From the NCBI GenBank assembly GCA_019358855.1, contig JAHHII010000002.1:250690-314689 (forward strand): 64,000 nt of DNA, in the 5' to 3' direction. The position numbers were made by a program, and so were the translations under genes. The notes below the pieces were generated by a model. The model was not told the DNA's origin and made no database searches. It was given only the letters and a program-made list of their open reading frames with translations. Of the stretch, positions 1 through 64,000 are shown in pieces (positions within the stretch are counted from its first letter, which is position 1; each line of letters starts with the position of its first letter). Source of the stretch: Timaviella obliquedivisa GSE-PSE-MK23-08B (GTDB lineage Bacteria; Cyanobacteriota; Cyanobacteriia; Elainellales; Elainellaceae).

Positions 1-1505
1 AGAATCTCAAGTTTGTCTGTTTCGCCTTCTACACCGCAGTTCCAAGATCGGTTATGGCTGTCTCCATCTCGGCCATTCTCGCCGTTCGCTTGGTTGTGTT
101 TTTCGTTGTAACTTACTAAGTCACGCAGCGTAAATCCGTCATGAGCGGTAACAAAGTTAATGCTGGCATGGGGTCGTCTACCATTGGTTTGATACAAGTC
201 AGAACTGCCTGTAAATCGATAGGCAAACTCTGCCAAAGTGCGGTTTTCACCTCGCCAAAAGTCGCGCACCGTATCTCTGTATTTGCCATTCCATTCTGAC
301 CACAGCAGCGGAAATTCACCCACTTGGTATCCTCCTTCACCCACATCCCAGGGTTCGGCAATGAGTTTGACGTTAGCGAGGACTGGATCTTGATGGATAA
401 TGTCGAAAAATGCAGCAAGGCGATCGACCGCGTAAAGCTCCCGCGCCAATGCCGAGGCTAGATCGAACCGGAAGCCATCAACGTGCATTTCTAAAACCCA
501 ATAGCGCAAGCTGTCCATAATCAGCTTTAGCACTTGGGGATGACGAACATTCAGCGAATTACCGCAGCCTGTAAAGTCCATGTAATACTGAGGTTCATCT
601 TCGACTAAGCGATAGTAAGAAGCGTTATCAATACCGCGCAAAGACAAGGTGGGGCCCATGTGATTGCCTTCCCCTGTGTGGTTATAAACCACATCTAAAA
701 TCACCTCAATGCCTTCGCGATGGAAGGTCTTTACCATTTCCTTAAACTCTACAACCTGTTCTCCATTCACGTTCCCTGCGCTGTACCCAGAATAGGGTGC
801 AAAGTAGTTAATGGAATCGTATCCCCAGTAGTTCCTCAACCCTTTCCCTTCTAAGTGTCCGGGATGAGCTAAAAACTGGTGAATGGGCATTAGCTCGATC
901 GCCGTAATGCCTAACGAATGTAGATGTTGAATCACGGCGGGGTGGGTGAGTCCGGCGTAGGTGCCCTGGAGATGGGGCGGAACTTCTGGATGGAGTTTGG
1001 TGAGTCCTCGCACATGGGCTTCGTAAATCACAGTTTTGTGCCAGGGAGTTTGGAGCAGCTTGTCGCCCTGCCAATCAAAAGATTCATCAATCACGACACC
1101 TTTAGGGATCAGATGGGCGCTGTCTAAAGTAGAGTAAGACAGATCTTCTTCTTCATTGCCCCAGCAATAGCCAAAAATTTCTCTCCCAAAGTTAATCTCG
1201 CCATCGATCGCCTTAGCGTAAGGATCAATCAAAAGTTTATTTACGTTGAAGCGATGCCCTTCTTCAGGCGCATTAGGGCCGTCTACCCGGAAACCGTAGC
1301 GCTGTCCTGGAGAAATGCCCGGTACATAGCCATGCCAAACAAAGTTAGTAACTTCGGTGAGGGGCAAACGGGTTTCACGATTTTCTGCATCAAAGAGGCA
1401 CAGATCTACGCCCGTTGCGTTTTCTGAGAAGAGGGCAAAGTTTGTGCCTTGACCGTCCCAGACTGCGCCTAAGGAATAAGGCGTACCAGACCAAATTGAG
1501 TACAT
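1..1505 (-). CDS. glgX: Glycogen debranching enzyme GlgX, 3' end cut by window edge
   Basis: GH13-family isoamylase-type enzyme that hydrolyses alpha-1,6 branches during glycogen breakdown in the cytoplasm. The ATG at 1505 opens a frame that stays open to position 1, about 501 codons of a family usually near 700. The N-terminus ([17 protein letters not shown], then [18 protein letters not shown]) is a CBM48-like module. GH13 signature regions follow in order: [20 protein letters not shown] with the nucleophile Asp, LIAEPWD with the acid/base Glu, and [12 protein letters not shown] with the transition-state His-Asp pair near the edge. No frameshift is seen. The family is clear; choosing GlgX over a plant-type isoamylase rests on the start and motif order. 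Confidence 0.93.
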
Positions 1506-1684
1506 ATGCTTAGCTTTTGGGGTAAGTGAGGGCAATTTCTGGAGGAAAAAGCGATGTCCTTCATTTTACTTAACAAACTGCTAAACAAGGTCAGAATCTT
1601 CACAAGTTTTTTGGAAGCTAGCTCAGAACGTGAAACCTTGAGACGCGGATTGGTTGCTTCAACAGGCTGCTTTAGTGGATTTCT

Positions 1685-2368
1685 TTAGCGAGTTGCTTCT
1701 AATAGCTGTGAAAAATAAAATGGCGCTTTGTTCAAAGCTCGCCGATCGATTTTCCAGCCCGCATTGTCTAAAATTTTGATAATATCAGCTTCTCGGTGGA
1801 GGTAAGCCCTTGTGGCTTTGCTAGCCCCTGGAAAAAAGCTGCCAATTTTTTTGAGAACGCTATAGGCGGCAGTTTTAGGCGCAAAGCTGAGGAGGAGGCG
1901 CGATTCTGCTAGGCTGCTCAGATGGTTGACCATGCGAGTTGCTTCGTCTTGGGGATAGTGGATCAGCACGTCGAGACAGACAACAGTGTGGTAGCGACCG
2001 CTCAGGGCTTCCAGGTCACTGACTGCAAAAGAGAGTCGATCGCATACATCTAGGGCGATCGCCCGTTCTTTGCCTTCCTCTACCATTTTTTCGGAAATAT
2101 CACTGGCATAAACTTTTGCGCCTGCTTCAGCCAGAGGAATACTGAGACTCCCGACTCCACAGCCCGCATCACAGACGGTTAAATCTGCCAAATTACCATC
2201 CGCTTGCAGCCAACTCAGAACGGTATCGACCGTGAGTTGATGCCCTTTGCGAATGTTTCGTTGGACGATGTTAACGTCACCATCGCCATAAATTCGTCGC
2301 CAGCGATCGAAGCCAGTGGCATTGAAATAGTCTTTAACAATTGTTTTGTCGTCGGTGGTCGCAGTCAT
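1685..2368 (-). CDS. chlM: Magnesium-protoporphyrin IX O-methyltransferase ChlM
   Basis: SAM-dependent methyltransferase that esterifies the C13 propionate of Mg-protoporphyrin IX, an early committed step of chlorophyll synthesis. The sequence runs from DDKTIVKDYFNATGFDRWRR, typical of ChlM, through the SAM motif VCDAGCGVGSLSIPLA and the acidic ASDIS, to a C-terminus ending FYFSQLLEATR. I place the start at the ATG at 2368 (MTATTDDK) because family members begin there. An in-frame ATG at 2404 would add 12 residues (MRHVDSIQKPFA) and has no clear ribosome site. It is a single gene on the minus strand, downstream of nagA by 82 bp. Presence of ChlM marks the host as a chlorophyll-making organism. 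Confidence 0.95.
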   Translation of the reverse strand: MTATTDDKTIVKDYFNATGFDRWRRIYGDGDVNIVQRNIRKGHQLTVDTVLSWLQADGNLADLTVCDAGCGVGSLSIPLAEAGAKVYASDISEKMVEEGKERAIALDVCDRLSFAVSDLEALSGRYHTVVCLDVLIHYPQDEATRMVNHLSSLAESRLLLSFAPKTAAYSVLKKIGSFFPGASKATRAYLHREADIIKILDNAGWKIDRRALNKAPFYFSQLLEATR

Positions 2369-2450
2369 GGCGAAGGGCTTTTGTATTGAATCAACGTGTC
2401 TCATCCTATTATGATTTTCCGCTGGTTGTTGCAGTTTTGCAGTTTCATTT

Positions 2451-3662
2451 TTAGAGGCGTTGCCACGTTAGATCGTTAAATTCAGAGCATGACCAGTGTA
2501 AAAGATTTGCAGGTTGCCCCACCAGAGAGGACGGTAGCCCGATCGCCAGCCGAGGCGCAGCAGTTGCCAGGGCGATCGCTTCTCCCACGCCTACAATGCT
2601 CCACCGCGCTAAGTTCTGGACTCCTACTAACAAGGGCAAGGTTGTTCCCGCCAACGTTCCATCTGCTAAGCGCGCTGTTCCTTGCTGCACCTCAATTTGC
2701 CGACTATCCCACGGATAAATTCCATTGGGTAGACCCAACGGCGATAAGGCATCACTGACTAAAAAAATACCGTTGCCCCGACTGGCTCTTAATAAAATAT
2801 CTAGCATTAGTGGTGCAACATGCTCTCCATCGGCAATCAACCCACACATCACTTGAGGATGGGCGATCGCCGCGCCCAGCAATCCTGGCTGCCGATGATG
2901 CAGCCCTGGCATCGCATTGAAGGCATGAGTCACCAGAGTTGCACCTTGCTCAAATGCCTGTTGTGCCTGAGCCGCAGTCGCTTGAGAATGCCCTAAACTC
3001 ACACTTATTCCTAATGAGGTGAGATAAGGGATCACTTCGCCTGTCTGATCCAATTCAGGAGCAAGCGTCATCATTTTGACCGTTGTGGCATGATTGCCCA
3101 AAACTCGCTTTACTTCAGCGATCGTTAAGGGCAAAAGATACTCTGTTGGGTGCGCACCTCGCTTTTGAGGATTGAGAAACGGACCCTCCAAATGAACGCC
3201 CAAAATTTTTGCGCCCGTTTTTTGCTGCGTCATGAAATGGGTAATTGTTGAGAGCGATCGCCCCACATTTTCTACCGCAGTCGTGACCAGCGTCGGCAAA
3301 AATCCATCGACTCCCTGATTCCACAAAAACTCACAAATCTCTTGCAGTTTCTCTTGATCTTTCTCTGTCAAATCAGGAAACGCCAACCCCAAGGCACCAT
3401 TAATCTGCAAATCAATCCCGCCCATTGAAACCCAATCTCCCGCCAAATCCCAAACTTGTAAAGATTGCTGAGCCGTAGGTTTTGAGAGATCTGCAACGGA
3501 ACGCATCATCGTATCCATCATCGTATCCATCGGAACAACCTGTTGCACTATTCCAGTCCGATCGACCGAAATTCGTTGTAGTCCGCTGCTACCATAGACC
3601 CGCCCGTTGATAAGATCAACCGGAACCCCAATTTTTGCTAATCCAGTGCTCTCTTTCATCAT
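2451..3662 (-). CDS. nagA: N-acetylglucosamine-6-phosphate deacetylase NagA
   Basis: Amidohydrolase that removes the acetyl group of GlcNAc-6-phosphate in amino-sugar recycling. The 403-residue chain is close to family length. GGIDLQINGALG replaces the usual metal-site approach, GVHLEGPFLNPQKRGAH contains the metal-binding Glu, SLGHSQATA and THAFNAMPGLHHRQPG contain the metal His residues, GLIADGEHV follows, and LVSDALSP carries the catalytic Asp. It is divergent from purE with only 11 bp between starts, so the two promoters must overlap each other or the genes. The N-terminus contains a short MDTMMDTMM duplication (DNA atcatcgtatcc repeated near 3508-3531), probably replication slippage. The start could also lie slightly downstream. 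Confidence 0.92.
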   Translation of the reverse strand: MMKESTGLAKIGVPVDLINGRVYGSSGLQRISVDRTGIVQQVVPMDTMMDTMMRSVADLSKPTAQQSLQVWDLAGDWVSMGGIDLQINGALGLAFPDLTEKDQEKLQEICEFLWNQGVDGFLPTLVTTAVENVGRSLSTITHFMTQQKTGAKILGVHLEGPFLNPQKRGAHPTEYLLPLTIAEVKRVLGNHATTVKMMTLAPELDQTGEVIPYLTSLGISVSLGHSQATAAQAQQAFEQGATLVTHAFNAMPGLHHRQPGLLGAAIAHPQVMCGLIADGEHVAPLMLDILLRASRGNGIFLVSDALSPLGLPNGIYPWDSRQIEVQQGTARLADGTLAGTTLPLLVGVQNLARWSIVGVGEAIALATAAPRLAIGLPSSLVGQPANLLHWSCSEFNDLTWQRL

Positions 3663-3673
3663 TTTAAAATACT

Positions 3674-4213
3674 ATGTCTTCTCCTAATACCCTGTCTTCT
3701 CCTCTCATTGGCATTATTATGGGCAGCGATTCTGACCTGCCGACGATGCAAGCCGCGATCGCCATTTGTGAATTGTTTGAGATTGCCCATGAAGTGGCGA
3801 TCGTGTCTGCCCATCGCACCCCAGAACGCATGGTTGAGTATGCGCAACAAGCGCATCTTCGAGGACTCAAGGTGATCATTGCTGGAGCAGGCGGCGCAGC
3901 GCATTTGCCTGGAATGGTTGCGGCTTTAACACCACTACCTGTGATTGGAGTTCCGGTTGCCAGCCGTCATCTTCAAGGCATTGATTCGCTGTATTCCATT
4001 GTGCAAATGCCTGCTGGCATTCCCGTTGCAACAGTGGCGATCGGCAATGCCCAAAATGCAGGATTGTTGGCGATACAAATATTGGCTAGCTCTCAGCCTA
4101 AACTATTAGAGCAGGTGCTGCAATACCGCCAAAGCCTGAAGGATGCTGTCATAAAAAAACAGACTCAGCTAGATGAAGTCGGTTATCGGGGTTATTTGGA
4201 AGGGATGGGCTAG
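3674..4213 (+). CDS. purE: N5-carboxyaminoimidazole ribonucleotide mutase PurE
   Basis: Class I PurE converts N5-CAIR to CAIR in de novo purine synthesis. The short protein of 179 residues contains the diagnostic GSDSD near residue 17, the SAHRTPERM motif with the catalytic His, [12 protein letters not shown], and PVIGVPV, followed by [22 protein letters not shown]. All positions expected for the octameric mutase are present. It lies 11 bp from the divergent nagA start. Its last 4 bp overlap the stop of the convergent small membrane protein gene at 4210. The start ATG at 3674 gives a family-length N-terminus. Confidence 0.96.
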
Positions 4214-4527
4214 ATGCGTTTGCGAGGTTTGCGGGCAAAAGGGTTACGCATTTTGCCTTCTTCTGAAGGCAATAGGGGCAAACGGAGGCGCTTGAAAACG
4301 CTAGGGGTAGGTTCATTGACGGAGTCTTTGACGGGATCTTTGCCTTCTACGGGTGGAATTGGCTCGAAGTTCCAGTAGGCAACAATGAGCCATGTCGCTG
4401 CACCTGCGGCTGCACCAAAAAGCACGCTAAGTATGGGTTGAATGCCCAACACTACTAGAATGATGAGGCACAATAGCCACATCATTAATCCTGTGGAAAA
4501 GCCTTTCTCAGAGTCGTATTTGTACAT
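4210..4527 (-). CDS. Small two-helix membrane protein of unknown function
   Basis: A 105-residue protein with two adjacent hydrophobic segments (about residues 13-30 and 31-50) followed by a proline-rich, then strongly basic cytosolic tail ending [12 protein letters not shown]. The architecture resembles small cyanobacterial hypothetical membrane proteins, and I recognise no domain. It ends head to head with purE, sharing 4 bp. Its start codon region overlaps three tandem 11-bp repeats (4519-4551) that could bind a regulator. Function cannot be assigned. Confidence 0.7.
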
Positions 4528-4551
4528 AATTTGTACATAGTTTGTACATAG
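4519..4551. repeat. Three tandem 11-bp repeats over a gene start
   Basis: TTTGTACATA followed by A or G is repeated three times without gaps (4519-4529, 4530-4540, 4541-4551). Each unit contains the palindrome TGTACA. The first unit overlaps the start codon of the membrane protein gene read leftward. An 11-bp period places all units on one face of the helix, as expected for cooperative repressor binding, but no cognate protein is known. Confidence 0.75.
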
Positions 4552-4615
4552 TTTAAAAGGTTGAACTGACGAACCATTGTAGTTGTAGTGGGGCGATCGC
4601 AGCTTTTTAGACTAA

Positions 4616-4661
4616 GCTCCTTTCCTTCAGGAGAGGGGTTGGGGGAGAAGTCTCTCTGGCT
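4616..4661 (-). repeat. Dispersed repeat, copy A, in the 4528-5015 intergenic region
   Basis: About 46 bp reading gctcctttccttcaggagag and then ggttgggggag and tctctctggct. It matches, on the opposite strand and with a handful of changes, the sequence at 12830-12876. Both contain a small hairpin around ccttcaggag or its equivalent. The rest of this 488-bp intergenic region is AT-rich, with one HIP1 octamer at 4594-4601 and no open frame I would defend upstream of the peroxidase start. Confidence 0.7.
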
Positions 4662-5015
4662 GCGTAGCCGAATTGACCTAACTCCTAACCTCTTCCCTCG
4701 TTTCCTGCCTGCCCGTAGTTTTAGCTGTAGTAGCTAAAGGCTAGAAGCAAAATATAGCACTTATAGATTTATCTGTACTTATTTGAAGATATACAGAGTT
4801 TTTTCGCTGATCCGTCTAGGTTGTCATACTATACAGAAGATCTCTGCTACCTTACCCCATTAAAGCTGAGATGCAGAAGATTTCTCTCTAAATTTCTCTC
4901 CAATAAAAAAATCAGACGGCACCTATGCTGTTTTTGGCTTACCTACCAAATGGTTCCTATCGCGCTCAAGGAATCATTTAGTTTTGATGGAGCGCCTAAA
5001 TTAATAGGAGCAACT

Positions 5016-6728
5016 ATGTCACGTCGCCATAATCGCAACTTATTCTTCATTGCCTCTACCGGAGAGCTGCGTGGAGAAGTGAATAGACCCGCTACGCCTA
5101 GTGAATGTGAACGTGCTTTTCGCTTCTCGGAGATCGTCAGCGGAACTACCCCAGCACCATCAGACGAACTGTTGGAGGCGATCGCAGATGTCATGACGCA
5201 GGACGGTGATGATATAGACAGCCACATTCCCGCTGGCTTTACGTACCTTGCCCAGTTTGTAGACCATGATCTCACGCGCGATCGAACCGATGTTCCCTTT
5301 GGAACGCCTGTCACAGACCCGAGCCAGTTAAAGCAAGCCAGAAGCCCAGCATTGGATCTAGACTCTGTTTACGGAATTGGTCCTACCGTTGAACCAGGGT
5401 TTTACCAACCCGATGGAATTCGGCTCAATACAGGGAAAACTCAGGAGTCTTCCCCTCCAAACGCAGATCGACCTCTTGACGATTTTGATCTGCCCCGGAA
5501 AGGCGCGACGGCTGCCGAGCCAGAAGAAGTTCGGATGGCGCAGATACCCGATCCACGGAACGACGAAAACCTGGCGGTGGGTCAAACGCATCTGGCGTTT
5601 ATTCGATTTCACAATCGAGTTTGCGATCGTCTTGCCAACTCTTCGGTGCCAAGCATTATGCTCTTTGAGCGTGCCCGTGAAGCAGTCGTTAAGCATTACC
5701 AATGGATGCTGAAAACTGATTTTTTACCGCGGATTGTTGATCCAGCAATTGTGGACGATGTGTTTCACAATGGTCGCAAAATCTTTGAAGTTAAGGAGAC
5801 TGGATTTCCGACCATGCCGATAGAGTTCTCAGTTGCAGCCTATCGCTTGGGGCACTCTATGATTCGAGAAAAGTACGACTGGAACGCTGTGTTTAGCGAC
5901 GGTGGAGCGGTTGGTCAAATTGGTGATTTTGGCACCCTAATAAATTTATTTAGGTTTTCAGGTACAAGCGGTAATTTGTCTCCATCCGCCAGCGACGGTA
6001 GTGGTCCAAGCGACGTTAATAACCCATTAGATGGTAATTTTGAACGCCTTCCCACAAATTGGATTGCAGACTGGACACGGCTTTACAACTTTGTAGAAGA
6101 CGGCACACCTGAGCTTGCGCCCGAAACCACACTTAACTTTGCTCGCCCATTGGATACCCGTCTCACTAATCCTCTAAAAAATCTGCCCCTTGGTTCTTTC
6201 AATGCACGCGGGGGTGGGGGCACAGTGCCACCAATTCAGCTAAACCTGGCGTTTCGGAATCTCGCCAGAGCGCGCATGGTTGGGCTTGCCAGCGGGCAAG
6301 AAGTTGCCGCCTACATTGCCAACAAAATTCCGGGCACCCATGTCTTATCAAAAGATGAAATTTTGGGCGATGACCTCAACGCATTAAGCGAAACTTTGAA
6401 GACGGAACTGACGACTTCGACCCCTCTTTGGTTCTACATCCTTCGAGAAGCGTCTTTGAATCTAGATTCTGGAAAACTAGGAACGGGAAAGCTGGGTGCG
6501 GTTGGAGGCAGAATTGTGGCGGAGGTTTTCCATCGCGCCATAGAAGGCAGTCAAATATCGATTATTCGTGATCCGTCTTTCACGCCTTCGCTTGGCGCTA
6601 AACCAGGAGTGTTTCGGATGACTGACTTGCTTAGGGTTGCTTACGATGCGTCGAAGGGTGAGCTTAGACCGTTATCGCCAGATGCTCCTCGTCCTCCGGC
6701 GTTAAAAGTGTTGCCCAGTCAGGCATGA
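5016..6728 (+). CDS. Haem peroxidase, animal-peroxidase (peroxinectin-like) superfamily
   Basis: Peroxidase of the cyclooxygenase/myeloperoxidase superfamily, oxidising substrates with hydrogen peroxide through a bound haem. I choose the ATG at 5016 because AGGAG sits 5 bp upstream; an upstream TTG at 4821 would add 65 unlikely residues. The distal haem site is in TYLAQFVDHDLTRD, the conserved catalytic Arg region is PDPRNDENL, and the proximal His is in AAYRLGHSMIREKYDWN. The chain has 570 residues and no evident signal peptide. Related cyanobacterial proteins are often exported by other routes. It is monocistronic and convergent with nrtD across a perfect hairpin at 6765-6789. Substrate is unknown. 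Confidence 0.88.
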   Translation: MSRRHNRNLFFIASTGELRGEVNRPATPSECERAFRFSEIVSGTTPAPSDELLEAIADVMTQDGDDIDSHIPAGFTYLAQFVDHDLTRDRTDVPFGTPVTDPSQLKQARSPALDLDSVYGIGPTVEPGFYQPDGIRLNTGKTQESSPPNADRPLDDFDLPRKGATAAEPEEVRMAQIPDPRNDENLAVGQTHLAFIRFHNRVCDRLANSSVPSIMLFERAREAVVKHYQWMLKTDFLPRIVDPAIVDDVFHNGRKIFEVKETGFPTMPIEFSVAAYRLGHSMIREKYDWNAVFSDGGAVGQIGDFGTLINLFRFSGTSGNLSPSASDGSGPSDVNNPLDGNFERLPTNWIADWTRLYNFVEDGTPELAPETTLNFARPLDTRLTNPLKNLPLGSFNARGGGGTVPPIQLNLAFRNLARARMVGLASGQEVAAYIANKIPGTHVLSKDEILGDDLNALSETLKTELTTSTPLWFYILREASLNLDSGKLGTGKLGAVGGRIVAEVFHRAIEGSQISIIRDPSFTPSLGAKPGVFRMTDLLRVAYDASKGELRPLSPDAPRPPALKVLPSQA

Positions 6729-6764
6729 CAATAGGCGATCGCCATTATTAGAGTGAGTTGGCAA

Positions 6765-6789
6765 GGGATATCTTTGACCAAGATATCCC
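6765..6789. terminator. Hairpin between convergent peroxidase and nrtD genes
   Basis: GGGATATCTT, loop TGACC, AAGATATCCC is a perfect 10-bp stem in the 91-bp gap between two convergent stop codons. Neither side has a strong T tract, so it is a bidirectional, non-canonical terminator by position rather than by textbook form. Confidence 0.6.
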
Positions 6790-6819
6790 CATCCACCTTT
6801 AGCACACTAGACCTCGCCG

Positions 6820-7668
6820 CTACTCTACATCGTCGTGAGCAAAGCGATTGTAGAGGAAGTCGAGCGCGTGATTTCGCAGCTTGTAGTATTCCGGCATTTC
6901 CATAATCCGAGCCCGATCGCGCGGACGACGAAAGGGAATCTCCATGACTTCGCCAATGGTTGCCGCCGGGCCATTGGTCATCATGACCAGGCGATCGGCA
7001 AGAAAGAGGGCTTCGTCGATGTCGTGGGTAATCATCAGCACGGTGCAGCGATGATCGTTCCAAATTTTTAGTAGTTCCTCTTGCAGTTCTTCTTTTGTGA
7101 TAGCGTCTAAAGCGCCAAAAGGTTCGTCTAAAATCAGCACTTCAGGACGAATGGAAAGGGCACGGGCGATCGCCACCCGTTGTTTCATGCCGCCCGAAAT
7201 TTGAGGCGGCTTTTTGTCGGCAGCTTCAGTTAAGCCCACCATTGCCAAATGTTCTTTGACAATCTTGGTTTTCTCGGCAGTAGATTTTTGGGTATACACC
7301 CGGTTCACTGCCAAGTAAACATTCTCAAAGACCGTTAGCCACGGTAGGAGGGCATAGCCTTGAAACACCACCATGCGATCGGGTCCTGGTTGAATAATAG
7401 GCTGCCCCTTAAGTCGAACTTCGCCATGGGTCGGTTTAGAAAATCCACTGACCATGTTCAGCAGCGTACTTTTACCACAGCCTGAATGCCCGATTAAACA
7501 AATAAATTCTCCTTTCCGAACGTTCAGGCTAACGTTCTCAAGAACGGTATAGCCTCCAGTCTTAGTTGGGTAAATTTTGGCAACGGCATCTATCTCTAGA
7601 AAAGATTCCTGTGGAAGATTGGCGAGTATCTGATTGGGTTGAGTTGCTGTGTTGATTAATGATTGCAT
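6820..7668 (-). CDS. nrtD: Nitrate/nitrite ABC transporter ATPase NrtD
   Basis: ATP-binding subunit of the high-affinity nitrate/nitrite importer, peripheral on the inner face of the plasma membrane. The start ATG at 7668 (MQSLINTATQPNQ) gives 282 residues, and an upstream in-frame start would overrun into nrtC. Walker A is GHSGCGKST, the ABC signature is ISGGMKQRVAIARAL, Walker B is LILDEPFGALD, and the switch His is in MITHDIDEA. It is the last gene of nrtABCD, 61 bp after nrtC. It pairs with the ATPase half of NrtC as a heterodimer. The C-terminal RRPRDRARIMEMPEY stretch is typical of the NrtD/TauB-like subfamily. Confidence 0.94.
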   Translation of the reverse strand: MQSLINTATQPNQILANLPQESFLEIDAVAKIYPTKTGGYTVLENVSLNVRKGEFICLIGHSGCGKSTLLNMVSGFSKPTHGEVRLKGQPIIQPGPDRMVVFQGYALLPWLTVFENVYLAVNRVYTQKSTAEKTKIVKEHLAMVGLTEAADKKPPQISGGMKQRVAIARALSIRPEVLILDEPFGALDAITKEELQEELLKIWNDHRCTVLMITHDIDEALFLADRLVMMTNGPAATIGEVMEIPFRRPRDRARIMEMPEYYKLRNHALDFLYNRFAHDDVE

Positions 7669-7729
7669 AGGTGAAGAACAGAAAATAATGAGGACTGAAT
7701 GGGTATCTGGATCATCTTCAAGAAGGCAT

Positions 7730-9733
7730 TTAGGCAGTGCGTTTGGTGGTATTAATTGCCACTTCTGCCATGTAGATGTCGTGCTTAATCTCCAGGCTAT
7801 TGAGGTAGGCGATCGGGTCATCGGCGCTAAAGTTAGCATGATCAAACAGATCAATCGATCGCCGAGTATAGCTCGTTAAATCTGCCATTCCTAGCTCTCT
7901 GGCTGCCGTGCTAAATACCCCAACTTGACACACCCGTTCTAAAACTTCTACCCAGTTGCGGGGGAACGGAATTTCTCCCCAACGTGCCATTTGTGTCATC
8001 AGCCAAAGATGCTCTGTCCGGCTAGGACGATTCACCCCTGCGCCAAAGAATTGGTGGTGAGCATATTCTTGGGGAGAAGATTGGAGTCCACAGACGTATT
8101 GATCCGGATTACCCAAGTAGATGTATTCCATCTCTGTGCTGAGGTATTCGCGGCGAGAAAGAATCTCTCGGATCTCCTCCTGATTATTTTCATCTGCACA
8201 GTAGCGACAGGCTTCTAACAGCGCTTTGACCAGAGCCACGTGGGTGTTGGGATAAGCCCGCGCCCAGTCTTCGCGTACACCCAAAACTTTGCCAGGGTGA
8301 CCGTTCCATACTTCTAGGTCTGTGGCGATCGTATAGCCAATTCCTTCAACGGCTGCCCGGATATTCCAGGGTTCACCGACGCAGTAACCATCAATGTTTC
8401 CTGCCTGTAAATTAGCAATCATTTGAGCAGGAGGAATAGTGGTAATAGAAACGTCCTTTTCAGGATTAATGCCGCCTGCTGCTAGCCAGTAGCGCAGCAA
8501 CAAATTATGCATTGAGGCGGGATGTACCATTCCAAACGTGTGCCGCTTCGATGGTGTTTCCAATAACATTCTGCGCAGATCGCTTAGGGTATGAATTCCC
8601 TGTTGATAGAATTTTTTATCCAGGGTGATCGCGTTGCCATTTCGCGTCATGGTGAGGGAACTGACGATCGGTAAAGGATTGCCATCCATTGCGCCTGCCG
8701 TTAGCCAAATTGGCATCCCCGAAGGCATTTGGGCTGCATCCAAATATCCGCCTGCAATACCGTCTTGAATGCCGCGCCAGCTCGACTCCCGCACCAGGTT
8801 GACTTCATCTAGACCATGGTGGGTAAAAAAGCCTTTTTCCTTGGCGATCGCCAATGGCGCACAAGCAATCAAAGGAACAAACCCAACTTCCAGGTTAACC
8901 TTTTCCAACCCATGACGGGCGACCACGCCCTGCTTCCTCGCCCGCAGTTGCTTAATCTGCTTCTGCTGGTTGAGGAAATAAATGATCTCGCTGCGGTAGC
9001 TGTAGTAATTGGGATGATTCACTACCTCCATTCGACGACGCGGACGAGGAATATCGACTTCTAAAATTTGACCAATTTTTGACTCAGGTCCGTTGGTCAA
9101 CATTACCACGCGATCGGAGAGCAGAATTGCCTCATCAACATCGTGGGTTACCATTACGCCAGTGACTTTATTCTCGTCACAAATGCGCATTAACTGTTCT
9201 TGCAGGTTACCCCGTGTTAAAGCATCCAGCGCTCCAAACGGTTCATCTAGCAGCAGCAGCTTCGGGCGGATTGCCAGGGCACGGGCGATCGCCACCCGTT
9301 GCTTCATGCCGCCCGAAAGCTGATCTGGTGGCTTATCTGCCGCATGATGCAGCCCCACCATATTAATATGCTGTTCAACAATGTCCTTGCGCTCTTCCAC
9401 AGACAGGTACGATAAAACGTTGTCCACGGCTAAGGAAATATTTTGCCGGACGCTCATCCAGGGCAACAGGGAATAGTTTTGAAATACCACCATGCGATCG
9501 GGGCCAGGACGCAGAATTTCTGAGCCTTCTAACATGACAATGCCTTCGGTGGGCAAGTCCAGCCCGGCAATCATATTCAGTAACGTTGATTTGCCACAAC
9601 CTGAGTGACCAATGAGGGAAATAAATTCTCCTTGCTTAATTTCTAGACCAATGCCTTTAAGCGCAATATAGCGATCGCCATTGGGCAAAGGAAAGGTTTT
9701 TTCGAGATTATCGACAGTGACAAAAGGTGACAT
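7730..9733 (-). CDS. nrtC: Nitrate transporter NrtC, ATPase fused to a NrtA-like regulatory domain
   Basis: A 667-residue fusion diagnostic of cyanobacterial Nrt systems. The N-terminal 255 residues are an ABC ATPase (GHSGCGKST, LSGGMKQRVAIARAL, LLLLDEPFGALD). From about residue 285 the chain resembles the NrtA solute-binding protein ([26 protein letters not shown]), a domain known to mediate ammonium- or nitrogen-responsive inhibition of uptake. It sits between nrtB (64 bp) and nrtD (61 bp). All catalytic motifs are intact, so no defect is seen. Confidence 0.96.
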   Translation of the reverse strand: MSPFVTVDNLEKTFPLPNGDRYIALKGIGLEIKQGEFISLIGHSGCGKSTLLNMIAGLDLPTEGIVMLEGSEILRPGPDRMVVFQNYSLLPWMSVRQNISLAVDNVLSYLSVEERKDIVEQHINMVGLHHAADKPPDQLSGGMKQRVAIARALAIRPKLLLLDEPFGALDALTRGNLQEQLMRICDENKVTGVMVTHDVDEAILLSDRVVMLTNGPESKIGQILEVDIPRPRRRMEVVNHPNYYSYRSEIIYFLNQQKQIKQLRARKQGVVARHGLEKVNLEVGFVPLIACAPLAIAKEKGFFTHHGLDEVNLVRESSWRGIQDGIAGGYLDAAQMPSGMPIWLTAGAMDGNPLPIVSSLTMTRNGNAITLDKKFYQQGIHTLSDLRRMLLETPSKRHTFGMVHPASMHNLLLRYWLAAGGINPEKDVSITTIPPAQMIANLQAGNIDGYCVGEPWNIRAAVEGIGYTIATDLEVWNGHPGKVLGVREDWARAYPNTHVALVKALLEACRYCADENNQEEIREILSRREYLSTEMEYIYLGNPDQYVCGLQSSPQEYAHHQFFGAGVNRPSRTEHLWLMTQMARWGEIPFPRNWVEVLERVCQVGVFSTAARELGMADLTSYTRRSIDLFDHANFSADDPIAYLNSLEIKHDIYMAEVAINTTKRTA

Positions 9734-9797
9734 AAGAAAAAGAGTGAAGGGTAAGGGGCAAAAGGAAGTAATAATCTTGCATTGACGAAAATCCTAG

Positions 9798-10634
9798 CTA
9801 TTGCCGCTGGCTTTCAGGCAAAATCAAGTTCTGAATTTTCACCATCATGCTGTCAAGCGCCCAGCCCACCAAGCCGATGTAAACCAGCGCCACAATAATT
9901 TCGCTGACCTGACCATTCTGATAGGCATTCCAAATAAAGAACCCAATGCCCACAATGCCCGACATAACGATTTCTGCCGCAATAATTGCCAACCATGCCA
10001 GCCCGATCGCAATCCTCAATCCAGTGAAAATGTAAGGCAGCGCAGCCGGGAGCAAAATCTTGAAAAAGTACTCTGACCGAGGCAATTGCAACACCTGCGC
10101 CACATTATTGTAATCCTGCGGAATTTGGCGAACACCGACTGCTGTATTAATCAAAATAGGCCAAATTGAAGTGATGAAAATGACAAACAATGCCGCTGGC
10201 TGGTTTTGTTGCAGTGCAGCTAACGCGATCGGCACCCACGCTAAGGGCGGAACAGTCCGCAAAATTTGGAAAATTGGATCAAGCCCTTTTGCAATGCGAC
10301 GATTCATGCCGACGAGAACGCCAAGAGTAACGCCCACTACTGCCGCCAATGAATACCCGATCGCTACCCGCTGCAAGCTATTCCAGATCTGCCAGAATAG
10401 ACCTTTATCAGTGCCGCCGCGATCGTAGAATGGATAGAGAATGAGTATCCAAGTCTCTTGAACTACTCGCACAGGACTGGGCAAATTAGCCCCAGGCAAC
10501 GATGAAAATAGCTGCCAAATTAACAGCAATATGATCATTGCAATCAACGGAGTTAAAACGTCATCTAACCGCTCTCTAAATTTTGAGTTAGATAGAAAAA
10601 AATTGGAACTAGAACGTTTTTGTGAAACAGTCAT
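9798..10634 (-). CDS. nrtB: Nitrate transporter permease NrtB
   Basis: Inner-membrane permease of the nitrate importer, 278 residues with about six hydrophobic helices. The EAA-like coupling loop is seen as LPRSEYFFKILLPAALPYIFTGLRIAIGLAW. The N-terminal basic stretch is followed by the first helix ALIAMIILLLIWQLFSS-like segment. It is 68 bp from nrtA and 64 bp from nrtC, so all four genes read as one operon. It would form a homodimer beneath NrtA and above NrtC/NrtD. Confidence 0.95.
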   Translation of the reverse strand: MTVSQKRSSSNFFLSNSKFRERLDDVLTPLIAMIILLLIWQLFSSLPGANLPSPVRVVQETWILILYPFYDRGGTDKGLFWQIWNSLQRVAIGYSLAAVVGVTLGVLVGMNRRIAKGLDPIFQILRTVPPLAWVPIALAALQQNQPAALFVIFITSIWPILINTAVGVRQIPQDYNNVAQVLQLPRSEYFFKILLPAALPYIFTGLRIAIGLAWLAIIAAEIVMSGIVGIGFFIWNAYQNGQVSEIIVALVYIGLVGWALDSMMVKIQNLILPESQRQ

Positions 10635-10702
10635 CGAAAAATCTCCTAATTCTGAATAACTACAGATGAAATGCCAAATCGAACGATTTAAGCCTGAAGA
10701 AT

Positions 10703-12055
10703 TTAAGCTTTTTTGATCTTCAAACCGTCTAAATACGCCTGGGGATTTTCAGGATCAAACTTGATACCATCAAAAAACTCTTCAACGCCACGGGATGAAC
10801 TGGTAGGAATATCGGCAGCAGCAATACCTGCTTCTTTCGCCGCTTCTTTCCAAATGTCTTCCCGGTTAACGGCATCAATTAGCGTCTTTGCATTAGTGAG
10901 CGTATCGTTGGGCAAAAATCCCCAGCGGACGCTTTCAGTTAAAAACCACAGATCATGGCTCTTGTAGGGGTAGGAAACACTGCCCTTAGAATCTTTCCAG
11001 TACAGAACCGCAAGGGATTGATCATCAATGGTGCGATCGCCCATGTCGTACTTACCCATCAGCGGATCTAATAACACCTTCTCCGGTACGCTAAAGTACT
11101 TCCGCTGTCCCAAAATGGCGGCTAATTCCTGACGATTACTAAAATCATCGCACCACTGCTGCGCTTCCATAATGCCTTTCAGCAATGCCTTGGTTGCCTT
11201 GGGGTTTTTGTCTACCCAGTCCTTCCTCATGCCAAAGTATTCTTCAGGATGGGCTTTCCACATTTCAGCCGTCAAAGCTGCCATGAATCCTGACCCCTCT
11301 GACACAATCCGGTAAGGCCAGGGGTCACCTGTGCTAAAAGCATCCATTGCGCCTCGCTTCATGTCTGCCACGGTTTGAGAAGCCGGAACGGTTAAAAGTT
11401 CCACTTCTGTGTCGGGGTCAATGCCCCCTGCGGCTAACCAATAACGAATCCAAAGCTCCTGGTTTGCTTTAGGAAAAGTGTAAGCCGCCTTAAACCGTGT
11501 TCCCGATGATTTAAGTTGGCTAAAAAAATCTGCTTTCCCCTGAAGCTTTAAACCAATGCCTTTACCCTTGTGTTTGTTTGCCAATGCAATGCCATTACCC
11601 TGAGTATTGAGTTGACAAAGCACGTACATTGGCACCTTCGTATTGTCGGTAATAATGCCTTCTGAAATGAGATAAGGCATAGGCATTTGCCACTGCCCGC
11701 CATCAATTCCACCACCACCTGAGCCAATTTTGACGTTATCTCTGGCAGCACCCCAATTGGCTTGTGCAGAAACTTCAACCTCGGTCATGCCGTACTTAGC
11801 AAAGAAACCTTTCTCCTTGGCAATAATTAACGGAGCCGCTTCCACAATTGGAATATAGCCTAAGCTTGCCGTCTTAACTTCTGGCTCTTCGCCTGCTTTT
11901 ACCGCACTCACTACAGCCACAGCAGCAGAAGATGTGATGCCAGTAATGCTATCAGGAGGATTACCAAGACAGCCTTTAAGGAATAGGGAAGCTGTTGCAG
12001 AAGTCGTTGCAGTGATTAAAAACCGCCGTCGAGAAAAGTTTGAAAACTGGTTCAT
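10703..12055 (-). CDS. nrtA: Nitrate/nitrite-binding lipoprotein NrtA
   Basis: Periplasmic solute-binding lipoprotein of the nitrate importer, 450 residues. The N-terminus combines a twin-arginine-like SRRRF with a hydrophobic run and a lipobox FLKGC (Cys29), so the mature protein is lipid-anchored. [26 protein letters not shown] and [22 protein letters not shown] are NrtA-type ligand-site regions. The start is supported by AAGGAG 7 bp upstream on the minus strand. It is the first gene of nrtABCD, with about 1 kb of upstream non-coding sequence expected to hold the nitrogen-regulated promoter. I found no perfect GTA-N8-TAC NtcA box. Assimilatory reductase genes (nirA, narB), often adjacent in other cyanobacteria, are not in this window. 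Confidence 0.95.
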
Positions 12056-12829
12056 AATGTTCTCCTTATCTTATACAAAATTGCCCCCCAGAGTTTTGCT
12101 CTGATCGGGAAAAACAGATATTGCAATCATCTTTGATTAATTTTGGACTTTAGATTTTAGAGTCTAGATTGCGCCTAAAACTCAAAATCTCCAGCCCGAT
12201 CGCATCAAAAGTTGTTAGAAATATCGCTGTGAAATCCATAACGGTTAAAAGCTATTGATAAAAATAATGATTTGCATCAATTTTCTCATCAATGCTTGGA
12301 ACAAACTCGTTAACGAATTACTCATTGCAATAACACTACTGTCTTCGCTCCAATCTTGTCTACAAGAAAAGACATAAGTTCTAAATAAAATCTAAATCAG
12401 ATCAATAAGTAAATCTTTAATTCGCTCGAAGAGTCATCTGAACCTTGCCTGTTGAGAACAACTTAAAATAAAAATAAGTGAGGAATGGAAGGACTTTGCG
12501 CGGTTTTGGCTGATCTTGTAGCATAGGGAAAGTCCAGGGTAGTTGATATCAATAGTTCTATGAATAGCGATCGCTTTCACGTCCTCACAGCGATCGCTTC
12601 TTAGTGAATAGATTCTTAATAGTTAGGAAGTTTTAATTAGAATCTTTGGTTGTTCATAGAGTAAAACTAATAGATGCTTTTGTTCTTTGTCGCAGTAATA
12701 AATTATTTAAAAATCAGTATAGAAGGCGCGCTTCTACCATGTTTTGATCACTGTTTTAATTACTCCAGATGATTAACTTTCAACGTTCTCTCTATAGCAA
12801 TCATCAAGAGTTACCTGATTTGCCAACGC

Positions 12830-12876
12830 AGCTAGAGAGACCTCTCCCCAAACCCCTCTCCTAAAGGAAAGGGGCT
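12830..12876 (+). repeat. Dispersed repeat, copy B
   Basis: Begins agctagagagacctctcccc and continues through aaacccctctcctaaaggaa to ggggct. Its reverse complement matches 4616-4661 with few mismatches, so the two copies lie in opposite orientation about 8.2 kb apart. Such short G/C-run elements are common between cyanobacterial genes. Confidence 0.7.
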
Positions 12877-12935
12877 ATGACTAAACACATAATTTATTGA
12901 AGGAAAGGGGCTATGACTAAACATATAATTTATAC
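12864..12935 (+). repeat. 36-bp tandem duplication
   Basis: The unit aaggaaaggggctatgacta followed by aacacataatttattg (12864-12899) is repeated at 12900-12935 with a few substitutions near its 3' end. The first unit starts inside dispersed repeat copy B, suggesting slippage or a partial re-duplication of that element's edge. Confidence 0.8.
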
Positions 12936-13080
12936 ATAATTTTTTTCAACGAGGCTAATTTCTTGAGGCTCACTCGAAGCTTGGGTCAGTTAGCGATCGC
13001 ATAAAGATTCCATCAAGTGAATTTGCTGAGTTGCTACATGAGCTTAAGCCTGGTAATCTCAGTAAACACACTGATATTCA

Positions 13081-14583
13081 ATGCTACTTTGGTCAGGAAG
13101 CCCGATAGGGTTGGAAGCGATCGATTCTGAGCCGTATTGTTTTCCCCCCTGCCAGCACCCCGATTTAACCTTTTATAACCCTCCTGGTATGAGCAGATTC
13201 AAAGTTGGCACCCTAACCGTCCTTAACTTTAAGTCCCTCCGCGCCAGACCGTTGCAAGGCGACCTCAGCCCAATTGATGCTCGGAACAAGCAGTGGCACA
13301 GTTTCAAAGACGACTACGCTTTAACCGGACTGCGAGACAACCAGCGAGTTCAAATTAATCTCCAGTCCCATGCTTTCGATGCTTACCTTCAACTTATAGA
13401 TAGCCGTACCGGAAAACTTCTGGCTCAAAATGATGATGCTGATCCCCATAGCAGTGATTCTCGGTTGACTTTCAATGTCCGTGAGGGCACTCAGTATATT
13501 TTGCGAGTTACCAGTTACGAACGCGACAAAACGGGACGCTACAAGCTTCAAGCTAACGTTAAGGCGATCGCCCCTAACTTGCGCAACTTCGACGCTAACT
13601 ACGGCTATGGCTTAATCAATGCCTCTGCCGCCGTGGCTCATGCCGCAGGTCAAAAGCTCTTCGCTAATGTCCCTAATAGCCCTAGTTGGAACCTTAACCT
13701 CATTAATGCACCCGCAGTTTGGGCGCAAGGACACACTGGACAAGGCATCATTGTTGCAGTGCTGGATACTGGCGTAAATTACAACCATCCTGATCTGGCT
13801 AGCAACATTTGGGTAAACGCCAGGGAAGTTGCGAACAACGGTATTGACGACGATGGCAATGGCTTTACCGATGACACACGGGGCTGGAGCTTTGTCGATA
13901 CTGACACTAATGATCCCATGGATTTTGATGGCTCTGACAATATTGGACATGGCACCCATGTAGCAGGCACGATCGCTGCTCTCAACAATAACTTTGGCAC
14001 CACGGGAGTCGCACCCAATGCCAAGATTATGCCTATTCGAGTCATTGGCGGCGGCGATGATTTATTGACGGAACGCTTTGATGCTAACTTGGCAGCGGGG
14101 ATTCGCTATGCCGTTAATAATGGCGCGAGGGTGCTGAATATTAGCTTGGGTAATGATCCAGGCGATGCGCCTTTGGTGCAGACTCGCTTAGCGCTAAAGT
14201 ATGCGCGGCAGCTTGGGGCGATCGCCGTCATGGCATCGGGTAACGAACGCCTTGAAGGAGCCACTAGTCCCATTGACCCAGCCTCCTATGCTGTTCAAGG
14301 ACTGGGCATTGCAGTGGGGGCTGTCGATCGCAAACGGGCTTTAGCAGATTTTTCTAATCCCGCAGGTAATCGTCCCCTCAACTTTGTGGTAGCGCCGGGT
14401 GTAGGAATTCGCTCTACCACTTTAGAGGAGAAGTACACTGTGTTTAGCGGAACTTCCATGGCAACGCCTCATGTCGCTGGCATTGTAGCTTTAATGCTTA
14501 GCGCAAACCCCAGTCTCACAGCAACACAGGTTGAAAAAATTCTGACCACCACGACAACGGGCGGGTTGAGCTACGCCGTATAG
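13081..14583 (+). CDS. Subtilisin-like S8 peptidase with N-terminal PPC domain
   Basis: Serine protease of 500 residues. Residues about 65-160 form a pre-peptidase C-terminal (PPC) beta domain (QWHSFKDDYALTGL, VQINLQSHAFDAYLQLID, YILRVTSYE), unusually placed before the catalytic domain. The S8 triad is intact: Asp in VAVLDTGVNYNHPDLA, His in GHGTHVAGTIAA, Ser in FSGTSMATPHVAGI. No signal peptide is visible from the ATG at 13081, and MSRFKVG at 13189 is an alternative start that also lacks one. The true start may therefore be further upstream or the protein may be cytosolic or non-classically exported. Stop TAG is 31 bp from the convergent sir stop. Confidence 0.88.
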   Translation: MLLWSGSPIGLEAIDSEPYCFPPCQHPDLTFYNPPGMSRFKVGTLTVLNFKSLRARPLQGDLSPIDARNKQWHSFKDDYALTGLRDNQRVQINLQSHAFDAYLQLIDSRTGKLLAQNDDADPHSSDSRLTFNVREGTQYILRVTSYERDKTGRYKLQANVKAIAPNLRNFDANYGYGLINASAAVAHAAGQKLFANVPNSPSWNLNLINAPAVWAQGHTGQGIIVAVLDTGVNYNHPDLASNIWVNAREVANNGIDDDGNGFTDDTRGWSFVDTDTNDPMDFDGSDNIGHGTHVAGTIAALNNNFGTTGVAPNAKIMPIRVIGGGDDLLTERFDANLAAGIRYAVNNGARVLNISLGNDPGDAPLVQTRLALKYARQLGAIAVMASGNERLEGATSPIDPASYAVQGLGIAVGAVDRKRALADFSNPAGNRPLNFVVAPGVGIRSTTLEEKYTVFSGTSMATPHVAGIVALMLSANPSLTATQVEKILTTTTTGGLSYAV

Positions 14584-14614
14584 GGGTGGTCAAGTCTTGG
14601 GGCTGAAGGGCAGA

Positions 14615-16528
14615 TTATTTGAGCGTTTCTAAGTAGGCTTCGATCGCCGCAGTTGCCACTTCTGTCATCGGCTTACCCTGAGCAACAGCCGCTGCCTTCA
14701 GCCGTTCATAAAGTCCATCGCCCATGTCGATGCGACGGCGAACTTTAGATTTTCCATTGGCTTTCACAACGACGGGCTGATAGGTGGCGATCGATTCTCG
14801 CAGTGCATCGAAGCCAACTCGGTGGCAGAAGTCGCCAAAGCTTTCATCCAGCTGCCGAGCGTTTTTAAAGGTCACAAACAACGGCTCAAGGGTTTTCTCC
14901 AAATCGTCGATTTGCAAGCTAGCAATAAACGGCTCTGCTAAACGAGTTTGGTGAGGGTCGGCTCCTAACCAAAACTCATATACTCCTGGCGATCGTCCGA
15001 CAAATCCCATCTCTGCCAGGTACGGACGAGCGCAACCATTCGGGCAGCCTGTCATCCGAATCACAAAATGGTCTTCGGGTAACCCAACTTTAGCAAGTAC
15101 GGCTCGAATTCGATCCAAAATGCCCGGTAGCGCCCGTTCCGATTCTGTTGTCGCCAAGCCGCAAGTGGGCAGGGCTGGGCAAGCCATAGAGTAGCGCACT
15201 AAGGGATCAAGAGCGCTTTCTTTCTGAATCCCACAGCGATCGAGAATGGCTTGAATCTCGGCTTTATGCTCCGGATCAATATCGTAAAGGACAACGTTTT
15301 GGCTAGGAGTGAGGCGCATGGGCAGCGCAAACTTTTCGGCAATTTCTCGGAGTGCTGTTTTTAGCTGAAACGCGCCTTCATCCTTGACTCGACCATTTTC
15401 AATCGAAATACCCAAGAACAGCTTGCCGTCCCCTTGCTCATCCCAACCCAGAAAATCTAGATACTTGAATGCAGGCAACGGCTTAAAGGGCTGAACCGCT
15501 TTACCAAAGTAGCCCTCAACAGTTGTGCGGAATTTTTCCACGCCCCAATCGTGCAATAGGTACTTCATCCGGGCATGACGACGATTAACGCGATCGCCGT
15601 AGTCTCGCTGAGTTGCCACGATCGCCTTGAGCAAGTCGTAAACATCTGCTTTATCAACATAGCCAATCGGGTCTGCAATTCGCGCAAACGTCTCTTCTTT
15701 ATTGTGAGTGCGTCCTAAACCGCCCCCAGCATAGACGTTGAAGCCTTCCAACTCACTTTGTGCATTGGTCATGACCACCAAGCTGACATCCTGCGAGAAC
15801 AAATCAATGGAATTATCGCCAGGAACCGTGACTGCACACTTAAACTTGCGCGGCATATAATGATCGCCGTAAATTGGCTCTTCAGAATCCTTAATAATGG
15901 TGCCGTTGCCGTTGCGGTGCAGCGCAGCAGTCATTTCAGGATTTGGTTCAGAAGTAATTGCCTTTTCGCCATCTAGCCAAATTTCGTAATAGGCTCCAGT
16001 TTGCGGAGTCAGTAAGTCAGCAATGTTATCGGCGTACTCTCTGGCATAAACATACTCAGGACGATTCTTGTAGACCGCTGGGGGTGCCATGACGTTGCGG
16101 CTCACATCACCACAGGCTCCTAGAGTAGAACCCATGCTGCGGACAATAGTCGCGATCGCTGTTTTTAGGTTTTTCTTCAGAATGCCGTGAATTTGAAAGC
16201 CTTGGCGAGTGGTTACCCTCAGCGTATGATTGCCGTACTCTTCTGAAAGCCGATCGAGAGTCAGATAAAGCTGGGCTGGAATAAAGCCCCCTGGATTACG
16301 GGTGCGCAGCATGAACTGATAGTCTTTTTCCTGACCTTTAACTCGATTATCTCGGTTGTCTTGTTGATACGAGCCGTGATATTTGAGGATTTGAATGCCA
16401 TCCTCGCTAAAATGCGTCGTATCTTGTTGAATTTCAGTCGCAACTGGTTCCCGCAGCCGATGACTGCGTTCTTTGAGATTTTCGATCTTGGAGATTTTGG
16501 CGACGGGTGATATAGGGGTGCTAACCAT
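14615..16528 (-). CDS. sir: Ferredoxin-sulfite reductase with ribbon-helix-helix-like C-terminal tail
   Basis: Six-electron reduction of sulfite to sulfide with ferredoxin as donor, for cysteine synthesis. The 637-residue protein has duplicated sulfite/nitrite-reductase ferredoxin-like halves, the sirohaem-contacting [10 protein letters not shown] and [13 protein letters not shown], and the siroheme/4Fe-4S ligands as C-x5-C (CPALPTC) and C-x3-C (CPNGC). Length and [12 protein letters not shown] favour Sir over the shorter ferredoxin nitrite reductase NirA, despite the nearby nrt genes. From about residue 590 a tail [18 protein letters not shown] then [17 protein letters not shown] resembles an RHH DNA-binding fold, and it is not part of the catalytic core. 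Confidence 0.92.
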
Positions 16529-16673
16529 TGCAACTAACTCAACAAATTTTAAGGTTCGGCAAACAAACTCAGATTCTTCGGTATCCCGAGCGGGTTTAGG
16601 TAGAATTAGGTTTTAGATATAGATTCTAGCATTACACTCTTTTGTCCAAGCGATCGCCCTCCTTAGAAAAGCT

Positions 16674-17384
16674 TTAGGCTTGCTTTAGACTGTCAATCGA
16701 ATCAGCCAACGGAATCAGCCTTTCTAAAGCTAACTCTGAAGCCACTTGAACCAACGTGCTTAAATCTGTAGGGTCTGCCAGATGAGGAATGCAGCCCAAG
16801 ATTGGCTTTTGAGTCAAGTTTTGAATCATTTCGACCGATGCCCATTCTTCTAACTCATGGGCATGACAAGGCTCAACACAGTTCAGCACAATGCCTTTAA
16901 GGTGAACGCGGGCTTGCGTTGCCAAAGCCACATTAGCCACAGATTGAGCGATCGCTCCCCGGTTTACAGCAACCACCAGCACGGTCGGAATTCGCCAGTC
17001 CCAAGCTAAGTCTGCCATTGTTGTCTCACGGGCGATTGCCATGCCCAGCCCGCCTAGCCCTTCTACTAGTACAAACTCTCGCTGTCGGGTCAAGGTTTCA
17101 AATTGCTTCCAAGCTTTATCTAGTTCTACCTTACGCCCTTCGTAGGCGGCTGCATTGGGCGGTGAGAGAGGCGCTAAAAAGTGAACAGGGTTAATTTCCT
17201 CAAGGGTTTGGTCTAAGGCAAACAAACGAGTGTATAGCTCGCGATCGCCAGTGCCACATTGAATAGGCTTCATCAGTCCCAATGTCTGTGAATTGCAGTA
17301 ACGATGCCAGTAGGCAGTAAGGGCAGTCATTAAAACTGTCTTCCCCACTCCTGCATCTGTTCCAGCAATTAGTAATGTACTCAT
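16674..17384 (-). CDS. bioD: ATP-dependent dethiobiotin synthetase BioD
   Basis: Closes the ureido ring of dethiobiotin from 7,8-diaminopelargonate, CO2 and ATP. I start it at the ATG at 17384 (MSTLLIAGTDAGVGKT) because the P-loop GTDAGVGKT then sits at the very N-terminus as in all BioD. An upstream in-frame ATG at 17432 would add 16 residues. The substrate lysine region (MKPIQCG) and VEGLGGLGMAIARE are present. 236 residues, single gene, 145 bp downstream of sir on the same strand and about 195 bp before tRNA-Pro on the opposite strand. Confidence 0.93.
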   Translation of the reverse strand: MSTLLIAGTDAGVGKTVLMTALTAYWHRYCNSQTLGLMKPIQCGTGDRELYTRLFALDQTLEEINPVHFLAPLSPPNAAAYEGRKVELDKAWKQFETLTRQREFVLVEGLGGLGMAIARETTMADLAWDWRIPTVLVVAVNRGAIAQSVANVALATQARVHLKGIVLNCVEPCHAHELEEWASVEMIQNLTQKPILGCIPHLADPTDLSTLVQVASELALERLIPLADSIDSLKQA

Positions 17385-17578
17385 GATTAAAATTATTCCG
17401 TCACGCCGTGTCCAGTTTTTTAACCATTGCATACTGAAACGCGCATTTCAACTCATATTTTTCATCTGCTCTGAGAAGAAAAAGTGCAGATTTTAGAAAA
17501 CTTTCTGAATCAACTACTTTAATTTTTTAATTTAGTTACCGAAGAGACAAAGTGTCATAGAATAAAGACTGACTGTAA

Positions 17579-17652
17579 CGGGATGTAGCGCAGCTTGGTA
17601 GCGCGCCTGCTTTGGGAGCAGGATGTCGCAGGTTCGAATCCTGTCATCCCGA
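17579..17652 (+). tRNA. tRNA-Pro (anticodon UGG)
   Basis: 74 nt. The acceptor stem CGGGATG pairs with CATCCCG, discriminator A. The D arm contains AGCGCAGCTTGGTAGCGC, the anticodon arm is CCTGC-TTTGGGA-GCAGG with TGG, and the T arm is CGCAGGTTCGAATCCTG. CCA is not encoded. The 3' end points at an integrase gene 119 bp downstream, so this tRNA is the likely attachment site of the element to its right, with the gene regenerated by the element's copy of the 3' end. Confidence 0.97.
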
Positions 17653-17701
17653 CTTGGTTTCAGCGGTTTCAGCAGTGTCTGAGATTTCTGAAATCAAAAA
17701 T

Positions 17702-17739
17702 AGGTGTTCAAAGTCGTTCTAAATTGTTCCTTATCGTTC
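17702..17739. promoter_or_regulatory. Four GTTC iterons at exact 10-bp spacing beside attL
   Basis: GTTC occurs at 17706, 17716, 17726 and 17736, each 10 bp apart, between the tRNA and the integrase start. The 28-bp core 17702-17729 is repeated with few mismatches in the same orientation at 19250-19277, bracketing the integrase and the gene after it. Position and phasing suggest arm-type binding sites for integrase or a directionality factor. Confidence 0.6.
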
Positions 17740-17771
17740 TGCGATTTAAGGAATAAGTAAGGAACGCATTA

Positions 17772-18890
17772 ATGGCAAATAATTTAGACCGGGCACGCCT
17801 TGCCAAAGAGCAGGCGATCGCCCAAATTAATTCTCGTCTTGAACTAAGCGCTGTCCCCGTGCGAGTTTACCTGAAAGGGATCAATGCGCTGGTTCTGCAA
17901 GCTACTTTGCCCAAAAAACCAGGGCAGGGAGAGGGGAAAAAACAGTATTGTTTAAGCCTTGGACTTGCAGCTAATGCTGATGGACTGAGGCGAATTGAAG
18001 CCGAGGCACAGCGTTTAGGCAGCTTGATTACACTAGGGCGATTTTCTTGGAGCCTGTATTTAGATGAGGTAGAACCAGAAGTACAAAAGGATTCTCCTAA
18101 AGCGATCGCCGAATGGATTGAAGCCTTTAAATGCAGCCACATGCAGCGCTACAAAATTCAAGAGCGCACCTGGCACGATACCTGGCAAATCACGTTTGAG
18201 AAATTGCCTCAGCAGTGCGAACTCAGTGAAGCCGCGATTCTGGCAGTCATTGAGCAAACTCAACCCCATACTCGGATGCGAGAATTGACCGTGCAGCGGC
18301 TGCAAGCGCTGATTAAATTTATGGAGTTTCCGCTAGATATCAAGCCTTATCAGGGGAACTACAATCAGCAGTCGCTTCAACCTCGCACTTTACCGAGCGA
18401 TGAATTAATTTTGAAGTGGCGAGACCAGATACCCAACAAGGGCTGGCGGGATGTCTTTGGGCTGCTAGCAACGTTTGGAATTCGCCCTCATGAAGCGTTC
18501 TTTTGTCGTTTTGTGGATGATTATAAATTAGAGGTCATGAGCGGCAAAACTAATCGCAGAATTGCTCGTGCTATTCATCCAGAGTGGGTAGAGAAGTGGA
18601 ACCTGCAAGCGTTTATTTTGCCTCATGTGAAGGGGCGTGTGCTACGGGATTATGGGCAGCGCTGTAGTTGCCAGTTCTGGCGTTATAAAGTGCCATTTGT
18701 GCCCTATGATTTACGCCATGCTTGGGCGATTCGAGCAACAGTCGTGATGCGCTTGCCCTATGCGATTACGGCTAAGGCGATGGGGCACTCCATCCAGGTT
18801 CACACAAACACCTATCACCGTTGGATTTCAGAGATGGTAGGCGACCAAGTGTATGACGAAATGGTATTAAATTTTGAGCGAAAAAGATGA
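17772..18890 (+). CDS. Tyrosine site-specific integrase
   Basis: Phage-type tyrosine recombinase that would integrate and excise the element at tRNA-Pro. The 372-residue protein has an N-terminal core-binding region and a C-terminal catalytic domain with Arg238 in FGIRPHEA, Arg315 in PYDLRHAWAIR (Tyr replacing the common first His), His339 in MGHS, and the nucleophile Tyr348 in NTYHRW. These are all residues needed for activity. ATG at 17772. It is convergent with the small gene at 18905 (14 bp between stops). The family is common in cyanobacterial islands next to tRNAs. Confidence 0.93.
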   Translation: MANNLDRARLAKEQAIAQINSRLELSAVPVRVYLKGINALVLQATLPKKPGQGEGKKQYCLSLGLAANADGLRRIEAEAQRLGSLITLGRFSWSLYLDEVEPEVQKDSPKAIAEWIEAFKCSHMQRYKIQERTWHDTWQITFEKLPQQCELSEAAILAVIEQTQPHTRMRELTVQRLQALIKFMEFPLDIKPYQGNYNQQSLQPRTLPSDELILKWRDQIPNKGWRDVFGLLATFGIRPHEAFFCRFVDDYKLEVMSGKTNRRIARAIHPEWVEKWNLQAFILPHVKGRVLRDYGQRCSCQFWRYKVPFVPYDLRHAWAIRATVVMRLPYAITAKAMGHSIQVHTNTYHRWISEMVGDQVYDEMVLNFERKR

Positions 18891-18904
18891 TGAATTTAGC
18901 GTCA

Positions 18905-19243
18905 CTAAGACGATGACGATATTGATTGCCGAGCTGCATCAAGTTTTTTGAAGTATTTCGCTAGAGCCTTCCGGCAACCTTCAACGTTATACTCCCAGAC
19001 TGGGCGATCGCTCAGTCCGACGTTGCGAATTTCGCCTTTGATCTCGCTAAAGGCACCCGCCAAGCGTAATTTCTTAAGGTGCTGCTGCGATCGCACCCCT
19101 TCAGTTTTCAGAGCCGCCCACGCCTCATAGGGGCGCAGCCAACCTGTTAAGTCTTCTCTAAAGTGAGGAGACTCAATTTGGTCTAGCCGCGCTTCAATGT
19201 TTTTGAGCGTGATTAAAACTTGAGCCAAGAGTTGATCGGACAT
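18905..19243 (-). CDS. Small DNA-binding-like protein, candidate excisionase/directionality factor
   Basis: 112 residues: an N-terminal helix (LLAQVLITLKNIEARLDQI) then a compact segment WLRPYEAWAALKTEGVRSQQHLKKLRLAGAF that could be a winged-helix/MerR-like excisionase fold. Not recognised as a named family. It lies directly after the integrase on the opposite strand, and its promoter side carries the second GTTC iteron array (19250-19277), both typical for a recombination directionality factor. That role is inference from place and size only. Confidence 0.6.
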   Translation of the reverse strand: MSDQLLAQVLITLKNIEARLDQIESPHFREDLTGWLRPYEAWAALKTEGVRSQQHLKKLRLAGAFSEIKGEIRNVGLSDRPVWEYNVEGCRKALAKYFKKLDAARQSISSSS

Positions 19244-19249
19244 TGCAGC

Positions 19250-19277
19250 AGGTGTTCACAGTCGTTCAAAACTGTTC
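19250..19277. promoter_or_regulatory. Second GTTC iteron array, direct repeat of 17702-17729
   Basis: GTTC at 19254, 19264 and 19274, again at 10-bp spacing, inside 28 bp that match 17702-17729 at all but four or so positions. It lies 6 bp upstream of the minus-strand start at 19243 and in the divergent promoter region shared with the regulator gene at 19420, so it could be an integrase arm site, an operator, or both. Confidence 0.6.
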
Positions 19278-19419
19278 TCTGATGATTATTAAATATTGAA
19301 TCTGTAAAGTCAATATGCAAAATTAATATTTGTTTTATCAAATCTGATATTTGCAAAAAACAAAAAGCGATCTACCAATTGAATTTAGTATCAAGGAATC
19401 GATCGCGCTAGTTTTCAAT

Positions 19420-20025
19420 ATGGGAAAGTACAACTTTACAAACGACGGTGTTCGCAAGCTTGCAGATTTGTTGCGATCGCAAATGGAAGATGATTTTCCC
19501 AAAGTTACCATTAAGGAATTAACCAATCGACTAGCTGCAATTGGCTACGATGTAGATGTGTCCAAGCTCGCTCGACTCAGAAACGGAGTCCGATCAGAGC
19601 CATCAGCGGCATTAATTTGGGCGATCGCCAAACTAGAGTTTCTCAAAGATCCGACAGGTAAGCCATACTCTCACGAGGAGTTACTGGAGATGATGGCAGG
19701 ACGGCTTGAGTCAGAAAAAATATTTTCAGTCATGACTGAAAAATCCCTCAATGCAGCACCTGTAAATCTAATTCGAGGCAAAATGCGTGAAATGAAAAAA
19801 AATGCAGAGGCATTTGCTCGATTCTGTGATATCCCTGTGGATCGGATGAGTGCGATCCTACAGGGAGAAATTCCAACTTGGACTGAGTTTATTAATCTGG
19901 GGAGGGTATTGTTTAATGATAAAAATCCAGCTCCTCTAATCAGTCTGTATCCACTTCCTGGCGATACAGTTTCGACTTCTGCAACTGCTGCACGTAAATC
20001 GCATCGTGGGGAGAAAACTGACTGA
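19420..20025 (+). CDS. Helix-turn-helix-like regulator, candidate lysogeny repressor
   Basis: 201 residues from the ATG at 19420 (MGKYNFTNDGVRKLADLLRS); a TTG at 19351 in frame would add 23 residues. The segment VTIKELTNRLAAIGYDVDVSKLARLRNGVRSEPSAALIWAIAKL reads like an XRE-type helix-turn-helix (helices, then RNG turn). A second related segment (RGKMREMKKNAEAFARFCDIPVDRMSAILQGEIP) repeats the pattern. Divergent orientation from the small gene at 18905 with iterons between them resembles a repressor/directionality switch. Its 3' end overlaps a convergent gene by 86 bp. Confidence 0.6.
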   Translation: MGKYNFTNDGVRKLADLLRSQMEDDFPKVTIKELTNRLAAIGYDVDVSKLARLRNGVRSEPSAALIWAIAKLEFLKDPTGKPYSHEELLEMMAGRLESEKIFSVMTEKSLNAAPVNLIRGKMREMKKNAEAFARFCDIPVDRMSAILQGEIPTWTEFINLGRVLFNDKNPAPLISLYPLPGDTVSTSATAARKSHRGEKTD

Positions 20026-20323
20026 TTAATTCTGTTTCACAGGTTAGCCTTATCAAGGTTACGCCCAGTTCAAGCATTGACTGTCCCATCTCTTCTGTAA
20101 GGGGCTTTACCAGTGCAAGCGCGGAGCTTGAGCAGTCGATGGTTAATACCTTTAAATCGGGATCTAAGTAGAAACTGCATTGGGCAATAATTTTAATTTT
20201 TTCGGGATCGCTGATGAACCACTCAGCGATCGCCTGACTGACAAGACTGATGCATCCTGACATATGGGAGTTAGGTGTAAACTGCTTTTGCCAAGTTAGG
20301 GCAAATTTCGGGATTCTAGCCAT
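19940..20323 (-). CDS. Hypothetical protein, 127 aa
   Basis: Not recognised. A mixed alpha/beta composition with SMLELGVTLIRLTCETELISQF and no membrane segment or obvious motif. It overlaps the 3' end of the convergent regulator by 86 bp. Its own start (20323) lies 28 bp inside the preceding minus-strand AT-hook gene, a tight operon arrangement that supports it being translated. Confidence 0.55.
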   Translation of the reverse strand: MARIPKFALTWQKQFTPNSHMSGCISLVSQAIAEWFISDPEKIKIIAQCSFYLDPDLKVLTIDCSSSALALVKPLTEEMGQSMLELGVTLIRLTCETELISQFSPHDAIYVQQLQKSKLYRQEVDTD

Positions 20324-20493
20324 TTATCTATCAAGATTTGCATAACTTCAGAGATTTCTAGATCTTCCTGAAAACATCGTATCTTCAGCGCCCGATAGGT
20401 TTCACGTTTCACATATCCGGTGACTTGCACATAGTTTGGATCTGACTTTTTTCCTGGAGGTCTTCCGGGCTTGCGTTTTCTTGGCGTAGGCAT
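20296..20493 (-). CDS. AT-hook plus ribbon-helix-helix DNA-binding protein
   Basis: 65 residues. The basic N-terminus RKRKPGRPPGKK contains the AT-hook core GRPPG that inserts in the minor groove of A/T tracts. The rest (YVQVTGYVKRETYRALKIRC then EDLEISEVMQILIDKWLES) fits a CopG/Arc-type RHH: one strand, two helices. Such proteins act as dimeric repressors. A second protein with the same layout is encoded at 31122-31598. It is first in a two-gene minus-strand unit, and it follows a strong terminator of the upstream gene. Confidence 0.75.
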   Translation of the reverse strand: MPTPRKRKPGRPPGKKSDPNYVQVTGYVKRETYRALKIRCFQEDLEISEVMQILIDKWLESRNLP

Positions 20494-20590
20494 TGATCAG
20501 GCTGATTCTAAAGGGCAGTCTTTCAGCCTGACAGAACCTCAAATCACTGGAGTATCGCTGTTTCAGGGTTTCAGCATTTCAGATAGGCGA

Positions 20591-20632
20591 AAATAAAAAG
20601 GCTATAACTTCCGTTGTGATGAAGTTATAGCC
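20591..20632 (-). terminator. Rho-independent terminator of the 20666-21691 gene
   Basis: GGCTATAACTTC (20600-20611), 9-nt loop, GAAGTTATAGCC (20621-20632): a perfect 12-bp stem. Read leftward it is followed by CTTTTTATTTT. It lies 34 bp past the stop of the minus-strand gene at 20666. Confidence 0.85.
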
Positions 20633-20665
20633 CGATTGTTGTTGCATCTACCAACCCAGAGTGCC

Positions 20666-21691
20666 CTAAGTAGCAGCTTCGGCTGGCTCTGTTTCTGATT
20701 TAGGTTGGTCAACCTTAGACTTCTCACCCAGCTTTTGAGCCGCCGCAATGACAGAAGCGCGATCGCCCCCTCGGTGAATCTTCAAAATCTTACTCAAGCA
20801 TTTTTCAGGGAAACTCTCTGCCATCTCAGGATGAGAGGTGACGGGCAAATTGGCAATCGTCCGTACCACTTCTTCCCGCTTAGCGGTGTCATAGCCTTGA
20901 GCGACTAAGAAGTTTATCAGGGTACGGTTGATTCGCGCACCTTTCACGAAGGAGCGAAATCGAGGATTGGTAGTGGAGGTATCGACGGCAGAAGTTTTTG
21001 CTGCGGACTTAGCCTTGACGCTGCTTGTGTTCTTTCTTTTATTATTATTGCTGCCGTTACGGGTGCTGTTAGAAGCAACACCTAAAAATTCACTTCGTTT
21101 TGACTGACGAAACGCATCGACTTCAGACTCAATTTCTTGATCAATTAGCTTTTTTAACCCTTTAATTACCAGAGCTTCAGGAATTTCATTGAGAATGCCT
21201 GCAAAAATCTGTGCTTCTGACTTGCCCGTTTTCTGAGCCAATGTGGTGATTTGTTGCTCAAGCTGTGAGGCGGTCGGAGCCGATGGCTTTAGTGACTTCT
21301 TGGGTGCTGCGGTGCTGGTTGCGGTTTTTTCGGGAGCTTCTACAGTCATTGTTTCGCCTTCCTGTGCAAACGAACGTGTCGCTTCCAGTTTAAGGCAGGA
21401 TTTAGACCTTGAAATCGTCCACAGGTGTTTATCTTCGCAATAGAGGCGAATGGACGCGATGAATGCAATTTCCCAGGCTCTACTGGCGATCGCTTGACTC
21501 TGAGCATTAATGGCGGCAACGCGATCGGGATTACAGATGATAGTTAGCTCTTTACCTTTGTTGAGCGTAGCGACCATCCATGAAACTTGATCAGTCAGCA
21601 AGGGTGCAAATTCTTGGCAAAGTTGCTGCACCTGGGCATGAGAAATTTGAGAATTGAGGCGATCGAAGAGGTCGGGTTCAAGGCGGGTCAT
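20666..21691 (-). CDS. Hypothetical protein with low-complexity linker, 341 aa
   Basis: Not recognised. The N-terminal ~110 residues include FDRLNSQISHAQVQQLCQEFAP and a WTISRSKSCLKLEATR strand region. A Ser/Thr/Ala/Lys-rich linker follows (about 115-145), then a helical part with AQIFAGILNEIPEALVIKGLKKLID, an Asn/Lys/Ser-rich stretch with NNNKRKN, and a C-terminal helical domain (FLVAQGYDTAKREEVVRTIANLP). Linkers between globular parts suggest a multi-domain DNA- or protein-binding factor. It is transcribed toward the terminator at 20591 and divergently from the gene at 21851. Confidence 0.65.
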   Translation of the reverse strand: MTRLEPDLFDRLNSQISHAQVQQLCQEFAPLLTDQVSWMVATLNKGKELTIICNPDRVAAINAQSQAIASRAWEIAFIASIRLYCEDKHLWTISRSKSCLKLEATRSFAQEGETMTVEAPEKTATSTAAPKKSLKPSAPTASQLEQQITTLAQKTGKSEAQIFAGILNEIPEALVIKGLKKLIDQEIESEVDAFRQSKRSEFLGVASNSTRNGSNNNKRKNTSSVKAKSAAKTSAVDTSTTNPRFRSFVKGARINRTLINFLVAQGYDTAKREEVVRTIANLPVTSHPEMAESFPEKCLSKILKIHRGGDRASVIAAAQKLGEKSKVDQPKSETEPAEAAT

Positions 21692-21809
21692 ATCTATAGT
21701 TGATAAGTGAGCGAAGGATCTGCCTTAAAATTCCCACTTTTGAGGGGGCGCAGCTTCCTGTACAGGTCCAATAGCTCTCCGATCACCTGCAAAAACAATT
21801 ATCTGTTTC

Positions 21810-21845
21810 GTGGCACAATATACCCTAGTCGTAATTTCGTGCCAC
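21810..21845. promoter_or_regulatory. Inverted repeat directly upstream of the 21851 gene
   Basis: GTGGCAC (21810-21816) and GTGCCAC (21839-21845) are reverse complements, each preceded by TTTC and followed by AA, with centres 29 bp apart. The right half ends 5 bp before the ATG at 21851, in the divergent region between two element genes, a plausible operator. Confidence 0.5.
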
Positions 21846-21850
21846 AAAAT

Positions 21851-22663
21851 ATGGGGAGAAAACCTAAGACCTCTGAAAAACGTAGAGTTCAGCTAAGGTT
21901 AAGTCCTCGAAGTGCAGCAATATTTGATGCTTATTCTTCTGATGAATTAAGTCAGATCATGGCGATCGCCCTCGACACCATTAAGCCTGGGTCAAAAATT
22001 ACGACAGTCCCCAGCGTCATCTTGCGCCCTGTGCAAGTTGTCACAGAGTCTATTGCTCGAATTAAAATCGATAAAGATTTGGTTTTAATATTTTTGCCTG
22101 AAAAGATAGAAGAGTTTCGATCGCTTGCCAAAAAACTGCACTATCAATGGATAGATTTTGCTTGGCGACGAACGGTTGAGGAGGATGTAGCGGTTGAGCG
22201 AGCTGCTGAGATCGGATATCGAATTATGGAGTTAGGCATCCCTGTGCAGGTGGACTGTGAGGAGGTTTGCCGCAAAATAATATCTGGCAAGTTTCAGATC
22301 GAGCCTCAACGGGTCATTAAAGTTTGCACATCCGGTGTTTACAAAGGGTGGCTAAGCTTCTCCTACCCTAAGGGAGAAGACTTTTACGATCGCATTATGC
22401 GAATAACAGCAGCAAAATATGCAAATGGCTCTATTCGTGTTCCCATCGAAAATTTTGCAGAAGTTGAAGATTTTGCAGAGATAGAGGGATTTGTGTTTAG
22501 TGAGGCAGCTCAAGAAGCTGTAAATAAGGCTAGGCATTTGATTGACTCTGCCCAAATCCTAGAAATTGCACCTTTAAAAGAACGAACTCAAAAGAAAAGG
22601 AATTCCAAAAAAGATGCAGGTGTTACAGCCGTTCCAGATCATCTTAAAGACGATACTGCTTGA
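21851..22663 (+). CDS. Hypothetical protein upstream of SNF2 helicase, 270 aa
   Basis: I use the ATG at 21851 (MGRKPKTSEKRRVQLRLSP); a GTG at 21707 would add 48 residues that span the inverted repeat. The N-terminus resembles a short basic RHH-like stretch. Later segments include LRPVQVVTESIARIKIDKDLVLIFLPEKIEEFRSL and WIDFAWRRTVEEDVAVERAAEIGYRIMELGIPVQVD, the latter seen in proteins encoded beside helicases of this type. It overlaps the helicase start by 50 bp, so the two are probably co-expressed and may act together. Function unknown. Confidence 0.65.
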   Translation: MGRKPKTSEKRRVQLRLSPRSAAIFDAYSSDELSQIMAIALDTIKPGSKITTVPSVILRPVQVVTESIARIKIDKDLVLIFLPEKIEEFRSLAKKLHYQWIDFAWRRTVEEDVAVERAAEIGYRIMELGIPVQVDCEEVCRKIISGKFQIEPQRVIKVCTSGVYKGWLSFSYPKGEDFYDRIMRITAAKYANGSIRVPIENFAEVEDFAEIEGFVFSEAAQEAVNKARHLIDSAQILEIAPLKERTQKKRNSKKDAGVTAVPDHLKDDTA

Positions 22664-24059
22664 CCATCAAGAAGAAGCGGTAGACAAATTTAAAGGGCTG
22701 CGCGTTGCTGGATTATTTATGGAGATGGGAACGGGAAAAACTCGTACCCTAATTGAGCTTGTAGCGCTTCGGCAACACAAGATTGACCACGTTATTTACT
22801 TCTGTCCAGTCAATCTCAAGAGTACAGTCGTTTATGAGCTAGAAAAACACATCGAAAATCCTAGTGTGTATATTTTTGACGATCGCACCAAACAAGGACG
22901 TATCCCTAAAGCATTCTTCTACGTGATTGGCATTGAATCCATTGGACAGAGCGATCGCATGACCTTGGCAGCAAATGAACTAATTACTGAATCTAGCTTC
23001 GTTGTCCTAGACGAGTCAGACACCTGCAAAAACCATGCCGCCATTCGGACTCGTCGAATTACAGCAATGGCATCACGCGCTAAATATAGGGCGATCGCCA
23101 CAGGTACAGCAGTTGGGGAAGGCGTTGTCGATTTGTATGCTCAGATGTATTTTCTGTCACCTGACATTTTAGGCTACAAATCCTTCTATTCTTTTGCTGC
23201 CAATCATTTGGAATACAGCGAGGAGTATAAAGGGTTAATTGTTCGTAGCCTGAATACCGATGTCATTGCTCGGAAAATTGAGCCATACGTCTACCAGGTC
23301 AAGAAAAGTGAGTGCTTAGATTTGCCCGATCGCCAATATCTCAGCCGCTACTTTTCAATGAGTAGAGCGCAGCAAAGCCTTTATGTCAGAGCCAAGGAAG
23401 AGATTCTGATGGTGGCTGAGGAAGAAATGGATAGCTATGTCATTTTCCGATTGTTTACGGCATTGCGGGAAATCGTATCGGGTTTTTGGAATCGAACGCC
23501 AGACCCTAACCCCAATCACCGATGGGCAGAACAGTTTGAGCCAGAAAAAATAATCGCAGATCACGATCGGGTTGCGCTATTGCAATCAGTCGTTCGTGAA
23601 ATTCCAGTAGACGAAAAGGTGATTATCTGGGTGAATTTTCACCACTGTGTTGATCAGATTGTAGCGGCGCTATCTGATGAATATGGAGAGCAGGCGATCG
23701 CCCAATATCACGGACGGACGGGCGATCGGGAAGCCGAAATTAGCCACTGGCGTAATCATGCTCGATTCCTCATCGCATCTGCTAAGTGCGGTGGACGAGG
23801 ACTAACACTGAATGAGTGCGCCTACACCATTTTCTATAACAACGATTTTCCTTATCGAGTTCGGGAACAGGCTGAAGCCAGGAATCACAGAATCGGGCAG
23901 ACGAGAAAGCCAACCTATATTGATCTGGTGTGCGAGAAAAGTATTGATAACCGAATATTTGTCGCTCTTAACAACAAAGAAAACTTGGTGCAGGCGTTCA
24001 AAAAAGAGATGGACAAACTAAAGAAAGGCGATCGAAAGACCGCATTAAAAAGGCTCTAA
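22614..24059 (+). CDS. SNF2-family DEAD/H-box helicase or translocase
   Basis: 481 residues. Walker A (motif I) is FMEMGTGKTRT (about 35-45), motif Ia region is YFCPVNLKST, motif II is VVLDESD (about 131-136), motif III is AIATGTAV, and the C-terminal motifs V/VI are SAKCGGRGLTLNECAYTI and EQAEARNHRIGQTRKP. The last is diagnostic of SNF2-type double-stranded DNA translocases. Phages use such enzymes in replication, recombination or control of modification. It heads a plus-strand run reaching 27164 that includes a degenerate paralogue and a PP-loop enzyme. Confidence 0.9.
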   Translation: MQVLQPFQIILKTILLDHQEEAVDKFKGLRVAGLFMEMGTGKTRTLIELVALRQHKIDHVIYFCPVNLKSTVVYELEKHIENPSVYIFDDRTKQGRIPKAFFYVIGIESIGQSDRMTLAANELITESSFVVLDESDTCKNHAAIRTRRITAMASRAKYRAIATGTAVGEGVVDLYAQMYFLSPDILGYKSFYSFAANHLEYSEEYKGLIVRSLNTDVIARKIEPYVYQVKKSECLDLPDRQYLSRYFSMSRAQQSLYVRAKEEILMVAEEEMDSYVIFRLFTALREIVSGFWNRTPDPNPNHRWAEQFEPEKIIADHDRVALLQSVVREIPVDEKVIIWVNFHHCVDQIVAALSDEYGEQAIAQYHGRTGDREAEISHWRNHARFLIASAKCGGRGLTLNECAYTIFYNNDFPYRVREQAEARNHRIGQTRKPTYIDLVCEKSIDNRIFVALNNKENLVQAFKKEMDKLKKGDRKTALKRL

Positions 24060-24132
24060 ACATATTACCCCAAACAGTTGACATAGTGATTTATTGTATC
24101 TATCTTAAAGGGTAGTGATTTATCGAAAGAAC

Positions 24133-24360
24133 ATGATCTCCAGGCAAGAATATAACGCGATCGACCCAGCCAGCCCAGAGCAACGCTCCCAATATGCGAG
24201 GCTCGTTTTAAACGAAATTAAGGAGACTCGCAGTGAGTTTATTGGCGATGCTGAACTCGGAATCGGTTTTATGGAGTACAACATTCGCCCCGTAGTTGAG
24301 TTCAGATGGGGTCTAAGCGGATGGGTCAAGCGCCTGTCTTTGCAGCCTTTTGTAGATTAG
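24133..24360 (+). CDS. Small hypothetical protein, 75 aa
   Basis: ATG at 24133 (MISRQEYNAIDPASPEQRSQ); a GTG at 24115 is also possible. No recognised domain. It starts 73 bp after the helicase stop and is followed after 9 bp by another small gene in the same direction, as is usual in phage early operons. Confidence 0.55.
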   Translation: MISRQEYNAIDPASPEQRSQYARLVLNEIKETRSEFIGDAELGIGFMEYNIRPVVEFRWGLSGWVKRLSLQPFVD

Positions 24361-24369
24361 GAGTTATTC

Positions 24370-24513
24370 GTGATTTTTTATAAGGATGGCAGTGAGTTAA
24401 ACAGGAACGGACAAAAAACAGATAGCAGTATTTTTAATATCTGCCGCGACCCAGAAGAGGTTAGAAGGCGGGTCGCACTGGCGATAGAGCAGGAGGCAGT
24501 TCATGCCTTCTAA
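24370..24513 (+). CDS. Small hypothetical protein, 47 aa
   Basis: GTG start at 24370 with AGGAG 6 to 7 bp upstream, reading VIFYKDGSELNRNGQKTDSS and then NICRDPEEVRRRVALAIEQE to a TAA at 24511. The stop overlaps the next gene's ATG (24503) by 11 bp, suggesting translational coupling. Too short for family assignment, but ribosome site and tight packing support it. Confidence 0.5.
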   Translation: MIFYKDGSELNRNGQKTDSSIFNICRDPEEVRRRVALAIEQEAVHAF

Positions 24514-24886
24514 AAAGCTCTCTAAAGTAGAAGCGATCGCCGTTGCCCGTGCAGCACGACAGGTGCCCAAAGGCGTGACGGCAGAACAATATCGGATGCG
24601 GCTAACCGATCGTGTAGCAGCATTGTGTCAAGCCCAAAACCCGATCGAACGGGGAGTAACCTACGCCTTGGGTGAGGCGATCGAGGCAAACGGTTACTTG
24701 CTACTCTACAAAATTCTTGATGCCCTAGGGTGTCGAATTATCAGCACCATGATCCATGCTGATGGCATCACGATTATGTGTCGCCACAAAACCTACGAGG
24801 GGCAGAGTCAATCCTCTTTGCTCCTCGAAATTATTCAGGACTGCATCGAAAATTTTGGAATTTTAGGGGGACTAAAAAATGACTAG
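24503..24886 (+). CDS. Hypothetical protein, 127 aa
   Basis: ATG preceded by AGGAGG at a good distance. The N-terminus is basic (MPSKKLSKVEAIAVARAARQ); the remainder is alpha/beta with ANGYLLLYKILDALGCRIIS. No known domain recognised. It overlaps both neighbours (11 bp before, 8 bp after) in the helicase operon. Confidence 0.6.
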   Translation: MPSKKLSKVEAIAVARAARQVPKGVTAEQYRMRLTDRVAALCQAQNPIERGVTYALGEAIEANGYLLLYKILDALGCRIISTMIHADGITIMCRHKTYEGQSQSSLLLEIIQDCIENFGILGGLKND

Positions 24887-25079
24887 AAATGTCAAGCTTA
24901 AAGCTGGAATTGCCATCACGATCGCCGATCAAAATGCTCCCCTTGGGGTAACGCCATCAGGGGCGGTGATCTTCGAGGTTCGCAATGTGCCTGATACTGT
25001 CATCATCCAGCAGGTTTGGCAAGCCTCTAGAAACAATGTAGCGGGATGCCTAGGGCACAGCTTTGACTGGGGCAGTTGA
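24879..25079 (+). CDS. Small hypothetical protein, 66 aa
   Basis: Starts MTRNVKLKAGIAITIADQNA and ends GCLGHSFDWGS. Beta-rich, no recognised family. Overlaps the previous gene by 8 bp and shares 4 bp with the next (TTGA, where the next gene begins with TTG). Confidence 0.55.
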   Translation: MTRNVKLKAGIAITIADQNAPLGVTPSGAVIFEVRNVPDTVIIQQVWQASRNNVAGCLGHSFDWGS

Positions 25080-26200
25080 AAGCTGCCCTGATCTCAAAAG
25101 ACTACGATCGCCGTCGTCAGTTTATTGAGCGTTTCTTGGTTAAGTCCAAGTCCCCACTAGCGATTTACATTTACCCCAAGAATCGAAAAAAAGAGTTTAG
25201 TCCTCCAGTCGTTCCAGGTTGCAGCATTAACTGTTTCACCTACGAGGATATGTTGAAGACGGATGAATGGCTAACGATCAATGCCCTAGTCAGCAAGGAT
25301 ACAGCGCTGATTCTAGACAACCCCAGCCGTTACCCCAAGATTACATCTACCAAAGTTTTAGCCTTGGAACGAATTGAAAAGATGTGTCAGGTTAAGGCGA
25401 TCGTAGATATTGTGCCTTTCACCCTTGCTATTCAATATCTCTATACGCCTTATTCCTATTTAGGTCGTGAGATTTTAGGCTATGCCCACTACTACGCATT
25501 TCGAGAAAATTATCACGAGATGGATGCAGCAGGCACAGTTCGGATGTCGCACGATTTTGATCTGTTAGCTGACAAGATAGCGCCAGTCACCGAGATTGAT
25601 TACGATCGCTTCCTTTGCCAAAACAGAGAGGCGATCGAGGTTAAATCAACTCCACAGGAACTAGAGAATTATCAAGCGCTGAAAGATGAGTGCTTCGCAG
25701 CCAAAGACTTTAGCCCAAGAGTTGTTATCACTAAGCTGGCGGACTTGGCTCATGCTTTCGATAGTCGTCTACGGGCAATGGTCGATCTGGTGGCAAAACT
25801 GCAAGGCAAAACAGTTGTGCTGACCAATCTCAAAGACTATGCTAAGCGTGCCGAAAAGATAGCCAAAGATGCAGGGCTTGAGATTACTGCTACATCCTAT
25901 CAGCTAGGCTTTCAAGGCAATTTTGATAACTGCATTTATCTAGAAAGCCCGATCGTAAAATCCTACTTCATGCTGGATGCTGAATCGCGGTTAAGTATGG
26001 ACTGCAAGGTTTTTCATATTGTGGGAGATACCAAGGTTGACCAGTATCTCTACACCAACCTACTTAGCGAAATCACCCAAATAGACCAATTTACTCAGGA
26101 GTTGGCTCGTGCAAAAAGACGGCAAACCAGCCCGCAAAATTTACCTGCAAAAAAATGTGCTTCAGGCGGCACAAGAGAGAATCAGTTGGCTCTTTTCTAA
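25076..26200 (+). CDS. Degenerate SNF2-helicase-like protein lacking a Walker A motif
   Basis: 374 residues. Segment LILDNPSRYPKITSTKVLAL aligns by eye with the motif II region of the intact helicase at 22614 (VVLDESDTCKNHAAIRTRRI), with the catalytic DES changed to DNP. The following VDIVPFTLAIQYLYTPYSYL matches its motif III region. The C-terminal half has TVVLTNLKDYAKRAEKIAKD like a helicase lobe 2. The N-terminus (MKAALISKDYDRRRQFIERF) has no GKT loop. It is probably a non-catalytic partner derived from SNF2. TTG start overlaps the upstream gene. Its last 92 bp overlap the PP-loop gene. Confidence 0.6.
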   Translation: MKAALISKDYDRRRQFIERFLVKSKSPLAIYIYPKNRKKEFSPPVVPGCSINCFTYEDMLKTDEWLTINALVSKDTALILDNPSRYPKITSTKVLALERIEKMCQVKAIVDIVPFTLAIQYLYTPYSYLGREILGYAHYYAFRENYHEMDAAGTVRMSHDFDLLADKIAPVTEIDYDRFLCQNREAIEVKSTPQELENYQALKDECFAAKDFSPRVVITKLADLAHAFDSRLRAMVDLVAKLQGKTVVLTNLKDYAKRAEKIAKDAGLEITATSYQLGFQGNFDNCIYLESPIVKSYFMLDAESRLSMDCKVFHIVGDTKVDQYLYTNLLSEITQIDQFTQELARAKRRQTSPQNLPAKKCASGGTRENQLALF

Positions 26201-27164
26201 CTTTAAGGAAGTCGTGGTTAGTGTCTCTGGCGGCAAAGATTCAAGCGTAGCTTTCGAGCTGGCATGGCGACACGCGCAAGAGCTAGGGCGGGAAGTTCAT
26301 GTGTTTTTCCTCGATCAGGAGGCTGAGTATCAAAGTACGATCGCCATCGTGAGGAGTATTTACGATCGCCCTGGTGTAATCCCCCACTGGTGGCAATCTC
26401 CTTTCAAAACGACAAATGCTACCAGCTATGAAGAGCCGCTGCTCTATGCCTGGGGAGAAGGGGAGGAATGGATGCGGGAAAAGGAATCGGATTCATTTCA
26501 AGCCAAAGTTCCGTTAAAGGAGCATGAACAAAACCGGGATACCTTCTACCACATGGTGGAGTATGCCGAGGCTCAGTGGGGTGAAAGCACTGCTCTGCTA
26601 ATTGGGCTACGTTCCGAGGAGTCGTTGAATCGATATGGTGCGGTCACCCGCAATCCAGGAATTGAGAATGTTAAATGGACTTCTAAATCGAGCGGAAAGG
26701 CGATTAAGTGCTACCCCATTTACGATTGGACATTTGAAGACATTTGGACATATATCGGCAATGAGTCTATTCCCTACAACCGCGTCTACGACTGGATGTA
26801 TGTCAAGGGCTTTAATATCCCAGAGATGCGAGTTTCCAACCTCGTTCACGAAAAAGCTTTCCGCTGCCTCTCGACGCTCCATGAGTTTGAGCCAGACACC
26901 TACGATCGCCTGCTCAAGCGACTAAAGGGCATTCACGTTGCTGCCCGATATGCCGATGAACAAACCGTGTTTAGTGCCAAAAAGTTGCCACAGGCGTTTG
27001 AGAATTGGCTAGATTATCGAGATTTTTTGCTCTCGACCCTGCCCAGAGAAGTGCGATCGCCTCCCATGCTCCACCTTTCAGGGCGATCGCCAAATCATAA
27101 AGTGTTTCACAAATCTCGTCTGGCAGACCTGCCAAATGTTTCCATCTCGGAATGTGACCAATGA
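26109..27164 (+). CDS. PP-loop ATPase, PAPS-reductase/IbrA-like (DUF3440-type)
   Basis: 351 residues, GTG start. The N-terminal PP-loop SVSGGKDSS (about 38-46) binds ATP for adenylation. VHVFFLDQEAEYQSTI, WWQSPFKTTNATSYEEPLLY and ECW-like tracts followed by IKCYPIYDWTFEDIWTYI fit PAPS-reductase-family proteins of the IbrA type, known as partners of ParB-like IbrB in Escherichia coli gene regulation. It is not QueC: the QueC zinc cysteines are absent. DndC, of DNA phosphorothioation, is a more distant relative. It shares 92 bp with the pseudo-helicase, and its last 194 bp lie opposite a minus-strand gene. Confidence 0.8.
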   Translation: MQKDGKPARKIYLQKNVLQAAQERISWLFSNFKEVVVSVSGGKDSSVAFELAWRHAQELGREVHVFFLDQEAEYQSTIAIVRSIYDRPGVIPHWWQSPFKTTNATSYEEPLLYAWGEGEEWMREKESDSFQAKVPLKEHEQNRDTFYHMVEYAEAQWGESTALLIGLRSEESLNRYGAVTRNPGIENVKWTSKSSGKAIKCYPIYDWTFEDIWTYIGNESIPYNRVYDWMYVKGFNIPEMRVSNLVHEKAFRCLSTLHEFEPDTYDRLLKRLKGIHVAARYADEQTVFSAKKLPQAFENWLDYRDFLLSTLPREVRSPPMLHLSGRSPNHKVFHKSRLADLPNVSISECDQ

Positions 27165-27264
27165 GTTTAAACAATCTTTGCTGGTTAATCGTTATGGCGA
27201 TCGCCTCAGTCATGTCGTTAATTTGAGGCTGCGGAGTAAGTTCAAACAAATCATTCTGCATCAT
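26971..27264 (-). CDS. Hypothetical protein, 97 aa, antisense to the PP-loop gene end
   Basis: Begins MMQNDLFELTPQPQINDMTE. The central FKLIGHIPRWKHLAGLPDEI reads as a natural protein segment. Its ATG overlaps the stop of the upstream minus-strand gene as ATGA (27261-27264), strong evidence of translational coupling. The 3' 194 bp run opposite the PP-loop gene. One of the two reading frames there may be the evolutionary newcomer. Confidence 0.5.
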   Translation of the reverse strand: MMQNDLFELTPQPQINDMTEAIAITINQQRLFKLIGHIPRWKHLAGLPDEICETLYDLAIALKGGAWEAIALLWAGSRAKNLDNLANSQTPVATFWH

Positions 27265-27548
27265 TTTTTACTGCGAGTGGCGCGTTGTTTGGATGGTGTC
27301 GGCTCTATAGGAGTCTCTGATGTTGCAACGGCTGCGTAACTATCGATCGCCACTCTAGCTGCACCATTGGCTGCAACTACTGTGTCAAAAGTTTGATCAC
27401 TCGCAACAGTTACAAAAGTTTTTTTGCTAACGCCCCGTACAAAGTAGTGATACTTTGGAGGCTTTGATTCAACATCACCATCGATCCAGTACTCGTAATT
27501 TTTGTACTCGATTGGCTTGGTAGGAAGAGGCGAGGTGTAGCAATTCAT
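27261..27548 (-). CDS. Hypothetical protein, 95 aa
   Basis: ATG at 27548 (MNCYTSPLPTKPIEYKNYEY); a longer frame from 27653 would overlap the upstream gene. Segment YWIDGDVESKPPKYHYFVRGVSKK is beta-rich, followed by an Ala-rich helix and a basic tail KQRATRSKK. Unknown function. Member of a minus-strand unit with 27607 upstream and 26971 downstream. Confidence 0.55.
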   Translation of the reverse strand: MNCYTSPLPTKPIEYKNYEYWIDGDVESKPPKYHYFVRGVSKKTFVTVASDQTFDTVVAANGAARVAIDSYAAVATSETPIEPTPSKQRATRSKK

Positions 27549-27606
27549 GATTAAGGTATGAGTGAGGATTGATGGGCAGATGGATGGCTCTGCCCCAGCC
27601 AGAACG

Positions 27607-27954
27607 TTAGGCGGCAACCCGTAGTTCAATCTCAGCGATCGCCCGTCGCTCAATCATTTTGGCGATCGAGAATTGATTAATTAGCAGTTGCAGATCGATC
27701 GTCATCTCCTTCAACTTATCTTCAGCAGCCTGCAAACATTCAGCCGCCTCTCTATAGCCTTGCTCGTCCATCATGGTTTTGCGAACCGTTTTGCGCTGAG
27801 TATCGTTCTTTAAAACTTCGTTGAATGCAATCTCAGTATCAATTTTAGCGGTGAGTCGATTAACCTCCTCTTGATGATTGCGGACAAACTTTTCGGCGGT
27901 AAGAACTGCGAGTTGTTGCGTAGCGATCGCTCGTGGATATTCGTGTAATTGCAT
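27607..27954 (-). CDS. Coiled-coil hypothetical protein, 115 aa
   Basis: Almost wholly helical with heptad patterns (LTAEKFVRNHQEEVNRLTAK and ECLQAAEDKLKEMTIDLQLL). No known domain. First gene of the minus-strand unit ending at 26971. A hairpin (28019-28052) separates it from the gene upstream. Confidence 0.6.
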   Translation of the reverse strand: MQLHEYPRAIATQQLAVLTAEKFVRNHQEEVNRLTAKIDTEIAFNEVLKNDTQRKTVRKTMMDEQGYREAAECLQAAEDKLKEMTIDLQLLINQFSIAKMIERRAIAEIELRVAA

Positions 27955-28018
27955 TGATTTTCTCCGTTAATATTGTGTCGGTCTTAAACGTTCACAGTTT
28001 GCCCTAACCCAAGAGAGC

Positions 28019-28052
28019 GGCACTCTAGCTAGCGCGTAAAAGCTAGAGTGCC
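28019..28052. terminator. Perfect 12-bp hairpin between minus-strand genes
   Basis: GGCACTCTAGCT, 10-nt loop, AGCTAGAGTGCC. It lies 11 bp past the stop of the 28063 gene. The T-rich flank (gattttattt) is on the plus-strand side, so leftward termination would rely on the stem alone. Confidence 0.6.
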
Positions 28053-28062
28053 AAGATTTTAT

Positions 28063-28452
28063 TTAGAAGTTAGTGGGGCAAATACTAAGGGTGCCTGCTT
28101 CGTCGCTCCGAATACAAACCACAGTTTCATCGTCGAGGCGTAGGCGATCGGCGGTTGCCGATGCGCCATGGCGATCGTAGGTGCCGTAGAAGGATAAGCC
28201 TCGATCGGTTTGGATGTAGAGGTCGTAAGTTACCTCTGATTTGGTTGCTTGTCGAGCGGGCTTAACCCGACTGCCGGAGCCAGCGCTAGGAGGTACGCCC
28301 TCTCTACCGACCATGTCGGGGTTTTGCTTCGTGATGGTGGGGCGATCGGACTCGGGAATTGATCTGCCACTGCCACGCTCAGCAAAGACGGGAAGAGTAA
28401 GGGAAACAGAAAAGACGATGGAAGCTAAAACAATAGAAAAACGTGCAAACAT
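28063..28452 (-). CDS. Small secreted protein, 129 aa
   Basis: ATG at 28452 gives MFARFSIVLASIVFSVSLTL then PVFA, a classical signal peptide cleaved after VFA. The mature part has a disordered Ser/Pro region and a C-terminal beta domain (YDLYIQTDRGLSFYGTYDR) with two Cys (VCIRSDEAGTLSICP) that may form a disulfide. The in-frame ATG at 28503 would spoil the signal peptide. Secreted small proteins in prophages can alter the cell surface, but no function is shown. Confidence 0.65.
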   Translation of the reverse strand: MFARFSIVLASIVFSVSLTLPVFAERGSGRSIPESDRPTITKQNPDMVGREGVPPSAGSGSRVKPARQATKSEVTYDLYIQTDRGLSFYGTYDRHGASATADRLRLDDETVVCIRSDEAGTLSICPTNF

Positions 28453-28692
28453 AGTAAAACTCACTGAGTGTAGGTGGGTAATGCGATCGCCCTTCCCGTC
28501 CAAAGTTGGGGCGATCGCTTTTGAAATTAACTGCCAATCTCAGCCGAGTTGGGAATCACAGACTTTTAGAATTGAGAGGATTAGCACCGCATTTCAGGCT
28601 GTCAGCTTGCACAGGGCAAAAGCTCTTGATCCATGCAGGGGAGATCACAACGGTGGGTGAGTTCATCCCTAGCCCTTCAGCCTTAGTGAAAC

Positions 28693-28983
28693 TTAAGCCG
28701 ATTCCTTCACGGTGTAAGAAACCGATTTAAGAGCCTGCTTGAACGCTTGCTGGTTAAAGCCTTGAGTGCGATCGCTTTGAGCAGCTAGGAACGGTGCATC
28801 ACTCACTAATTGTTCGATCGAAGACTCCAACCACTCCACTAAACAAGCTCTTAAGTCATTAGCTGCATAGTGAGTTCCTTCTTCTTGCATTAACCATGAC
28901 TGAAGAGTTTGAGCCGCTTCCGTTAAACCTTCACTAGCTGCTTCAGAGATGTAAATCTGTTGAGATTGATTTTGAGTTAACAT
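28693..28983 (-). CDS. Hypothetical helical protein, 96 aa
   Basis: ATG at 28983 (MLTQNQSQQIYISEAASEGL) with AAGGA about 10 bp upstream; a TTG at 28992 is less likely. Helical and acidic: EAAQTLQSWLMQEEGTHYAA, LRACLVEWLESSIEQL. Unrecognised. The 180 bp downstream hold no further gene that I can support. Confidence 0.6.
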   Translation of the reverse strand: MLTQNQSQQIYISEAASEGLTEAAQTLQSWLMQEEGTHYAANDLRACLVEWLESSIEQLVSDAPFLAAQSDRTQGFNQQAFKQALKSVSYTVKESA

Positions 28984-29190
28984 TGTGTGCAAATCCTTAT
29001 TTGTTGAGGGTTCCTGAGAGGCGATTGCTAGGTGTGGTAACTGGGCGATCGCCCTCTCTTGTATTTATTGTGTCTCAGATAGTGATACATGTCAAGCATT
29101 TAGAATAACAATCAATTTATTTGAAATATCAATGTAATAAGATAGAGTATCGATAGTATGCGATCGTAATACAGCCCCCATAATTAGGGA

Positions 29191-29445
29191 ATGAGGAGAA
29201 TGTACTGCCAACTATCTGTGCTAATAGCGCAACGGAATCTAGAGCTTGCCGAGAGAGGCGAGCAGCTTTCTCAACGTCGTTTGTCAAGGGAGCTTAGCCT
29301 GTCGCTGACGACCATAAATAAGCTCTATAACGGTCGTCCTTTGACGGCTCGAATCGATCCAGACACGATTGAAAAAATTTGTGACTACTTCCAATGTGGA
29401 ATTAGTGATTTATTCGTTTTGAAGGTTGAGGTAAGTGAATCATGA
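29191..29445 (+). CDS. Cro/CI-type XRE helix-turn-helix regulator
   Basis: 84 residues. RLSRELSLSLTTINKLYNGR is a helix-turn-helix and DPDTIEKICDYFQCGISDLF is the closing helix pair typical of small Cro-like repressors. Two ATGs (29191, 29200) are possible. It follows a ~200-bp divergent promoter region opposite the gene ending at 28983, and it overlaps the next gene by 4 bp (ATGA). Likely a second phage switch regulator besides the protein at 19420. Confidence 0.8.
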   Translation: MRRMYCQLSVLIAQRNLELAERGEQLSQRRLSRELSLSLTTINKLYNGRPLTARIDPDTIEKICDYFQCGISDLFVLKVEVSES

Positions 29446-29843
29446 CTAATTCTCTATCTGCCGATGATCGCTTCCTGCAACTGATGGAAGCGATCGCACA
29501 AACCCGACAGCTCGTCGAGGGCAACGCTGAAGCGATCGCCGCCCAACAACAAGCATGGGTTGAAACTAGTAGGCTTGTTGAAAGCAATGCTAGATCTATT
29601 GCCGAGCAACGCGAGGCATGGATTGAGACTCGCCAAATTATAGAGAGCAGTTCTAGGGCGATTGCTGCCAACTCAAACACAGTGACTGAGCTACGTGAAG
29701 AGCTAAGGGTCAATATTACTGATGTTGTCAGCATGATTAGCACAATGGCAGAGCAGGCAGAAGTCGATCGTGCTGAGACTCGAGCAACAGTTCAGCAGAT
29801 CCTTGAAGTATTGACTCAGCGATTTACAAGCAACGGTCATTAA
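29442..29843 (+). CDS. Repetitive coiled-coil protein, 133 aa
   Basis: Contains about three imperfect helical repeats (TRQLVEGNAEAIAAQQQAWV, TSRLVESNARSIAEQREAWI, TRQIIESSSRAIAANSNTV). Common in cyanobacteria as a small coiled-coil family coded beside regulators. Translationally coupled to the XRE gene. Probably oligomeric; role unknown. Confidence 0.65.
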   Translation: MTNSLSADDRFLQLMEAIAQTRQLVEGNAEAIAAQQQAWVETSRLVESNARSIAEQREAWIETRQIIESSSRAIAANSNTVTELREELRVNITDVVSMISTMAEQAEVDRAETRATVQQILEVLTQRFTSNGH

Positions 29844-29846
29844 CGG

Positions 29847-29869
29847 AAAAACCACCCTAGGCGGGATGG
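29847..29869 (-). terminator. Hairpin with T run for the leftward small-gene pair
   Basis: On the minus strand CCATCCC, short loop, GGGTGG (one bulged base) followed by TTTTT. It sits 10 bp past the 38-aa gene stop at 29879. Confidence 0.6.
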
Positions 29870-29878
29870 CTTCATGCA

Positions 29879-29995
29879 CTACTTCACTTTTTTCTTTCTA
29901 ATTTTCCGCCAGACCCAGCGGATTGGAATCCAGACGAACCAAACCAAAACTCCCAGAGCTTGGAAATCTGATCTCCTAAAAAATGGATTGCTCAC
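29879..29995 (-). CDS. 38-residue membrane microprotein
   Basis: GTG at 29995 shares its G with the TAG of the preceding gene, with GGAGG about 7 bp upstream. The peptide runs VSNPFFRRSDFQALGVLVWF through VWIPIRWVWRKIRKKKVK: one hydrophobic tryptophan-rich segment and a strongly basic tail. Coupling and a following terminator support translation. Function unknown; holin, signal or toxin-like roles are all possible. Confidence 0.5.
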   Translation of the reverse strand: MSNPFFRRSDFQALGVLVWFVWIPIRWVWRKIRKKKVK

Positions 29996-30219
29996 TACTG
30001 TCCTCCCTGCTGCTTGTATTTTTCGCAGCTTTTTGGGTTGCCTCCGTCGCAGCTATCCTTTAAATATTTCAGCAGACCTTGTCTAGAGCGATCGGCAAAA
30101 TCGCTAGTGCTTGACCTGGTTGAAGATGCTTGTACAAAAGTGTTTGCTAGAAAAATTAGCCCAACTAGACAAGCTGCAATCAGCCCAATTTGTTCGCCAG
30201 TAATTCTTTTTTTCATCAC
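29995..30219 (-). CDS. Small single-pass membrane protein, 74 aa
   Basis: MMKKRITGEQ precedes a hydrophobic helix IGLIAACLVGLIFLANTFV, then a polar tail with two Cys (SCDGGNPKSCEKY). N-in, C-out is predicted by the basic N-terminus. First of a two-gene minus-strand unit with the 38-aa gene. Confidence 0.6.
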   Translation of the reverse strand: MMKKRITGEQIGLIAACLVGLIFLANTFVQASSTRSSTSDFADRSRQGLLKYLKDSCDGGNPKSCEKYKQQGGQ

Positions 30220-30397
30220 CTTGACCGGGTATCTGTAGCGTTAAGTTTCCCGAATCTAGTCCGTGAATTGCCAAAAGCGATCGCCCCGGTCAAGGAATGG
30301 CGATCGCCATTCGCCCACCACTAACTTATTTGTCGTAGAGCTTTTGGTGATAGTTTAAACTTCCCTATTTCTAAGTTGGTACAGCAGATTGCTACCC

Positions 30398-30432
30398 GCG
30401 TGCTCTTCGAGATACTCGCAAGGGGTCGCGCT
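30398..30432 (+). repeat. Dispersed ~35-bp element repeat, copy 1
   Basis: Reads gcgtgctcttcgagatactc then gcaaggggtcgcgct. Four further copies occur at 33242, 41015, 49392 and 61592 (the last partial). It lies in the 220-bp gap 30220-30439, which otherwise holds only a HIP1-centred 18-bp palindrome at 30295-30312 and no gene I can support. Confidence 0.85.
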
Positions 30433-30439
30433 GCTCCAT

Positions 30440-31162
30440 TTAAAGAGGTGACGAGATGCTTTGGTATTCCAAGTTTTGACCAATCTGGTATAACCCGAAC
30501 TCGCCGCAGTTAACGAAGCGGAATTGATTGCGGATCGATATCCAGTCCCACCGCTCTGGGTTAGAGGGGTGAAGATGGCGAAGGGTTGGGTCGAGAGTTC
30601 TGACAGTATGCTCAACCATTCCGTTCTCTTGCCGACATTTTTGCTCAAAGCTGGAGAAATCTTCTGGCAGCCAATAATCGTGCCGAGTCCAGTTGATGCA
30701 CTCATCCAGGCTCTCGCCGATCGGGATATTGTTGCAAGCAGCATTCATCACAATTTGCCGCTGTTCTTTCCAGCAGACCACAGCTTTAACGCGATCGCTA
30801 TTCTTAATCTCCGTGAGCACATCGACAAGTTCTGAGGGGATTTGTCGGCGGGCAGTAACCAAATACTTCAGTCGTTCCTCGCTTCCGTGGGGAGGCAACG
30901 GTAGGAAGTCGATGCGGACGTTGCTAACCAATCTAGGGCGCAGGATAATTTGATCGTAGCCTGGGGTATTTATGGCGATCGCCTCAAACTTAAACATTGC
31001 TGCCAAATGCTGAAGCGATCGCTCCCATCGAACCAGGTTAGCAACCGCTTCCTCGTAACTTTTGAATTCTAGTTGGATCACCGCGCCATCTGTCTTAGCA
31101 GACTGCCAAACCTCTTTGAGGCTAAATACCCGGAGCTGCGTCCTTTTTGTTGTTGCGGTCAT
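30440..31162 (-). CDS. Hypothetical protein, 240 aa
   Basis: Not recognised. Segments include VFSLKEVWQSAKTDGAVIQLEFKSYEEAV, a beta-rich YDQIILRPRLVSNVRIDFLPLP and a C-terminal WDWISIRNQFRFVNCGEF. Likely globular and soluble. Overlaps the AT-hook/RHH gene upstream by 41 bp in a four-gene minus-strand operon (32435 to 30440) preceded by the 17-mer operator at 32484. Confidence 0.6.
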   Translation of the reverse strand: MTATTKRTQLRVFSLKEVWQSAKTDGAVIQLEFKSYEEAVANLVRWERSLQHLAAMFKFEAIAINTPGYDQIILRPRLVSNVRIDFLPLPPHGSEERLKYLVTARRQIPSELVDVLTEIKNSDRVKAVVCWKEQRQIVMNAACNNIPIGESLDECINWTRHDYWLPEDFSSFEQKCRQENGMVEHTVRTLDPTLRHLHPSNPERWDWISIRNQFRFVNCGEFGLYQIGQNLEYQSISSPL

Positions 31163-31598
31163 TTTTTCGACTCCCTGTTTGGTTTTTTGCTTTCTCCAAT
31201 ACCTCGATCAATCGATCGAGTTCAACATTTCCGCTAAAACCAAGCAAGTGCCCAATTTCAGCCACACTATACCCATCTGTATCCCAATTTTCCGCCAAGC
31301 ATCGAAGGAATCCCTTCAACAACTCGACTTCTTTAACTCTACCTAAATTAGGTGCAGGTTTTAGTTCGCCACTAGCGATCGCCTCATGGAGCGCAAGGCG
31401 AATAACCCGACTCAGATGCGTTGCAAGTTCCAACTTCTCTTGCTCTGCCCACTGCTGAAAGAGCGCAATCTCCTCAGTCGGAAGCGTCACCGATACCCGG
31501 AAGCGCGACCCATCACCCTTGGATGGTCGTCCCCTCCCCTTTTTCGGATTAGGTTCCGGTTCGCTTGCGGGTGTCGGTTGCTTTTTTATAGGAGCCAT
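31122..31598 (-). CDS. AT-hook plus ribbon-helix-helix regulator
   Basis: 158 residues. A proline/lysine N-terminus with AT-hook KKGRGRPSKGDG is followed by an RHH (RFRVSVTLPTEEIALFQQWA then LELATHLSRVIRLALHEAI) and a helical C-terminal extension. Same layout as the 65-aa protein at 20296. AT-hooks prefer A/T tracts such as the A6 core of the 17-mer at 32484 and 33150, so it may control its own operon and the divergent one. This is inference. It overlaps both neighbours (41 and 50 bp). Confidence 0.75.
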   Translation of the reverse strand: MAPIKKQPTPASEPEPNPKKGRGRPSKGDGSRFRVSVTLPTEEIALFQQWAEQEKLELATHLSRVIRLALHEAIASGELKPAPNLGRVKEVELLKGFLRCLAENWDTDGYSVAEIGHLLGFSGNVELDRLIEVLEKAKNQTGSRKNDRNNKKDAAPGI

Positions 31599-32196
31599 TG
31601 CCAGAGTTGTTTGTAGAACTTACATATCTTTGGACGCTGATGGCGATCGCCATAACTTGAGATAAAGTGTAGCGCTTTAATCGGCTGTACCCCTCTAGAT
31701 TTCGGTAGTAGAAGTCCTCTGAGCGAGAAATCCCATTAATCCTCCGAACCTTCTCTGGCAGGTCGATACCGGGAATTGTTTCCCCGACTCTAACTCCGTC
31801 AGGTGCAGCGGCTTCATTGGCAATCACCTCTCTTGCCCATACCGCCATTCCTAGTTTAGGGTTAATCTTCTCGACTCTCCCCAATACGTCCGTGGGCAAA
31901 ACTATTTTCTGCTCCTCTCCTTTTAGCTGGGCGATCGCCGTTGCCAACACAAAGGAGCCGTGCCCATATCGTTGCTTATCGGCAGAAATCCCCGCCACCT
32001 TCTTCCAGCGGGTAAACGTTCGGTAGTCGATTTCAAATCCTGCCGTATGCTCCATAAAGGCTTTCAGAATAGCGCCGCTCCACTGCTCAGCAGAGTACTC
32101 ATCCCACTCCCGGCGAAACGATCGCAGCTTGGCAATAACTTCTCTGTCATCCCTGGTTTCTTCTAGCAAAGACTTCAAAATTGCTTTTGTACTCAT
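31549..32196 (-). CDS. Hypothetical protein, 215 aa, possible DNA-binding
   Basis: Helical throughout with WSGAILKAFMEHTAGFEIDY, RTFTRWKKVAGISADKQRYG and YYRNLEGYSRLKRYTLSQVM; the last part could be a HTH (LEGYSRLKRYTLSQV). No family assigned. Overlaps the RHH gene by 50 bp and shares ATGA with the gene at 32193. Confidence 0.6.
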   Translation of the reverse strand: MSTKAILKSLLEETRDDREVIAKLRSFRREWDEYSAEQWSGAILKAFMEHTAGFEIDYRTFTRWKKVAGISADKQRYGHGSFVLATAIAQLKGEEQKIVLPTDVLGRVEKINPKLGMAVWAREVIANEAAAPDGVRVGETIPGIDLPEKVRRINGISRSEDFYYRNLEGYSRLKRYTLSQVMAIAISVQRYVSSTNNSGNGSYKKATDTRKRTGT

Positions 32197-32435
32197 GCTA
32201 CTCTCCGAGCTTCTGCCTGCTCCAAATACCGAGCAAGTACCCTCGATCGCCTAGCAGCAGAACGTTTTGCGCTTCTTGCCCACTGCCGATATAAAACGCT
32301 GTCCTGGCAGTCACGAGAACTTTTATACATCTGCTCCCATTCGTCTTGCATTTCCAGCCAGAAGAGCAGGGATTCGCTAGCCGAATTGATTAAGTAGCGA
32401 TCGAATTCAATGTTGTAGCGATCGAGATAATCCAT
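32193..32435 (-). CDS. Small helical protein, 80 aa
   Basis: MDYLDRYNIEFDRYLINSAS then a C-terminus very rich in Arg and Ala (KRSAARRSRVLARYLEQAEA). Basic, perhaps nucleic-acid binding. First gene of the operon ending at 30440, coupled by ATGA to the next. Its start lies 49 bp from the 17-mer operator. Confidence 0.6.
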   Translation of the reverse strand: MDYLDRYNIEFDRYLINSASESLLFWLEMQDEWEQMYKSSRDCQDSVLYRQWARSAKRSAARRSRVLARYLEQAEARRVA

Positions 32436-32483
32436 CTAAATCTCCGCTTTGTAAAAGTGCTATTGCTATCAAATTAAATATAC

Positions 32484-32509
32484 GGTATTTTTTGGATACC
32501 AAAAAATAC
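32484..32509. promoter_or_regulatory. Palindromic operator, exact 17-mer copy 1
   Basis: GGTATTTTTTGGATACC (32484-32500), extended by AAAAAATAC to a perfect 25-bp dyad (GTATTTTTTGG, ATA, CCAAAAAATAC). The same 17-mer occurs reverse-complemented at 33150-33166. Together they flank the 755-bp gap 32436-33190 between divergent operons. That gap is otherwise AT-rich without a supported gene. Confidence 0.75.
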
Positions 32510-33149
32510 GCATGATGAATATGGGGTGAGATGACCGGAAATTTCTCACTCATACCTAGACCGTAGCGGCGGCGGGGCGATCGCAATAGATCTAGGAAAA
32601 GCCCTGGTTTTTGGGCGTTTTTTTGTCCAATTTTTACCTGTCCTTAGTCCTTATTGAATTACTGCAAGCGTCTTAGCCATTTCTCAAAAAACAGGAGGAC
32701 AAGTCCTACATTAAATCAGTATTTTCTGTCCGCCGCTCTGCCAGAAGTCAGCAGCTCAAGCCCAATGCCGCCTATTTTTTTCGGCTATCCAAAAGATTCT
32801 CAAGCCTATTTTCTTCATCAAAAGATGCGAAAAACGGACTGCATACTGCAATTCTGAGCGAGGCAATTATTTGGGGCGATCGCTTAGATAAAAGTTGCGA
32901 AAGTAGGACACGACTATTAGAGGTGAAGTGCGATCGCCACACCCTTTTTCTACAAAGCGATTAGCAGGAATTCAGCCCTTGCAAATCTTTTCGCAGCGAT
33001 TAGGTTTTTTTGCATCCTGATTCAAGCAATTGTTCTGGTGCTAGTGGCTACCAATTTTTAACCCGTCAATACTGAACTCGTCAAGATTTCTGCAAATGAA
33101 TGACAGACATCAAAGTTTGCAGCAATTAAACGTGTTATTTTGTTTTTTA

Positions 33150-33166
33150 GGTATCCAAAAAATACC
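33150..33166. promoter_or_regulatory. Operator, exact 17-mer copy 2 (opposite orientation)
   Basis: GGTATCCAAAAAATACC, the exact reverse complement of 32484-32500, ends 24 bp before the ATG at 33191. A T6 run at 33143-33148 extends a partial dyad. Each copy thus points the same way relative to its own operon. Confidence 0.75.
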
Positions 33167-33190
33167 AATAAATAAAGGAGGGTTTGTCTT

Positions 33191-33808
33191 ATGGTCGCAA
33201 GAAAGAAATTGACGGAGATTTTGAATGAAGTCGGTGGCGAGGCGACCCCTTGCGGGTATCTCGAAGAGCGCGCTGCTGGAGTTGATCCGGTGGCAGCGTT
33301 GCCCGCAGCAGTAGAGCCAGAATCTCCAGTGATTGACGAGGTTCCTAATGGTGCAATTGTCACCGCCGAAATGGTACGAGCTACCGCATTAAGCCAGATG
33401 CCCGATGGCTCCTCTGAAATGTTTGCGATTTTGCCCAAACTAGGAATTGAGATTCCTCAGCCCGTTGTACCTCAAGGGGCAACGCTGGAAGAATCGGTTG
33501 CGGCAGATTTAATGCTGTTAAATATTTTGCTAGCAAAGGTCGTTGGCAACCTTCAGTTTCAATCGACGTTGAACCAAGCCCTGGCGAAGGTGGATGAAGT
33601 GATGGGCGATCGCTTTAGCGCAACGCTATATCAGCAACGTCGAGAATCTGAATCTAATCGGTTTCACGGTGCGATGGCTGCGTTGATGGGAGGCGACGCT
33701 AAAGGCGGATTTCGCTTTTCTACTCCAAGCTCTTACGTGGTTCCTCAAGGGTGGGAGGTCTTTGTCGAGCCAGAAAAAACAGCAGCTTTACCAGAAGGAG
33801 AAAACTAG
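33191..33808 (+). CDS. Hypothetical protein, first gene of membrane-ATPase operon, 205 aa
   Basis: ATG with AAGGAGG upstream. No recognised domain. Ala/Val-rich with ESVAADLMLLNILLAKVVGN and FHGAMAALMGG. Residues about 18-28 (TPCGYLEERAA) are encoded by a copy of the dispersed ~33-bp repeat, in frame, so the repeat has been inserted into a working coding sequence or the frame extended through it. Confidence 0.65.
   Translation: MVARKKLTEILNEVGGEATPCGYLEERAAGVDPVAALPAAVEPESPVIDEVPNGAIVTAEMVRATALSQMPDGSSEMFAILPKLGIEIPQPVVPQGATLEESVAADLMLLNILLAKVVGNLQFQSTLNQALAKVDEVMGDRFSATLYQQRRESESNRFHGAMAALMGGDAKGGFRFSTPSSYVVPQGWEVFVEPEKTAALPEGEN
33242..33274 (-). repeat. Dispersed element repeat, copy 2, in frame inside a gene
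   Basis: Reads gcgaccccttgcgggtatct then cgaagagcgcgct, the reverse orientation of copies 1 and 4. It adds 33 bp, a multiple of three, to the 33191 gene without breaking it. Confidence 0.85.
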
Positions 33809-33857
33809 ATATCAGCTCTACATCGATCAATCATTTATAGATTGAAAAGGAGGAAGC

Positions 33858-34622
33858 ATGGAAGCTGAATTAAGCCCCCAGGAAATGCAGCTTTTATTGG
33901 CAGAAGCTAGAAAACTCATAGCAGCAGAGCCACCAGAAGCAGGCTCGCCCGATCTCGATCGCCGTCTAGCACAGATTCAATCAGGGCAGTTTGAGCCGTC
34001 CGATCAACATCGAGCAGATGGATTAATGCCTGTTCCTACAATGAGCATGATTCAACCTCATCATTACCAGACTTCAGTGATGCCCAAGCGTCCTGAAATG
34101 AGTAAGACGGATTACTTTGGGGCGATCGCTGCCATTGGAGTTATCGGCTTGTTTGCGATCGCAGGACTGGGGATAATTGCCTCGTTAGTGGTGATGGCTG
34201 GCAAGAGTGCGGAAGGGGCAAGTTACCGAGCGACGATCGAGCAACTGGTGGCAGACAACCAGAAGTTATCCTCTCAGGCTATTAAAGCAGCGGAAGACGG
34301 CAAACCTCGTTGCTATGGCTTGATCGTAACAAGTTGCGGGGAACAGGCTGAACCTAGCTATCAACCTGTTGCTCAGCCCAAAGAAATGCAGGTACAGGCA
34401 GTTGAGGCTCCAGCGCAAATCGCTTTGATTTGTGATGCCAATGCAATGGCGACGGCAACGCCTGTGAATGTGCGATCGGGCGGCGGCGTGGAGTTTGCGA
34501 TCGTGGCTCAAGTCCCTTGCGGAGGAGCGGTAGAGGTTCTTCGATATGAGCCTGATGGCTGGTCGAAAGTAGCGGCGGGTGCTGCCACAGGCTACATGAA
34601 AACGTCGTTTTTAGGAGGATGA
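33858..34622 (+). CDS. Membrane-anchored bacterial SH3-domain protein, 254 aa
   Basis: Cytosolic N-terminus of about 85 residues, one transmembrane helix (YFGAIAAIGVIGLFAIAGLG then IIASLVVMAG), a short coil, a Cys pair (PRCYGLIVTSCGE) and a C-terminal SH3 fold (TPVNVRSGGGVEFAIVAQVP then WSKVAAGAATGYMKTSF). SH3_3 domains bind peptides or cell wall. Preceded by AGGAGG. Topology would put the SH3 in the periplasm. Same operon as the FtsK/TraD-like ATPase at 36100, suggesting an envelope-spanning complex. Confidence 0.8.
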   Translation: MEAELSPQEMQLLLAEARKLIAAEPPEAGSPDLDRRLAQIQSGQFEPSDQHRADGLMPVPTMSMIQPHHYQTSVMPKRPEMSKTDYFGAIAAIGVIGLFAIAGLGIIASLVVMAGKSAEGASYRATIEQLVADNQKLSSQAIKAAEDGKPRCYGLIVTSCGEQAEPSYQPVAQPKEMQVQAVEAPAQIALICDANAMATATPVNVRSGGGVEFAIVAQVPCGGAVEVLRYEPDGWSKVAAGAATGYMKTSFLGG

Positions 34623-34623
34623 G

Positions 34624-35055
34624 ATGGCAGGAATATACAATTTTTTGGATACGGTTTTCAGCGGGGGAACCCCAAAAAGTGATATTGGAATGCGGGTTAA
34701 TGCCAGCCTGCCACAAGGAACCGATCAGGAGTTACGGCAGCTAAATAATATGCCGTCCTCAATCTCTCAGGAGGAGTACTGGGCAGAGGAGCAGAAGACC
34801 GGAGAGCTTTCTATGTCGGCTCTACTGATGAAGCAGTATGTGAAGTGTCGAGCGATTCAGCGGTCTAGTATCACTCAGATTAGAGGTGCGATCCTTCAAG
34901 ATAAATCGGGGCAAATGCGCGCGGCAATGACGATGGGACAGCAAGATTTGCGGCATCAAACAACCGCGATCTCTCACAACATCATGCTCGGAGGGCAGCA
35001 GCGACAAATGACTGGATACGCTGCTGCCGCTTCCGGTACACGGACATTAATTTAA
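34624..35055 (+). CDS. Hypothetical protein, 143 aa
   Basis: Unrecognised. Gln/Met/Ser-rich with LLMKQYVKCRAIQRSSITQI and a C-terminus QQDLRHQTTAISHNIMLGGQ. Starts 1 bp after the SH3 gene stop; GGAGG lies just upstream within that gene's end. Member of the membrane-ATPase operon. Confidence 0.6.
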   Translation: MAGIYNFLDTVFSGGTPKSDIGMRVNASLPQGTDQELRQLNNMPSSISQEEYWAEEQKTGELSMSALLMKQYVKCRAIQRSSITQIRGAILQDKSGQMRAAMTMGQQDLRHQTTAISHNIMLGGQQRQMTGYAAAASGTRTLI

Positions 35056-35100
35056 CAAAATCCGATCGCCCTCACTTGCCTCAAATCAAAGGAAACTACC

Positions 35101-35394
35101 ATGCCTGAATTAAGAGAAATAGAGCCTGTTCTTGATGTGTTTGACTTCGATCAACTTTTGGAGCTTAATACCGCGATCGCCTCTTATTACCACGTTGTTG
35201 GGCTGTCTGCGAATCTCAGCCCTTCCCGCACAGCCATAACGATAGAAACTCCCGGTAGGTTGATCACAACATTCTCTGTCGATGAATTTATCCAGGAAGA
35301 AAACGAATTGCACCGCAATGGAAAGCGATCGCAGTTCTCGGATGTGGCGATCACACTGATCGACAAACTTTCACTCTATGTTTTGAGGTTTTAA
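35101..35394 (+). CDS. Hypothetical protein, 97 aa
   Basis: Small alpha/beta protein, MPELREIEPVLDVFDFDQLL. No motif recognised. 3 bp before the next gene; the operon continues in one direction without promoters evident between genes. Confidence 0.55.
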   Translation: MPELREIEPVLDVFDFDQLLELNTAIASYYHVVGLSANLSPSRTAITIETPGRLITTFSVDEFIQEENELHRNGKRSQFSDVAITLIDKLSLYVLRF

Positions 35395-35397
35395 CCC

Positions 35398-35742
35398 ATG
35401 GGAAATCAAGAGTGGGAGCAGCCAGTAGATCAACGGGGACAACCGAACATTGCCCAGATTGAAAAGCACTATCGATCGCAAGTTTTCTTAGGTTTCACTG
35501 GGTTCTGTGGCGTGATGCTAATAGGACGAATTTTGAAGTATCCAGAGTGGCGACAAACAGGCGTTAGCTTGTTGCTGTTGATACTCATCGCAGCGGTGAT
35601 ATGGGGCGTGTTTGGGTATGCCCGAATTGCCAATAGTCGAGGCGGATACATTTACGGACATCAGCAGCGTTTAGCAATATTAATTTGTGCTGTTCCTGCC
35701 GCTGTTCTGTTGCTAATTACTGTTTTATCGTTCGTTATTTAG
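35398..35742 (+). CDS. Three-helix membrane protein, 114 aa
   Basis: Soluble N-terminus (about 35 residues), then hydrophobic segments at FLGFTGFCGVMLIGRIL, VSLLLLILIAAVIWGVFGYA and LAILICAVPAAVLLLITVLS. No family recognised. Sits between the SH3 protein and the ATPase and may be a membrane component of the same complex. Confidence 0.65.
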   Translation: MGNQEWEQPVDQRGQPNIAQIEKHYRSQVFLGFTGFCGVMLIGRILKYPEWRQTGVSLLLLILIAAVIWGVFGYARIANSRGGYIYGHQQRLAILICAVPAAVLLLITVLSFVI

Positions 35743-35758
35743 AAGAGGAAAGTGGGCT

Positions 35759-36100
35759 ATGGCAGGTTGGAAAGGGACGGAGAAAAAGGTCGAAATTGCT
35801 AATGTGAAAGATGTTTTCCCGGCAGATTTGGAGTGCGATTACGTTGATCCGGCGCTGGGGCGATCGCTGGTTGAACATCTGAAAAGCTATTGGCTGATTC
35901 GCCAATTGTATAGATACGCCGATGGCTACGAAGCCAACAAAATTAAGGAGATTTTAGAGCCGCAAAAATTCACGATTAAGGACTGGACTTGTATTGCTAA
36001 AGTCTGTGGATTTGGAATGTCTTGGTCTTATCGGCAGATTGAACTGGCTGAGGCGGGTCTGATGAACAGCAGTTTCAAATCAAGGAATGAGGCTAGTTAA
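35759..36100 (+). CDS. Hypothetical protein, 113 aa
   Basis: Soluble, MAGWKGTEKKVEIANVKDVF, with a helical C-terminus IAKVCGFGMSWSYRQIELAE. Its TAA overlaps the ATPase ATG by one base (TAATG), so the two are coupled. Unrecognised. Confidence 0.6.
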   Translation: MAGWKGTEKKVEIANVKDVFPADLECDYVDPALGRSLVEHLKSYWLIRQLYRYADGYEANKIKEILEPQKFTIKDWTCIAKVCGFGMSWSYRQIELAEAGLMNSSFKSRNEAS

Positions 36101-37851
36101 TGTTAGGAAACATTATTGACACTGTTCAAGGCTTAATATCTCCCCAGATGCGGGAATACAATAAAGCCCTACGAGAGCATCAGTCAGGTGGACGAATGGG
36201 CGGTCGAGGCACTGGCTGGGAGGCTCAGTATGGTCTGCCAAGCTTGGACGAATTGACCGCCACAGAGGAACGAGATAACCGCAATTGGTTGATCAAATTG
36301 GCGATCGTCAGTTCATTAACATTCACCACGTTTCTGTCCCAAAGCTTTCCCGGTTCCCTCAAGACGGCTTCTCTATTTTGTGCCACCGTCTTATCGGGAG
36401 TCTTCTATCTTCAAGAGCAGTCACAGGGATTGCGCGAACGACGGCGATCGCTCTTTAACCTTGCCGAGCTTCGCAAAGATAGACGACAACACGCCGCCAC
36501 CCACCAGCAAGTATTCGATCGCAAGATTGCTGATATTCGTTCCTACAACCGTTTAATTGCACTAGGAAATACGTTGCCTGTGGGTCAGCGGATGGCTCTG
36601 TTTCAGGAGTTAGGGCTTGAGGGTTGGGTTCCTGAAAAGTGGGTTCCGGTGCAGGCACGATCGAGCAATCCTCAGTTCTTAGGAGAGTTGCCGAATCAAT
36701 CACTAGAACTACCCGGAAACAATGTTGATCCGGTGCAAGCGGCAGGTGCTATCTATCGAGAAGCCCTGGGCAAGCATGGTGAGCGAAATAACTTCTTTTT
36801 CTTAGGCGGCATGGGCGATGCCAAAACATCGACAGCTCACTTCATGCTGTGGAACTATATCAACGATGCAATACTAACTGCTCATGGATCGAATGGAGCG
36901 ATTAGTCCGCCTGTGATCATTGTCTTTGACCCGCACTACGGACGAAATAACAACGTTAAATTTCTTTCAACTTGGTGCGGACTGCCGCGCGTTAAGGCGT
37001 TGCCTCGAAATTTAGAAAACTGTGCGTTTAAGGGGAGCAGTGAAACCCTACTACCATTTCTCCAACTAGTAGCAGATGAGTTTGAGTATCGTAAGAAAAA
37101 CGATCTTGCGCCAGATGAGCGACCGCCAATTCTCGCCGTTATTGACGAGTTCAGCAATTTGATGATGGAGCTTGAGGTTGAGACGCAAGCAGAAATTGGC
37201 AAAATTTTCAGAAAATTGGGAACCGAAAGTAGGAAGTTTGGTGTGAACTACTGGATCGTCGGACACTCTTGTACCAAAGGTGAAATTGGGCTAGATCGAG
37301 TCGTTCTCAGAGGTTGTGCGGCGATCGTCGGCTACAAGATTTTGACGGATAGTTCTCAAATCTCTAATCTTCCTCACAAACTACTTGACTCAGGTGTTGC
37401 GGAGGTCAGCGATCGCAACTTGAGAGGATTAAAACTTACAGGATTCGCTACCAGTCTAGGGGAATCGCCTTATATCCCGCCTTCTCCCCTCAATACTATT
37501 GAGATGGAATTCAAGTGGGGCGCAGCAGGTCAACCCGTTGGAGAGGAACCGCCAGCGGCAGAAGAGAGCGACGATCGCGGTATTTCCAAAGAAGCTGACG
37601 AGGAATCGCCACGGGAGAGCATGAAGCGCCTTAGAGAAGCGCTCGTAGCAATGCGCCAATGGTGGGATGTTCAACCGGGAAATCCTACTGATGAGCAAGT
37701 TGTTATTCTTTGGAGTCGGTTTAGCGGTGACCCTGCCGCAGCCGCTAAAGATTCCCTGGTTCAGATTCGCGGAGTGATGGGGTTAAGTCAAGAGGTGTTT
37801 GATCAACGAATTGAAAATATGAAGCGCCAAGAGGAGCAGATGGATGGGTAG
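36100..37851 (+). CDS. Membrane-anchored FtsK/TraD-like P-loop ATPase with altered Walker A
   Basis: 583 residues. Two hydrophobic helices (about 63-83 and 87-104), a coiled linker, then a RecA-like ATPase core: Walker A FLGGMGDAKTST (236-243, with Ala where the loop normally has Gly before Lys), IVFDPHYGRNNNVKFL, Walker B ILAVIDEFSNLM (344-351), GVNYWIVGHSC. This layout recalls conjugative coupling proteins and DNA pumps of the HerA/FtsK superfamily. A Glu-rich linker precedes a small C-terminal helical domain. Unusual in a tailed prophage; see findings. Confidence 0.75.
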   Translation: MLGNIIDTVQGLISPQMREYNKALREHQSGGRMGGRGTGWEAQYGLPSLDELTATEERDNRNWLIKLAIVSSLTFTTFLSQSFPGSLKTASLFCATVLSGVFYLQEQSQGLRERRRSLFNLAELRKDRRQHAATHQQVFDRKIADIRSYNRLIALGNTLPVGQRMALFQELGLEGWVPEKWVPVQARSSNPQFLGELPNQSLELPGNNVDPVQAAGAIYREALGKHGERNNFFFLGGMGDAKTSTAHFMLWNYINDAILTAHGSNGAISPPVIIVFDPHYGRNNNVKFLSTWCGLPRVKALPRNLENCAFKGSSETLLPFLQLVADEFEYRKKNDLAPDERPPILAVIDEFSNLMMELEVETQAEIGKIFRKLGTESRKFGVNYWIVGHSCTKGEIGLDRVVLRGCAAIVGYKILTDSSQISNLPHKLLDSGVAEVSDRNLRGLKLTGFATSLGESPYIPPSPLNTIEMEFKWGAAGQPVGEEPPAAEESDDRGISKEADEESPRESMKRLREALVAMRQWWDVQPGNPTDEQVVILWSRFSGDPAAAAKDSLVQIRGVMGLSQEVFDQRIENMKRQEEQMDG

Positions 37852-38230
37852 GAAGAAAAGTTCAAAAAATCAAGCTTTTGATGATGCAACCGCTCGTCAG
37901 CAAAGACAACAGGCATTTAATATCATGCTTGGCTTCGACCAAGCACTTGAAGGGTTCTCAGAGCAGGAAAAGCAGGATATTCTTTTGTTCGGCGAGGAGC
38001 TATCTCAGGAAGCTAAAGAGCATCAAGCAAGGCTTTTAGTAGAAGCTCTAAAGGAGCAGCAAGAGCTAGTAACGATGGAATCTGAGTACCAAGTTGCTCG
38101 AGGTCAGTTCCTTCAAAACTTTCCCCAGTTTGAAGCAAAATTGAGAGCGATCGAAGATACAGGAAGGCGGCGACGGGATGCAGGATTAATGCAGGGCTTA
38201 ACCCAAGGAGATATTAGTAAATGGGTTTGA
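37844..38230 (+). CDS. Coiled-coil hypothetical protein, 128 aa
   Basis: Basic N-terminus (MGRKKSSKNQAFDDATARQQ) then long helices (SQEAKEHQARLLVEALKEQQ). Overlaps the ATPase end by 8 bp and closes the operon. Probably an ATPase partner; no family recognised. Confidence 0.6.
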   Translation: MGRKKSSKNQAFDDATARQQRQQAFNIMLGFDQALEGFSEQEKQDILLFGEELSQEAKEHQARLLVEALKEQQELVTMESEYQVARGQFLQNFPQFEAKLRAIEDTGRRRRDAGLMQGLTQGDISKWV

Positions 38231-38233
38231 CAT

Positions 38234-38250
38234 GGATGCCAAAAAATGCC
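38234..38250. promoter_or_regulatory. Variant of the 17-mer operator
   Basis: GGATGCCAAAAAATGCC shares the CCAAAAAAT core and CC end with the 33150 site; the next bases (AATATATA against AATAAATA) also match. It lies between the operon end and the HNH gene. Confidence 0.5.
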
Positions 38251-38310
38251 AATATATACCCGTAGCGTGAAGAAATTAATTTCTAGCAAATTGAAGCCTC
38301 CCGTTGCACG

Positions 38311-38345
38311 AACCCTGCCCGCCTCGCTAAGGATGGTGCAGGGTT
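38311..38345 (+). terminator. Hairpin after the membrane-ATPase operon
   Basis: AACCCTGC and GCAGGGTT form an 8-bp stem with a 19-nt loop, followed by tagttatttc. A moderate terminator candidate for the operon ending at 38230. Confidence 0.45.
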
Positions 38346-38366
38346 TAGTTATTTCTAGGAGGCTGC

Positions 38367-38729
38367 GTGAGCAAACAAGTTACTAGAGACGATCGCTTTG
38401 ATGTGCGCTATGGAAAAAGATGGCGATACAATCGCAAGTGGAAGCGATCGGCTCATCTAATGACGGGTGGTATCTGCTGTCTATGCGCCAAAAATAAAAG
38501 TGAAACTCTGCATCACGTTCGTTATGTTGACGATGCAGGAAAGCCATTAGTCGATCGGGAGGTGATAGGGCGAGATATTTTTCCTGTGTGTGAGTCATGC
38601 CACGATCGCATCCTACACTCGGCATCAACATGGCATCGGGATAAAGTTGATCCAGTTTGGTTAAATCAAAACTTGCCAGAATATCAACTGCTGCTGAAGT
38701 CTCGATTCAGGCAGCTAAAGAAACCTTGA
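38367..38729 (+). CDS. HNH endonuclease-like protein, 120 aa
   Basis: GTG start with a full AGGAGG 4 bp upstream. Zinc-finger pairs CCLC and CESC frame HHVRYVDD and HDRILH, the treble-clef HNH layout. Common near phage terminase and as homing-type genes. Its last 15 bp overlap the convergent gene at 38715. Confidence 0.8.
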   Translation: MSKQVTRDDRFDVRYGKRWRYNRKWKRSAHLMTGGICCLCAKNKSETLHHVRYVDDAGKPLVDREVIGRDIFPVCESCHDRILHSASTWHRDKVDPVWLNQNLPEYQLLLKSRFRQLKKP

Positions 38730-39029
38730 AATATCCACACCCCGTTCAGCAGCTCGCCTAAATCCTCGCTCAAATGCCTGCTGCCCACCGACAACCGATC
38801 GGACGATATCAGGCTGAAGAGAAGGGTAAATTGTGCCGAGCCAGCGAGCGGTTAAACCAACTCTCATCGTGGCTTGTTCGATTTCTTCAAGGTCGTTTTG
38901 GAGTTGCATTACTTCCTCCATGAACCTGGCGGCATTGACCCGCGATCGCTTGTCCATAGCGGCATAAGCCTCATACTGTAATTCAGGGGGCAGTCCATAA
39001 ATTTGATCCATTAACCACTGGTCAAACAT
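38715..39029 (-). CDS. Hypothetical helical protein, 104 aa
   Basis: ATG at 39029 (MFDQWLMDQIYGLPPELQYE); an in-frame start at 39041 adds four residues. Amphipathic helices with a coil (FMEEVMQLQNDLEEIEQATM). Unrecognised. A weak match to the 17-mer (GGCATCCAAGAAAT at 39074) lies 45 bp upstream of its start. Confidence 0.6.
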   Translation of the reverse strand: MFDQWLMDQIYGLPPELQYEAYAAMDKRSRVNAARFMEEVMQLQNDLEEIEQATMRVGLTARWLGTIYPSLQPDIVRSVVGGQQAFERGFRRAAERGVDISRFL

Positions 39030-39136
39030 CTTTAACCTCAACCGATATCGCCGTTGATGCTCATCCTATCATTGGCATCCAAGAAATCAAGCTGAAGGCG
39101 CGATCGCCCTCCTCAGCAAGTTCATGTTCTCCAAAA

Positions 39137-39164
39137 TTGGTACCGTAACTGATTACGGTACCAA
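39137..39164 (-). terminator. Perfect 12-bp hairpin at the 3' end of the 39167 gene
   Basis: TTGGTACCGTAA, loop CTGA, TTACGGTACCAA. Read leftward the stem is followed by TTTTGG. It starts 3 bp after the stop of the minus-strand gene, so it is its likely terminator; the size of the dyad could also serve as a protein site. Confidence 0.65.
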
Positions 39165-39166
39165 CA

Positions 39167-39751
39167 TTAAATTCGTTCCACTCGCCACGATACCTCACGC
39201 CCCCACTGCCCCACTCGTACAAACGCAAATCCATCCCTCAAGAAGCGATCGCCCTTTGGAGCCACCCCTACCATCTGCTTTACCTCACTCGTTCGCAATA
39301 TCAAGTTCTCCCGACAGGCTTTAGCCAGAGCATCAGCACGAGCAAGTGGGTCAAGAGGTGGGACAAACCGCTGGGCGATCGCCTGTAGCATCCCCAATAC
39401 AGTAGTCTCGAAAGAATGTTCCAGAACGAGTTCAGAACGTTCAGAACGATTAGATTTTAAGTTCTGAACTTGTTCGTGAACGTTCTGAACAAACGAATTT
39501 GAATCTAAATCAGGAACTAGAGATGCTAAAAACTTGTTCAAGTATTCTTTACCCTGCCCTTTAGCCTGATGATATTGAGCGACCAGGTTAGCTTGCTCTG
39601 GAGTGATATAAGCCTCTAAGCCATCTCTGAAGGGAGTGATGCCGAGCCTTTTAAAGTACTCAACGTAAAGCGTCGTCTTTTTATGCTGCTGAAGTAAATC
39701 GGCTACAGGAACGCGATCGACTTGTGCTGGGATAGAGTCAATAGTTTGCAT
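39167..39751 (-). CDS. Hypothetical protein with iteron-containing gene, 194 aa
   Basis: Not recognised. The N-terminal half has YVEYFKRLGITPFRDGLEAY and QANLVAQYHQAKGQGKEYLN; the C-terminal half has DALAKACRENLILRTSEVKQ and FAFVRVGQWGREVSWRV. The middle (NVHEQVQNLKSNRSERSELV) is encoded by CGTTC/GAAC-rich DNA related to the iterons directly upstream of the start (39752-39781). Promoter and internal copies suggest an autoregulated or origin-associated gene. Confidence 0.6.
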   Translation of the reverse strand: MQTIDSIPAQVDRVPVADLLQQHKKTTLYVEYFKRLGITPFRDGLEAYITPEQANLVAQYHQAKGQGKEYLNKFLASLVPDLDSNSFVQNVHEQVQNLKSNRSERSELVLEHSFETTVLGMLQAIAQRFVPPLDPLARADALAKACRENLILRTSEVKQMVGVAPKGDRFLRDGFAFVRVGQWGREVSWRVERI

Positions 39752-39781
39752 CGTTCGTGAACGTTCGTGAACGTTCAGAAC
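39752..39781. promoter_or_regulatory. Three tandem 10-bp iterons CGTTC-N5 at a gene start
   Basis: CGTTCGTGAA twice and CGTTCAGAAC once, contiguous and immediately upstream of the minus-strand ATG at 39751. The GTTC 10-bp period equals that at 17706 and 19254. Palindromes GAACGTTC form at the unit joints. The remaining 39782-40098 region holds a terminator for the next gene and no gene that I see. Confidence 0.7.
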
Positions 39782-39969
39782 TATAGCAGCTTTTAGAAAG
39801 ACAGAGGCACAAATCCGTCAGACTGACGGATTTACCAACCTGGCAACGGCATTCCGATCGCCCATCCCTGCACCCAGTCGCATCATGCCTCTGCCGCAAA
39901 AGAATTCTTCAGCCTGTGGCGATTCAGCATTGTTCATGCTGCAAGGTTCCCTCTGCCTCCTCCATTAAA

Positions 39970-40004
39970 TTAAAAACCGACAGCTTTACTAGAAGACTGT
40001 CGGT
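39970..40004 (-). terminator. Rho-independent terminator of the 40099 gene
   Basis: On the minus strand ACCGACAG, 13-nt loop, CTGTCGGT followed by TTTTTAATTTAA. It is 94 bp beyond the stop at 40099. Confidence 0.8.
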
Positions 40005-40098
40005 AAATCGTGTGTTTCCTGTTAACGACTCGGCTAGAGTTGAGTCAGCCTCTTTTGTAGCAAAAAGCTACTGACGATCGCATGATCTAAAGAATCCC

Positions 40099-41049
40099 TT
40101 AAGCATTCTCTAAAAGCAGTTTTCCTTTTGCTTGAAGCTCTGTCGGCAGCATTGTCAAAATTGATTCAATGAATCGGCATAGTGCGTCACTGTATTGCGT
40201 TTTGTCTCGTAGTCCAGTTTCGGTCTGGAAGCATTTCTGCTTGAGTTCACTTAGCTCTCCCTCCAATCGTTTACAGCGTTCCTGCACGATCGCCAGTTTC
40301 GATTCACAAACCGCGACCCTTGAGGTATCTGCGTAGCAGCCTACCTCTTTTGTCATCTCTTTAGGGGCAGGTTTTTCAAGCGTAGGCGGTTTCTCTGGCT
40401 GCACAAACACTTCGGAATAAAGCATGGGCAGTTTGCGCTGCGAGTCAGCAAGTTCAACCACCACATGATTCTTTTTTACCTCAAGGACTGTGGCGGCTTG
40501 CCCTTGAAACTCTCCGGCTGCAATATTAATTTCCGCTCCAATCTCTAAGCGCTCTTGAGAAACTGGCTTAGTTTTGTAGATTAACGTTTTTGCTGTAGCC
40601 CGATCGATCGCCCGCCCTTCCCGCGCCAAGGCTAGAGCCTGATCTCTCACTTCCTCTGGCACCGTTGCCGCCGATAGCATCCACAAGGCTGAAGGCGCAA
40701 TATCAAAGTGTCCAACGATTGGACACTTTCCAAAGCGCTCATAAGCAGAAATGTAATTATAAGCCTGGGCACGGCACCAGCCCTTGAGCGCACACCAGCC
40801 ATCAAACCCGCCTGGGCGAACATATCGAAGGCGATCGCGGACGTTCACAAGACGTTCACCCACTTGAATCACTTGGCTAACGTAGCGATTGCCCAAATCT
40901 TCGACCTGAAGCAACAGTACCGTAATTTCTATTTCCACCCTGTCTAACCATTTGCGTGTCTTCTCGTCCAATGCTCCATAGTCAAACTCTTGTGCGTCCT
41001 GAGTTTCAATAACCGCGCCCCCTTGCGGGTATCTCGAAGAGTGTGCCAT
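40099..41049 (-). CDS. DUF3102-like phage protein with KOW-like segment, 316 aa
   Basis: ATG at 41049 (MAHSSRYPQGGAVIETQ); TTG at 41073 is an alternative. Residues 2-12 derive from the dispersed repeat (41015-41046), so the native start may have been replaced. The N-terminal half, LDRVEIEITVLLLQVEDLGN to GWCRAQAYNYISAYERFG, resembles DUF3102-type phage proteins. IGAEINIAAGEFQGQAATVL reads like a KOW motif, and a C-terminal coiled coil follows. Six bp-level spacing to the sigma gene (stop 41079) suggests co-transcription. Role unknown. Confidence 0.65.
   Translation of the reverse strand: MAHSSRYPQGGAVIETQDAQEFDYGALDEKTRKWLDRVEIEITVLLLQVEDLGNRYVSQVIQVGERLVNVRDRLRYVRPGGFDGWCALKGWCRAQAYNYISAYERFGKCPIVGHFDIAPSALWMLSAATVPEEVRDQALALAREGRAIDRATAKTLIYKTKPVSQERLEIGAEINIAAGEFQGQAATVLEVKKNHVVVELADSQRKLPMLYSEVFVQPEKPPTLEKPAPKEMTKEVGCYADTSRVAVCESKLAIVQERCKRLEGELSELKQKCFQTETGLRDKTQYSDALCRFIESILTMLPTELQAKGKLLLENA
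41015..41046 (-). repeat. Dispersed element repeat, copy 3, at a gene's 5' end
   Basis: Reads gcgcccccttgcgggtatct then cgaagagtgtgc. It encodes codons 2-12 (AHSSRYPQGGA) of the 40099 gene. Confidence 0.85.
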
Positions 41050-41078
41050 TCCATTACCATTTTTCTGCAACAACGCAT

Positions 41079-41858
41079 CTAGAATGCCCCTGCCGCAATC
41101 ATCCGAAACCTCAGCCAGTCGATTCCTTCCTGGATTAGTTCTTGGGTCTGCTCAACAGACAATCCTTGCTGAGTGGCGATCGCCTCGTCAGGCAAGTTGT
41201 CCAAAAAGCGGCTCATGAGGCAGGAATAGTAAGGCTCGGATAATAACGAGAGATGCTGGCGTAGGGCTTTAATGCGATCGCTTGCCTCATCTGCCTCACT
41301 CGCATCACAGACGGCAAAGTGATGAGTGTTCTCTTCGAGAGAAACAACAGGCTTGCGGTGCATTGCCTGTTTAATCGTCCCCCACGTCCTACGGGCTTCC
41401 GTCTCGCTGGAGCATCTCGGCTTCTTCAGGAGAAGGGACACCGCAATTTCGTCAATGGATTGATTTCTACCAGCAGCTATAAATTCACGATGGATTTTCG
41501 CCACCGTGCCATGAAATTCAATCCAGCGGCGCGGAATTTTGTAGCTACCGCGCCAGTTGTCTCGCAGGAAGTGCAATATCTCACCTTTGATATAGAGCAC
41601 AGCAAATGAACTAAATGCCACGTTACGCGCGGGATCAAAGCGTTGAATGGCTTTGTCTAGCCCAATCACACCGCACTGAATTAACTCATCCAAGTCTTCG
41701 CCACAACAATCTTTAAGTTGGGTGGCGATCGTCACCACTAGCCCGTTATTTTGCTTGATCAAGCTGCTTCTCAAATGCTTGACCTTTGGCGAGTCTGTAC
41801 CCTTCGCTCGATGATACGCCTCCAGCATTTCGGCATTGTTCGTTTTTTTAATTACCAT
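41079..41858 (-). CDS. Phage-encoded sigma-70 family factor
   Basis: 259 residues from ATG 41858; a TTG at 42002 would extend it into the upstream gene. Region 2 is clear: NGLVVTIATQLKDCCGEDLD, ELIQCGVIGLDKAIQRFDP, FSSFAVLYIKGEILHFLRDN, with the promoter-melting aromatics. Region 3 and a region 4-like helix-turn-helix (LPDEAIATQQGLSVEQTQEL) follow. The group resembles SigF/SigB-type alternative factors. Located between early/middle genes and late genes, it likely drives the late virion operon. Promoter specificity cannot be read here. Confidence 0.88.
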   Translation of the reverse strand: MVIKKTNNAEMLEAYHRAKGTDSPKVKHLRSSLIKQNNGLVVTIATQLKDCCGEDLDELIQCGVIGLDKAIQRFDPARNVAFSSFAVLYIKGEILHFLRDNWRGSYKIPRRWIEFHGTVAKIHREFIAAGRNQSIDEIAVSLLLKKPRCSSETEARRTWGTIKQAMHRKPVVSLEENTHHFAVCDASEADEASDRIKALRQHLSLLSEPYYSCLMSRFLDNLPDEAIATQQGLSVEQTQELIQEGIDWLRFRMIAAGAF

Positions 41859-41979
41859 TGATGAGTTTTGCCGAAGCGTCCAGGAATTTACTACTTCTAA
41901 AATGGGAAAAAAAGTTGTCTTTTCTATCAGAATTGCAAAAAAATTTTCCTCAACAAATTCCGCCGCAGACTCAAGGTAT

Positions 41980-42459
41980 TTAACCGAGAGCAGTTCTTCC
42001 AATTTTTTGCAATCGTTCCAACGCCTTCGCCATATCGTCTAGGGTTTGGTAGCTAATCGCTTTCTCTTCATCGCTCCCATTCCCCTTTCTTGCGTCCTCA
42101 ATTTGACCTTGTAGTCGAGACGAGAGCAGTATTAAACCTGCTTTAGCTGCGTTGTAGCACCTTGCATCCCACTCCGCTAAATCGCCTGCTAGTGCGGTTG
42201 ATTTTTGTTCTTGACGCTTATTAGAAACAGTTTGGAGGTATCGCTCTGCCTCAACTTTCCAATTCTCTGAAGCCGCTTTTTCTCGCAAATAAGACGGTGC
42301 GCAACCGTGCGTCTCTGCAAGCTGCTCAAGAGTCGGTCGAGACGCTTCATCCGGTGCGTGGATGTATTCCTCTTTAATCTTCTGCCAGTTGTATTTTGCC
42401 AAGGAGTTCCAAAACCGACACCGTGTCGGATCTTGTCGGAAAATTCCCACGATCGCCAC
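41980..42459 (-). CDS. Terminase-small-subunit-like helix-turn-helix protein, 159 aa
   Basis: The N-terminal part has KIKEEYIHAPDEASRPTLEQ, LAETHGCAPSYLREKAASENW, a helix-turn-helix in the style of phage small terminase subunits (stepwise domain, then 'ENW' turn). A helical body and coil (DEEKAISYQTLDDMAKALER) follow. Small terminases bind the packaging start site. No large subunit is adjacent, so a transcription-regulator role is equally possible. Divergent from the SAP-like genes across a dyad at 42513-42565. Confidence 0.55.
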   Translation of the reverse strand: MAIVGIFRQDPTRCRFWNSLAKYNWQKIKEEYIHAPDEASRPTLEQLAETHGCAPSYLREKAASENWKVEAERYLQTVSNKRQEQKSTALAGDLAEWDARCYNAAKAGLILLSSRLQGQIEDARKGNGSDEEKAISYQTLDDMAKALERLQKIGRTALG

Positions 42460-42512
42460 CCAACGCCGTTTCTATCCTTCTAGTCGTTATATAGACAACC
42501 GTTTTTTCGATC

Positions 42513-42565
42513 GTGATGCGTGGCACTGATACGACTCACGCTCACTGTTCAGCAACACGCATCAC
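42513..42565. promoter_or_regulatory. 10-bp inverted repeat in a divergent promoter region
   Basis: GTGATGCGTG (42513-42522) and CACGCATCAC (42556-42565) are exact reverse complements separated by 33 bp, between the minus-strand start at 42459 and the plus-strand start at 42630. Likely an operator or looping site. Confidence 0.55.
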
Positions 42566-42629
42566 AAAACCATTGCCGCTCACCGGAATGCTTGGAGAGG
42601 ATTAGTTTAACAAGCAAAGGAGACACGAA

Positions 42630-42779
42630 ATGCACACCCAACAAGAACTTCAAGCCATGACCGTTGAACAACTGATTGAAATCTACATTCAAATGGGTCT
42701 GCGCTCCACTCGGATGAACAAACATTTCATCGTTAAGGACTGGCTGATTGAAGACATCTTGCGCGGTGCAGGCATTTAG
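42630..42779 (+). CDS. SAP-like microprotein, 49 aa
   Basis: ATG with AAGGAG 8 bp upstream. Reads MHTQQELQAMTVEQLIEIYI then QMGLRSTRMNKHFIVKDWLI to EDILRGAGI. It resembles the SAP/Rho-N-like helical repeats of the following protein (42841). Stop is 61 bp before that gene. A likely nucleic-acid-binding or regulatory microprotein. Confidence 0.65.
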   Translation: MHTQQELQAMTVEQLIEIYIQMGLRSTRMNKHFIVKDWLIEDILRGAGI

Positions 42780-42840
42780 TTCACTCTCACGCTTTTATTT
42801 CACGTTTCTATCCAGTTCTAAACACATACAGGAAACAACC

Positions 42841-43773
42841 ATGTCTTACACCATCAAACAACTCAACAACTTCAACTCCGCACAACTGAACGCGATCGCC
42901 ATTGACCTAAACCTTAATCTTTATGGAGCTAAGAAAACCAAAGCCCAACTGATTAACCTGATTTTACAAGTGCAAGATAACCCTGAATTGCAAGTTACGT
43001 TATCCGCTGAAGCATTTCAACCTAATACTTCTGAACCAAAAGCGTTTCAACTTGCCACACCGCAACACACCCGCGAACAACTGACCGTGCGCGAAATGAC
43101 CAAGCCTAAACTACAGGCGATCGCATCTGGTTTAGAGATTGAGTTCCAATCAGACTGCACCAAAGCTCAGTTAGTTGATTGGATCTTGTTTGCTCAAGAG
43201 CAAGTAGAAGTTGCTGAAACTCCAGAAGTTCTGGAAGAAAACTTGAACGAGGATTCTTCGGAACAAGTTGAAGTTGAGAACGAGATTGAGTGTGAAGTGG
43301 AGGTTGAAATCGAGGATGAGGACGATGTAGACCAAATTGAACTCAGCTACCACGAACGCTTGGTGATTTACCTGTACGATCGCGCTCAACACGATGATCA
43401 GGATGCCAAGGTTCTGCTGGCTGGATTGGGCGATTACATTCAATCTTTGAGCGCCAAATCTGCTAAAGCCATCAAACCTCGCAAGCCCTCTGGTGCTCGT
43501 GTAAATGACCCTGCTGCCAAACTGGCGATCGCCAAAACCTGTTGGGATGCAGTCCAAATCCATGGCTCCGTCAAACTAGCGGCGGCTGATTTGGACAAGT
43601 CGCCCCATTACACCAAAGTTCTGGCACAGGCTTACGCCCTCTACCAGGAGTCTGCGATCGTTCGTAATGCTTATGATGCGGGTGAGTTAGGCTGGACAAA
43701 ACTGTACAACCTGGCATTCCGCTTCAAGAAGTCTGATACTCTCGAATCGGTTGAAGCTCAACTGGCGGCATAG
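42841..43773 (+). CDS. SAP/Rho-N-like repeat protein with acidic linker, 310 aa
   Basis: ATG at 42841 (MSYTIKQLNNFNSAQLNAIA). Two tandem helix-turn-helix-like SAP modules: NSAQLNAIAIDLNLNLYGAKKTKAQLINLIL-type and TKPKLQAIASGLEIEFQSDCTKAQLVDWIL-type. Then a very acidic stretch (EVENEIECEVEVEIEDEDDV) and a C-terminal helical domain ending FRFKKSDTLESVEAQLAA. SAP modules bind A/T-rich or structured DNA. This could be a nucleoid or scaffold protein of the phage genome. The 3' end overlaps a convergent gene by 50 bp. Confidence 0.65.
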   Translation: MSYTIKQLNNFNSAQLNAIAIDLNLNLYGAKKTKAQLINLILQVQDNPELQVTLSAEAFQPNTSEPKAFQLATPQHTREQLTVREMTKPKLQAIASGLEIEFQSDCTKAQLVDWILFAQEQVEVAETPEVLEENLNEDSSEQVEVENEIECEVEVEIEDEDDVDQIELSYHERLVIYLYDRAQHDDQDAKVLLAGLGDYIQSLSAKSAKAIKPRKPSGARVNDPAAKLAIAKTCWDAVQIHGSVKLAAADLDKSPHYTKVLAQAYALYQESAIVRNAYDAGELGWTKLYNLAFRFKKSDTLESVEAQLAA

Positions 43774-44089
43774 ACTGCCAAACTCGCGCTGACACCAGCG
43801 CGATCGCCCTTTCATCTCGCACGTTAATCCATACAACCTCTAAAACCCCACTTTGCAAGAGATTGCAGTAGTGGGTTAATTTTTGACGAATCTCTGACGA
43901 TTGACAGATGGGCGATTTAGGTAGCTCCAACTGGTCAGCGATCGCTACAGGCACGATGCCCGCCACCAAGTCGCCATAGTTGTACACGGGGATAGACTCC
44001 CCCTGAAACTGTACCCGCTTACGAATTGCCCTAAGATCGCCCCTCAGAGTCTTGGTGCTGACCTGATTCACTGGTTTTGGTTTAGCCAT
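43724..44089 (-). CDS. Phd/YefM-antitoxin-like protein, 121 aa
   Basis: ATG at 44089. The N-terminal half PVNQVSTKTLRGDLRAIRKR, VQFQGESIPVYNYGDLVAGI, VPVAIADQLEL follows the Phd/YefM pattern (beta strand, helix, then V-A-x-V-P-V). The partner toxin is not next door; the convergent gene is the SAP-like protein. It may be an orphan antitoxin or simple regulator, and the family call is by eye only. Confidence 0.5.
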   Translation of the reverse strand: MAKPKPVNQVSTKTLRGDLRAIRKRVQFQGESIPVYNYGDLVAGIVPVAIADQLELPKSPICQSSEIRQKLTHYCNLLQSGVLEVVWINVRDERAIALVSARVWQSMPPVELQPIREYQTS

Positions 44090-44180
44090 AGCTTTAGTGT
44101 AATTTTCATCCAACCTAACACGACAGGATACAAAAGAAACACTATTGACACTTGATACAAAACCAGTGATAGTTTAAAAA

Positions 44181-44210
44181 TCGAATTCGATAAATCAAAA
44201 GTCGAATTCG
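44181..44210. promoter_or_regulatory. Paired TCGAATTCGA palindromes upstream of the Ycf-like operon
   Basis: TCGAATTCGA at 44181-44190 and TCGAATTCG at 44202-44210, centres 21 bp apart (two helical turns), in the divergent promoter region before 44293 and after 44089. Likely a cooperative operator for one or both genes. Confidence 0.6.
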
Positions 44211-44292
44211 GGTTTAGGATTTTAGCTCAACAAAAAGCGATCGCTAGTTTTGCCAACCCCGCGATCGCCTCTAACACTCAATCAGAAAAGAA

Positions 44293-45582
44293 ATGCAAGA
44301 CTTAATTGAAACAGGGCTGAGCGAGGAAGTCAAACCTCCGCCAGACCATCCACGAAAGAACCCGCTGATTGGAAGGCTAATCAGCGATCGAGAAGCGAGT
44401 GATACCGCAGCCACTCGAACCCAGCTTGAAAAATTTGACGACATTCAAACCGCTCACCGGAACTTAGACCCACTGCGAACCGATGAGATTTACCTATTCG
44501 GCATCTCGGTAAATATTGGAGTTGGACGGCTCACCATTGACTGTGGTGAGATTGAGATTAACCCCGAACTGAGCGAGGCGATCGCGTCTGCTAATGGACG
44601 TTTTACCATTACCTTACCTATCTTCAAAGACCTGCTGAAGAAGGGCAGTAAGCTAGCAACTCGTCGCCGGAAGATTCAAAAGTTTCTACGGTTTGCTAAC
44701 CCTTATTGGTACGTTTCAAAAAAAGATCTGGTTGCAGTGCGTGACGAAATCTTCAAGACCGTTGAAAGCGATCGTGATCAAGATAAGGGAATGTTGCAAC
44801 TCTTGAATGAGTTGAAAGCAGAGGCGATGGCAGGATACGACAACGCTTTCGCTGATTTCCTTTCGGAGCTAGAAGCCGTATTGCTGAAGGCAAGTCCATT
44901 TAGCCGCGATCGCATTGATGAACTGCTAGAACGCTATGCCGAGCAATTCCCAACCCGGCAAGAGGTGCTAGAGAATTTCAACGTTGTGTTGGAAGGTCCG
45001 ATCAAGATTCCAAGTCTGGTGGAAGAAGCCACTCGCAATGCTGACCTGGCAGAGCAGTTGGAACGAGAAGAACAGGCGCAGTTGAAGCGAATGAAAACTG
45101 AGCAAGCTGTCAACGTTCAGGTTAAAGAGCAGGCAGCGATCGCAGAGCTGCAAGCCTACTGGATTAAATCAGTTCAAGAATCCTTTGCCGTGGGAATTCG
45201 CAATGCTCAGGACGATGCTTATGGATTAATTGCTGACCTGTTGAGCGCGATCGAGCAGGTTGATGATCCGGCGCGGGTCAACGGCAATCTCAAGAAACGG
45301 TTGGACGGCAAACTTCGTGACCTGGAAACAGCCGTCAATCAGGTTGCTTCTGTGAATGAAGGTGGACTGGATACCAGCCTCCAAAGCTTTGCTGAGCAGG
45401 TACGACAGCTCAAGGTTTTAACGACTTCGGCGGTTGCTCCAGAACGGTTGCAGGAACGGCTAGAAGACTTGCGATCGCGCATGACCGAGGAGCTTGAGCA
45501 GGTTTTTACCAGTGATAAAAGAGGGCACAAAGCCCTTGCTAAATGGTTAATTTACGAGGAAGAAACTGATGTCACACTTTAG
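44293..45582 (+). CDS. Coiled-coil protein of the DUF1257-AAA operon, 429 aa
   Basis: Not a named domain that I am sure of. N-terminal alpha/beta part with IYLFGISVNIGVGRLTIDCG and FTITLPIFKDLLKKGSKLAT, then FLRFANPYWYVSKKDLVAVR, then long coiled coils (EEATRNADLAEQLEREEQAQ, RLQERLEDLRSRMTEELEQV). Its end overlaps the DUF1257 gene by 14 bp. It begins the four-gene operon with DUF1257, DUF2997 and AAA+ genes and is probably their substrate or adaptor. Confidence 0.7.
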   Translation: MQDLIETGLSEEVKPPPDHPRKNPLIGRLISDREASDTAATRTQLEKFDDIQTAHRNLDPLRTDEIYLFGISVNIGVGRLTIDCGEIEINPELSEAIASANGRFTITLPIFKDLLKKGSKLATRRRKIQKFLRFANPYWYVSKKDLVAVRDEIFKTVESDRDQDKGMLQLLNELKAEAMAGYDNAFADFLSELEAVLLKASPFSRDRIDELLERYAEQFPTRQEVLENFNVVLEGPIKIPSLVEEATRNADLAEQLEREEQAQLKRMKTEQAVNVQVKEQAAIAELQAYWIKSVQESFAVGIRNAQDDAYGLIADLLSAIEQVDDPARVNGNLKKRLDGKLRDLETAVNQVASVNEGGLDTSLQSFAEQVRQLKVLTTSAVAPERLQERLEDLRSRMTEELEQVFTSDKRGHKALAKWLIYEEETDVTL

Positions 45583-46024
45583 CCAAATCAAGACCAAGAT
45601 GACCAATGAACGGGCGATCGTCGCGGCGTTGGAAGAGATGGGTTACAAGGTTGAGGTTCATCAAACCGCTAAGAAGCTCAACAGTCGATATTCGGCTGCA
45701 CGGCGGCAAAAAATGAAGGCAAACATCATTCTTCGAGAAACAGCCGTTGATTTTGGCTTGCTCAAAACTGAGGATGGCACCTATGAGGTGATTGGAGACA
45801 TGATGTATTTCCAGATTCAGATGATCGCCCAGTCGCTGCCGATGCACTATGCCAAGCAGGTGATTATTCAGCAGGCGGAAGAGTTAGGAGATGAATATGT
45901 CGTTGTCCCAAACTTTGTAAATAGCCAGCTTCAGGGCTACACCATCACCGTCGATAAAACACCCCAACTGGCGATCGGGCAGTCCAGCGTGACCAATCAA
46001 ATATTTGTCGGAGGGTCTTACTAA
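45569..46024 (+). CDS. DUF1257 (Ycf35-like) protein
   Basis: 151 residues. MSHFSQIKTKMTNERAIVAA, LEEMGYKVEVHQT and KANIILRETAVDFGLLKTED then GTYEVIGDM are the family's conserved parts, shared with plastid Ycf35. The family's biochemical role is not established. In cyanobacteria and in mobile elements it is coded beside DUF2997 and a Ycf46-like ATPase, as here. Overlaps the gene before by 14 bp and touches the next by 1 bp (TAATG). Confidence 0.82.
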   Translation: MSHFSQIKTKMTNERAIVAALEEMGYKVEVHQTAKKLNSRYSAARRQKMKANIILRETAVDFGLLKTEDGTYEVIGDMMYFQIQMIAQSLPMHYAKQVIIQQAEELGDEYVVVPNFVNSQLQGYTITVDKTPQLAIGQSSVTNQIFVGGSY

Positions 46025-46221
46025 TGCAGATTATTTTCACCATCGATGCTCAGGGCAACATTACCAGCGAAGTGGAAGGCGGCGATGGTACTAATTGCCT
46101 GGATGCCACCAAGCCTTACGAAGAAGCTCTTGGCGACGATAAACCCAAGCGAGAAATGAAAGCTGAGGCATCGCAGTTGAACGCGATTTCCCTCACAACT
46201 AAAACTCAAGTGCGTTTGTAA
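46024..46221 (+). CDS. DUF2997 small protein
   Basis: 65 residues, MQIIFTIDAQGNITSEVEGG, then GTNCLDATKPYEEALGDDKP with the conserved Cys and the ALG motif. Small partner of DUF1257 proteins. Coupled to DUF1257 by a one-base stop-start overlap and followed by the AAA+ gene. Confidence 0.78.
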   Translation: MQIIFTIDAQGNITSEVEGGDGTNCLDATKPYEEALGDDKPKREMKAEASQLNAISLTTKTQVRL

Positions 46222-46227
46222 GAAAAA

Positions 46228-46247
46228 GGGAGGTCACTCAGCCTCCC
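46228..46247 (+). terminator. Small hairpin between DUF2997 and AAA+ genes
   Basis: GGGAGG, loop TCACTCAG, CCTCCC, in the 64-bp gap. No T run follows closely, so it may modulate rather than stop transcription. Confidence 0.4.
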
Positions 46248-46285
46248 CCAATGATTTTGTATGTAGCAAACAAGGATTTTAACCC

Positions 46286-48049
46286 ATGACTGCTTTCAAT
46301 CGTATTCGAGATTTCTTTGGTGCAGCATTACCCGTCGTCGCACTGGACTCTCCTAGCGCTGAAGAACTGACCACCATTGAAAAAATTCATGTCGAGGTGG
46401 GCAAGCGGCTAAAGCTGCCCGTCTATGTCTTCGACCTGGCAGCCGGACTGCGCCAAGTGGTTTCGGTTCAGGAAGCCACCTACTTTTTGGAAGATGGTAG
46501 CGAGTTTGAGGGCGAAGTATTTCAGCACTCTACAGGGTTTTGGACGGGCGATCCTGAGAACGGTCTTGAGGAAAAGCAGCTTCGCCAAGAAAACCGCAAC
46601 GTTAGCGGTATCGACCTCAAACCGATCGCCACTCAGTTCCGCAATCCGTTAATCGATATCTGCAAACACATTGAGCAGTTCGATAAAAAAGGGATCTTCG
46701 TTCTAATCGATTTGCATCATTTTCTAAGTGGCGATCGCACCGTTTGGGAGTTCCGTCGCTCCATCAAACACCTCGCCACAGCACTGAAACAATCCCATAA
46801 GCGGGTGGTGTTGCTAGGCAGCGATATTCGGCTAGATGCCGATTTCTCTGGGCTGGTTTACGACGCGCATAATATGTTGCCTGAACTGGCAGAGATTCAA
46901 GAGGCAGTCAACCTTTGCATCAACGATATGGAGCAGGAGTTTACGGCGATCGGGGGCAAAAATAAGTTCAAGGTGCAGCTCGACGGCGAGGAACGGGAGG
47001 CGATTTTTACAGCCTGTCGAGGGTTAAGCATTGAGGAGGCATTGAACGCACTGCGAATTGATATGCGATCGCGCCGTCGTGTCGATGGAGCCACAGCAGC
47101 AGCCGTAACATTGTTCAAGATTGAGAAACTGGAGAAGCTGAACATTCGCTTTTCTCATCCTCCAGACGTTGTGCCAGGTGGAGTTCAGGAGTTCAAAGCA
47201 TGGGTGCAACAGCGAAAAAGATTGTTCAATGCAGTCGTATCTAAGCAGCCGATCAAGCTGAAATTACCCGTTCCTAGAGGTTGTTTAATTGTTGGGCCAT
47301 CAGGAACAGGTAAGAGCCTATTAGCAAAAACTTTGGGCAACTGTTGGAATATCCCCATTCTGCAAGTCGATATTGGTTCATTTTATTCCAGCCTGGTAGG
47401 AGAAACCGAGGCGAACTTTAGGCGGTTTACGCGCATGGTGGATCACATTGGACCTTGTGTTGTACTGCTGGATGAGGTTGAAAAAGCGCTCGCTGGCGTT
47501 GGCGGGCAAAGTAACGACAGTGGCGTGAGCCAGCGACTGTTCGGTTCATTGCTGACCTGGATGAACGATAAAACCTCACCATGCTTTGTCGTGGCAACTG
47601 CCAACAATATTGAAGCGCTGCCGCCCGAATTCAAGCGTAAAGGACGCTTTGACGAAATCTGGTTTGTGGACACTCCTAACCAGGCAGAGCGGCGCGAGAT
47701 TCTGACCGTGCATCTCTCCCGGCATGGTGTGGAGATGAGCGATCGCCACCTCGATATCCTCGTCAAGCTCACTGACGAATTTGTTGGGGCAGAACTGGGG
47801 CAGGTGACCAACGAAGCTGCGATCGTTGCCGCCGAAGCTGGACGTGATGAGATTCTCTTGTCCGACATGGAAGAGGCGATCGCTCAGACGGTTCCATTGG
47901 CGCGATCGCAGGCTGACACGTTGGCTAATCTGAGGGAATGGGCAACGACAGCGGCTCGTCCTGCTAGTAAGGCTGAAGCAGTGCAGGAGGCGATCGCCCA
48001 GCCTATGAACGGCAAGCGCGGTAAGCCTCAGATGTTGATCGAAGATTAA
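46286..48049 (+). CDS. Ycf46-like AAA+ ATPase
   Basis: 587 residues. The N-terminal half has the Ycf46-type domain (RLKLPVYVFDLAAGLRQVVS, NPLIDICKHIEQFDKKGIFVLID, KRVVLLGSD). From about 330 the AAA+ core: PRGCLIVGPSGTGKSLLAKT (Walker A), FYSSLVGETEANFRR, CVVLLDEVEKA (Walker B), sensor and arginine finger in RKGRFDEIWFVDTP. Chromosomal/plastid Ycf46 is linked to photosynthetic acclimation in cyanobacteria. Here it is on a prophage, in operon with DUF1257/DUF2997, pointing to an ATP-driven remodelling complex. Confidence 0.9.
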   Translation: MTAFNRIRDFFGAALPVVALDSPSAEELTTIEKIHVEVGKRLKLPVYVFDLAAGLRQVVSVQEATYFLEDGSEFEGEVFQHSTGFWTGDPENGLEEKQLRQENRNVSGIDLKPIATQFRNPLIDICKHIEQFDKKGIFVLIDLHHFLSGDRTVWEFRRSIKHLATALKQSHKRVVLLGSDIRLDADFSGLVYDAHNMLPELAEIQEAVNLCINDMEQEFTAIGGKNKFKVQLDGEEREAIFTACRGLSIEEALNALRIDMRSRRRVDGATAAAVTLFKIEKLEKLNIRFSHPPDVVPGGVQEFKAWVQQRKRLFNAVVSKQPIKLKLPVPRGCLIVGPSGTGKSLLAKTLGNCWNIPILQVDIGSFYSSLVGETEANFRRFTRMVDHIGPCVVLLDEVEKALAGVGGQSNDSGVSQRLFGSLLTWMNDKTSPCFVVATANNIEALPPEFKRKGRFDEIWFVDTPNQAERREILTVHLSRHGVEMSDRHLDILVKLTDEFVGAELGQVTNEAAIVAAEAGRDEILLSDMEEAIAQTVPLARSQADTLANLREWATTAARPASKAEAVQEAIAQPMNGKRGKPQMLIED

Positions 48050-48053
48050 AATC

Positions 48054-48087
48054 ATTGGGGTCAGGGTTAGTAAAATCTGACCCCAAT
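48054..48087 (+). terminator. Perfect 11-bp hairpin after the AAA+ gene
   Basis: ATTGGGGTCAG, 12-nt loop, CTGACCCCAAT, 5 bp after the stop at 48049. Followed by aaaaggtttt. A likely operon terminator. Confidence 0.7.
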
Positions 48088-48145
48088 AAAAGGTTTTGAA
48101 GTCATATCACTGAGGAAAATGAAATGAAAAGCATAAGGCTAAAAA

Positions 48146-48352
48146 ATGGAACAACAGAGCTTCAGCAAACAGTATGTTAAAAGCATTGTTAATCTACAGT
48201 CTCAGCACTTGTGTCACAGCGTTGAAAATAAGATGATTTGCAGAGGTGGGCGCGATTTAATGCTGCGAGTCATGTTTGTTCAGAGATTGATTGAAGCGCC
48301 GACTGATGAGGCGTTTGATACAGCACGAAAAGAACATTTAGAGCAGAAATAA
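48146..48352 (+). CDS. Small hypothetical protein, 68 aa
   Basis: MEQQSFSKQYVKSIVNLQSQ, with two Cys (HLCHSVENKMIC) and a helical C-terminus. Starts 59 bp after the AAA+ terminator and 2 bp before the DUF488-like gene. No recognised domain. Confidence 0.55.
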   Translation: MEQQSFSKQYVKSIVNLQSQHLCHSVENKMICRGGRDLMLRVMFVQRLIEAPTDEAFDTARKEHLEQK

Positions 48353-48354
48353 TT

Positions 48355-48750
48355 ATGAAAACTAGCTACTATGCCATCACGCCCGACACGACACTAGGCG
48401 CGATCGCCATCAGCCTTTACCCACCGCCCAACACTCGCTACCAGCAATACAAATGTCTGGCTCCAACCAAGCGCCTACTCAGCGAATATAAATACGATTT
48501 TCTAGACGAGGAGGGTTACACGAAAATTTATCGTACTCAGTTAGCAGAACTTGATCCGATCGCCGTCTGGAACGTGCTGCACCAAATCGCCGATCCACTT
48601 GGCAAGGTTGAGCCAATTCTGTTGTGCTACGAGCGATCGGGTTCATTCTGCCATCGGCGGATCGTTGCCGATTGGCTTGGTGCAGCAATGAATGTAGAGA
48701 TTCCTGAGTTTGAAAAGCCGTCTTCAATCAAACAGATCTCGTTATTTTAA
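48355..48750 (+). CDS. DUF488-family protein, 131 aa
   Basis: The DUF488 C-terminal signature is clear: PILLCYERSGSFCHRRIVAD followed by WL. N-terminal part YYAITPDTTLGAIAISLYPP differs from canonical DUF488. The family is unassigned biochemically but often near DNA-modification genes. It ends 4 bp inside the convergent QueD-like gene. Confidence 0.75.
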   Translation: MKTSYYAITPDTTLGAIAISLYPPPNTRYQQYKCLAPTKRLLSEYKYDFLDEEGYTKIYRTQLAELDPIAVWNVLHQIADPLGKVEPILLCYERSGSFCHRRIVADWLGAAMNVEIPEFEKPSSIKQISLF

Positions 48751-49088
48751 GGGGGGCAGCGAACCTCCGCCCCACACTCCCCATCCTCAAATACTCCCAC
48801 CCGCACCGATCGCCCCGGATAGCGATCGGTGATTTGTTTGAGCAGGTTTTCTGCCATGTGTTCACAACTTAATCCGCCCATTTCTCCCCCAGGAAAGTTG
48901 GTGCGGCAGAAATCTAAGAAATCATGGAACTCTACTTCTCTGCAAGAATGATGCAGCTCTAGCTTCACCTCGACGTGAAAGAGATGGCGATGGCGTTGGG
49001 CAAGGTAGGCGCGATCGCCCGTTGCATCCTGCCAATGATGGAAGCCAGGGACTTGAAAGCGGATAATAGCTGAAGATTGAGTTTTCAT
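48747..49088 (-). CDS. QueD-like (6-pyruvoyl-tetrahydropterin synthase superfamily) protein, copy 1
   Basis: 113 residues. FHHW and RHRHLFHVEVKLELHHSC provide the zinc-His layout of QueD/PTPS (His, then HxH), and SCEHMAENLLKQ then VRVGVFEDGECGAEV match the C-terminal Glu region. It is smaller than canonical QueD. QueD makes 6-carboxytetrahydropterin for 7-deazaguanine synthesis. Same strand as QueE, DpdA and a second QueD-like gene (51259), so it probably belongs to that pathway. Overlaps the DUF488 stop by 4 bp. Confidence 0.7.
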   Translation of the reverse strand: MKTQSSAIIRFQVPGFHHWQDATGDRAYLAQRHRHLFHVEVKLELHHSCREVEFHDFLDFCRTNFPGGEMGGLSCEHMAENLLKQITDRYPGRSVRVGVFEDGECGAEVRCPP

Positions 49089-49110
49089 AATTTAGGGAGA
49101 AAAATTGTAA

Positions 49111-49308
49111 GTGGAACTCCAAAACATTTTGAATGAGCGGTTTAAGACTTATCAGGATGCGATCACCAAGCATGGTCAAGAGTGCTTACTGATTCATGAA
49201 TTGCCAAAAGAACCCGTAGGTTCTGTCAATCCCGTTAGTCATTTTTCAACGACTAGACTGCAATTAATCCCCTCCCTAGATGGATGGCAATATGTGGTGA
49301 GCCAGTAG
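49111..49308 (+). CDS. Small hypothetical protein, 65 aa
   Basis: GTG start with AGGGAG about 14 bp upstream. MELQNILNERFKTYQDAITK then GQECLLIHELPKEPVGSVNP. Divergent from the QueD-like gene. The 49309-49433 region after it holds a repeat copy and no other gene. Confidence 0.45.
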   Translation: MELQNILNERFKTYQDAITKHGQECLLIHELPKEPVGSVNPVSHFSTTRLQLIPSLDGWQYVVSQ

Positions 49309-49391
49309 GGCGATCGCCCCTAGTTGGCAACACGTCTGAACAGCCAATGCAGTCCTATTTGGAGAAGATGTTGTCTCATTTGGAGAAGAGG

Positions 49392-49426
49392 GCGTGCTCT
49401 TCGAGATACCCGCAAGGGGTCGCGCT
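49392..49426 (+). repeat. Dispersed element repeat, copy 4
   Basis: Reads gcgtgctcttcgagatacccg then caaggggtcgcgct, nearly identical to copy 1. It ends 8 bp before the stop side of the DpdA-like gene at 49434. A tggagaaga-type direct repeat lies just upstream (near 49361 and 49381). Confidence 0.85.
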
Positions 49427-49433
49427 ATTTTTG

Positions 49434-50345
49434 TCAGGCTTTTGTCGGGTACAGCTCGCAGCCCAACGCTTTAAGTGACTGAATATGATGCCGCCAGTTC
49501 AGCATATTCATCCGGCTTTCATAGGCTGCCAACTGTACCGCCTTATCTGCACCAACTGCCGACTCATGATCACTGCCTAATTCATATCGAAAGTCCAGTG
49601 GATAGGGCGAGAACGTTTTGCCATCACACCGGGCTTTGTGGCTATCTGCCCAACGAATACCCACCAGCCAACTCGACGAGTCACCAGAGTTAATAGGCAT
49701 GGCGTTTAGCCACTCATTCGGCGTTAAGCCCAGCAAATGAATCCACAGATGCGGATATTTGCGATGTCGTTCCCAAGCTGTGGCTACCAGTTGCTTGCGA
49801 GTTGCTCGGTCAGCCTGTACAACGTTGCCGAAGCAGATGCGATCGTAGCGCTCGGCAAGGTAATCAAAATAGTCCCACCCATCGTTAAACGGGTGATAAA
49901 CAGGAATCGGTCGCAGCCCCATTCCTTCCAGCTTCGCGCGGGTTTTAATTTTGTTCTCCCGTCCGCCCTGGTCTAGTTCAATGAAGCCCCAGCACTTATC
50001 GCCTAACCGTCGATAAATGGCGATGTACTGTTCTAATAGTTCATCAAATCCGTCGATTTCATTTGGTGGCAATGCCAGCGCTTGATCCATGTTGCAGCCG
50101 TGAGCCTTGGCGTGTTGCTGGGTCAAGTGGAAGATGCCGGAGTCGATGAAAACCTTTTTGCCCCGATCGCACCATTGTTCAATCAAATCGACGGCACCCG
50201 CATTTTGCAATTCATTCACCGCAATCAGCAGATGATCATAGAGCGGTTCAGCTAGTGCCAGCCGCCCTGTTCCTGATGCCAGGAAGTAAACATTTTCTTC
50301 AGATGGGTCAAAGGTGCCACCGCCTGTTTTAAGCACGTTGGACAC
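49434..50345 (-). CDS. DpdA-like tRNA-guanine-transglycosylase-fold DNA modification enzyme
   Basis: 303 residues from the GTG at 50345 (AGGGGG upstream); a TTG at 50393 adds 16. YFLASGTGRLALAEPL, VFIDSGIFHLTQQH, WGFIELDQGG, IPVYHPFNDGWDYFDYLAER, CFGNVV, HLLGLTPNEW, INSGDSSSW follow the pattern of phage DpdA proteins, which insert 7-deazaguanine bases into DNA in place of guanine. The Asp in DSG is the presumed catalytic/recognition residue. It overlaps the ParB-like gene by 17 bp and sits with QueE and two QueD homologues. Strong family fit by eye. Confidence 0.8.
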   Translation of the reverse strand: MSNVLKTGGGTFDPSEENVYFLASGTGRLALAEPLYDHLLIAVNELQNAGAVDLIEQWCDRGKKVFIDSGIFHLTQQHAKAHGCNMDQALALPPNEIDGFDELLEQYIAIYRRLGDKCWGFIELDQGGRENKIKTRAKLEGMGLRPIPVYHPFNDGWDYFDYLAERYDRICFGNVVQADRATRKQLVATAWERHRKYPHLWIHLLGLTPNEWLNAMPINSGDSSSWLVGIRWADSHKARCDGKTFSPYPLDFRYELGSDHESAVGADKAVQLAAYESRMNMLNWRHHIQSLKALGCELYPTKA

Positions 50346-51198
50346 TGCCCACCCCCTTGACGTTCTCGTATTGGTCAAGGATGTGCCCAGCAATGTATTC
50401 GTCAGGCTGCACCATGACCAGCGATCGCTCTTCTGCCTTGAGAGTCAGTGGGACAAATGGACCGGGATAGGGTGCGAAAATCGCATCTTCTTTCAAATAG
50501 CCAGTCCACTTCTGCCAATCAGTCATGACATCAGCCACAACCATAATGTGCCGACCCAGGTTCCAGACATCGCCCTTATTAACCTCGTGGCGAGGGTTGG
50601 CGATCGTGATTTCTGTCAGTGCCAGCAAGGAGCCGTCTGATTTCTGCCCTGATTCCTGATGGTCGGGATCTGCTGATTCATCATCTTCAGGTGATCCTGA
50701 GTTTTGAGAGGTGTGATTGCCCCCTGCTGGTGACATGGGCGTGCCATTCTCGCCAAATATTTGTTTATCCTGAAAGTTCAGAACTCCCAAGTTGAAAATG
50801 CTGTCACATTCCTCAAGAGAAAACCCAGTCAAATCTAAGTCAAAATCAAGCTCCTGTAGAGCTTCTAGTTCCACTTTGAGCGATTCGTAATTCCAATCTG
50901 AAATGCCCACCTTATTATCGGCAATGCGGCAGGCTTTCTTCTGTGCCGGGGTCAGGTCATCCCGAATGATCACCGGAACTTCTAGTAAATCCAGCTTGCG
51001 GGATGCCAGGTGGCGACCGTGCCCTTTGAGGATTACGCCGTCCTCATCCACAACGATCGGCACATCGAAACCATATTCGATGATTGACCCCGCGATCGCG
51101 TCAATCTGGCTCGGTGGATGGAGTTTGTTATTCAGAGGATAGGGCGTAATCTTATCGATCGGCACCCAAATAATTTCAGGAGAGAACTGCTTAGCCAT
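50329..51198 (-). CDS. ParB-domain protein fused to a degenerate DNA-methyltransferase-like domain
   Basis: 289 residues. The N-terminal ParB/sulfiredoxin-like fold has IDKITPYPLNNKLHPPSQID, VDEDGVILKGHGRHLASRKL and KKACRIADNKVGISDWN. The C-terminal part reads VNKGDVWNLGRHIMVVADV, then FAPYPGPFVPL where a catalytic methyltransferase would have (D/N)PPY, and ends VMVQPDEYIAGHILDQYEN, like the SAM-fold end of ParB-methylases. The NPPY-type motif is lost. Thus an inactive methylase probably became a DNA-recognition domain in the 7-deazaguanine cluster. Confidence 0.75.
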   Translation of the reverse strand: MAKQFSPEIIWVPIDKITPYPLNNKLHPPSQIDAIAGSIIEYGFDVPIVVDEDGVILKGHGRHLASRKLDLLEVPVIIRDDLTPAQKKACRIADNKVGISDWNYESLKVELEALQELDFDLDLTGFSLEECDSIFNLGVLNFQDKQIFGENGTPMSPAGGNHTSQNSGSPEDDESADPDHQESGQKSDGSLLALTEITIANPRHEVNKGDVWNLGRHIMVVADVMTDWQKWTGYLKEDAIFAPYPGPFVPLTLKAEERSLVMVQPDEYIAGHILDQYENVKGVGSVQRA

Positions 51199-51258
51199 GC
51201 CGCAGCCTCCTAGTTAGAGTATTCATTTCTTACCTCGTAGATGCGCTCTAAAATTCCC

Positions 51259-51702
51259 TCAGCGAACCAGGCTTGTGACCCGTTCAGGCGACTCGAAAAC
51301 ATCTACTCGCAGTAATTTAATATGGGGGTCAAGCTGAATTTTGGCAAAATACAGGCACAAATCTTCTGTAGTGCCGCCAGCCAAATCTTGATGATCATTA
51401 ATTAACTCAGGTAGCTCAGAACAAGAATACTTGAGCAAGTTTTCTTGTTCAATCATGTCTAAGCCATACATACCAGAGATGCTTCTTTCTGCTTGCAAAT
51501 GCAGCGTCACCCGAAAATCATGCCAATGGTCATCCTGCCAAATGGGCGGGTTAAAGTGCCTGCGCCTGAATGAGTGGCTAATCTGATAGTGAAATATCAC
51601 AGGGCACTCATGGGCGCAGCCTTGAGAATAGGGTACGGAAAGCCCTCGCAATGCCTCTGGGTAGTGCGATCGCGCCTTAAAGCTTGGCTTGAAGTTTTCC
51701 AT
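51259..51702 (-). CDS. QueD-like protein, copy 2
   Basis: 147 residues. FRRRHFNPP and DDHWHDFRVTLHLQA form the zinc-His set of the QueD/PTPS superfamily. MYGLDMIEQENLLKYSCSEL and GTTEDLCLYF, LLRVDVFESPERV follow, as in QueD. The canonical catalytic Cys before the HGH motif is not seen; Trp fills that zone. Its ATG at 51702 overlaps the QueE stop. One of the two QueD-like proteins may be the enzyme and the other a variant with a different product or role. Confidence 0.72.
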   Translation of the reverse strand: MENFKPSFKARSHYPEALRGLSVPYSQGCAHECPVIFHYQISHSFRRRHFNPPIWQDDHWHDFRVTLHLQAERSISGMYGLDMIEQENLLKYSCSELPELINDHQDLAGGTTEDLCLYFAKIQLDPHIKLLRVDVFESPERVTSLVR

Positions 51703-52334
51703 TACTGCACCCCAATAAACTTATGGGTTTGCAGACTTAATCTAAACTTAGGATGCTGTTTGAGCAGGTCTAGAGTAAGTGGCAGAGTGCGATCGCGCTC
51801 ATTCCATTCAGGTTGCAAACAAGCATTCCGAAGCGCAAGGTGCTTGTAGTAAAAATCAACTTCTTGCCCGGATGAAATCACAATCTTAATTTCATTAGCC
51901 CGCTGCCACATCTCTGAATGAACGGGATACTTCGGAGATAAATGCTGCTTTGGAGAAAGCGTCACCCATGTCGGATTTGGAATATTCTGCCAAAAAGCAC
52001 CAGAGGTTTCAATCTGCACTTGTCGCCCAGTCGCGGCGATCGCTTCTACCAACATCGGCAGTTCTTTGTGAATGAACGGCTCCCCGCCAGAGATAACAAC
52101 ATGGGGCGATCGCAGTTCGTTGATTAATCCTGCGATGGTGCGATCGCTTCGAGGTGTACTTTTACCGCCGTCTGCATAACCTGTGTCACACCAAGGGCAA
52201 GCAACAGGGCAACCTGCCAGCCGAATAAAATCAGCGGGAGTGCCAGCCCAATAACCCTCACCCTGGATTGTTTCAAAGAATTGCTCGTGAATTGGCAGAG
52301 TAGTCTGCTGCGTAAATAGAGTCAAATTTTTCAT
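51702..52334 (-). CDS. queE: 7-carboxy-7-deazaguanine synthase QueE
   Basis: Radical-SAM enzyme converting 6-carboxytetrahydropterin to CDG. 210 residues. [20 protein letters not shown] is the QueE N-terminus, the 4Fe-4S site is C42-x3-C46-x2-C49 (CPVACPWCD), which is the QueE-specific C-x3-C-x2-C spacing. VVISGGEPF is the GGE motif, and TSGAFWQN and [10 protein letters not shown] follow. First gene of the modification cluster, divergent from nblA. QueC and FolE are not in the window and might come from the host. Confidence 0.93.
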
Positions 52335-52400
52335 AAACCGTTAATAGATGCATGGTGGATCATTCCCTAGTGCATTCTTAAACAAGTTCAGGATAAACCT

Positions 52401-52598
52401 ATGGATACTCCCGTTGAATTGTCACTAGAACAGAAATTTAGTCTGCGATCGTTTGAGACTCAGGTAGAGCGAATGAGCCATGAACAGGCGCAGGATTTCC
52501 TGGTTAAGCTCTACGAGCAAATGATGGTCAGGGAAACTATGTACAAAAATTTTCTTAAACATGAATGGGGGATTGGAGAGCCTAAAATTAATCCCTAA
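52401..52598 (+). CDS. nblA: Phage-borne NblA, phycobilisome degradation adaptor
   Basis: 65 residues: MDTPVELSLEQKFSLRSFET, QVERMSHEQAQDFLVKLYEQ, MMVRETMYKNFLKHEWG. This is the NblA family throughout. NblA tethers phycobilisomes to the Clp protease for degradation during nutrient stress. In the Microcystis myovirus Ma-LMM01 a phage nblA is known. Single gene, divergent from queE with a 66-bp promoter gap. Confidence 0.95.
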   Translation: MDTPVELSLEQKFSLRSFETQVERMSHEQAQDFLVKLYEQMMVRETMYKNFLKHEWGIGEPKINP

Positions 52599-52665
52599 CT
52601 CTAATCCCAGAACCGAAATACTTGAGCAATTTTTCTATTGCTAATTCGGCATGATAATTTTAGTT

Positions 52666-53172
52666 ATGCCACTAGAGTTATCTCGCTATCCTAAGGACTG
52701 GAAAAGGTTCTCTCATAGGCTAAAGCAACAGGCAGGTTGGCAGTGCCAATGGTGCGATCGCCCCTGTCGTCAGCCCCAAGAATCCTGGTTACAGTTCAAA
52801 CTGCGCGTCTGGTACGCGTATCCCTTATACCAGGCGACTAAACTCTACTGCGAAATTGACCAGAACGCCTACTATTTTTTGCTCTCGTTGGCACATTTGG
52901 ATCAAGATCCTGGCAATAGTCAACCTGACAATCTACGTTGCCTTTGTCTGCTCTGCCATCTCAATTACGATCGCCAATTCTTCCACTTCAACCGCCAAAC
53001 TAAACAAGAGCGCCGAGGGCAACTTAACTTCTTCAAGCCTGAACTGCTTTTTGCCCAGTCGCTAGCGGGCAAAGGTAAAGACCCCTCTCGAATTCAGCTT
53101 GCCATCCCTAAAAAAGAAACCCCATCACGGGGAGCAGCCGTGATGAGGAATTGCCAGTCTAGCCGTAAATAA
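52666..53172 (+). CDS. HNH endonuclease-like protein, 168 aa
   Basis: ATG at 52666 (MPLELSRYPKDWKRFSHRLK). WQCQWCDRP is the first zinc Cys pair, LAHLDQDPGN carries the HNH His, NLRCLCLLCHLNYDRQ the second pair. Its last ~20 codons (KKETPSRGAAVMRNCQSSRK) are made from the late-operon terminator hairpin (53110-53148), so the gene end overlaps a transcription stop on the other strand. Confidence 0.8.
   Translation: MPLELSRYPKDWKRFSHRLKQQAGWQCQWCDRPCRQPQESWLQFKLRVWYAYPLYQATKLYCEIDQNAYYFLLSLAHLDQDPGNSQPDNLRCLCLLCHLNYDRQFFHFNRQTKQERRGQLNFFKPELLFAQSLAGKGKDPSRIQLAIPKKETPSRGAAVMRNCQSSRK
53110..53148 (-). terminator. Terminator of the late virion operon
   Basis: Minus strand CATCACGG, 7-nt loop, CCGTGATG followed by GGGGTTTCTTTTTT, 11 bp beyond the tail tube stop at 53159. 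A textbook Rho-independent terminator lying inside the HNH gene 3' end. Confidence 0.85.
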
Positions 53173-53650
53173 TGTCGTCGTAATTCACGGTAATTTTGAG
53201 CTTGGTATCGCCCTCATCCCCGTTATCGGCGTTCATATCATAGGCCGGAAATTCAATCTTGCTAGGGAAGCAACCCTTGAGCATGAGCTTGATTTCGTTT
53301 GTCCCGGTGCCCTCATGCAAGCGCTCATAATGGATGGTAACGTTTCGCTTGTAATCAGGATCAACGCCGTCATTTTTGGCTCCGTCCTTGCACTGGTTAA
53401 ACCAGGTGATATAGGTATCCCGATCGGTCGCCCGTGCAAACTGACATTCCAGCGCGTAATCTCCAGCTCGAACCCGACCACCGGGAACCCGTGACTGGTC
53501 AGCCAGGTTGATCACGCCAATTTCCATAGAAATCGCGTCACGAGTCAGGGGCAAAAGCGATCCCGTTAGTGTCGCTTCTGGCAAACCAGCAACGACCATT
53601 CGCTGTTTAGCCTTGGGTAAAATGTTGTGTTCTAGCGTACCTTTCTGCAT
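53159..53650 (-). CDS. Phage tail tube protein
   Basis: 163 residues, placed just after the sheath as in contractile-tail phages. KQRMVVAGLPEATLTGSLLP, GRVRAGDYALECQFARATDR and KLMLKGCFPSKIEFPAYDMN are consistent with a T4 gp19/FII-like tube fold (beta-rich, hydrophobic ends). Last gene of the virion operon in view, followed by the terminator at 53110. Confidence 0.82.
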   Translation of the reverse strand: MQKGTLEHNILPKAKQRMVVAGLPEATLTGSLLPLTRDAISMEIGVINLADQSRVPGGRVRAGDYALECQFARATDRDTYITWFNQCKDGAKNDGVDPDYKRNVTIHYERLHEGTGTNEIKLMLKGCFPSKIEFPAYDMNADNGDEGDTKLKITVNYDDIIYG

Positions 53651-53731
53651 AACTGTTTACCTGTGAGTAATTTAGAAAAATTAATTAATTCTTGGATTGT
53701 TTTTTATCGCAATCCAAGAATTAACAAGTGA

Positions 53732-56700
53732 TTAGAGCAGCGAACCTGCCAAAGAATTTCCGTACTGGCTGACGAGAATATCTGGGCTGAGGTTGATGCC
53801 TAGCTCCTCGACAATCCCGGTCGGGATATATTTCATGTAGATGTGCAATTTGCCGTTAATGATATCGACCAAGCCGATCGAGCCATCTTGAGTGACCGCG
53901 CCACGAGGCAAGCTACCTTGAATCTCAACCGCTTGCCGGAAGGTTAAATAACGGGAGAAAACACCCCGGTTATATTCCTGCTCAGCAAAGTTATTGAGGA
54001 TCATAATGATTTGATCTAAACGATCGGGCTGATTCGGTCGGAAGATCTGCTCTAAAAGTTCTTTCGCTTCCAGAAACACCCGCACATAGTTAGATTGAAT
54101 GCGACGGATATGAATGAACTCATACAGCGGCGACAGTGACGGCGATCGCGCCCCAAACACCACCGAGTTGCCGAACATTACTTTAATGCTCTGAATGCCC
54201 GTCATGTTCAGTAACGCTTCGTCTTGAGCCTTTAGCTCGACAGGTAGCTTAATCACCCGCGACATTTTGGCGCTCACCCCTGCAAAAGGTACGTGGTAGC
54301 CTTCCGCGATCGAGGCATAGTTAGCTTCGCCTCCAAGAATCTCCCCGGTCAGTGAAATCAGGCGATCGCCATTCCCTAAAGGAGAAGAGATAAAGCCATA
54401 GCTAGGAAACGCCACAGACAGCGAATCACTGCGCCCTAGGTACTGATTGACAAACACTTCGGCAGTCGAAGCGGACGTGTAGTTACTGGGAATCTCACCT
54501 CGGAACTCATAGGCATTTTCCACGGCGTAGGTCGTGAATGCTTTCTGCACCACAACATCAGAAATACCAGGAAGTGCCAACTTGACCAAGCCCAGATTCT
54601 TACCCCATAACGCGCCTTCAATCACGTTGTTATCCAGGTCGGCATAACGAGTGAAGTTATAGGGAATCAGCCCTGCTAGGTTGCCGTCGTAGCCCCGCTC
54701 TAAGAACTGAGGGAACGAAACCAAAAAGCGCTTGTTAACCTGCGTCATACCGAGCAAGTTATAACCCTGTCCTACTTCCATGTAGCCAGCTTTAACCGCT
54801 TTAGTCAGCGCTGGAACGTTAGATGGGAATGCAGTTTCGAGCGTAACTTGAGTATCAGTGACGACGACGCGAACCTTACGAGCGGTCTTTGAGACAGGAT
54901 CATAGAGATAATCACCCTTCTTTAGAACCGATCGGAAGTTGCTATTAGTACCTGTTACAGTCACGCCAGCCGAACTGATTGTGCCTTCCAGGGTTAACGG
55001 CTCAGCCGCGCCCGTGACTCGCAAATACGATCGCGCCACTTCATAAGGGCTAGGGTATAGCAGCTTGCCAACCGTGTCCAAATGCTTGAATTCACCCACA
55101 CTGTAAAGACGGCGATCGCTTAACGCAACGATGACCCCAGAGCCGTTAGAGGGGCGAACGTCTGCACCCGCGCTCGTGGTATAAGCAGAGTCCCAAACCG
55201 CATCAGCCGTAATCCAGCGCTGATAGTTCTGGCTGCCAGTTCGATAGGCAATATTGTTGCCGTCATCGTTCACCAAGGGTTCAACAAATAGTGGATCGCT
55301 GGGGTCAAGGCTGGCATCAGGCACTTGATAAACCTGCGAACCATTGAAGCGCACCGATAGGGAAAAGTGAGTGAGCGGATACTTTGTACCCTGTCCCACC
55401 TCAATGCTCAGACCTTCGTTGCCAACCTGGCTCAACTCAATCATTGCCGATAGGCTTTGCTTGGTTAGCTGCGCGTCCGTAAAGTCATGACGGAAAGGCT
55501 TTTCAAGCTTTACAGAGGTAGTTGAAACGACTTCTACAACCTTGACCGCTTCTCCCGCTCTGGCTGGATCGACGATGTAAGCACCTGCCTGTAGTTCAGC
55601 GGTAAACAGAGTATCCGTTCCCTCTACTAGCAGGTTGTCCACTTCCAGGATCGCCGCTGTTAATGCGATCGTGAAACCAGAAGCCAAAGTCAGATGAGTC
55701 GCGTCGGTAATGGCGGTCACAACTCTAGATTGGCGATCGCCGCCCACCATCGTATAGATCGCATCACCGATCGCCAGTTCATTCAAAAACTGTGTCCCAG
55801 TTCCAATCACTTCCAAGTTGTCGATCTGAAGTGTGACTGCCCCACTATCTGAAAACGCTTCAGATACTGTTGCCGTTGTATTGCTCGTAATCGAGTCCAC
55901 TACACGAGCTTCCCCGTTCACGTACACGTTAGAGCCGACGACTAACTGAGTGGAGAACTGTGTCCCAACGCCTGTAATGACGCGATCGGTAACGGTGACA
56001 GTGCCGGAAACATTCTTGAACAATGCAAAGGTTGCTGTTCCAGTTAGATCGGCGTACCGCTCGTAAGAACCTGTCCCGCTTAAGGTAGTCGGACCCGATA
56101 CGCCATCCGCAACTAAGGAGTATTGAGAAGCGATCGTGAACACGACCTCACCCGATACCTCGGCGGCTTCCGTGTTGGCAATCACCTGATATCGCTTGCC
56201 GCTGCCGTTGGTAAATTCGACTTCTGCACCGACAAATTCATTTGCCCAAGTGTTAGGCGCAATTAGGGTGAAAGTGGTGGCAGTCGCGTAAATAACAGGG
56301 CGATCGCCTAGCTTGTTTTTCCGTCCACCCCAGCGTCCTTCGTTGGCTGCCGTAATTCTCAAGGCATCGGCACCGAGAGCATTTTTCAGCATGATTTCAG
56401 CCTTCCGAGCATGGGGCAATTCCACTCGGATTAACCAGAGTTGACCCGCGCCGCCGCCTGTTGCATAAAAGCCCTCGATCGCGTCTGGCATCAGGTGAGA
56501 ACCATCTGCAAACAGGTGCCAATTCGGATCACGAGGATCGCCGCAAACTTCCTGATAATTAGACTTAGAAGTGAATGGCAACATCACGCCCATAGGGGCA
56601 CGTTTCATCACTCCGGTCATTTGGGTGCAGCCGAATTTTGGAGCACTCAGTGCATTACTTCCCGCTCGTTCAATCACACGAACGCCGGGTTGTCCTTGCC

Positions 56701-56737
56701 TTGCTCCAAATACGCGCACAGCTTCTTGTACTGGCAT
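53732..56737 (-). CDS. Phage tail sheath protein with internal beta-repeat insertion, 1001 aa
   Basis: The C-terminal third is the conserved sheath domain: YHVPFAGVSAKMSRVIKLPV, LNMTGIQSIKVMFGNSVVFG, ARSPSLSPLYEFIHIRRIQS and the fold with LTFRQAVEIQGS. The N-terminal ~100 residues also fit (GVRVIERAGSNALSAPKFGC). Typical sheaths are 450-700 residues. The excess lies between residues about 220 and 630, where a ~60-residue pattern (GTGTxFxxEL, then G-D/V-x-I/V) repeats, e.g. GVGTQFSTQLVVGSNVYV, GTGTQFLNELAIGDAIYT, GTDTLFTAELQAGAYIV, GTNSNFRSVLKKGDYLY. The insertion would project from the contracted tail surface. Confidence 0.92.
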   Translation of the reverse strand: MPVQEAVRVFGARQGQPGVRVIERAGSNALSAPKFGCTQMTGVMKRAPMGVMLPFTSKSNYQEVCGDPRDPNWHLFADGSHLMPDAIEGFYATGGGAGQLWLIRVELPHARKAEIMLKNALGADALRITAANEGRWGGRKNKLGDRPVIYATATTFTLIAPNTWANEFVGAEVEFTNGSGKRYQVIANTEAAEVSGEVVFTIASQYSLVADGVSGPTTLSGTGSYERYADLTGTATFALFKNVSGTVTVTDRVITGVGTQFSTQLVVGSNVYVNGEARVVDSITSNTTATVSEAFSDSGAVTLQIDNLEVIGTGTQFLNELAIGDAIYTMVGGDRQSRVVTAITDATHLTLASGFTIALTAAILEVDNLLVEGTDTLFTAELQAGAYIVDPARAGEAVKVVEVVSTTSVKLEKPFRHDFTDAQLTKQSLSAMIELSQVGNEGLSIEVGQGTKYPLTHFSLSVRFNGSQVYQVPDASLDPSDPLFVEPLVNDDGNNIAYRTGSQNYQRWITADAVWDSAYTTSAGADVRPSNGSGVIVALSDRRLYSVGEFKHLDTVGKLLYPSPYEVARSYLRVTGAAEPLTLEGTISSAGVTVTGTNSNFRSVLKKGDYLYDPVSKTARKVRVVVTDTQVTLETAFPSNVPALTKAVKAGYMEVGQGYNLLGMTQVNKRFLVSFPQFLERGYDGNLAGLIPYNFTRYADLDNNVIEGALWGKNLGLVKLALPGISDVVVQKAFTTYAVENAYEFRGEIPSNYTSASTAEVFVNQYLGRSDSLSVAFPSYGFISSPLGNGDRLISLTGEILGGEANYASIAEGYHVPFAGVSAKMSRVIKLPVELKAQDEALLNMTGIQSIKVMFGNSVVFGARSPSLSPLYEFIHIRRIQSNYVRVFLEAKELLEQIFRPNQPDRLDQIIMILNNFAEQEYNRGVFSRYLTFRQAVEIQGSLPRGAVTQDGSIGLVDIINGKLHIYMKYIPTGIVEELGINLSPDILVSQYGNSLAGSLL

Positions 56738-56795
56738 AATATTAGTCCTGGTAAAAAATCAATTGATTCTTGAAGTAACTTGATTTGGCGCTTGT

Positions 56796-57194
56796 TTAGG
56801 CTGCGGTTAATTGCTTGTTGCCGCTGCTCAAAACGCCCTGCTCTCGGATGAGGAGAACCCGCTCAAAGGGCGATCGCTTGCCACCTTGAAGCACAAACTC
56901 AGAGTTAGGCAGATTGTTCTCAAGCTCAACCGCATTCAGTTTGGCGTGATCCGCTGCGAGCAAGGGATCTTCCTCGTCCAGAATGATCGCGCCTTTCATT
57001 AGCGATTGCTTGTAAGGAAGCGTCCCAATGAAGATTTGACAGAGATTGATTTCATCAAAGGTAAGCGCGATAAACTGAGTGCCTAAAAAGATTTCAGATT
57101 CATCGGTGCTGCGATCGCCCGTAAAATCTTCTGGCACTGGGATTTGCAAAGGCTCTCTTCCCAGCCTTAATGCAACTTGCTGTTGTGTGGGCAT
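56796..57194 (-). CDS. Hypothetical virion-operon protein, 132 aa
   Basis: ATG at 57194 with AGGAGA 5 bp upstream. MPTQQQVALRLGREPLQIPV then DESEIFLGTQFIALTFDEIN, beta-rich. Position between sheath and neck genes suggests a tail-completion or tape-region accessory role, not identifiable. Confidence 0.6.
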   Translation of the reverse strand: MPTQQQVALRLGREPLQIPVPEDFTGDRSTDESEIFLGTQFIALTFDEINLCQIFIGTLPYKQSLMKGAIILDEEDPLLAADHAKLNAVELENNLPNSEFVLQGGKRSPFERVLLIREQGVLSSGNKQLTAA

Positions 57195-57213
57195 GAATTC
57201 TCCTACAGATAGA

Positions 57214-57243
57214 CAAAAGAAAGCCACACCTTGCGGCGTGGCT
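57214..57243 (-). terminator. Internal terminator of the virion operon
   Basis: Minus strand AGCCACGCC, GCAA loop, GGTGTGGCT followed by TTCTTTTG. It lies downstream of the 57414 gene and just before the 57194 start, so it could lower expression of tail genes relative to neck genes. Confidence 0.7.
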
Positions 57244-57413
57244 CTCCAAAAACTTGTGATTTGATTCAGATTACTCTGAGGATGTTGCCATTCTAGTCAG
57301 CTTTTATTGATAGTGATGTGACTGTTTCCATATTTCATGAAACTTCCGTAATTCTGCGGAGTCATCAGTCGGGGATAAAATTCTCAAAATCCCACCCTAG
57401 CCTTGTCACAAAA

Positions 57414-57641
57414 TCATTCACTGTCGCCGGATATTCTCAGTAGTTGGGCGATCGCGTCTCTGTGCTGATCCTCTACCTGCAACCCTTCGCCAGGAAAGGT
57501 GACTCTTATCTCTACTGAGTCCCCGTCTTCAATCATGGCGATCCGAGCCTCTGCCAGCTCTTCGTCTCGCAGCCCAAGGCTTTTTTTCACAAACGACATA
57601 ATGCTGTCGTCCAACTCTGCTTCTATTTTGGGGTTTTCCAT
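57414..57641 (-). CDS. Small acidic protein, 75 aa
   Basis: MENPKIEAELDDSIMSFVKK, then GLRDEELAEARIAMIEDGDS and SVEIRVTFPGEGLQ. Acidic alpha/beta. In a virion operon slot near the tail terminator; no family. Confidence 0.55.
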   Translation of the reverse strand: MENPKIEAELDDSIMSFVKKSLGLRDEELAEARIAMIEDGDSVEIRVTFPGEGLQVEDQHRDAIAQLLRISGDSE

Positions 57642-57660
57642 TCTGCCTGAGATCCTTTTT

Positions 57661-58731
57661 CTATATAGTAGGGCTGATCTCTGGTGTCTCCACTCCAGTC
57701 ACAATCCCGGAAACTTTAACGCGATCGCCAATCGAAAGATTAATTAATACCATGGTGAAGCTCATAGAAGGCAGTTGAGCTTCAATGATGCTCATATCTA
57801 AATCGTCTGCCCTGATGTGATTGGAAACGATTACGCCTGTATCAGTTCCATAGGTGGGAGCGTGAATCTTGTTAACCTCCGCGATTAACCCAATTAAATG
57901 CTCTGTGGCGGCTCTAGTATCTTGTAAGTTTTGACCCATAACACAGACCTCGATCGGTTGGTCGCAGATCTGCGCGTGTTGCAGTAGTTGCGCCTGGTTC
58001 GCTGGCAGCCTTAAGCTTTCGTAAGTTTCTATATTGCGATGATTGCGGCTATCCATCAGTCTCAGAATTACGCAGGGTGTTTCTTCAATTTGAAATGGCT
58101 GATTCCCTTGAGCGACAAAGGTAGGCAAATTGTATTCAAACATAATGAACGATCGCCCCCGCACGTTAACTGTCTGAATCTGTGCCACGCGATCGGGGTT
58201 AACATCAGGAATCGGGTCGCCCGTTGAACCATCTAGCCAGCGGTTAAAGTTGACGGGCTGACTAGAAAATAATTTAGGGATGCTGAATTCCATGAGATAA
58301 GCCAGCAAATTCCCCGGTGCATAGTAGCCAAATTTAAGCTCTGAGAGGGGAGGGGATGAGCGATCGCCCAATCGTTCCAACCTCAATCGAAACCGCAGCG
58401 GACTCGCCCAATTTGCCGCCAGTGTTGCCATTCCCTCTCTAATCTGTTCCGGCGTACTGAACCCGCCCAACTGCCATGAGCCAGCCTGAAAACTCCATTC
58501 CTGATTGCCCTCATCCACCAGGGCGATCGTGATACCCTCTTCCTGCGGCTTAATCTCAAAACCTGCATATTTTAGGGCTAACTTCGCTTCAAAGGGTGGC
58601 GTGGTCAGCGTCCCCATATCGCCCGTCAGTTCTAATCTGCCCTTGCTGTAGTTGTAGCCTAGCCCAGAACTTTCAGTAATTTGAGGTGGTTTGAGGGCGA
58701 TCGTGTGGATGAAGAAATGCATGGGAGTCAA
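57661..58731 (-). CDS. Virion-operon protein, likely neck/tail-terminator component, 356 aa
   Basis: MTPMHFFIHTIALKPPQITE; beta-rich with WASPLRFRLRLERLGDRSSP and VNVRGRSFIMFEYNLPTFVA. The C-terminal MGQNLQDTRAATEHLIGLIA and DDLDMSIIEAQLPSMSFTMV resemble tail-terminator-like regions. Gene order (capsid, connector, closure, gp10-like, this, sheath, tube) supports that place. Overlaps the neck gene at 58728 by 4 bp. Not individually recognised. Confidence 0.6.
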   Translation of the reverse strand: MTPMHFFIHTIALKPPQITESSGLGYNYSKGRLELTGDMGTLTTPPFEAKLALKYAGFEIKPQEEGITIALVDEGNQEWSFQAGSWQLGGFSTPEQIREGMATLAANWASPLRFRLRLERLGDRSSPPLSELKFGYYAPGNLLAYLMEFSIPKLFSSQPVNFNRWLDGSTGDPIPDVNPDRVAQIQTVNVRGRSFIMFEYNLPTFVAQGNQPFQIEETPCVILRLMDSRNHRNIETYESLRLPANQAQLLQHAQICDQPIEVCVMGQNLQDTRAATEHLIGLIAEVNKIHAPTYGTDTGVIVSNHIRADDLDMSIIEAQLPSMSFTMVLINLSIGDRVKVSGIVTGVETPEISPTI

Positions 58732-59237
58732 CGCCTGAATAATTGCTTAAGTTTGATTTTTTGAACGCGATTCGTGTTCCTCAAAGACTTATCCCACACG
58801 CCTCGCCCTGGAATTCTAATAGTCGTTTTACTGGGCTTAAAATAAACTTTATACCGTCCAAACCAGCGCCGCATCCTCGGCGTAATCTGAATCGTTGCTC
58901 CAGAGTTCTGAACTTTAGTAATCATCGTCGGTCTGCCGTTAGGGATGCCCAGCAATGATTTAGAAGCGTTCCCCATTCGCTTATGTCGCACCTGAATATG
59001 CTTGCGAATGCCTGAGCCGTTGGGGTTGCCCCGCAGGGTATAAAGATGGAGGGTGAGCGATCGCAATCTCGGTGAATGCTTGCCTCTGCCCTGCGTCCTC
59101 AAATGATCCAACATATTGTTATTCATCAGCTCAGCTCCCTCCCTTGCCCATTGCTCCCCCTTATCTGGAAGGGCTTTAAGGCTTTGCAGCTTTTGATAAA
59201 GCTTGTCCCATTGCGATCGGTGTGAAAAATTGGGCAT
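58728..59237 (-). CDS. HK97 gp10-like neck/tail-completion protein, 169 aa
   Basis: ATG at 59237 (MPNFSHRSQWDKLYQKLQSL). Basic, with AREGAELMNNNMLDHLRTQG, HIQVRHKRMG, ITPRMRRWFGRYKVYFKPSK and a C-terminal RVQKIKLKQLFRR. Such basic N-helical and beta proteins after the closure gene are gp10-family. Divergent from the ParB-like gene at 59275, with 37 bp between starts. Confidence 0.6.
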   Translation of the reverse strand: MPNFSHRSQWDKLYQKLQSLKALPDKGEQWAREGAELMNNNMLDHLRTQGRGKHSPRLRSLTLHLYTLRGNPNGSGIRKHIQVRHKRMGNASKSLLGIPNGRPTMITKVQNSGATIQITPRMRRWFGRYKVYFKPSKTTIRIPGRGVWDKSLRNTNRVQKIKLKQLFRR

Positions 59238-59274
59238 GATTCTAGAATTATTGCTCAGTATTATCAGCTTACCC

Positions 59275-59943
59275 ATGGCAAAGAAGGAACCCGTTAATCT
59301 CGAAGTCCCAAAGAACCTGGTCTTTAGAGAACAGCTAGAAATCCGCTACGTGCTAGTAGATGATCTCATTCTGCTAGATCAGAATCCCAAGCTGCACGAT
59401 ATTGGCAAGCTGGTAGATTCGATCGTGGAAAATGGATTCCTTGACCCGCCCAAATGGGATACGAAGCTGAACGGCGGCGCGGGCGGCATCATTGAAGGAA
59501 ACGGGCGATCGGAAGCCCTCAAATGGATGCAAGAGCAGGGTCGAGAGATTCCTAGAGGCATTGCAGTCAATGAGCAAAACCTGTGGGCGGCACCTGTTAT
59601 TTTTGGTTGCGATGCCCGTTCTGAGATTGCAGCAAAACGATATGCGATCGATCACAATAATCTCGTTATGGCAGGCGGTAACTTTTCCGCCCTAGACATG
59701 AGCCGTGCCTATGATGCCGAGTCTTACATCGCCATGCTTCAAGAGCTTGATCAGCAGCAATTTTTGCCCCTAACGCTAGATGGTGAGGACTTAGAGCTTT
59801 TGCTAGGGAAGCTGGAGGGCGATCGCGCTGCTGGAAATGGTGACGACGATCTGCCTCCAAATCATGAAAATATAAATGAACCTAAATTAGGCAAAACTAA
59901 TTGCACTTGTCCAAGCTGCGGTTTTGAATGGGAGAAAGATTGA
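59275..59943 (+). CDS. ParB/IbrB-like protein with C-terminal zinc finger, opposing the virion operon
   Basis: 222 residues from ATG 59275 (MAKKEPVNLEVPKNLV). ParB-N/sulfiredoxin-like: YVLVDDLILLDQNPKLHDIG, GGIIEGNGRSEALKWMQEQG, AKRYAIDHNNLVMAG. The C-terminus has CTCPSCGFEW, a Cys knuckle. Only gene in this stretch on the plus strand, stops 1 bp before the closure gene end. With the PP-loop IbrA-like protein at 26109 it could form an IbrA/IbrB-type pair, separately coded. A nuclease role is also possible. Confidence 0.75.
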   Translation: MAKKEPVNLEVPKNLVFREQLEIRYVLVDDLILLDQNPKLHDIGKLVDSIVENGFLDPPKWDTKLNGGAGGIIEGNGRSEALKWMQEQGREIPRGIAVNEQNLWAAPVIFGCDARSEIAAKRYAIDHNNLVMAGGNFSALDMSRAYDAESYIAMLQELDQQQFLPLTLDGEDLELLLGKLEGDRAAGNGDDDLPPNHENINEPKLGKTNCTCPSCGFEWEKD

Positions 59944-60327
59944 TCAATCCGGCAATATCACGACTTGGTGTAACACGACTGCCCCTCTACTTCTCAACCC
60001 CATTTGATACACCACAGAATACCGCTTCCCTTCATGCACCAAACGACACCCCGGCTTAAAATCCTCTAGAGGCATATCGTGAGCGGCAAGGTAGCAGATC
60101 ATCTCACCTGCCTGACTGTTGCCGCCCTTAACCGCAATTTCCTGATGTCCCTTGGGTGTCACAGGTGGAACAATATATCCCCGCACCTGCCGAGCGATCG
60201 CCTCTAGCTTATCTGCCACGCCCAAATCTCGATCGCCCGGAATCAGAACGCCAGGAATCTCCAAGGTAAAAACTTGCCCCACCTCGTTAATTAAATCAAT
60301 TAATTCAGCTTCAGAGAACAACGTCAT
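59944..60327 (-). CDS. Head-closure/head-tail joining protein, probable
   Basis: 127 residues. MTLFSEAELIDLINEVGQVF, then KLEAIARQVRGYIVPP and GCRLVHEGKRYSVVYQMGLR, a small beta-barrel pattern common to head-closure proteins. Placed between the connector and gp10-like genes with the HD-GYP gene inserted. Shares one base with that gene. Confidence 0.6.
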   Translation of the reverse strand: MTLFSEAELIDLINEVGQVFTLEIPGVLIPGDRDLGVADKLEAIARQVRGYIVPPVTPKGHQEIAVKGGNSQAGEMICYLAAHDMPLEDFKPGCRLVHEGKRYSVVYQMGLRSRGAVVLHQVVILPD

Positions 60328-60926
60328 TACGCCACCCGATACCTTGATTTACCCTCGCACTTGGGCGCTTCCCTAGCCTCTACAAACTTCAGAAAAATCT
60401 CAACCAATTCAGGATCATACAAACCCGTATCGCGCTCGTAACTCAAAAGATTAATGGATTCCTCAACCGTAAAACTAGACTTGTACGTCCGATCGCTCCT
60501 AAACGCTGTCCAAACATCGCACAAGCTAAACACCCGCACCATAAACGGAATGTGATCACCCCTTAGCCCATTCGGATATCCCGATCCATTCCAGCGCTCA
60601 TGGTGGTACAGCGTAATTAACGAGGCGGATTCAATCTCTGGAATTTGCCGCACCATTTCATAGCCCAGCGTTACGTGGTTCCGCATCACCGCCCATTGGG
60701 ATGCGCTCAGCCGACCGGGATAACGCAAAATTTCATCAGGAATAAGCAGTTTGCCAATATCATGAATATACGCGCCAATCTCTAGGGATTCTATCTGCTC
60801 CATAGATAAATCTAGATACTCCCCAAACGCGATCGCCAGATCAGCTAAATCCTTCATTTTCTCAGGCGGATTTTTTACCATCATTTGCTGGCTAATTAAA
60901 GCCAAAAACGTTGCTTTATTAATCAT
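60327..60926 (-). CDS. Free-standing HD-GYP domain phosphodiesterase in the virion operon
   Basis: 199 residues that are almost only an HD-GYP domain: YIHDIGKLLIPDEIL (HD, about 54), MRNHVTLGYEM, LYHHERWNGSGYPNGLRGDH (HH then GYP, about 108-118), DVWTAFRSDRTYK. HD-GYP enzymes cleave cyclic-di-GMP (or 3',3'-cGAMP). No sensor or receiver domain. The metal ligands are all present. It lies between the connector and closure genes and overlaps the latter by one base. An auxiliary gene expressed late in infection would lower second-messenger signals. Confidence 0.92.
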   Translation of the reverse strand: MINKATFLALISQQMMVKNPPEKMKDLADLAIAFGEYLDLSMEQIESLEIGAYIHDIGKLLIPDEILRYPGRLSASQWAVMRNHVTLGYEMVRQIPEIESASLITLYHHERWNGSGYPNGLRGDHIPFMVRVFSLCDVWTAFRSDRTYKSSFTVEESINLLSYERDTGLYDPELVEIFLKFVEAREAPKCEGKSRYRVA

Positions 60927-60943
60927 GGGTTTTATCTTGAGTT

Positions 60944-61573
60944 TTACCTTGAACCTGTTGTAAAAATTTGGGTTTTATATTGTTCTAGGGGTAGCATTAG
61001 GCGATCAAGTTCGGTGCCGCCATTATTCCCAGAAGGGCGATCGCTGCCACCCACTTTATACTTTTTCTTGAGTCCGCCCGGCAACGAGATTTCTTCTGTA
61101 TCTCGCACGGGCTGACTGAGCATGGCTAAACTTCCCGCAGACAGTTCAAAGACCTTAGCCAGAATCTCGAAAGCGACATCTGTAAATATCTTTGGAACAG
61201 GCTGCAAACCCGCGTTGTAAAGGACTTTGAAACAAGTATGGGGATATTGTAAATCAATTAATCTAATATCCCCGATCGCCATTTTATCTAGTAAGGGCAG
61301 CGATCGGGGAGGCTGCCCAGGCGCGTTCTCAACACTGTTTACCGCAATGAGCGGATAATACGTCAAAAGCGCCAAAGTCGAATCGGAACTACAGACAGTT
61401 TCCGAATACTCCATTGACGCTACTCTATACCCAATCCATTCATCCATTCGGCTTTCTATCTGCTCTAAAAAGAATTCAAGCTTCTCGGTAGAAGGCATTG
61501 TTTCTTCTGTAAAAAAGCCTAACAACAATAGTCGTTTCTGTGCTTCCAACACAGACAGATAAGCCAGTGGCAT
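60944..61573 (-). CDS. Head-tail connector-like protein, probable
   Basis: 209 residues: LSVLEAQKRLLLLGFFTEET, EFFLEQIESRMDEWIGYRVA, YYPLIAVNSVENAP, SLAMLSQPVRDTEEISLPGG. Helical N-terminus and strand-rich middle fit the gp6/gp15-type connector found after the capsid gene. C-terminal disordered Gly/Asn tail. Confidence 0.6.
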   Translation of the reverse strand: MPLAYLSVLEAQKRLLLLGFFTEETMPSTEKLEFFLEQIESRMDEWIGYRVASMEYSETVCSSDSTLALLTYYPLIAVNSVENAPGQPPRSLPLLDKMAIGDIRLIDLQYPHTCFKVLYNAGLQPVPKIFTDVAFEILAKVFELSAGSLAMLSQPVRDTEEISLPGGLKKKYKVGGSDRPSGNNGGTELDRLMLPLEQYKTQIFTTGSR

Positions 61574-61582
61574 TCTGATTCC

Positions 61583-61927
61583 TCAAGTTTTGCGCGCACT
61601 CTTCGAGATACCTGGCGATCGCTTGGATTTAGTTATCTCAGCTTCATTATCCTGCTCATTGTCCTCTTCTTCAATGTTTTTGTCATCATTTTCATCAATA
61701 GTCTCATCCTCCTCTTTGGCTGAGTTTGTACTAGCCTCTGAAGTCGGGAGAGGATTTTCAGGAAGAGAAGTCACGATGCGATCGGGTTTGACGGCGATCG
61801 CATAACCCTTGGCAATTAACCACTCCTCTTGATCTGGGGTAAAAGATTTTGAAGACAAAGGACGCATCAAAGATACGCCCCTCACCATCATTACCTGTTG
61901 CCGCCATTTACTTGTTGCAAAAATCAT
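61583..61927 (-). CDS. Acidic linker protein, 114 aa
   Basis: MIFATSKWRQQVMMVRGVSL then a highly acidic region (KEEDETIDENDDKNIEEEDN) and a basic tail. The 3' end overlaps the partial repeat copy 5 (61592-61613). Position between capsid and connector; low complexity, no family. Confidence 0.55.
   Translation of the reverse strand: MIFATSKWRQQVMMVRGVSLMRPLSSKSFTPDQEEWLIAKGYAIAVKPDRIVTSLPENPLPTSEASTNSAKEEDETIDENDDKNIEEEDNEQDNEAEITKSKRSPGISKSARKT
61592..61613 (+). repeat. Dispersed element repeat, partial copy 5
   Basis: gcgcgcactcttcgagatacc, then it breaks into a HIP1 octamer region instead of the usual caagggg. It lies in the 3' end of the 61583 gene, encoding part of the PGISKSARKT tail. 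Confidence 0.7.
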
Positions 61928-61966
61928 CGCTTAGCGCTCAGGATAAAATTCAATCAAACCGTGTCT

Positions 61967-63031
61967 TTAAGCTGTGTACGACCAAGCCGTACCGCGATCG
62001 CAGCGGAGATTCACTCTCCAAATGCAATCGCCCTTTGTTTTCGCCTTCAGTGTTCCGTAAGCTACTAACAAACGGGACTCAGTTAGGGGAACGTTTGAAA
62101 CAAAAGTGGACACTTCAAACAACTGTGGCTCGAATGTATTTTCACCACCAAAAGGAACAACTCCATGCCATTCAAGTTGATCTTCATCTAGCAACCAAAA
62201 AGGCAGGATATCAGGATCGTCTACAGTAGCGCCAGGTTCGTCATCAATGAACGGCGACATGACGATCGGCACTAACCCGTAGGGAGTCATGAGCGCCTTC
62301 ACCATCACGCCTGGGGTGAATTCCATATCTTGCAGAATCAGGCGACGATCTTCTACCTGCTTTTGAATTTGATACCAGCCACAGCCAGATGTATAGACCG
62401 CTGTAATCTTGCGATCGTAAGTGCGGTTAGTGGTAGAGCGGGTGACATATTCCACCAATTTAGAACCCACGTTATCAGGCTCAGCCCCGGTAATATCAAT
62501 CAGGTAGGGAGTCCGCCCTGCAATGATTTGGTTGTAGATGCCGTTAAACTCTAGCGGGTTTGTTGTGGCATTCCCGACGAATAGCGCTCTCTCTAGATTC
62601 TTGGTAGCACTAGCAATCATATCGGCAGTATCGATCGCCACTTGATCGCCATAGGGACGACCTTGTTGTTCATACAGCGATCGCTCGTAATGCCCCCAAG
62701 CTTTGCGACCCATAATCGCCTTAACTTCTTGACCCGTATCACTCAGGTTGTTACGCACACCCGTTTGATCTAAAACCGAAGTTTCCAGAGCGTTCTTGTT
62801 GGCAAATCCGGTTGACGGCAAACCTGTACGAACAATTTCCTTCACTACGTCATCAGTCGCAGCGACTTTTTTAATGCGCGACCATAGACTGACATCGCGG
62901 TTCAGGTAGTCGGTAATTTCTGGCTGAAAGTCAGAGCGATAGGTAAAGCTCCCCCGGTTAGTCGCGGCACCCCGAATCAGGTCTTGAACCTCCTGAGCAG
63001 CAGCTTGAACATTGACAAAAGTTGCAGACAT
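61967..63031 (-). CDS. Major capsid protein, HK97-fold SU10-like
   Basis: 354 residues. MSATFVNVQAAAQEVQDLIR, RSDFQPEITDYLNRDVSLWS, ALFVGNATTNPLEFNGIYNQ, the P-domain-like region and C-terminal ESRLLVAYGTLKAKTKGDCI. The YGTL near the C-terminus and overall order are seen in SU10/HK97-like capsids. Preceded in transcription by the protease/scaffold protein. Confidence 0.85.
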   Translation of the reverse strand: MSATFVNVQAAAQEVQDLIRGAATNRGSFTYRSDFQPEITDYLNRDVSLWSRIKKVAATDDVVKEIVRTGLPSTGFANKNALETSVLDQTGVRNNLSDTGQEVKAIMGRKAWGHYERSLYEQQGRPYGDQVAIDTADMIASATKNLERALFVGNATTNPLEFNGIYNQIIAGRTPYLIDITGAEPDNVGSKLVEYVTRSTTNRTYDRKITAVYTSGCGWYQIQKQVEDRRLILQDMEFTPGVMVKALMTPYGLVPIVMSPFIDDEPGATVDDPDILPFWLLDEDQLEWHGVVPFGGENTFEPQLFEVSTFVSNVPLTESRLLVAYGTLKAKTKGDCIWRVNLRCDRGTAWSYTA

Positions 63032-63064
63032 TTTAGATTTCTCCTACTGGTTAAAGCGATCGAA

Positions 63065-64000
63065 CTAAGCCACTCCAGTGGAGGCTTTCAAGGCGTGTAA
63101 TTGATCGCGCAATGCAACGCGACGGGCGAGGGATGCCGGATCACGACGGCTTTGTAGCTCCTCTAGCTGCCCTTCAAGTTTGTAGATTTGAGCCGCTTGA
63201 GGATCGATCGCCTCTCCACTAGCAGCGGCAGAAATAGCGGTGCTGAGCCGCGCAGGTTGACCGCTGGGGTTCATCATTTCCCGAACGGATTGCAGGGTGG
63301 TTTGGCGAATCATCGCCTGCATTTCTTCCCGCTGAGTTTTTGCTTTGTTCTCAGCATCAATTGATTCTTGGGCTTTAATTGCCGCATTGCGATCGTCGGT
63401 CAATTGATTAACGTTGGTTGTGAGTCGATCGATCGTTGCTTGGGACTGGGTTTGAGCCGTAACCAATGTGCCTAAAGTCTCGGTCAAAGCTGCAAGTTGC
63501 TTAGTAATCTCTTCCACGTTCTCATCTCCTAAATCGGGTAAATTTTCATCTTGAGTTGCTGCCGCGATCTGGGCGATCGCCGGAACTAACTCCGGTCTCT
63601 TTTCCGCTACAACCTGCGTATTAGAATAAGTCGCCTTATCCGCATACAAGATACAAGCGCCCAGCAACGTGAGCTTGTCGAGAACGTGAACCTCACGTCC
63701 GTCGATCGTCTCCACATGACCCGGTGCCAGAGCATTGATAGACGCTCCGAGCTTGTCCTTTTCCAAGCGAATTTGAGCAACCCGTTCGGGCTTGTTGTAG
63801 GGGAAAAGATTGGCTTTGACCCAGAACCCGCCGTTGCGAATTTGGGCGCTCAGCATCACGCCAACAATCTCTTCATCGGCGTGCTTACTTAAGGTTGGGT
63901 CAGCGTCCAAAGGTAGATAAGGAACCTGGGCGATCGCTGCCTTCGCTACTTCTGTCGAAACGTACAAAGGGCGACCGGGACCAACCGACGGGATTCCTTC
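63065..64000 (-). CDS. Capsid maturation protease/scaffold protein, 5' end cut by window
   Basis: Frame open from the edge through EGIPSVGPGRPLYVSTEVAK to the stop at 63065 (at least 311 codons). The N-terminal part (FPYNKPERVAQIRLEKDKLG, HVLDKLTLLGACILYADKAT) resembles a prohead-protease-like fold. Residues later form a long coiled coil (LAALTETLGTLVTAQTQSQA, KAKTQREEMQAMIRQTTLQS) as in scaffolds. Directly upstream of the capsid gene, as expected. True start beyond 64000. Confidence 0.75.
   Translation of the reverse strand, partial: EGIPSVGPGRPLYVSTEVAKAAIAQVPYLPLDADPTLSKHADEEIVGVMLSAQIRNGGFWVKANLFPYNKPERVAQIRLEKDKLGASINALAPGHVETIDGREVHVLDKLTLLGACILYADKATYSNTQVVAEKRPELVPAIAQIAAATQDENLPDLGDENVEEITKQLAALTETLGTLVTAQTQSQATIDRLTTNVNQLTDDRNAAIKAQESIDAENKAKTQREEMQAMIRQTTLQSVREMMNPSGQPARLSTAISAAASGEAIDPQAAQIYKLEGQLEELQSRRDPASLARRVALRDQLHALKASTGVA

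What the first reader, a model, noticed from the sequence alone, without database searches (positions are those of the whole stretch)
22614..27164. SNF2 helicase, pseudo-SNF2 and PP-loop enzyme in one run
An intact SNF2 translocase is followed by a paralogue without Walker A and with DES changed to DNP, then by an IbrA-like PP-loop protein overlapping it by 92 bp, with four small coupled genes between. The arrangement suggests a complex where one helicase is catalytic, one structural, and the PP-loop enzyme activates a substrate (nucleotide, tRNA or DNA base). I know of no named system with these parts.
Basis: partly seen in the sequence, partly recalled or inferred. Interest (0 to 1): 0.7.

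Follow-up and report, generated by a model that had tools for sequence, protein, structure and literature searches.

The report
Phage operon pairing live, dead helicases
A cyanobacterial prophage carries a run of genes for a working DNA motor, a broken copy of that motor and an ATP-using enzyme; the same run recurs in unrelated viruses, where the motor is sometimes replaced by CRISPR-like proteins, so it is probably an undescribed viral machine for marking DNA.

Summary
SNF2 (22614-24059) is intact. The product of 25076-26200 is a two-lobed SNF2 fold without Walker A or DE-box (profile E 1e-13; model vs Snf2h Z 15.3). The PP-loop protein is IbrA/DUF3440-like. The run lies near one end of a ~101-kb prophage in tRNA-Pro.

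It is a variant of a conserved viral operon: accessory protein, SNF2, pseudo-SNF2, IbrA-like PP-loop, IbrB-like ParB. The window copy has lost ParB. Four other viral contigs keep it with the same pseudo-SNF2 family (A). A second pseudo-SNF2 family (B; Z 17.9) sits directly before PP-loop and ParB in 43 of 44 loci, the 44th cut by its contig end.

In family B, 34 of 35 distinct loci add a beta-class DNA amino-methyltransferase. SNF2 and type IV CRISPR (csf) genes replace each other: 15 SNF2 only, 11 csf only, 0 both, 2 neither (p 4e-6), switching several times on the tree.

Best reading: a phage DNA-modification machine, with SNF2 or a Csf complex delivering a dead-SNF2/PP-loop/ParB core to DNA. 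Architecture is well supported; chemistry is inferred. My paper searches found no description.

The parts
17627..17655 (+). left attachment site: 29-bp 3' end of tRNA-Pro, repeated perfectly at G000:C2:369275-369303 (about 101 kb away, outside the window)
   Evidence: pattern search of own genome, reversed-pattern control 0; tRNA at 17579-17653
17772..18890 (+). integrase of the prophage; the IMG/VR record of this virus begins here
   Evidence: PHROG_1 integrase E 1e-6; UViG_3300035018_000013 starts at window 17772
21707..22663 (+). SNF2-linked accessory protein (HARP-like by recalled resemblance; no Pfam hit above cut-off), overlaps SNF2 by 50 bp; fused to SNF2 in L005
   Evidence: profile hits beside SNF2 in L006, L008, L022, L029-L031, L033, L064, L075, L080; no family
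22614..24059 (+). active SNF2 translocase: Walker A, DES and motif VI intact
24115..24360 (+). small ORF, 81 aa, not found in relatives
24370..24513 (+). small ORF, 47 aa, GTG start, overlaps the next by 11 bp
24503..24886 (+). small ORF, 127 aa, found only in this prophage's own virus record
24879..25079 (+). small ORF, 66 aa, overlaps neighbours by 8 and 4 bp
25076..26200 (+). pseudo-SNF2 (family A): two-lobed SNF2 core without Walker A, DE-box or motif VI arginines; conserved replacement motifs such as ENPSRYPKITSTK and ESPIVKSYF
26109..27164 (+). IbrA-like PP-loop (N-type ATP pyrophosphatase) with DUF3440; SGGKDS intact; C-terminal tail diverged and shortened; IbrB/ParB partner missing downstream

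Best explanation
The run is a prophage-borne variant of a conserved viral operon. Shown: an active SNF2 DNA translocase is encoded next to a catalytically dead SNF2 (two related families occupy this slot), an IbrA-like PP-loop ATPase and, in relatives, an IbrB-like ParB/sulfiredoxin-fold protein; in the larger family a beta-class DNA amino-methyltransferase is added, and SNF2 is exchanged for type IV CRISPR csf genes. Inferred: the dead SNF2 is a DNA-binding scaffold that holds the PP-loop/ParB enzyme pair; SNF2 (or a Csf ribonucleoprotein) brings this core to, or moves it along, phage DNA; the PP-loop enzyme adenylates an acceptor so that a group is attached, so the machine modifies viral DNA, probably for protection or control of phage genes. 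In the window the ParB partner is lost, so this copy is either a reduced variant or disabled in that step.
For: Same gene order with pseudo-SNF2 family A in four independent viral contigs, L005, L008, L022 and L025. Family B: PP-loop directly after it and ParB next in 43 of 44 loci fetched with family B alone as query, the 44th cut by the contig end. Walker A in 31 of 32 SNF2, 0 of 5 family A, 0 of 34 family B, yet folds kept (Z 15.3 and 17.9) and purifying selection in the closest family B pairs (dN/dS 0.10, 0.18, 0.26). PP-loop tree: family B partners one clade of 36, support 100; family A partners cluster, support 96. DNA targeting: methyltransferase in 34 of 35 distinct family B loci, invariant DPPW, closest in the PDB to DpnA and CcrM (E 7e-11, 2e-9). 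SNF2 and csf mutually exclusive, 0 of 28 with both, Fisher p 3.6e-6, repeatedly exchanged on the family B tree; csf2 model rings in 11 of 34 whole records, none of them an SNF2-type record. Precedents: the CmoX/CmoY/ParBc phage system pairs a methyltransferase with an AMP-forming ligase and often a ParB (PMC12783734, passages); inactive SNF2 domains are proposed DNA or nucleotide binders in DndH and PglZ (PMC10853773, PMC12839542, passages).
Against: No activity was tested. Family A records lack the methyltransferase (0 of 5), and the window prophage has no GNAT or methyltransferase by these profiles and only a 14-bit ParB match, 24 kb away. None of the csf matches reaches NCBIfam's cut-off. 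CmoA is absent from 34 of 34 records, so the Cmo chemistry itself is not shared. IbrA/IbrB are annotated elsewhere as co-activators of prophage gene expression. The family A model has modest confidence (mean pLDDT 62).
Confidence: 0.5

Rival explanations
1. Gene-regulation module: IbrA/IbrB with SNF2 act on transcription of phage genes, SNF2 working like RapA on RNA polymerase and the PP-loop/ParB pair as co-activator.
For: IbrA and IbrB carry the annotation 'co-activator of prophage gene expression' in phage records; the E. coli activation of prophage eib genes is recalled, not read. SNF2 includes RapA-like proteins (passage).
Against: A methyltransferase in 34 of 35 family B loci and the exchange of SNF2 for csf genes are not explained by a purely transcriptional role; a DNA modification could itself cause a transcription effect.
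Confidence: 0.15
2. Inter-element conflict module: a defence or counter-defence system of the prophage that attacks or blocks rival phages and plasmids, with SNF2 or Csf as sensor and the PP-loop/ParB pair as effector.
For: SNF2 is nearest to defence helicases among PADLOC models (ZorD 7e-30, DpdE 5e-18); type IV systems are linked to competition between mobile elements (PMC8175902, section 7); ParB-fold proteins can be nucleases (PMC5512222, passages).
Against: No nuclease domain was recognised in the operon; carried by viruses, and next to terminase and portal genes in phage FCV-1.
Confidence: 0.2
3. RNA modification: the PP-loop enzyme modifies tRNA or another RNA like TilS or ThiI, with the SNF2 proteins acting elsewhere.
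For: Many PP-loop enzymes act on tRNA (general knowledge); Csf complexes bind RNA (PMC8175902, section 7).
Against: SNF2 proteins act on double-stranded DNA and the linked methyltransferase is nearest to DNA adenine methyltransferases.
Confidence: 0.08
4. Ordinary phage helicase next to a sulfur-metabolism PAPS reductase, with the second SNF2 a decaying duplicate.
For: PHROGs names the PP-loop family PAPS reductase, an auxiliary metabolic gene.
Against: No cysteine column is conserved across 91 PP-loop proteins (highest 46%), though the family B partner clade has one in 32 of 36; pseudo-SNF2 families are conserved, under purifying selection and locked in place.
Confidence: 0.04

Closest known systems
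IbrA/IbrB (DUF3440 PP-loop plus ParB) pair of prophages
   Same: The PP-loop and ParB genes are this pair; it is found alone or with SNF2 in cultured phages
   Different: No pseudo-SNF2 in the six cultured-phage neighbourhoods read, and neither family matches any sequenced phage; the window copy lacks IbrB
Dnd phosphorothioation (DndC PP-loop, DndB ParB-superfamily, DndH with inactive SNF2 lobe)
   Same: PP-loop ATPase, ParB-fold protein and inactive SNF2 domain in one modification system (PMC10853773, passages)
   Different: DndC uses cysteines and an Fe-S cluster; the window's PP-loop clade has no conserved cysteine; a separate active SNF2 here
Cmo system of Synechococcus phage S-B43 (CmoA, CmoX, CmoY, ParBc)
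   Same: Methyltransferase plus AMP-forming ligase plus ParB on phage DNA (PMC12783734, passages)
   Different: Beta-class amino-methyltransferase here (family B only), no CmoA in 34 of 34 records, plus SNF2 and pseudo-SNF2
Type IV-B CRISPR-Cas with CysH-like protein
   Same: csf genes occur in 12 of 35 distinct family B loci, with a CysH-like second PP-loop in 9 of those 12; CasCysH also lacks the catalytic cysteine (PMC8175902, section 7)
   Different: In the viruses here csf genes are joined to pseudo-SNF2, IbrA, IbrB and a methyltransferase; the window variant has SNF2 instead and no csf
Dpd 7-deazaguanine system (DpdE SNF2)
   Same: SNF2 is similar to DpdE (5e-18); the prophage separately carries QueD-, QueE-, ParB- and TGT-like genes
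   Different: No transglycosylase in the operon; those genes lie 22 kb away

Membership tests
SNF2 (SWI2/SNF2) ATPase family, product of 25076-26200 | two RecA-like lobes of SNF2 type | tested here: met
   hhalign Prob 98.1 over 296 columns; VIA-align Z 15.3, 282 aligned, rmsd 5.1 to Snf2h
SNF2 (SWI2/SNF2) ATPase family, product of 25076-26200 | Walker A and DE-box for ATP hydrolysis | tested here: not met
   0 of 5 family A sequences; hence a pseudo-SNF2, not an active member
SNF2 ATPase, product of 22614-24059 | Walker A, DE-box, motif VI | tested here: met
   domain hits; motifs read in the sequence
IbrA / DUF3440 PP-loop | PP-loop SGGKDS, PAPS_reduct plus DUF3440 domains | tested here: met
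   Pfam, PHROG_2302; all columns of at least 90% conservation kept in the window copy
IbrAB pair | adjacent IbrB/ParB gene | tested here: not met
   no ParB ORF in the 15.5-kb stretch around the run; IbrB profile finds nothing in the own genome at E 0.01 (which warns that an empty answer without a positive control shows little); present in all four other family A loci
PAPS reductase (CysH) | catalytic C-terminal cysteine | tested here: not met
   no family-wide Cys column in 91 sequences; family B partner clade has one Cys column in 32 of 36, family A at most 3 of 5
Dnd system | DndC cysteine cluster | tested here: not met
   only weak DndC similarity (3e-8)
Dnd system | DndD ABC ATPase and DndE | not tested
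   PADLOC was run on five proteins only
Type IV CRISPR-Cas | csf1, csf2, csf3 | tested here: not met
   csf2 model finds nothing in the window's virus record G449; own csf profiles find nothing in the prophage
Dpd system | DpdA transglycosylase in the operon | tested here: not met
   nearest TGT-like gene is at 49434-50393
Zorya, DISARM, BREX | full set of system genes with the SNF2 | tested here: inconclusive
   only the helicase and weak PP-loop resemblances appear among five proteins scanned; the rest of the element was not scanned against PADLOC

The most novel reading that the evidence does not exclude
Viruses use an undescribed modular writer: a core of dead SNF2, PP-loop adenylating enzyme, ParB-fold nucleotide-using protein and (family B) adenine-type methyltransferase that hypermodifies DNA, and that can be steered either by a dsDNA translocase (SNF2) or by a type IV-B CRISPR-like ribonucleoprotein. 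This would give type IV-B complexes and their cysteine-free CysH-like partner a role in placing chemical marks on nucleic acid.
Probability: 0.35. Interest if true: 0.92.

Novelty: new variant of a known kind. Interest (0 to 1): 0.76.

Why it matters
The functions of IbrA/IbrB and of type IV-B CRISPR complexes are open. A shared core that swaps an SNF2 motor for Csf proteins offers a direct, testable link between the two and a concrete hypothesis (guided or tracked DNA modification). It also adds a paired live/dead SNF2 as a reusable part. The window's host is the only cellular genome in which I found a pseudo-SNF2 of either family (family A 1 of 386, family B 0 of 386 cyanobacterial genomes), so it may be a route to a living copy.

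Tried and rejected
Searches that found nothing: family A protein in 50,697 phage records, family B in phages and plasmids, family A in genome contigs (candidate stretches, none confirmed), both families in the PDB by sequence. Family A in 386 cyanobacterial genomes rang only in the own genome, family B in 0 of 386 (without a positive control this shows little). PP-loop: 2 of 386; the second, G390, has PP-loop and ParB without SNF2 or pseudo-SNF2 in the 12.6 kb taken.

Considered and rejected: the second SNF2 as a decaying pseudogene (conserved, selected, locked in place); PAPS reduction (no family-wide cysteine); a GNAT as a core part (strong in L005, L006 and L008, weak or absent elsewhere, absent from the window); Cx-SAM chemistry (CmoA 0 of 34); L006's 5506 ORF as unrelated: it belongs to pseudo-SNF2 family B. 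Nebkiss gene 102, annotated helicase, shows no SNF2 match by phmmer.

Caveats on counts: csf, methyltransferase and accessory profiles were built from some of the same loci that they then counted; NCBIfam and the PDB are the independent checks, and no csf match reaches NCBIfam's cut-off (L115's csf2 only E 0.028). The 2x2 test used 28 of 35 distinct family B loci, those with at least 4 kb upstream and 2.5 kb downstream; seven were dropped and near-copies remain. The tree shows clustering, so loci are not independent; well-supported branches force at least two changes for SNF2 and three for csf. One csf record, L127's, has a weak SNF2-profile match of 45 bits elsewhere. Family B loci were found by short peptide patterns, so distant members are missed. 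One search kept only SNF2 above 350 bits and 380 aa, and family B above 250 bits. One search left out loci L001 and L023, which repeat the window. dN/dS for distant pairs is saturated, and only one family A pair could be computed (0.40). Methyltransferase searches of whole family A records covered 5 records.

Papers: PMC8175902 passages and section 7; PMC12839542, PMC10853773, PMC10848311, PMC12783734, PMC4490671, PMC5874904 and PMC10434257 passages only; PMC5512222 abstract and passages. The listings behind 'no description found' are (one search was about 7-deazaguanine). The 2002 E. coli ibrAB paper and a 2013 survey of DNA-modification operons were not held and are recalled only; the latter may already mention related operons.
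Full report
WHAT IS IN THE WINDOW. 22614-24059 is an SNF2 protein with all motifs (Pfam; PHROG_62 E 1.2e-92). Upstream, 21707-22663 overlaps it by 50 bp and is conserved beside SNF2 in relatives. Between SNF2 and 25076 lie four small ORFs, not found in relatives so far as tested. 25076-26200 has no hit in four family libraries. 26109-27164 is a PP-loop protein with PAPS_reduct and DUF3440 domains, PHROG_2302.

THE ELEMENT. The 3' end of tRNA-Pro (29 bp) is repeated perfectly 101 kb away in the same genome contig. An integrase follows the tRNA, and an identical IMG/VR virus record of 97,552 bp starts at the integrase. The element encodes a major head protein (2.5e-9), portal (4.5e-18), baseplate wedge subunit (5e-14) and terminase large subunit (4e-15). 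It is a tailed-phage prophage; the run lies near its left end.

THE SECOND HELICASE IS A DEAD SNF2. Three viral relatives (L005, L008, L022; 55, 51 and 44% identical to the window) and a fourth, L025, define family A. Profile comparison with 21 SNF2 proteins gives Prob 98.1, E 1e-13, 296 columns across both lobes. AlphaFold2 on four family A rows, with no SNF2 row, gave a model of mean pLDDT 62; Foldseek's top hits are XPB and SNF2 remodellers, E 1e-8, and VIA-align gives Z 15.3, rmsd 5.1, 282 aligned to Snf2h over residues 1-322. Walker A occurs in 31 of 32 SNF2 proteins and 0 of 5 family A. In place of the DE-box four of the five have a conserved (E/D)NP(S/T)RYP motif (L025 differs), and elsewhere the family has its own invariant residues, so it looks repurposed, not decayed.

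A SECOND DEAD FAMILY IN THE SAME SLOT. In L006 and others a different protein sits between SNF2 and PP-loop. Profile links to SNF2 and family A are weak (Prob 74 and 73), but the AlphaFold2 model is good (pLDDT 85.8) and matches SNF2 ATPases over its full length (Z 17.9, rmsd 3.7, 275 of 287 residues, INO80). This family B lacks Walker A in 34 of 34; its DE-box is mostly NE. Closest pairs show dN/dS 0.10, 0.18 and 0.26. A scan with family B alone fetched 44 loci: in 43 of 44 the PP-loop gene is next, overlapping, and ParB follows; the 44th ends at the contig edge. SNF2 is upstream in 22 of 44.

HOW WIDE THE PP-LOOP MODULE IS. PP-loop relatives are in 215 of 50,697 phage records. I looked at six neighbourhoods: ParB beside the PP-loop in five of six (FCV-1, CHPC1230, AQ113, PYS40, Nebkiss; not Rasputia), SNF2 upstream in three (FCV-1, AQ113, PYS40) and pseudo-SNF2 in none. 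Of 80 viral loci fetched with a PP-loop profile, 15 have an SNF2 in the stretch held and 10 have a pseudo-SNF2, six of these with both. On a tree of 117 PP-loop proteins the 36 with family B form one clade (support 100); the five with family A group together with L006's second PP-loop, which has no family A gene beside it (support 96). So PP-loop and pseudo-SNF2 travel together.

TARGETING PARTNERS. A small methyltransferase with invariant DPPW is in 34 of 35 distinct family B loci (the exception, L119, starts at the contig edge) and also directly before some PP-loops without SNF2, such as L053, L063 and L090. Its profile matches DpnA (7e-11), CcrM (2e-9) and MboIIA (2e-7); motif IV precedes motif I (alignment), the beta-class order (class rule recalled). 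Where SNF2 is missing, csf1, csf2 and csf3 of type IV CRISPR usually stand nearby: NCBIfam E-values for L136 are 2e-6, 4e-15 and 2e-18, and for L032 csf2 and csf3 9e-16 and 2e-16, all below the curated cut-offs. Among 28 loci with enough flank, 15 have SNF2 only, 11 csf only, 0 both, 2 neither (Fisher p 3.6e-6). On whole records the csf2 model rings in 11 of 34, and no SNF2-type record is among them; the SNF2 profile rings strongly in the SNF2-type records and in no csf record except one weak 45-bit match in L127's. The label changes several times on the family B tree (five changes for SNF2), so it is not one split. A CysH-like second PP-loop accompanies csf in 9 of the 12 distinct csf loci, as published for type IV-B (PMC8175902, PMC10848311).

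CHEMISTRY. In 91 PP-loop proteins SGGKDS is invariant but for one position at 98%, and no cysteine column exceeds 46%. The family B partner clade has one cysteine in 32 of 36; the family A clade has none above 3 of 5. Sulfur transfer is therefore unlikely for the window, and adenylation of an acceptor is the default for N-type ATP pyrophosphatases (argued for CasCysH in PMC8175902, section 7). ParB relatives in the PDB include Noc/ParB proteins and free serine kinases (5e-8 and 3e-3), so a nucleotide-using role is plausible. A published phage system joins a methyltransferase, an AMP-forming ligase and often a ParBc protein (PMC12783734, passages), but its CmoA is absent here (0 of 34).

THE WINDOW VARIANT. 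It keeps accessory protein, SNF2, pseudo-SNF2 and PP-loop with all conserved residues, but has no ParB next door, and neither GNAT nor methyltransferase in the prophage by these profiles; the PP-loop tail that in relatives precedes ParB is diverged and shortened. The four small genes may replace or disturb the operon. It may work with another ParB, such as 50329-51198 of the prophage (only 14 bits with the IbrB profile), or be partly disabled.

VERDICT. The architecture is real, conserved and, in the papers searched, unnamed. The function as a DNA-modification machine is the best reading (0.5), with conflict and regulation roles as rivals. The exchange of SNF2 for type IV CRISPR genes in family B is the most surprising result and deserves a wider count and an experiment.

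Noticed in passing
window 49434-52334 (-): Cluster of TGT/DpdA-like (PHROG_887 E 6e-22), ParB-like (PHROG_620), QueD-like PTPS (weak, just under the Pfam cut-off) and radical SAM (QueE-like by position, inferred) genes: the prophage probably makes 7-deazaguanine-modified DNA.
   Followed up: partly
L006 / L147 (IMGVR_UViG_3300025154_000052), L006 603-9619: One virus carries both cassettes in tandem: SNF2, family B pseudo-SNF2, PP-loop, ParB, then a second PP-loop and ParB of the family A clade.
   Followed up: partly
L122, L123, L127, L133, L136, L138, L141, L143 and others: Virus-borne type IV CRISPR csf genes next to pseudo-SNF2, PP-loop, ParB and a methyltransferase; no CRISPR array search was made.
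   Followed up: partly
L005 6516-6914, L008 9053-9490, L006 3288-3704: GNAT acetyltransferase genes inside the cassette in three loci; whether they are Mom-like was not tested.
   Followed up: no
window 41079-42002 (-): Phage RNA polymerase sigma factor-like gene (PHROG_351 E 2e-25).
   Followed up: no
window 46286-48049 (+): AAA+ ATPase (Pfam AAA E 5e-26) preceded by a DUF1257 gene at 45569-46024.
   Followed up: no
L005 4794-6519: SNF2 of this contig is split between two frames, either a frameshift or a sequencing error; its accessory domain is fused to the N-terminus.
   Followed up: no

Follow-up and report, generated by a model that had tools for sequence, protein, structure and literature searches.

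Organisation of the locus

The window (the whole stretch of 64,000 nucleotides analysed here, contig C2:250690-314689 of a genome of 4.9 Mb) carries five intact minus-strand open reading frames, transcribed in the order QueE, QueDb, ParB-like protein, DpdA and QueDa (Table 1). PsaA and PsaB are encoded in this genome, which identifies the host as a cyanobacterium. All five genes, including the C-x3-C-x2-C motif of QueE, were found where an earlier note on this DNA had placed them, and the homologies are supported. The start codon of DpdA, a GTG at position 50345, was deduced from its relatives, the frame being open to position 50393. A gap of 345 bp separates DpdA from QueDa in the window, which counts against the pathway proposed below; the order ParB–DpdA–QueDa recurs in dozens of viral contigs, which puts the gene set far outside what chance would give. 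A DUF488-family gene (48355-48750) converges on QueDa with a 4-bp overlap. It was considered as a further part of the module and discarded, since it was found only in the identical locus L003 and is absent from L004 and L021.

Table 1. Features of the cluster and of the prophage that carries it (window positions unless stated otherwise).
Feature	Position	Strand	Evidence and remarks
QueE, CDG (7-carboxy-7-deazaguanine) synthase, 210 aa	51702..52334	-	CX3CX2C; TIGR04322; phrog_2076
QueDb, divergent QueD, likely CPH4 synthase, 147 aa	51259..51702	-	PF01242, E 1.4e-4; stop/start overlap with queE
ParB/Srx domain (aa ~1-140) plus core-deleted methyltransferase domain (aa ~190-289)	50329..51198	-	PHROG 620 ParB, E 2.4e-45
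DpdA, DNA guanine transglycosylase, 303 aa	49434..50345	-	phrog_887, E 5.6e-22; hhalign to 9g DpdA
QueDa, DpdL-like QueD-fold protein, proposed CDG decarboxylase, 113 aa	48747..49088	-	AlphaFold2 fold; QueC exclusion
attL, 56-bp end of tRNA-Pro(TGG)	17600..17655	+	Repeat comparison; tRNA called by ARAGORN
attR, second copy of the 56-bp tRNA-Pro repeat	contig C2:369248-369303		Outside the window
Integrase, adjoining attL on its inner side	17772..18890	+	phrog_1 integrase, E 1.1e-6

The cluster had been described as part of a prophage, and this is borne out by its surroundings. Specifically, a direct repeat of 56 bp, corresponding to the 3' end of tRNA-Pro, bounds a span of about 101 kb, with the integrase gene adjoining one copy and genes for a terminase and a baseplate wedge protein lying between the two. 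In addition, a 97.5-kb IMG/VR contig starts exactly at position 17772 and is identical to the window DNA in the parts compared. Therefore, this DNA is the integrated prophage of a temperate cyanophage, and the 7-deazaguanine cluster lies inside it. The prophage also encodes a sigma-factor-like protein (41079-42002; phrog_351, E 2e-25), and an AAA+ ATPase maps to window positions 46286-48049 (phrog_8638, E 3e-102).

DpdA and its relatives

The protein starting at position 50345, previously noted as DpdA-like, matches the PHROG 887 family, annotated as 'queuine tRNA-ribosyltransferase', and aligns by hhalign with the experimentally validated DpdA of phage 9g (98.4%, E 7.2e-15). In this alignment its DSG and DSSSW motifs and His203 find their counterparts in 9g DpdA, His203 corresponding to 9g His196; the residues D68-S69-G70, D222-S223-S224-x-W226 and His203 are invariant among 17 relatives. 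As 9g-type DpdA is told from DpdA2 by His196 (PMC6884629), the window protein combines the homology and the catalytic-aspartate motifs expected of a DpdA with the histidine of the 9g type. Searched against PDB sequences, the DpdA profile gave no TGT match, and the tRNA enzyme model PF01702, run across the genome, matched the host TGT only and not the prophage DpdA. When compared with phage records, the window DpdA showed 22-28% identity across about 50-75% of the protein, which on sequence grounds sets it apart as a separate DpdA clade.

Direct scans for relatives identified 18 viral contigs and three genomes (an Oscillatoriales MAG, Amycolatopsis and Bradyrhizobium), while a profile scan for the clade recovered 79 viral contigs, forming 62 clusters at 90% DpdA identity. 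In this census QueE and canonical QueD were each found in 71 contigs, FolE in 70 and QueDa in 64. Many of these contigs are fragmentary, so that the absence of QueC from any one of them is weak, and the statistic reported below rests on the contrast between classes.

A ParB/pseudo-methyltransferase protein accompanies DpdA

The N-terminal ParB/Srx domain of the ParB-like protein, assigned through PHROG 620, also finds PDB matches to Noc/ParB, and Foldseek on the model of the whole protein gave mainly ParB/Srx folds among the matches. Alignment with intact ParB-methyltransferases shows that the remainder of the protein consists of the two ends of a methyltransferase joined directly, with DPPY and the core deleted; the GxG loop is changed to (A/C)PYPGPF. 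Neither DPPY nor GxG was found in any of the 74 pseudo-methyltransferase domains compared.

In all 74 testable contigs of the census (n = 79) this domain directly precedes DpdA; the other five, which lack it, are truncated no more than 80 bp from the upstream end. The ParB N-terminal domain shares its frame in 72 of the 74; of the other two, one is cut by the contig end and one is a fusion with a portal protein. In this last case, a single contig (L011/L170, frame L011:5963-8056), a phage portal protein encoded just upstream of dpdA carries the pseudo-methyltransferase domain at its C-terminal end, an arrangement that might couple base exchange to packaging. Neither the 9g-type clusters nor the other QueDa phages examined yielded the domain. 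The former description of this protein as a ParB-methylase remnant is correct insofar as it is a core-deleted ParB-methyltransferase; being conserved in 74 contigs, it is a partner domain, and decay was rejected.

Since the pseudo-methyltransferase domain is found next to DpdA in QueC-bearing and QueDa-bearing contigs alike, its partner is DpdA. The bacterial DpdB is a ParB-like ATPase needed together with DpdA for base insertion (PMC12839542); DpdB usually accompanies DpdA, and phage DpdA, too, is suspected of having a homologue of DpdB next to it (PMC6392294). The arrangement described here, a ParB-superfamily domain beside DpdA, is that expected of a DpdB-type protein, and by analogy we infer that the ParB/pseudo-methyltransferase protein brings DpdA to DNA, as DpdB does in bacterial Dpd. 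A more extended proposal, to which we would give even odds, is that a distinct DpdA clade has this protein as its obligate partner, the methyltransferase having lost its catalytic core to let the ParB clamp deliver DpdA to DNA, and that the supply of the base is modular, either QueC or the DpdL-like QueDa filling the one slot beside the same DpdA. An invariant, uncharacterised and putatively DNA-targeting partner of DpdA bears on how DpdA finds DNA.

QueE, QueDb and the supply from the host

QueE, whose radical-SAM motif reads C-PVA-C-PW-C, has Pfam, NCBIfam and PHROG support. The TIGR04322 match (E 6e-40) scores 137 bits where the equivalog cut-off is 200 bits, and the phrog_2076 match has an E-value of 3.4e-36. 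In the loci compared, the best match of the phage QueE outside cyanobacterial prophages is the host chromosomal QueE. QueDb scores 22.3 bits with PF01242, 0.1 below the cut-off of 22.4, a match that we accept as PTPS homology, and it is 40% identical to the host QueD of a chromosomal queE-queD-queC-queF operon. At the aligned Cys27 site QueDb carries a Trp, the same loss as in the host-operon QueD, and this counts against the pathway proposed below. Judging from these sequence relationships, the phage QueE-QueDb pair may derive from the host queE-queD pair. The host queE-queD-queC-queF operon, in which QueD has Trp in place of Cys27, and a further canonical PTPS of 288 aa, fused in tandem and lying near tgt, were recorded at L001 (G000:C5:57931-61557) and L036 (G000:C10:80859-84254).

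QueC had not been seen beside these genes, and a genome-wide search with TIGR00364 agrees: it matched the host operon, which lies on another contig, and gave a single sub-threshold match outside the prophage, with none in the window. FolE is found in the genome on contig C1 only, outside the prophage. Both host genes that the earlier note proposed to look for, folE and queC, are thus present in the genome. In the cyanobacterial relatives G001 and G002, FolE and canonical QueD are absent.

Fold of QueDa and mutual exclusion with QueC

A Pfam search with QueDa gave no match. The AlphaFold2 model of the protein (pLDDT 95.7) has E. coli QueD (4ntk) as its best PDB match, with a Z score of 13.5 and an rmsd of 2.2 over 109 residues, and at the profile level QueDa is matched to canonical phage QueD (93%, E 2.8e-7). 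Across 25 aligned QueDa sequences, H17, H33, H35 and E101 are invariant, which corresponds to a T-fold with three zinc histidines and an anchoring glutamate. The QueD catalytic Cys27 and Asp-His dyad are absent in all 25, whereas the canonical QueD of the same kinds of phages retains them. Therefore, of the two proteins initially described as QueD-like, both are indeed QueD-related, but QueDa, having kept the fold without the catalytic residues, is not a spare QueD; the possibility of a second QueD or a QueD substitute was rejected also because canonical QueD coexists with QueDa in most relatives. QueDa occurs in at least 590 viral loci, is labelled 'hypothetical protein' in public phage records, and has relatives beside FolE, QueD and QueE in Cellulophaga phage phiST, ACP17 and others.

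None of 26 QueDa-positive records, each searched over its full length with the QueC model, contained QueC. When 50 further contigs were searched, QueC was present in six, all of them without QueDa, and in 0 of the 37 that were QueDa-positive. Combining the data for this DpdA clade, QueC occurs in 0/55 QueDa-positive versus 6/13 QueDa-negative contigs (Fisher p = 1.6e-5), and after dereplication at 90% in 0/44 versus 6/11 (Fisher p = 1.6e-5). In four of the six QueC-carrying contigs, QueC sits directly after dpdA, which is the slot of QueDa. QueC is also missing from eight QueDa-positive isolate phages, and in another 50 contigs with QueDa, most of which do not have this DpdA close by, there was no QueC above the cut-off and one fragmentary sub-threshold match.

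The exclusion and the shared slot point to an action of QueDa at the CDG branch point instead of QueC; as far as these comparisons go, QueDa very probably replaces QueC and processes CDG. A CDG decarboxylase named DpdL, giving dDG, is said to have been predicted by Cui and colleagues in 2023, and dDG has reportedly been described from phages; QueDa fits this predicted enzyme and is classed here as DpdL-like. The window holds the setting ascribed to DpdL, namely a phage cluster that has QueD, QueE and DpdA but no QueC, and the phiST neighbourhood is alike. The layout, which the earlier note could match to no described one, recurs in 79 viral contigs and has a reportedly predicted counterpart in the DpdL-type solution. 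From this genomic logic and the reported DpdL prediction, the reaction of QueDa would most likely be a DpdL-like decarboxylation of CDG, and the inserted base is likely to be 7-deazaguanine (dDG) and not dCDG or dPreQ0. The mutual exclusion and the slot replacement provide independent comparative evidence for an enzyme diverting CDG from preQ0 in phages, a diversion which to our knowledge is known only as a prediction. The contrast between QueDa and QueC bears, in turn, on how phages choose among 7-deazaguanine bases.

Four contigs with this DpdA clade (L192, L212, L217 and L220), in which neither QueC nor QueDa was found, are candidates for dCDG or for dependence on the host, or are fragments. 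In Faecalibacterium phage Roos (L030) a ParB domain, QueDa and DpdA are adjacent and the pseudo-methyltransferase domain is absent; no FolE, PTPS or QueC was found in this phage. Phage Rosebush, for its part, has DpdA and QueC.

Proposed pathway and alternative readings

All together, we estimate a probability of about two in three that the locus is a temperate cyanophage module replacing guanine in DNA by 7-deazaguanine, with QueDa in the place of QueC. According to this scheme, H2NTP would be made by the host FolE, converted into CPH4 by QueDb and then into CDG by QueE. QueDa, standing in the position that QueC holds in sister phages, would turn CDG into 7-deazaguanine, most likely by decarboxylation, and DpdA would exchange guanine in DNA for this base after replication, leaving dDG as the product. 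The ParB/pseudo-methyltransferase protein would bring DpdA to DNA or keep it there, and the likely purpose, we infer, would be protection from restriction.

The earlier note had suggested that the inserted base could be CDG itself or could depend on host QueC; both suggestions are probably wrong, given that QueDa excludes QueC and coexists with canonical QueD. That DpdA inserts CDG itself (dCDG), or that QueDa acts on CDG, or on the inserted base, in some way other than decarboxylation, is in our opinion unlikely. This would agree with the absence of QueC and with the few contigs having neither QueC nor QueDa, and the exclusion indicates a branch at the level of CDG but does not specify the reaction. 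As a final base, however, CDG would not explain why a QueD-fold enzyme is kept in 64 of the 79 contigs and swapped for QueC, and the fold of QueDa is that of pterin/deazaguanine enzymes.

Use of host QueC by the phage and insertion of preQ0, leading to dPreQ0 or dADG in the manner of CAjan or of bacterial Dpd, is highly improbable. The host does encode QueE-QueD-QueC-QueF and TGT, and since it has its own QueC, preQ0 is available, a point against dDG formation through QueDa; but the phage would then not need its own QueE/QueD or QueDa, and in its relatives QueE and QueDa are retained, in most cases alongside FolE and QueD, while QueC never occurs together with QueDa. We see equally little chance that the cluster is inactive or serves tRNA rather than DNA modification. 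The prophage is resident, queuosine genes are related and QueDb lacks Cys27, yet all the reading frames are open and conserved in distant relatives, DpdA matches the DNA-modifying 9g enzyme, and PF01702 finds only the host TGT in the genome.

Comparison with known systems

The locus resembles the DpdL clusters, reportedly predicted, in its QueC-less set of QueD, QueE and DpdA and in the occurrence of QueDa relatives in Cellulophaga phage phiST; unlike in those clusters, QueDa, which would correspond to DpdL, is here linked to another DpdA clade and to ParB. With the phage DpdA-type systems of 9g and CAjan (Hutinet et al. 2019, PMC6884629) it shares the DSG/DSSSW motifs, the His196 equivalent, QueD, QueE and a presumed anti-restriction role. 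In contrast to that type, the window has QueDa in place of QueC/Gat-QueC and is without a FolE of its own; its DpdA is about 23% identical to that of 9g, is partnered by the ParB/pseudo-methyltransferase protein, and belongs to a temperate prophage.

As in bacterial Dpd with DpdB, a ParB-superfamily protein stands beside DpdA, but here it ends in a methyltransferase domain that has lost its core. A place in a bacterial Dpd defence island was rejected, the five cluster proteins giving no PADLOC Dpd model match. Phage ParB-methyltransferase fusions (AcaML1 gp25, PHROG 498) share with the window protein the N-terminal ParB domain, the linker and the flanking ends of the methyltransferase, whereas the DPPY, the central core and the GxG motif have been lost in all 74 proteins described here. 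Elsewhere in the prophage, two further proteins are possible defence genes: a PAPS-reductase/DUF3440 protein weakly resembling DndC (26109-27164) and a SNF2 helicase that resembles the ZorD/DpdE helicase domains (22614-24059).
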